DNA of 20,614 bases from Physcia stellaris (lineage: Eukaryota > Ascomycota > Lecanoromycetes > Caliciales > Physciaceae), in NCBI GenBank assembly GCA_018902385.1, contig JABSSW010000127.1, forward strand, positions 1 to 20,614. Reading direction: 5' to 3'. Position 1 is the first letter of the stretch, and every line of letters begins with the position of its first letter. The notes under the pieces were generated by a model, which worked only from the letters and a program-made list of their open reading frames with translations, did no database searches and was not told the origin of the DNA. Positions 1-20,614 of the stretch are shown in pieces. A program made the translations under genes and the position numbers.

Positions 1-1625
1 CGCGCCGACTTTGAAAACCAGACCGAGCGAGGCGCCACCATCACAGGATACCATGCCATTCAAGGAATCCCCGCATACGATCGGAGCTAAATCAGGCCGG
101 GGCCACGCTGATGCATTGGGGATTGTGTTGTCGCCTAGCTTGTCAGGCTTGACCTCGATGAACGCAATGTCCATCCGATGATTGCGCCCAGCCTTCTGGA
201 AACGTTCCCGGTAACCAGAGCAGAGATATAGCGCCCCAAAGGCCTGTTTGCCGTCGTCGAAGTATTGGATCTTCCGTGCCTTGCTCGCACGTTGTTCTGT
301 GAGTATTCCCGTGCTTCGTAAGTCTCCTGGACGCTGCCTCAGAAGTTCCTCATATCGAGCAATATCTACATCAGCCCTCAGTAGCGAGAAGTTGTGCTTG
401 CGACGGGTTGGAGACTCATAGACTATGCTTTCTCGATTTTTACGTCCAGGGCCCATTGGCTTTTGGTCGAGTATGTGAACTTCAGTTTCGGTGGTCCCCA
501 CAGCTCAATAGGATTGCCATTCTTATCCAGCGCGTAAGAGTGCCCTGCCATAGCGGATCTGACGACATGGTAATTAGTCACCGCATATTTCTTCAAGGAC
601 CGTTCTGGGCGCGGTGTCGTATCTCAAGGTACCCTCCGATGGTGCCTAATGGTCCAGGAACGGGTTTTCCATCCACCGTGAAGTATTTCCGGGGCCCGAG
701 GTCTGCGCCCGTAGGAACGTGTTCCGGATAGTCTTCTTTAGTAGAGTAGAACTCATGTGATCTAGCGTCTATAGTGGGGGGTCGAAGGCGGAAGTAGCAA
801 GAGGTTCGACGTCACCGCGCTCAAACTCGACGTCGACATCGCCCAGACCTCCGGCGCTGAGTAGCGCATCCTTGATCTCCTTCTCGGCCTCGCTCCAATC
901 GGGGGGATCCAGGGTCCAATCCACCGTGATGGAGATCGTAACCGATGTTTGCTCGATTTGGTCGTCTTCGTATCCCATCCGGACAGGGTCAATACTCCTC
1001 CAGCCGGTCGCGAGCTTCGGAGAACTGCTCAGTATCCTCAGGATGCGTGCGTTCAATTCTGGCCAAATTGGTACAAGAGGGTGATTTGGCTCAATAACTC
1101 TGATTATCTTTGGTGCGGTGAGCTGCCAACGCGAGCAGCTCCACTGTGATTGGTCTTGTCAAAGAGCTTGTGAGGAACACGGTTCGAATGTATGCAGCGA
1201 CGTCGTACCACGGTTGTCCATCTTCGTTCCTGGTCCACCGGGCTGTAATTAGAAATGTGAGGTCATCCTTTGATCTGGACCTCGGGATCCGTCTAAGCAC
1301 AAGGTCCGAGTCGTTCTCATCGAAATCTATCTCATGGTTTCTGAGAGCTTGGTAGATTTGTGGCCGAAACTCGTCGATCTTAGCAGCGATGGCCGCACAA
1401 TCTGGATCGTCTTCCCAAGCTGTCGCCAAAAGCGGAAGAGGCCTAAGTCCAGGGATCCCGACTTACGATAGCGTTCACCAGTGAAGATCCCGGGAGTCGA
1501 GCTTGAATGGCAAGCTCAGAACCGGACGAAGCGCTATCATGAACACAGCGACGTTTCTTGGTCCGTGATTGGGATGAACTGCTTTTTGTTGTTGTTGTTG
1601 GTGGAGATGGGTAAGATGAAGCCAT
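1..1625 (-). pseudogene. Trypsin-like serine-protease-like gene, 3' part off window, five frame breaks
   Basis: Read from the Met at 1625, the minus strand encodes about 540 residues of one continuous protein, with the C-terminus beyond position 1. The N-terminus is Ser/Thr-rich, with a basic KKRR patch at residues 23-26. The middle (about 1457-781) is an alpha/beta-looking region I do not recognise. The last part looks like a PA-clan protease: a Gly-rich strand (GPLGTIGGYLEI) leads to VTNYHVV, whose His codon is 567-569, and MDIAFIEV supplies a candidate catalytic Asp at 169-171. The catalytic Ser would lie off the edge. Reading on needs a frame change near 1457-1460, 1110-1122, 776-781 (a run of six C on the coding strand), 598-602 and 426-433, and several of these are in short homopolymers. 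No intron is needed. Either this is a recent pseudogene or the assembly has uncorrected indels. The protease call rests on the His and Asp motifs only. Confidence 0.6.
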
Positions 1626-2072
1626 GACCTAAGGGTGTGCGTGTAGTGCGTTCAGTGGCAGAGCAGCGAAAGCGGAAATAGAACTGTACGGTAATGAAAT
1701 GGGTGCACCTATGGAAGAAGGTCTGGTGTCTCTATCTTGTTGTAACAGTGATAGAGGGAAAGGAGAGAATGTAGTGGGAGAGGAGCTTTGGGTGATTGCA
1801 GGATATTGGTAAAGTATGTTGACCTCTATGTACATTAGGAGTGTTGACCTCTGACGTGTATTTCGGTTGCTTGTTTTCCAAATATTACCGGATGCCCCTT
1901 CCGTTTTAAGTAAAATACCATGAAGGCACTAAAATTGCAGTATGAAGTCTCATGCAGTGATTCACAAGAAGTGTAATGGCAATTCTCGCGGACCGCGTTC
2001 CTTTTCCTATTTGTGGGAAGCCCATCACGCAATTGATGAAATTCGCAAACCATCTCCAGCGGCGGCTGCCCA

Positions 2073-2345
2073 TCAAATGTGGCTTCTGCCCTTTCCCATT
2101 AGAACTCCGATTCTCTCGGTAAGTAGAAAGAATACTGCAAGAGACACTATCGCTATCCCTCCCCCAAGCATCGCCACCAATACATCTAATATGACAAGAC
2201 GCGTACGCGTGTTTGGCACAAAGCAAATGAAGACGGCATGAAGACGATATGAAAATGATATGAAGACAACATCATCTTCTGATTCCGCTCTAAGTCGGGT
2301 AATGGTAGATCTGTGGATGTAGAGGTTAGCACCACTTATTATCAT
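2073..2345 (-). CDS. Possible small membrane-segment ORF, unrecognised
   Basis: This open frame gives 90 residues. One strongly hydrophobic stretch (VAMLGGGIAIVSLAVFFLL, about residues 58-76) would fit a single membrane helix. No signal-peptide-like N-terminus or known motif is visible. The 11-bp tandem repeat at 2227-2270 lies inside the frame and contributes the SYRLHAVFI region. It may be a fragment of an old gene or chance; overlapping frames on both strands are similarly long. I do not recognise it. Confidence 0.15.
   Translation of the reverse strand: MIISGANLYIHRSTITRLRAESEDDVVFISFSYRLHAVFICFVPNTRTRLVILDVLVAMLGGGIAIVSLAVFFLLTERIGVLMGKGRSHI
2227..2270. repeat. 11-bp tandem repeat, four imperfect units
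   Basis: Four consecutive 11-mers start with ATGAAGACGGC: ATGAAGACGGC, ATGAAGACGAT, ATGAAAATGAT and ATGAAGACAAC. The units differ by one to four bases. It looks like a small minisatellite. Confidence 0.8.
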
Positions 2346-2383
2346 TACCGGACCATGGGATATCCGAAGGTGAGATTATGAGT

Positions 2384-2403
2384 CATGATATCGAAATATC
2401 ATG
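2384..2403. repeat. Small perfect hairpin (8-bp stem)
   Basis: CATGATAT and ATATCATG flank a 4-nt CGAA spacer. No associated gene or run of T suggests a function. Confidence 0.45.
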
Positions 2404-2592
2404 CTAGTAGATTCAACAAGAAGACTCATCCAGAATTCAAAGGCGCTAAAACAGAGTTGTGATTATCAAATATCACACTTCGCATCAAATTTGTACCGTA
2501 TGGAATCAAGGATCCGGACCAAAAGGACATACGGGCCGAATCCCGACAAGGGTCAAGGGTCCAAGCCAAGCAGGTTCGAAACACTAAGTAAG

Positions 2593-3053
2593 CTATTAGC
2601 GTGGAAGGTTGCTTGCAAATCCTTGGCATCCTCCTCCCCAGGAACCCCCTCTCAAATTTGTATGGTAGGTAGTAACTGAGAAAAATTTTCAATTGATGTT
2701 TCATCCACCTTTTCAAAGCATATAAATCATTGAAGTCTTAAATTCTTCTGTATAGCCGTTTCTTGATGTTGTTTTATCGATTCTTCATCCAATGCCTTCA
2801 AAACAAGACGAAACTCTAACCTAAGCCACAATGATCTCGCTGAAGGAGCGCGAGTCTGAGTTTTGATGACGTTATCGATTTTGCGAAAAGACATGCCTGC
2901 AACACCAAGAAACGGCTATACAGAAGTATTCATGTCTTCAACGAAAGGTGGTTGAAACATCAATTGAAAATTCCTCTCAGGTTACTACCATACAAATTTG
3001 AGAGCGGAGAGGAGGATGCCAAGGATTCGCAAGCAACCTTTCCACGCTAATAG
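2593..3053. repeat. Large imperfect inverted repeat (arms 2593-2771 and 2900-3053)
   Basis: The left arm starts CTATTAGCGTGG and the right arm ends CCACGCTAATAG. Reverse-complementing the right arm gives long collinear matches: TTGCTTGC, ATCCTTGGCATCCTCCTC, CTCTCAAATTTGTATGGTAG, TTTTCAATTGATGTTTCA, and CTTCTGTATAGCCGTTTCTTG next to the spacer. The arms are about 179 and 154 bp, differing by indels and scattered substitutions, around a unique spacer at 2772-2899. No flanking target duplication is evident. It may be a fold-back or MITE-like element, or two copies of a repeat inserted head to head. No transposase is visible. Confidence 0.8.
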
Positions 3054-3572
3054 TTGATGAGAGCTTTGCGGCTGAGAGATAACACACTGCAGCAAAGCCC
3101 ATGGACTCAAACCCAGGAGGCCGGACGCTCTTGCGGCTCTGGCAGGTAGAAGACGTAGGAAACCTCACGTAGCTTGCAGTCTTGTTGAAAGCGCTGGAAC
3201 CAAGGCAGCCAATGTTTTGTTCGCTTGAGTAGCTTTGCCATCTCAGCTGGCGCCATCCAGAGCCATAGGGGACTGCGATAGGTGCCCCTTCGCTTAATCG
3301 GTCTCTTCATTCGTCAAATCATCCCACTTGTCACGAGAACATACATGCTCATCCTCACAGCCCATGCCACCTATCTCATTTCCCATTCGTCAACAACACA
3401 TTTGTATCGACCGATATCACTCCATATCAGCCGGCTCGTGCAACGTTGATGCGCCTCTCAGTCAGTACATCCTGGTGTTTGAACTCTGGGCAGGTCTCTG
3501 TCTCCTTGGCCAGAAAGATAGGTGGTGAACTGGAAGTTTTTATTATGCACGAGGCTAGGCTAAGTACAATGG
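3054..3572. other. Unassigned normal-composition segment before the repeat block
   Basis: A minus-strand frame at 3310-3107 (67 residues, Trp- and Lys/Arg-rich) and short frames at 3328-3709 are open, but none shows a recognisable domain. CC, GG, CT and AG are common here, so this DNA has not been through the mutation process seen to its right. Confidence 0.4.
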
Positions 3573-3798
3573 TGTTGGAGGGGAGTAACAGGAAACTGGC
3601 TATTGGCCCATTAAGCGAGTTGCACGTGACTAGCCTTATATGCTTGGCATTCGGTCTTCTACAAACCGCCTGTAGCATTCTTCTAGATAGTCATAATTCA
3701 CACATCTGACAACAGGAACATTACATTCGATAATTGATTTTATTGAATTTCGATTTCTTGATTTTCTGTCATTGTGTTAATTATTTTCTTTATTGATG
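3573..3798 (+). repeat. Left copy of direct repeat (LTR-like), largely unmutated up to 3714
   Basis: It is homologous to 7125-7347. The first 142 bp (TGTTGG...CTGACAACA) keep CCC, GGGG, GCCT and AGAT runs that are mutated in the right copy. From 3715 on it is as AT-rich as the rest of the block. If the LTR is only 3573-3714, the continued homology to 3798 is unexplained. Confidence 0.75.
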
Positions 3799-4683
3799 TT
3801 CATTCTCGAAAACGAATGACAATAAAATCGTCGTTGATCGTTCACTGTTTACATTTTTTGAAAACAGCAAAATCGAGTTTTTATTACACGACAACAATTT
3901 TATCGATTGTTTATTTTTTCGAACGACGAAGTTCTTTATATTATTATTATTGAACGTCGAAATTTCAATTTCATACGATTTATAATTGACGAATAGTTTT
4001 AATCAGCACGTTGTAATCTCTGCTTTCGATTTCGAACATATTCGATTTGTTAATTTCGCAATATTTTTTCGCAGCAACATTTCTGTCTTTTCAGAAACAA
4101 AACATCAGACACGTTGCTTGAATTCTCGCTACGAATAATGAAAAAAGCGATTACGAACAATTGTTATTGTCGTTACGAACGATTGCCGTTATTGAATTGA
4201 TTAGATTTCTGAAACGATTCAATCAAAACGTACATTTATTAGCGATTTCGACATTCGTGCGAACGTTATTATCATTTCTGAATCACGTCAATATTCGATG
4301 CTTGATTTGAATACATTGTTCATGATACAATTTTAACGAACAAAGCGTGTATCTTCGTCAAAAATTCAATCGATTTGTTTCAGCATTCGCAGCAATAATT
4401 TCGACGTTTTGTTTCAATATTCGTTGTTGAAATGATTTCGACATTCTGTTTCAAAATTCGATTTCGATAATTTGTTCATTCATTTGACTGAAATCGTTTC
4501 GTTTCGACGATAATTCGAATCAACGTCATGATTTATTTCGAAAGTTTTACTCGTTGAGACAGAAATTTTCTGAACGCGTGTTGTCATGTGTTGTTCTCGA
4601 ATATGTTTTGTAACGAATGAATGTTGAAAATTATTCGTCATTATAATGTTCGAACATTCGATTGAGTCGTCAACAACGTTAAA
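3799..4683 (+). other. 5' internal part of element A, unassigned
   Basis: The sequence is saturated with the C-to-T/G-to-A pattern, and no protein motif is readable. Three imperfect ~38-bp repeats occur around 4370-4460; two of them carry TTTCGAC followed by TGTTTCAA and ATTCG (near 4399 and 4437). An N-terminal Gag segment could be hidden here. Confidence 0.35.
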
Positions 4684-5448
4684 ATGAATCGTTTTCGTCA
4701 TGTTGCAGAGTTTGAATATGTTACATCTGAACATGAAATTCAATTAATCAACGTCATCATGAAATTTCGTGATTCACGACAAGAAATCAATGTTTATTTC
4801 AACAATTTACATCAAGCATTCGACGAATTCATTGAACAATATCATGCGCGAATTATTCATTTTTTTTGATTTTATTGATGACGTGAATCGACAATTTGAC
4901 ATTATTTTGAACGAATTTGACGAGAAATATCATTTTCAGAAAATGATTGAAATCTTTTGTGAATTTGAAAAACAAGCAGTTTAACGAGCAATTGTTGTCA
5001 ATATATCAAGAAAAAAATCACACATTTTCAGTTTGACAAAATTTTGTATAATTGCATCAATAAAATACGCAAGCATACAACACGATCGAAAACGTCAAAA
5101 AAAAAAATCAACTGATTTTACAACAACAAATTCAAAAGATCGTTGATCGTGATAGCGTTCGAATTTTAAATCGTTACGAATTTCAAATTGTTTCTAAAAA
5201 CTTGTCATGCAATTTGATTTAAAATCTGTACAACTGTGAATATCACGAATATTTTGTTTTTTTCGAAGTTTATTGTTTCAGAATTTACGAGTTTTCAGAA
5301 GTCATCACACGAAATCAGATTTGTTGACGAGTTTTCGTTTGTTCTGAAACAAATAATGTTTGAAATATCAAAAATCAGTACAGATATCGTGAATTCTAAT
5401 GATATCGAATCAATCGACGAGATTCTCGTCTCTGAATTTCGCAAATGA
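4684..5448 (+). pseudogene. Gag-like remnant of element A
   Basis: The frame from 4684 stops just after the T run at 4860-4867. A second frame continues the same kind of sequence (DFIDDVNRQFD, NEFDEKY) to 4984, so the break is a frame change in the T run. The helical, charged, Asn/Phe/Glu-rich sequence resembles the capsid part of fungal LTR-element Gag. Near 5227-5257 there is a possible degraded CCHC knuckle (YNC...H), then a Ser/Ile/Asp/Glu linker (5236-5448). The homology is judged by eye and is weak; it could be another element-encoded protein. Confidence 0.35.
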
Positions 5449-5583
5449 ATTGTCGTCGCAACAAAAAAGAAAATTGTTGATTACATTAATACATTTAACG
5501 AAACTTTGAAAAATTCGTTCGTATTCGATATCGAATCAATTTCGAATATCTCATTTGATTGAAATCGTTGTTACATTGTTGAT

Positions 5584-6030
5584 ATGAAAATTTTGAATCA
5601 GAAAATTTTTGCTTTGATTGTCATGTATGACGCATTTTCGAAAAATTCGTTCGCATTATTCATCGAGAATATGAAAATTTCGATCGCAAATAATATGTCG
5701 TCTTTCAAACATCTCATGAACATGAATGATTCGACTATTGAAATTTTTGATTTTGATATTACAATAGACGCACATTCGAAAAATTCGTTAATACAACATA
5801 TCGAAAATTCAGAAATCACGAAAAGATTTCTGTTTCGATTTTCATTGATTTCATTTTTGATTCGATTTTCATTTACGAATTATTTGCATTTTTTGTTTTC
5901 GATTTTGATTTTGATATCGATTTCGAAATTTATACAATCGATATCGAAACATTTTCATTTGATTGAAGTCGTTGTTGTATTAATTTTATTGATTTTCGCA
6001 TTTCGATTTTTATTTGTATTTTTGTTTTGA
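5584..6030 (+). pseudogene. Low-complexity linker ORF of element A
   Basis: This 148-residue frame has Asn/Ser/Glu-rich beginnings and a Phe/Leu/Ile/Ser-rich end. The apparent membrane segments at its C-terminus are probably artefacts: CpC and CpT mutation turns Pro, Ser and Thr codons into Phe, Leu, Ser and Ile codons. The ancestor was probably a Pro/Ser/Thr-rich disordered linker downstream of Gag. It has no known domain. Confidence 0.3.
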
Positions 6031-6510
6031 TTGTCATTGTCATCATTTCGAATGTCATTTTTTGAAATTACAACTATCGACTTCTATGTGAAAAAGCAAT
6101 TTTTGTTATTTTGTTTCGTTGATTTTTCTGTTTCGTTCGTTGATGATGTCATTTCTATTAATCAGAATATCGATTTTTATGAGAAAAAACAATTGTTTTG
6201 CTCGACGAAATATTTTTTTGTCTCGATTATCACTGAATGCATCACTGTTTCGAATACGAATTTTTATGAAAAAACAATTTTTCTGTTTCAATGTTGATTT
6301 TGTTGTTGTTGTTGAAAATATCGACGCGTTCATTCTGATCGCTGATTTGATCAATATTACGATGAATTTTGTCTAAATATCATTTCTAAATTTTATTGAG
6401 AACGCGATCTCGAAATCGAAACATAAAAAATTGTCGAAGATGAAAATCAAACAATTATCAAAATCGAAACATATCGAATCAAAAAATAAAATCGTTGTTG
6501 AAATATTTAT

Positions 6511-6840
6511 CAAATTCGCATACAAAATCGTTTTGTTTTTTGACATTTGACAACGATTAAAATCTTTGAAATAATTGCAAAATACGCATGCAAAATGATC
6601 ACGTTTTCGAACACGTCAATAAAAATCAATATATTTGAGATATTTGCAAGATTTGCATACAAATTCGTTTTGTTTTTTAACATTCAACAATCGCAAAAAT
6701 CTTGAGATAATTGCAAAATTTGCAAACAAAATAATCATTTTTTCGAACATGTCAACAATCGTCAATACATTTGAAATATTTGCAATTTTCGTATACAAAG
6801 TGATTTCGTTTTTCGATAATGCGCAAGATTTCAAAACGTG
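6511..6840 (+). repeat. Tandem repeat of ~69 bp (about five units), coding for a 23-residue repeat
   Basis: Units start at 6511, 6578, 6647, 6714 and 6783 and measure 67, 69, 67 and 69 bp plus a decayed last unit. Units 1 and 3, and units 2 and 4, are closest, giving a 136-bp higher-order period. In the plus frame, units 2 and 4 read as 23 residues of the form AK(Y/F)A.K.I.FSN followed by (T/M)S and a FEIF end. The 67-bp units break the frame, consistent with 2-bp losses from a 69-bp ancestor. A repeat protein within element A is the simplest reading. Confidence 0.75.
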
Positions 6841-7089
6841 CAAATTCAAAATTTTCGAATTAGCATACGATTTCGACATTTCGAATTTGCAAACAGTCAT
6901 ATTTGATATCATGCGATTGCGACGAAAATAAAGTTTTATTTTTATGAATTTTCGGCATTTTCCGATATCTGTTTTACGAATTTTCTTTTTTTCGACGTAC
7001 AACGTGATTTATTTGATCTGATTTTCGATGTCAATATTGTCATGCGTTAAAAAATCTATGTTGTCTGATTGAAAATGATTTAATGAAAT

Positions 7090-7107
7090 GATGTTGAAAA
7101 CAACATC
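7090..7107. repeat. Small hairpin just upstream of the right LTR-like copy
   Basis: GATGTTG and CAACATC flank AAAA, 18 bp before the start of the right repeat copy. Its role is unknown. Confidence 0.35.
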
Positions 7108-7124
7108 TTGCTATGAAAAAAAAC

Positions 7125-7347
7125 TGTTGAAAAAATAACAAAAAATTGATTATTGATTCATTAAACGAATTGCACGTGATTAATCTTATATGTTTGACAT
7201 TCGATTTTTACAAAATCGTTTGTAACATTTTTCTAAATAGTCATAATTCACACATCTGACAACAGAAACATTACATTCGATAATTGATTTTATGAATTTC
7301 GATTTTTTGATTTCTTGTCATTGTGTTAATTATTTTCTTTATTAATG
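7125..7347 (+). repeat. Right copy of direct repeat (LTR-like), heavily mutated
   Basis: It is aligned with 3573-3798. Almost every difference is C-to-T or G-to-A in the right copy, at CpC, CpT, ApG or GpG. It is preceded by a purine tract. Homology stops at 7347, shortly before the large Gypsy insertion. Confidence 0.75.
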
Positions 7348-7391
7348 ATTGAAATGCTTAATAAACATCAATTTCGTTCGAAGAAGTTGCA

Positions 7392-7396
7392 CATCA
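7392..7396. repeat. Target-site duplication CATCA, left
   Basis: CATCA directly precedes the LTR starting at 7397 and is repeated at 14898-14902. Confidence 0.85.
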
Positions 7397-7613
7397 TGTG
7401 AGATGTCATGCATTGATATGATACTAATACATAACTACACGAGAATTTTTAAGTAAAAAACAAATACATGAAAATCTGCAAAGACATATGTAAGAAATTT
7501 GATTTCTTGAATGCGTCAAGACGAATTTCGATTCTAACATTCGATAATAAAATAACGATGTTAACACGATGTTAATTCTGTTCAGATGTTGAATTCGATG
7601 CACGTTCGTCACA
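7397..7613 (-). repeat. 3' LTR of the Gypsy element
   Basis: Read on the minus strand, this LTR starts TGTGACGAACGTGCATCG and ends TCTCACA. It differs from the other LTR by about 20 transitions, with no indel visible in my alignment: about 14 at CpT/ApG, 6 at CpA/TpG and 0 at CpG. Confidence 0.9.
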
Positions 7614-7660
7614 TTATTTCTCGTTTTTCGTCAATTTCGCTTCGAAGCGATTAATCGATT
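7614..7660 (-). promoter_or_regulatory. Polypurine tract and 3' internal terminus
   Basis: On the minus strand the internal region ends with GAAAAACGAGAAATAA immediately before the LTR start TGTGACGAAC. The segment TAATCGCTTCGAAGCGAAATT just upstream, and the tract itself, match the end of the small element at 17808-17842. Confidence 0.6.
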
Positions 7661-7804
7661 TTTTTCTTTCTAACGATGAAGCGATCTGTGCGCGATTTTG
7701 ATACGTCGTTAAATAATCGTTCGATAAAATGATTGTAAAAGCGAAAAAATGAATTCGAAATTTTGTGAAATAAATTTCGTTCGCGAAATCGATTTGTCAA
7801 GAAT

Positions 7805-8290
7805 TCTGAAAACATCAAATCGGAATTCACGATGAAAACAGCAATTTGATCATGTTAATAAAATTATCGCAATAGCGCTTAACTCATTGATATTCGTGTT
7901 TATGCGAAAAATGATGTGTACATTGTATTCAACAAAACATGAAAATAATGAATTTTCTGAAAAATAATTAATTCATACAATTTTTTGCGAACAGTTTTGA
8001 TTATCATTAATAAACAAACAATTGAAAATTTTGTTTTGCGCGTCAACATTTTTCAAGTTTCAAATCGATTATATCATGAAACAAACAATTTGATTTCATT
8101 GATAAAATCAACGTAACAACGATTAACGCATCGATATTTGAACGTTTGCGATAATCGATGTGTACGATTCGTTCAATAAAACGAATAAATAAAAAATCTT
8201 CTAAAAGATAGATAGTTTTTTGCGAATTTGATGAGTAATTTCGTCGATCATCAATAAACAATTAAGAATCTTGTTGAGAATCTTGTCGAT
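7805..8290. repeat. Imperfect ~244-bp tandem duplication in the Gypsy 3' noncoding region
   Basis: Landmarks recur in order in the two halves: TCAAATCG, ATGAAA..CAATTTGAT, CATTGATATT / CATCGATATT, GATGTGTAC, TTTTTTGCGAA, ATCAATAAACAA-like and a final CTTGTT / TTTTGTT. The offset is about 244 bp (7831 aligns with 8075). The copies are strongly diverged. The region lies between the end of integrase and the 3' LTR and may be a 3' UTR duplication; no protein domain is readable. Confidence 0.6.
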
Positions 8291-8829
8291 TTATTTGTAT
8301 ATAACATTTCGAACAATTTGTTGTTTATTTGCATTCAACATTTATTTTTTCATTGTTCAATAAGATCGAACGACAATTTCTGAAAATGTTTTTGACACGA
8401 TTCAGTCTTTCATGCGTCGTAAATTTTGATTGTAAACAACACAAAATCGAAACAAGAAATGAATGTGAAATTATTGAAAATCAACACGAAAATGAGTGTA
8501 CATTGAATCGAAAATTGACGAAATAAATGTTGATCGATTACAAACATTTAATCGTTTCGCAAAACAAATTCTGTTGTTCTTGAATTAGTTTCGTGAAAAA
8601 CATTCACGATATTTTGAGCATTCTGAAATTCGTCGTCGTCGACGTAATATCAAATGCGATCGTGAAAATTTCAATTCGATCATTTACAACGATATTGCAA
8701 ACGATGATAATAATATCGAAATTGCAATATGTCGTTCAATTTTCATTCGAACGTTTCATTTGCAATAACGAATTTCGAAAAATCGTTGTGTTGTTTTTTC
8801 AATGAGTCATTGAAATTTTTTTTCAACAA
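8291..8829 (-). other. Gypsy region downstream of integrase, unassigned
   Basis: Minus-strand frames here show no clear chromodomain or other module. A diverged C-terminal tail of integrase is possible near 8593-8805. Confidence 0.35.
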
Positions 8830-9890
8830 TCAAAAATAAAAAATTGAATGAATGTGCATGTCATCGAACAATTTCAGTTCGTAAACAATATTTCGTTTTT
8901 TGACAACGAAATATGAATTTAATTTTTTGTCATTCAATTTGTCAAATGAACGAACTGTTTTGATATGACGACGATCTAATCATACATAATTTTTATCTCA
9001 AAACTGATCGAAAAACGAAACTTGTTGATTCGAACAATCATTTTTTGTTTAACATCAGCAATATTGATTTTGATTCATTCGATGATGCGATTCATTTTTT
9101 CGACGATGAATTCGTTTTGTTTGACTAATAAACGTTTTTTAGTGATTTCGTAATCGTTCAGATTCGAGCCAAAAATCATTCGAAAATGATAATTTTTATT
9201 AATGAAAAACGAAATGAAATTCGTGATTGCGAAAACGTTATTGTTGTCAACGAATTTCATGATGTCAATTCAATCAATTCAATCGTTCTGACGATAATTG
9301 CAATAAAAACGTAAACGAATTTCAATGTTTTGATTAATTCGTTCGATTTGATCATCGATTTGAAACTGAAACGTCGTGAACAATTTACATTTGATTTTCA
9401 GACGTTTGCAAAAAGTTTTTCAAACGCGATTTACAAATTGATCATTTCGATTCGAAACGATAAAAAAAAATCATGCGTGCGAAATACGTAATGAAACAAT
9501 ATTTTGACGTAAATTTCGACGATCAATTCGTTATCATCAATCACGCAAAAACATAATGTCGTTTTTTTGATTAATCGATCGATAATAATGCAAATAACGT
9601 TGTTTTTTTTGAATTCAAATAATTCGATTATGAAATTTATCGAAATATTCATTCATCGCTGACTAGAAATCGACAATGATGTTAATAATTCATGACGATC
9701 ATCGTGTGAAAATTTAAATCGTTGACATCTGTGACAATTACGAATGTAACGTTTGATCGATAATCGCATACTAAATCAATAATAATAACGTTTAATGAAT
9801 TTCTCAATGCGATTCATGTTTGAATGAACACAAAAAAATTGATCGTGAACATCGCGAATTATTTCAATCATGAAATTTAATCGATTTGAT
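8830..9890 (-). pseudogene. Gypsy integrase (HHCC, catalytic core, C-terminal domain)
   Basis: Integrase would join the element cDNA to chromosomal DNA. On the minus strand the HHCC zinc-binding module is readable: VHD (His codon 9845-9847), a second His in VHSNMN, and NCHRCQ with Cys codons 9734-9736 and 9725-9727. The core follows: ISINFIIELFE has Asn (9635-9637) where the first catalytic Asp belongs, SNRNDQF has Asn (9450-9452) in place of the second Asp, and QIERIN keeps the Glu (9342-9344). The C-terminal part reads through 9260-9075 to a GPY/F-like stretch near 8985-8840 (FVVKKRNIVYEL). TGA stops at 9776-9778, 9420-9422 and 9279-9281 sit where related integrases have Trp. A frame change lies in the T-rich run near 9462-9470. 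Confidence 0.88.
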
Positions 9891-9892
9891 AT

Positions 9893-10600
9893 TCATAAAT
9901 TTTCGTTTTTGAAAAAAACGTCGTTTCGATTTGAACATTTTTGTAAATTTATTTTCTCGTTGATGTTTTGCTCATCGATCAAAATTTGACGATAATTAAT
10001 GCAATTTTCATTTTTTCGATTGATTTGCATGATTCGTTCGTACAAATCGTTTTGAACGTCAATCGAACATAATTGCAATCGAAAAAACGACAACAAAATT
10101 TGTTTTTTATAGAATTTTCGTTCGTCGTCATCGACAAAACGAAATTCAAACATTCGAGTCAAAACGTTCGTTTTAACATTTTTGATTTCGAATTGATATT
10201 GAATTTTGATGTTGTAATCGATCAAAATTTCGATTCAACGTATTTGACGAAAAATGAACTTTTTGCTTGTCATGAAAATTTTCAGATTTTTATGATCGAT
10301 GTAAATTTCGACGAATTCGTTGATTTTTTCGAATTCGAATTTTCAATACTTTAGACATCGAATAATGATTAAAAATTTTTTGTCGTATATTTCGTAATTG
10401 CATTCGACAAAAATCATCTTTTTGTTGAAAAAAATTATCGAATGAAAAATTTCGTCGTCGTCGTATTGAGATAGAATTTCATTCAAACATCAATTTGAAA
10501 AATCGATTTTCAAAATAGTTTTACGATTGCGATCGTAATGTCGAAAAATTGAAATTTCAATTATTTGTTTTTTAAAAATTTCGAAAATTTCGTTGACGAA
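9893..10600 (-). pseudogene. Gypsy RNase H domain and start of integrase linker
   Basis: RNase H removes the RNA template strand during reverse transcription. The readable motifs in order are [14 protein letters not shown]-like [15 protein letters not shown], then MTSKK and LIDYNIKIQYQ, the typical C-terminal end of Gypsy RNase H. TGA at 10343-10345 (after IRCLKY) and at 10235-10237 (after RQIR) both replace Trp conserved in relatives. The final frame (10225-9893) continues into the linker before the HHCC module. Confidence 0.85.
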
Positions 10601-11552
10601 ATCGATTCATTCGAATTCAATTTTTTTTTTGATTATTCGAATTAAAAACTTGACGAATTTCGAAAACGTTTTAATGAATCGTCGATAAAAATTGCAAAAA
10701 TTTACAAACGTTTGCATTTTTTTGATGCACGTTGAACGAATTCAATTGACAATGTTTTGCATTTTTTTAAAATTCATTCGTAAATTTTTTGTCGATAATA
10801 TAATTTCTAAAAACGAAATTTCTGTTTTGAAAAATTCGCATTTTTGATATCGATTTGAAGATCGACTTTTTTCAATTTTTGAAATATTTGAATAAGATGT
10901 CGTTCGTGCTTTTTCGAGTTTTATTATAAATAAGAATATCATTCAAATACATTTGACAAAAATGATTGATGTATTCGAACAACAAATCGTTCATGTAATG
11001 TTGTCAATTGATCGAATCATTGATTAATTCGAAAAATAATACATGATATTTGTAAATGTTTAACGAACATATAAAAATGATGAAATTTTCGCTTTGTGAA
11101 TTCATTCGAAATTTATTGAAAATCGATATAATGTTCAATTTGAACAAAAATTTGCAATCGATAATTTTAGCGAAAATTTTCTCAATTAATGAAATAAAAT
11201 AACTATTGCGTTTGATTATGACGTTCAGTTTTCGATAATTCACACACAAACGAAATTGATCGTTTGACTTGACAGCGAATAAAATGAACGAAACGTAAAA
11301 TGTTTTGCTTGAATTGATAAATTTTTTCTGAAAATTTTCATGAAAATATTTCTGTAAAATTTCGAATTTCTTAGACGATAAAGAATAAACTCGATTTCGA
11401 GACAATTGAATCGATTTTTCAATCAATTCGATTTTATGATCGTAAAATTTGTGAAAAAATAATTTATCGATTTTTTTGAAATTCAATACGTTTTCGAATC
11501 GTTTAAGAAAATCAAAAACTTTACGTTTCAATTTTTCAATGATTGCTTTCAT
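10601..11552 (-). pseudogene. Gypsy reverse transcriptase with thumb/connection
   Basis: This RNA-directed DNA polymerase copies the element RNA. On the minus strand FRLCVNYRKLN (canonical Asp of the DYRKLN motif is Asn) is followed by FKLNIISIFNKFRM, where the first catalytic Asp is Asn (codon 11133-11135), then YHVLFFELIND. The YxDD box is YLND (10938-10949), again Asp to Asn. KCEFFKTEISFL and FCNFYRRFI (10673-10693) mark the end of the palm and the connection. A stop ends the frame at 11004 and TGA at 10742-10744 replaces the conserved Trp after VN. The domain is complete in length but inactive. Confidence 0.92.
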
Positions 11553-12000
11553 AATTTTAAACGTTTTTTTTTGAGTTCATATCGGAATCGAATTTCGCTT
11601 GAACTAATTTTTTTTAACGTTGTCAATAATTTCATTTAGTTTTTTCATGATTAACGAAAACGTTTTCATTTTTTTTTTTTTTTAGATTCGATCAGAAATT
11701 GAAAAACGATCGCGTCAATAAAAAAACATTTAAGAATGTATTGAAATTTAAATCGTTTTCATATTTTTCGTTGTCGAAAATCGTGATTTTAAATCGTCGA
11801 TTAAATCGTCGAATGAATTTCTTGATTAAATTCGATTTTCGAATAGAAAATTTCATGAATGTAAATTGTTGAAATTCTCGTATGATTTTAATACGTCGTT
11901 TCTTCTTAAAAACTTGACGAGAGAATATTTTTTATCAATTTTTTCAATGACATATCGAGAATTGAAATTTAACACGATTTTCGAGAAAAATTCATTTTTT
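11553..12000 (-). pseudogene. Protease-RT linker of the Gypsy polyprotein
   Basis: A minus frame at 12071-11853 (FTIENYDKKNEFFSKI, RYVIEKIDKKYS) overlaps the end of the protease segment in another frame and leads toward RT. It has no catalytic motif; its position fits a linker of the polyprotein. Confidence 0.55.
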
Positions 12001-12560
12001 TTATCGTAATTTTCGATTGTAAAACGAAATGATTGAATTTTGATCGTTTTCGACGATGAACGTCTTTGCAAAATCGTATATTTCTGCGAATTTATCGATA
12101 CTGAAAACTTTTCGAACGATGTGAAAATGATAAATAAATATTTTTTGATGAATGTCGATACTCAAAAACGTTTTTAGATTTTTAAACGTTTCGAAATGAA
12201 TACAGCGATCTGATTTAAAAATAATTTTATCGATTTGCATGTTTAATATCACGTCGTGCGTGTTCATTCAAGATTTATTCAAAATCAAAAAATGAACGTT
12301 TATTTTCGTAATGAACATGAAAATAAATAATTCAAAATGATTTTGCATTGTGAATGTGAAATAAATGACATGAATAATAGATTTAATCAAACGATCGTCA
12401 AGTTCGTTGACGTGTTTGAATCAAGAAAAATTACAAAATTTATTTGAAGTTTTTCACAAATCAATTGCGCAATCTTTTCATCAATGAAAACAAATTCAAT
12501 AACATTTGTGTTCATTAATGTTTGCACGTTGTGTTCGTGTTTATCGAAAAATTAATGTAC
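12001..12560 (-). pseudogene. Gypsy aspartic protease (retropepsin-like)
   Basis: This enzyme would cleave the Gag-Pol polyprotein. The minus strand reads LMNTNVIEFVFIDEKIAQ. The five codons at 12498-12512 (N-T-N-V-I) sit where a D-T/S-G-A-T/S active site is expected, and each difference is a G-to-A or C-to-T change in GpG, ApG, CpC or CpT context. Then come a DDRLIKSIIHVIY segment, LILNKS, a TGA at 12268-12270 in place of the Trp usual in this position, and MNTHDVILNMQIDKI (12267 downward). The overall pattern matches retropepsin regions of ascomycete Gypsy elements. Frame changes occur near 12400-12420. Confidence 0.75.
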
Positions 12561-12610
12561 ATTGAATGACTAATGAATTGTTTGTGAATCTATTGAACGT
12601 GTTGAATGTT

Positions 12611-13850
12611 TTAAACATTGTTAAAATTGACAACATTTTTTTCGCGATTTTGAAAAGATTTAGACTTTTTCGACTCATGTTCGAATGAGAATTTCTCGCT
12701 AATCTCGTTGATTTCATCGTTCGTGATAAATTGACTTAATTGAGTCGAATTCTTGAACAAAAAGTCGATTATGTTGTGAATTTTCAAAGCGTTTTTTTCT
12801 TTACGTAATATTTTTGAATGTAAAGAACAATCGATTTTGATTTTGAACAATTTTTGATCAATGATTCGACGTTTCGCATTTGTAACAATTTGACGACATT
12901 TTTTTTTTAATTTGAAAACTTTTAAGCGCGATCAATTTCGAAACGAAAAATTTTTTAAAAATTGACGAAATGAAAACACGAATAAAAAATTTGACGTTGA
13001 TTTTTTTATTAATTGATTGATCAATTCGAATGAATGTTTCAAATTTAACGATTTGATAATTTTTCAAATTGTGAAATTTTTGATTTATCGTTTCGATCAA
13101 TTTTTTCAGCGAATTGACATCGTTGAACTTTTCATTGCTGACGATAATTCGTTGAAAAACAAACGTTAATTTCTCGCGAAATTCATCAATCAAAATTTGT
13201 TGAAAATAATTGAATAATTGACTAGATAAAAATACGAATTCGAAAAAAAATTTCGAAAAACGTTGATTGATGTTCATTTTGAAATTTTTGAATTTATTTC
13301 GCACGATACGATCGATGTTTTTTTCGACAAAAATTGTAATCAATAAAGTAAACATCTCGTCGATCGTTTTGAAAAACAAAAAATCATGTTTGCGTCGAAC
13401 AAAAACATGATCGCGAACGATTTCATTCAATCATAATGACACGATCAAAATTTTCATTTGATTCGTTGAATAATGATTATTGTTGATAATGAATTTGTCA
13501 CGAATCAATTGTTTTCAAATTTCATATGATAATTTCGAAATGTTTTGTGAAAATTTGAAAAATTCGAAATTTTAACATTACGTTTTTTATTTTTTGTAAC
13601 GTTTGTATTTGAAAATGAAACGAAAACGATGATATCGATTCTTTTCAAATTGATTTGAAAAATGACGTTTTCGATCGTGAATTGAAAATTTTCGATGAAA
13701 AAATCGTTGTTTTTAAATTTAAAATCGATTTGTTGATTTCGAATGATTTGAATCGTATTGACAAATTTATTGTAATTATCGACATGTTCGTTTCATTGAA
13801 CAATGCAAATTACGTCGATATTTTTATCGACGCGTAATTTTTCGAAAATT
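12611..13850 (-). pseudogene. Gypsy Gag (capsid and CCHC zinc knuckle)
   Basis: Gag would form the cytoplasmic virus-like particle and bind element RNA. A 190-residue frame (13430-12858) carries the helical capsid region, for example FKTIDEMFTLL, FVFLSSQLFNYFQQ and LIDEFREKL, as in fungal retrotransposon Gag. It ends in NCYKCETSNH, the first three ligands of a CX2CX4HX4C knuckle (Cys codon 12885-12887). It then hits TGA at 12858-12860, and a one-base frame change hides the last Cys. The frame 12850-12611 is the acidic, Ser/Glu/Lys-rich tail. Upstream (13850-13432) there is a Ser/Thr/Lys-rich N-terminal part broken by stops. The true start could not be fixed. Confidence 0.8.
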
Positions 13851-14680
13851 TTAAAAATTGATGTCGAATCATGACGAATTCAATTGATCAACTGTGTTTC
13901 AATACAAATGTTGAAAAAATTTTCACAATCGTTTTTTTTTATCGAAAATTGATGAACGTTTTCGAAATAACAGCAAAAAATGTTCGAATTCAAAAACAAA
14001 ACAATGAAATCAAATAATTTTTGTTTTGATTTAAAAACGACAATACGATCGATTTGAATAATGCGTTTGCGTTTCATGAATGCGAATATGTTGAATGACA
14101 TGATTGTTTGTAAAAAAAAAATTTGATTTGCAAAAAAAAAAATCGAAATCGAAAAACGTCTGCAATAAAAAAAAAAAAAATTATTATTTGATCATTATCA
14201 ATTGCGAAAAACAACGAATGATATGTAACGTGTTGTTTAAAAATGTGATAAACAAAATGAATAATTGATGTTTGATTCGTGATGTTTCGTTATTGATATT
14301 GATTTTTGATGAAATCGAACGTCGTTTACACAATTTGTCGTTTTCGTTCAATGATCGAAAATAATGTCAATTCGTCGTTTCGATTTGTAACGTACGATTT
14401 CGTCGTCGTTTTGCTAAAATATCGAAATAATTCTTTCGTGAAAATTCACACTCGAAATCGCTGTTTTTTAAAAAATGATTTGCGTGAAATAAAGTTTCGA
14501 TGTTTTCATTCGAATCGTTTGAACTTTTGATTTCACGTGAACAAAACTTTTTCGTTTTCGTTGCACGTTTAGAATTTGATTGTTGACGTTTTAAATTTTC
14601 GCGTTTGATTGAAATTTTGTTTATTGAATAAATTGTCGTATTTCGAACAACTTGAAAAAATTAAAATGATTTAAAAATAA
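13851..14680 (-). other. Gypsy 5' leader and Gag N-terminal region
   Basis: This is the segment between the 5' LTR and readable Gag. Minus frames (such as 14101-13880) have no recognisable motif. On the minus strand the sequence right after the LTR, where a primer-binding site should be, is TTATTTTTAAATCATTTT. The small element has a similar start there (TTATATTTGATTTTCATC). Poly-A/T runs at 14116-14124, 14138-14146 and 14168-14180 are frequent. Confidence 0.45.
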
Positions 14681-14897
14681 TGTGAAATGTCATGCATTGA
14701 TATAATATTAATACATAACTATACGAAAATTTCTAAATAAAAAGCAAATACATGAAGATTTGCAAAAACATATATAAAAAATTTGATTTCTTGAATGCGT
14801 CAAAACGAATTTCGATTTTAACATTCGATGATAAAATAACGATATTAACACGATATTAATTTTGTTCAAATGTTGAATTCGATGCACGTTCGTCACA
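14681..14897 (-). repeat. 5' LTR of the Gypsy element
   Basis: It has the same length (217 bp) as the LTR at 7397-7613, with TG...CA ends, and CATCA follows. It presumably contained the promoter. Most differences from the other LTR are mutated states in this copy. Confidence 0.9.
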
Positions 14898-14902
14898 CAT
14901 CA
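14898..14902. repeat. Target-site duplication CATCA, right
   Basis: Perfect match to 7392-7396, showing that the Gypsy inserted as one unit. Confidence 0.85.
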
Positions 14903-16238
14903 ATCAGCTTACAAAAAATCGAATTCATAACAATTTTTTTTCGATTTCAAATTATTGAAAATTTGAATGTTTCGAATGCAATGTCATATGAAAACGATGC
15001 AAACATTTCAAAAAAAGTTTCATAACATTTTTTGTCGATTTGTTAATTCATTTTGTTTTCACTTTTCATATTGTAACATTCATAAATTCTTGTATTATCA
15101 AAAATTCATGTACTTTTGCGTTAACACACATTTTTCGACGAGAATATTCAAAAAAACGAAACAAAAAATATCGATATCGAAACAATTTTGTAAAACAAGA
15201 TAGTCGAAACGTTGTTGCTCGATGAAAACTTTAACGCGAATTCGTTCGTTATTGTATTCGTAATGCTGTATTCGTAACTTCGTAACTCGTTCGTGATTCG
15301 AATAAGAATGAAAAATCGCGTGACTGAATTGCTATTTCGACTCGATATGTTGAATATTCGAAAAAAATTTGAGGAAAAAATATTTTGATTTCATTGAATA
15401 ATACGAATATGTTGAATAAACGTATTATCAATGAATTCGTAATCGACATCACGTACAGATGTATTTCATTGTCAATCAAAAAGATAAAAAATCAATTAAA
15501 ACAACACATGATTTGATTTTGAATCAATCACAATTTCGAAAAATCACAAATTGACGAATAATTACATAATAAATGTTTGACGTTTCATTCATTTCGTTTC
15601 GCTCGTTTGAAAAAAAAAAAATCAATCTTTTTCGCATTCAATTAATGAAATTTAACGTGTTTATTTCGTGATTTTTTTTTTCATTTGCAATCACGATTAT
15701 TTCATCAATAATACGTTTATTTTGATTATTGCGACGTCGTTTGAATCGTTTGAATCAAATTTATTATATCATAAAATTATCATGTCATTTGTTGAATCAA
15801 CATTTAAATTAATTATCGTTCAAAAAGAAATAAAACACGTGTCGATGCAAACGTTTTCATTTCGAAATCGAAAAAACGATTTTTATTGCATTAAAACAAA
15901 AAAATCATTCAAACGTTTGAATTCGATTATACATTTTTTATTATATTTATTCATCGATTATTTGAATTGCATCACGTTTATATAACGTTTTGAAAATTCG
16001 TTCAATTGTTTTTTTTTTTTTGTAATCGATATTCGATTTATTGTTTCATCACATCAATCAAACAATTTATATTTTAAAAATTAATTGAAATGTATTCATT
16101 ATGATGAAATTATGTCAATGAATTATTATACGCATTCAATTGATTTAACATTTTGCAAAAAACGCAACAATTCAATTATTTTGATTTCAAAAAAATTTTC
16201 ACAAATTATTATTCAATCGCGATCGATATTAAATCATT
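14903..16238. other. AT-rich relic between the two complete LTR insertions
   Basis: Before the insertions this was continuous with 7348-7396 on the left and with 18030 onward on the right. It is fully affected by the CpY mutation pattern. Open frames (plus 14967-15203, minus 15479-15249, plus 15668-15985) carry no motif I recognise. A short repeated string GTATTCGTAA occurs twice near 15254-15277. It is probably an old transposon or mutated duplicated DNA. Confidence 0.4.
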
Positions 16239-16243
16239 AAACG
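16239..16243. repeat. Target-site duplication AAACG, left
   Basis: It directly precedes the LTR start TGTTACGAAC and is repeated at 18025-18029. Confidence 0.85.
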
Positions 16244-16423
16244 TGTTACGAACATGTTTGAAAATCTCGATTGAAATCTTATCTTATCAGCGAGAATTCA
16301 TATCGAAATTAGTGAAAACTTGACACACATTTCTATTTTTGACATTCGATTTTCATGTAGATATTTGCTTTTTAAATCAAATATTCTCGTTATGTTATTT
16401 GTTTTCTAAACATGCGTTTTACA
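16244..16423 (+). repeat. 5' LTR of the short element
   Basis: TG...CA ends. Compared with the 3' LTR there are about 16 transitions (about 13 at CpT/ApG, 3 at CpA/TpG, none at CpG), plus a few A/T changes and a 2-bp length difference. Confidence 0.88.
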
Positions 16424-16557
16424 TTATATTTGATTTTCATCGTGACGAACGATGTAAATTTCACATTCGTTATCGAAACGATCAGCGAATAAAAAGAAAC
16501 AAAATCGATCAATTCGTGACGATCGCACATTTTCAACACGAAATATTCTTATCAATT

Positions 16558-16580
16558 AACAATGACGATGAGTCATTGTT
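16558..16580. repeat. 9-bp-stem hairpin in the leader of the short element
   Basis: AACAATGAC and GTCATTGTT pair perfectly around GATGA, 135 bp after the 5' LTR. It could be a packaging or leader structure; this is speculative. Confidence 0.45.
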
Positions 16581-16748
16581 TTTAACACGCGATTTTTCGC
16601 TTTGAGTTTTGCGAAATTAATTGACACTCGTTCAAATTTTCTGTTTCGAATGAATTGCTGATCGAAATACGCGAATAAACAAAATAAAATTGTCAATTTG
16701 AAATTCTTTCTTTGAAAACGATGATTGCATTTCATTTTCATTATGCGC

Positions 16749-16874
16749 ATCGTGAAATTTGCGAAAATGATCGTGAATCAACGAAAATGATCGTGAAATC
16801 TGCGAAAACGATCGTGAATTAACGAAAATGATCGTGAAATCTGCGAAAATGATCGTGAATTTGCGAAAATGACG
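16749..16874. repeat. Tandem 20/21-bp repeat inside the short element
   Basis: About six units of the form GAAAATGATCGTGAA plus a 5-6 bp variable end. The ends alternate (TCAAC, ATCTGC, TTAAC, ATCTGC, TTTGC), giving a 41-bp higher-order period. Every unit keeps the palindromic core GATC. The minus-strand frame reads an Arg/Phe/His/Ser repeat, but frequent stops in the other frames do not favour coding. Confidence 0.85.
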
Positions 16875-17653
16875 ATTTTTCAATAATCGATTTTCTTGTT
16901 CGTCGAAATCAATCGACATTCAATCAATAAACGATTTTTTTGTTTCGAATCAATCAATTCACTTATCAAATGATTTTTACAATATTCATTTTCTTAAACG
17001 TTGAAACATCGCTTGATAAAAAAAAAAATAAAAATTACACACACAACAATTTCACATCAAATCATCAAATCAACAAACAATCACTCAAAATTTCAAACAA
17101 AATTTTCGATTTTTAAATCTGTTACATTCTCAACATGATCGAAAAATTTTCGTTTCGTTTCGTTTCGTTCGTGTTTCAACGATCTGTTTGCTTCAACGAC
17201 ATTCAATGAACTCGTTACAATAATCATTTTCGATTCTTTACATCTTTTGCAGTCAATACATCAATGAAAATGAATCTATTACAGCAACGATACGAAAACA
17301 AATGACATAAAAAAATGAAAAACAATAATCAATGCGAATTTGTTCGACGATCAAATCAATTCGTTTTTTCGTAATTTTTGTTAATCGTCGATGCGTCAAC
17401 ATTTTATTCTGTTTTAGAATTTGCAGTCAATCAGAACGCGTCGATTAATAAAAATTCGAAAAATTCAAATTCGAAAAGTTTGAAACAACATACGTTCGCG
17501 AAATCGATATCGTTTTGTTGTTTTTGTTTTTGTTTTGTTCGAAAAATCGATCGATTCATCATACTAATTTGCAAATATTTTTCGCATCAATTCGACAAGA
17601 TTTTCATCAAAATTCTCATCAAGATTTTCATTTTCGTGATTTTATATTTTTTG

Positions 17654-17679
17654 TTTTTTTTTTTTTTTTTTTTTTTTTT
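17654..17679. repeat. Homopolymer of 26 T
   Basis: An uninterrupted T run follows TATTTTTTG. It was probably a T/C tract homogenised by CpT-to-TpT mutation, and its length may be unreliable in the assembly. It generates a false poly-Phe frame. Confidence 0.8.
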
Positions 17680-17807
17680 GCATTTATTTTTTCACGTTTA
17701 TCGCATTTGTTTTGAAATTTTCAACGTCAATTATGTTCAAACAGATATTTGAATTATAATCAATGAATTTTTTTGCAATGTCGATCGATAAAAAAAATGA
17801 ATAATCG

Positions 17808-17842
17808 TTTCGAAACGAAATTTGAAAAAAACGAGAAAATAA
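17808..17842 (+). promoter_or_regulatory. Polypurine tract region of the short element
   Basis: AATAATCGTTTCGAAACGAAA, then GAAAAAAACGAGAAAATAA, ends directly at the 3' LTR. It is collinear with the minus-strand 7614-7660 of the large Gypsy. Confidence 0.6.
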
Positions 17843-18024
17843 TGTTACGAACATGTTTGAAAATTTCGATTAAAATTTTATTTTATTAGCGAAAATTTAT
17901 ATCGAGACTAATGAAAACTTGACACACATTTCTAATTTTTTGACATACGATTTTCATGTAAATATTTGTTCTTTAGATCAAATATTTTCGTTATGTTATC
18001 TGTTTTCTAAACATGCGTTTTACA
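17843..18024 (+). repeat. 3' LTR of the short element
   Basis: Homologous to 16244-16423, TGTTACGAAC to TTTTACA, followed by AAACG. Confidence 0.88.
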
Positions 18025-18029
18025 AAACG
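18025..18029. repeat. Target-site duplication AAACG, right
   Basis: Perfect match to 16239-16243. Confidence 0.85.
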
Positions 18030-19289
18030 TTATTTGAACGTTAAATTTAATCAACAAATGTCATACAACAATACATCATGATTTTGAAAAATCGAAATCG
18101 TTTTGAATGTTTTCAAAAATCGATTATTTTCGTTTATTATTTTGAAAATCATTTTGCAATCGACGAGTCAGCAATCGAATTTCACGATCGTATGAAAAAT
18201 AAATTTCGTTTGTCACACAAATCAACGAAAAAAATTTCGTTTTATATGTTTTGATCAATGATAAAAACATTTTATTGTAAAAATTCAAAATTAATAAAAT
18301 TAATGTGAAAAATCGTTTGATTTTATATAATAAACTAATCGCAAAAAACGCATAATTAATTTTAACAAAATTCAAAATCAAAATTAAATTTTGAATTTTA
18401 AACGAATATATCGTTTCAATTGTCGAAAAATTTTTGTCAAACAATCTGATCATTATATTTTTTTCTAAACAACAAACAAATAAACAATCATATTGCGCAT
18501 TATCAAGAAAATTTTCGCAAATATCGTAAATTGATTTCAAATCGTGTACGAAATGAATATTTGAAACAAAAATGTTAAATTTTGAATGTCAACAAAACAT
18601 ATTTGTTTTTATTTTTCGACGACAACAACATGATCGAAAAATTCTGAATCATTTGTAAAATAATTTCGTTTTCAATCAATTTGTATACGCAATTAATTGA
18701 TTTTTTAATAATTTATAATAACAATCGCGTGCGAATTGTTAATCAAACGACGATAAATGAAAATTCAATTTTGTAATAATCGTGATTAATAATGAACAAT
18801 TTTTAAATTGTTTGACGACGCAATTTCGTAAAAATATTCGAATTTGTGTCGAACAACAATAAAATTGAACATCGAATATTTCGAAAATGAAAACAATTTT
18901 CAAATTACGCATTTTCAAAATTTGACAATTATTCTAATTCAAATAAATTTTTTTTCAAATTTTCGATATTTTTTCGTTGAACGCGTACGATAAACATCAA
19001 ATGTTAACAATTGATTTAATGTAACGATCGAAAAATTAAATTTTTATACAATCAATGTTCGAACAATTGTTTGTTTATCGTTTGTATAATTTTTACAAAC
19101 GTTAATTAAAAAACATACGACAATTGCATTTATATGTATCGTGTTTTCGAATATTTTTTTAACAAATACGTTTTCGTTACAAATTTTGATTCGATAATTG
19201 AATAACACAATATTTTAATTACGTTCGATAATCGAATTGATACGCGTGTTCACGACGATGCGATTGACAATTTATCGTCGTATTTTTTT
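18030..19289. other. AT-rich relic, with an unrecognised minus-strand frame
   Basis: A minus frame at 18540-18124 (138 residues) begins MKSIYDICENFLDN and ends EIRLLTRRLQNDFQNNKRK. Its middle is Leu/Ile/Phe/Asn-rich, as expected of a former Pro/Ser/Thr-rich stretch. No family is recognised. From 18541 to 19289 I see only mutated AT-rich sequence without motifs. Confidence 0.35.
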
Positions 19290-20329
19290 GTGCGAATCAA
19301 TCGACGAAAATTTGAAATATTATTAATTTCAACGATTTTGTTATCGTTATTATTGCAATCAATGTTTGCAATAACATCGATTGCGATAACGATTCAAACA
19401 CAATTCGATCAATCATCAAATGAAAATGAAAATATTTTCATGAACGATGAAAACGATTCGATGTTTTCGTTGTCAATTTCATCGTCGTTCGATATCGCGA
19501 ATGAAAAATTCGAATCGACGAACGAAAACGAAATATCAAAAGAAAATCGTTAATCTTTTTTATTGCGTGCAATTTTTTTTTTGCTGAGATTAAAATTTTC
19601 AAATTACAAAAACAAAATTTTCGAATATCAAAAAAAAATGAAAAGAAAATCATTTTTGAATGCGTTTCGTATCAAAATTTTTCATGTATTCATCAAATCA
19701 ATTCGCATGCTAAATACATTGTCGCTTTCGATGAAATCGAAATTATTACAAAAATCAATTCGTTCAAATTCGAAATCTTTGCAACAGTGTATTATCGCGA
19801 TATTGTTTCGCAAAATTCGAAATTTTCGAAATTTTCGAAATTCGCTTTCAATTTTTCAATTTGTTTTGTGATTTTTTCGTGTGTTTTTTCGTTTTGATTT
19901 CGTTTTTGTTTTTAAGTTTTTCTAAGTCGAAATGCATTGACTGTACATTTAATTGATCATTGACTATATATCTGATTTGAAAACGATTAAGTCGAAACTT
20001 TCGATGTTGAAAAATTAATTTTGATCGATAACTTATCGATAATTTCGAAAATTTCGAAATTGCACGCAATAAAAAAATATACAAATAACGATTTTTATTT
20101 TCAATTAATTGATAAATCGATTGTTAATCTTAAAACGATGTCGTTTTTTGACGAAATCAAAATTTTTTTTACGATTGATTCAAAATTTGAAAACGTCGTC
20201 AAAATGAAAAATAATCGTTCGAACGTGTTATGTTTTCGTCGTCAAATTTTAAAAATCGATCGTTGCGTTACGACGTCAAAAAAACGTTCGATCGTTCGAT
20301 GTCGTGATATCGATAACGTTAAAAATTAA
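19290..20329 (+). pseudogene. Decayed coding remnant of an unidentified element
   Basis: Three successive plus frames follow one another: 19290-19553 (ending in a Ser/Asn/Glu-rich acidic stretch, SSNENEN, FESTNENEISKENR), 19563-19871 (Lys/Arg/Asn-rich basic) and 20021-20329 (ending in a basic NRSNVLCFRRQ...RSIVRCRD stretch). Alternating acidic and basic disordered segments fit a Gag-like or other element-encoded nucleic-acid-binding protein, but no zinc knuckle or enzyme motif is visible. Gaps with stops separate the frames. Confidence 0.3.
19814..19844. repeat. Short 10-bp tandem repeat
   Basis: Three units of about TTCGAAATTT; each contains the TTCGAA palindrome. Confidence 0.6.
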
Positions 20330-20614
20330 AAATTTCGTAAAACATGATTTTCGAAATGAAAATTGAAAAAAACGATGAATTTTTTTGTTAAAAATTAAAA
20401 ATTTGACGTTGAACGTTATTTGTTTTTATAAATTATATTACGAAAAAACAATATTATAAAAAACGATTTTATCGTGTTCGCGTTATATACGACGACACGA
20501 AAAAATCAATCGATTATTTTTTGATTGTATTAATTTATGATTTATTCGTATTTCAAATTCAATTTCACAAAACGAAACAAAAATGCGAAAATTTGAATAA
20601 TAAATACGATTTTT
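20330..20614. other. AT-rich tail of the window, nothing recognisable
   Basis: Same mutation signature; no repeat pair, motif or convincing frame. The repeat block continues past the window edge. Confidence 0.5.

Follow-up and report, generated by a model that had tools for sequence, protein, structure and literature searches.

What process has removed most cytosines that precede a pyrimidine from the greater part of a 20,614-nucleotide stretch of the Physcia stellaris genome (contig JABSSW010000127.1, positions 1 to 20,614; hereafter the window)? At its left end (1..3714) lies a GC-normal, unmutated flank that serves as an internal control, with even dinucleotide counts on both strands over positions 1-3500 (GC 0.490; CpA 476, CpC 412, CpG 390, CpT 438). 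From 3715 to the contig end at 20614 the window is an AT-rich block of mutated repeats depleted in CpC and CpT, and over positions 3801-20614 (GC 0.267) the counts are CpA 2047, CpC 7, CpG 1996 and CpT 437. The left edge near 3715 is abrupt: the ratio of CpY (CpC or CpT) to CpR (CpA or CpG) is normal through the 40-bp bin at 3680 (7:8) and falls to 1:8 in the next. When we calculated C retention in the block as NCN/(NCN+NTN) for the 5' bases A, G and T, we found values of 0.48-0.56 where A or G followed, 0.055-0.086 where the next base was T and 0-0.01 where it was C. The observed/expected ratio of CpG in the block is 3.33, so the CpG depletion that marks decay through CpG methylation is not seen.

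The repeats inside the window show the same bias. On the forward strand, the direct repeat 3586..3798, whose outer ~130 bp are unmutated, is 85.5% identical to its mutated right copy at 7136..7347, and the C/T differences fall at CpC 11, CpT 16, CpA 1 and CpG 0 sites. A second forward-strand direct repeat, 7393..7613 and 14677..14897, is 90% identical between copies (CpT 14, CpA 6, CpC 0, CpG 0, one transversion), and the third pair, 16244..16423 and 17843..18024, also forward, differs at CpT 13, CpA 3, CpC 0 and CpG 0. The first-pass annotation had described the differences in these three pairs as nearly all C/T or G/A and counted CpT 44, CpC 11, CpA 10 and CpG 0 by hand; on recounting, we found 64 such changes among 66 substitutions, at CpT 43, CpC 11, CpA 10 and CpG 0. 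Expressed as changed/(changed+kept), this is 54/66 for CpY versus 10/133 for CpR (Fisher p = 1.5e-26), and both members of the pairs show C losses. A fourth pair is a counter-example within the block: 6498-6677 and 6635-6813, 78% identical, belong to an internal forward-strand array with a period of ~136 bp (6498..6813) and differ without bias (CpA 11, CpG 10, CpT 4, CpC 0), with transversions making up 13 of 38 differences. We read this array as old and sited in DNA whose CpY was already exhausted.

We infer that the direct repeat 7393-7613 is the LTR of a Ty3/Gypsy-like element, the internal part of which lies on the minus strand at 9300..12679 and resembles genome loci found with the reverse-transcriptase profile PF00078. 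This interior is 84% identical to locus L024 (3402 columns) and 81% to L021, and window positions 10674-11254 align on the minus strand to L005, an unmutated retrotransposon copy. Pfam searches with single open frames of the window matched none of nine, including 11004-11576 inside the element.

To place the window in its genome (44 Mb), we used a sample of 30 reverse-transcriptase (RT) loci, 10 DNA-transposon matches, one rDNA copy and 25 arbitrary stretches. For polarised counts, 8 mutated copies were scored against L005; these are a set of 11 copies minus L012, L015 and L017, which were left out because each carries 60-285 transversions, a load suggestive of misalignment or age, and which still rank CpC > CpT > CpA > CpG. 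Across the 8 copies, C was lost at 3424/3506 CpC (97.7%), 3128/3663 CpT (85.4%), 213/3507 CpA (6.1%) and 99/3240 CpG (3.1%) sites. The cleanest copy, L022, carries 919 C-to-T or G-to-A changes relative to L005 (C>T 389, G>A 530) beside one T>C, no A>G and one transversion, which is the transition pattern of RIP in the broad sense, on both strands with scarcely any other substitution. In this copy 442 of 444 CpC were lost and 0 of 411 CpG changed; decay of methylated CpG, which the first-pass annotation had already discounted, is thereby excluded. A second polarised pair, from a DNA transposon, lost C at CpC 225/286, CpT 187/317, CpA 22/308 and CpG 21/324 sites. A second polarised retrotransposon family was sought, but L006/L007 are just 56-60% like the mutated copies L021, L024 and the window copies.

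The 3' base decides which cytosines are lost. Among the 11 copies, loss is.95-.97 before C and.82-.89 before T for all four 5' bases, and we found no 5' rule and, at CpY, no +2 rule. CpT exhaustion varies among these copies from 72 to 98%. Strand tracts in the mutated copies were weak (autocorrelation at most 0.12). In-frame stops in RT matches are dominated by TGA (250, with TAA 33 and TAG 3), the pattern expected of a CpY-type mutator, and those in DDE_1 matches are TGA 44, TAA 3 and TAG 0.

Within the sample the signature appears confined to AT-rich repeated DNA, as seen in the RT loci, the DNA transposons, the rDNA copy (CpC 8, CpT 152, CpA 389, CpG 430) and the edges of L047, whose mutated block is contained within its repeated stretch. 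The sole 5.8S match in the genome is a mutated copy. Five of the 25 arbitrary stretches are AT-rich, and all five carry the CpY signature. The RIP-like 3'-pyrimidine preference proposed from the window alone thus proves general in the AT-rich sequence of the sample; the first-pass annotation would have yielded to a dominant CpA or to the three pairs being exceptional, and CpA was dominant in no AT-rich sequence examined. Not all repeats are mutated, because the GC-normal pair L006/L007 escapes: in an all-against-all comparison (L001-L004, matches of <100 columns and those of <78% identity excluded; 70 of 83 matches listed), these loci are, among the matches listed, 95% identical over 3468 columns, with unbiased C/T differences (CpA 31, CpC 41, CpG 22, CpT 37). 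L005 is likewise unmutated, though L022 departs from it almost only by CpY-type changes. According to the RIPCAL abstract, RIP affects both copies; in contrast, here L005 is intact beside L022.

The look-up of RID and DIM-2 homologues that the first-pass annotation had suggested returned one DIM-2-like gene (L002) and two RID-class genes, L003 and a second, EET-type one, L001. The RID/Masc1 class is characterised by PCQ, plus EQT or EET where others have ENV (PMC6709928). L001 (PCQ and EET) and L003 (PCQ and EQT) both have a PF00145 domain and these replacements, which by motifs and Pfam makes them putative members of the class, NCBIfam and PDB searches confirming the C5-methyltransferase fold alone. 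By eye, a short stretch separates motifs VIII and IX in both proteins. For the L003 intron, no standard acceptor was resolved.

Taken together, these data leave us highly confident that repeat-directed CpY hypermutation operates in this fungus. In the mechanism that we propose, C would be converted to T in repeated DNA on both strands as dictated by the 3' neighbour, CpC first and CpT second, with CpA weakly converted and CpG essentially spared. By analogy with RIP, the burst would be set off by DNA homology, and it would be carried out by a RID-class cytosine methyltransferase with a changed readout of the +1 base. We give this whole statement, a RIP-like, homology-triggered hypermutation with the order CpC > CpT >> CpA > CpG acting via a RID-class enzyme, a probability of roughly 0.6. 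A RID-class enzyme is probably responsible. Among the candidates we would rank the EET-type L001 first and the EQT-type L003 second, with the DIM-2-like L002 as helper or rival; that the process is a RIP of inverted specificity, in which a RID-class enzyme, probably L001, reads a +1 pyrimidine and ignores CpG, is about an even bet.

An unlikely alternative is that the DIM-2-like enzyme, whose gene is present, methylates repeats at CpC/CpT and promotes C-to-T change there, mitosis included. Z. tritici Dim2 drives mitotic C-to-T at CpA (PMC8016269) and a review assigns a CpT preference to Neurospora DIM-2 (PMC13297926), but CT sites in Z. tritici are reported to be nearly without 5mC (PMC8016269) and 5mC in the MAGGY element of Pyricularia is reported to prefer CpA to CpC and CpT. 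The near-total loss in L022 with only 2 other substitutions also demands a very rapid process.

That the 3' base alone matters would also fit a process in which every C is attacked but T:G mismatches followed by A or G are reverted to C by mismatch repair, leaving visible changes at CpC and CpT alone, and context-dependent repair has already been proposed for CG versus CA sites (PMC8016269). We consider this improbable; within the single copy L022, repair would have had to be near-perfect at CpG (0/411 changed) yet break down at CpC, where 442/444 were lost.

AID/APOBEC-type enzymes recognise 5' bases. The dependence on the 3' base without a 5' rule therefore speaks against a DNA cytidine deaminase in place of a methyltransferase, which we regard as very doubtful, although C-to-T without other substitutions is compatible with deamination and three putative OTT_1508 deaminase-family matches occur in the genome.

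Slow decay of methylated cytosine within silenced repeats would suit the restriction to repeats and the unequal CpT exhaustion of the copies, but 919 changes against 2 other substitutions in L022 are far in excess of a slow process and CpG, the normal 5mC site, is spared, which makes this highly improbable. That modified cytosines were misread in base calling or assembly is barely credible: homopolymer length differences of 1-2 nt among copies suggest some read error, but many of them fall in A/T runs that are absent from the unmutated sequence, the copies have their retained CpT sites only partly in common (27 between sets of 76 and 59, for instance) where a context error would fix them, and CpC conversion reaches 442/444. 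Two further readings were rejected: editing of retroelement cDNA, because the mutations occur on both strands and extend to DNA transposons and rDNA, and UV-type dipyrimidine mutation, because C after T or C mostly survives if the next base is A or G (losses pooled over the 11 copies: TCA.079, TCG.040, CCA.083, CCG.065). Ordinary CpA-type RIP has nothing but the AT-richness of the repeats in its favour and can practically be dismissed, CpA, the preferred canonical site, being with CpG the spared context (213/3507 lost versus 3424/3506 for CpC) and none of 199 AT-rich 1-kb windows passing the standard RIP index thresholds (maximum TpA/ApT 0.60).

A kingdom-wide k-mer screen reports that RIP-like defences share a CpA preference (PMC12543289), and in the present genome CpA is hardly touched and the best target is CpC, the site reported as least used in Neurospora (PMC5496416). 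In the literature searched, which left key subscription papers outside its scope, we found no earlier account of CpC/CpT-preferring repeat mutation. If true, inverted RIP would be a fungal genome defence invisible to TpA-based screens, and some RIP-negative calls elsewhere may err because TpA-based indices score such a genome as unaffected. With TGG to TGA as nearly the only route to a stop codon, long open frames would persist in mutated elements, and decayed elements may be annotated as genes because few kinds of stop arise. With its natural variation in specificity and its short list of candidate genes, the fungus would also be a system in which to ask what determines RIP site choice.

Basidiomycete hypermutation has a TpCpG form. 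The CpG/TpCpG hypermutation described in basidiomycetes and Tuber resembles the process here as a context-ruled C-to-T change in transposons, but it strikes CpG, which in our fungus is spared. With Zymoseptoria tritici Dim2 our system shares repeat-linked C-to-T change associated, in our fungus putatively, with a DNA methyltransferase, but the Z. tritici process is mitotic and CpA-specific (PMC8016269). PCQ with EQT (L003) or EET (L001) is as in the RID/Masc1 class, of which P. anserina is reported to have just one gene (PMC6709928), in contrast to the two here; Amselem et al. give one or two copies in some species. The EET triad of Botrytis RID is common to L001, and CpT is also a major site in the CpT-plus-CpA signatures reported for Botrytis, Sclerotinia, Magnaporthe and Anisogramma, but there CpA is mutated, whereas here it is nearly spared and CpC is best; the main text of PMC4352252 nowhere mentions 'CpC'. 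With N. crassa-type RIP, the P. stellaris process shares C-to-T change on both strands in repeats, RID-class and DIM-2-like genes and sharp-edged AT-rich blocks; in contrast, the RIP indices are negative in this fungus, and the order of sites is CpC > CpT >> CpA > CpG as compared to the CpA > CpT > CpG > CpC reported for N. crassa (PMC5496416), a preference that appears to nearly invert the Neurospora rule.

Positions 1-3500 of the window have a GC content of 0.490 and even CpN counts, and the sequence turns AT-rich near 3715 and stays so up to the end of the contig (GC 0.267 in 3801-20614). In 3801-20614, with both strands summed, we counted 7 CpC, 437 CpT, 2047 CpA and 1996 CpG. For C preceded by A, G or T in this block, retention (NCN versus NTN) is 0.48-0.56 with a 3' A or G, 0.055-0.086 with a 3' T and 0-0.01 with a 3' C; because CpC is gone, CCN triplets are too few to judge the 5'-C context. 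The left edge is abrupt: the ratio of CpY (CpC + CpT) to CpR (CpA + CpG) drops from 7:8 in the 40-bp bin at 3680 to 1:8 in the bin after it. In the unmutated flank, 2605-3040 holds four nested inverted-repeat arms (23-45 nt, 87-96% complementary) and looks like a MITE-like hairpin element; in the mutated block, 5468-5804 and 6479-6839 are degenerate arrays with a period of ~132-138 bp and 60-78% identity.

The first-pass annotation had proposed, from three repeat pairs, a RIP-like mutation aimed at CpC and CpT that spares CpA and CpG. BLAST alignment of these pairs agrees: 64 of 66 substitutions are C/T or G/A, and the changes fall at 43 CpT, 11 CpC, 10 CpA and 0 CpG sites. When unchanged sites are counted too, 54/66 CpY sites differ as compared to 10/133 CpR sites (Fisher p = 1.5e-26). 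One pair, 7393/14677, is separated by 7284 bp and flanks a stretch 84% identical to the reverse-transcriptase locus L024; because it brackets this stretch, we read the pair as putative LTRs of an element resembling Ty3/Gypsy. The internal array (6498/6635) provides a fourth pair, which shows no CpY bias (CpA 11, CpG 10, CpT 4, CpC 0) and carries 13 transversions.

To polarise the changes, we used an unmutated, GC-normal retrotransposon copy (L005) as reference; its 1.5-kb piece matches 19 other places, each 69-75% identical, and 8 cleanly aligning copies were compared. C was lost at 3424/3506 CpC, 3128/3663 CpT, 213/3507 CpA and 99/3240 CpG sites, and adding 3 transversion-rich copies (11 in all) left the order unchanged. 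In these copies we found no 5' rule at CpC (loss ACC.97, CCC.95, GCC.96, TCC.97) or at CpT (NCT.82-.89) and a slight effect of the +2 base (CTN.85-.86; CCN.91-.98), and the rare CpA losses weakly favour a following pyrimidine (CAC.16, CAT.10, CAA.05, CAG.04). Retained CpT sites are shared between copies above chance (e.g., 27 of 76 and 59, with 9.8 expected), but this sharing is partial and the sites are not fixed. The copies also show many 1-2-nt length differences in A/T runs that mutation created, reflecting either slippage in the new runs or sequencing error. In the cleanest mutated counterpart, L022, C was lost at 442/444 CpC, 451/462 CpT, 26/444 CpA and 0/411 CpG sites; the remainder is a single T>C and a single transversion, without any A>G, plus 10 indels 1-2 nt long. 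Slow decay could not alter about a quarter of positions, as in L022, with almost no other substitutions. An older DNA-transposon pair, L041/L047, with 87 transversions, shows the same ranking and has lost C at 225/286 CpC, 187/317 CpT, 22/308 CpA and 21/324 CpG sites. Its mutated block in L047 (~460-2690) sits within a repeated stretch (270-2840), leaving ~140-190 bp unaffected per end; similarly, the left repeat copy at 3586 in the window has kept its outer ~130 bp unmutated.

The window corresponds to contig C127 in a genome of 43.97 Mb and 147 contigs. The pattern extends beyond it: 23 of 30 fetched reverse-transcriptase loci have a GC content of 0.235-0.309 and a CpC share of 0-0.033, while L005-L008, L019 and L033 are GC-normal and L010 is intermediate. 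Both L010 and L044 are patchy, with CpY-poor and CpY-normal 250-bp bins alternating over 3.5 kb. Among 25 arbitrary stretches, 0/5 of 10 kb and 5/20 of 2.5 kb are AT-rich throughout, and CpY loss is present in all five of these. They make up 25/200 500-bp bins, with CpY lowered in 1 additional bin (L058), which puts the affected share roughly at one eighth of the genome, with a wide margin of error. A 3.2-kb rDNA locus (L040, on C41) has 8 CpC, 152 CpT, 389 CpA and 430 CpG; the CpY-mutated rDNA spans 1-3154, with a long insertion within the SSU part. The 5.8S search gave one match among the 39 of 2644 candidates scored, in this rDNA copy, and no intact rDNA copy among the matches listed. A mutated rDNA copy speaks for a mutator that recognises repeated DNA as such, not transposons alone.

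Some repeats escape. The reverse-transcriptase copies L006 (C5) and L007 (C12) are unmutated and GC-normal and carry 1024- and 1151-aa open frames; they are 95% identical over 3468 columns and their C/T differences show no bias (CpA 31, CpC 41, CpG 22, CpT 37). L005 is likewise unmutated although L022 is present in the same genome. Thus, either not every repeat is reachable, or the escaping copies have not yet been exposed.

A mutator confined to CpY can create stop codons only by changing TGG to TGA; CAA, CAG and CGA cannot become stops in this way. The 150 reverse-transcriptase hits scored among 527 candidates contain 250 TGA, 33 TAA and 3 TAG stops in frame; 140 hits carry stops, and TGA is the only type in 112. 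Counted in all frames, the mutated block of the window holds TGA 1066, TAA 831 and TAG 78 times, so base composition explains part of the scarcity of TAG but does not account for the surplus of TGA relative to TAA. In the reverse-transcriptase frame of 8 copies, TGG became TGA at 16/16 sites, CAA (8) and CGA (16) were retained, and CAG became CAA, a silent change, at 36/48. Stops occur in 9/10 DDE_1 hits (two of which, L046 and L050, are adjoining pieces of a single place), with TGA 44, TAA 3 and TAG 0. The stop spectrum matches the prediction.

CpY mutation is invisible to standard RIP indices. In 199 1-kb windows with GC < 0.33, drawn from all loci, some of which overlap, none passed the RIPper thresholds or the 0.89/1.03 index thresholds; the maximum TpA/ApT was 0.60 and the minimum substrate index 0.97.

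The first-pass annotation suggested looking for RID and DIM-2 homologues; RID-class and DIM-2-like genes are present. A PF00145 search gave four matches in three genes; DNMT5 or any other fourth methyltransferase gene is absent from the matches listed. From its layout (PF00145 + PF25423), L002 appears DIM-2-like. L003 carries the RID/Masc1 motifs SPPCQ and EQT; L001 carries SPPCQ and EET, a triad that has been reported in RID of Botrytis and Pseudogymnoascus (PMC6709928). In L001, a 60-nt GT..TAG intron brings the frame back into the recognition stretch, and a second intron was read by eye. No standard acceptor resolves the L003 counterpart intron, so L003 may use an unusual splice site or be damaged. 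We infer that the 3'-base rule suits methyltransferase recognition better than known deaminases. The OTT_1508 deaminase family has three matches (L071 on C38, and one each on C34 and C17), with open frames of 436-805 aa.

Taken together, CpY mutation is a real and strong effect, general across the sampled parts of the genome, and works like RIP. CpA preference was tested and not found, which places it outside canonical CpA-type RIP; it is a variant form of a RIP-like process, with the three methyltransferase genes as candidate enzymes. The site order in N. crassa is CpA > CpT > CpG > CpC and in T. reesei CpA and CpG are mutated about equally, with CpC last (both PMC5496416); in Sclerotinia, CpA and CpG are mutated more than CpY (Clutterbuck, as cited in PMC4188875); and a kingdom-wide screen concludes that CpA preference is common to RIP-like defences (PMC12543289). 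Botrytis, Sclerotinia and Magnaporthe mutate CpT together with CpA (PMC4352252), as does Anisogramma (PMC10998396). CpT-dominated alignment counts have been published both for Neurospora Tad1 (PMC2621366) and for RIP-capable controls (PMC7882544); finding CpT in excess among the differences is therefore not new in itself. In the titles, abstract openings and passages covered, largely of open-access papers, we recognised no report of CpC-first or CpC+CpT-only RIP. In contrast to these CpT-rich cases, here CpC is lost first and CpA and CpG are spared, as scored against a known unmutated copy.
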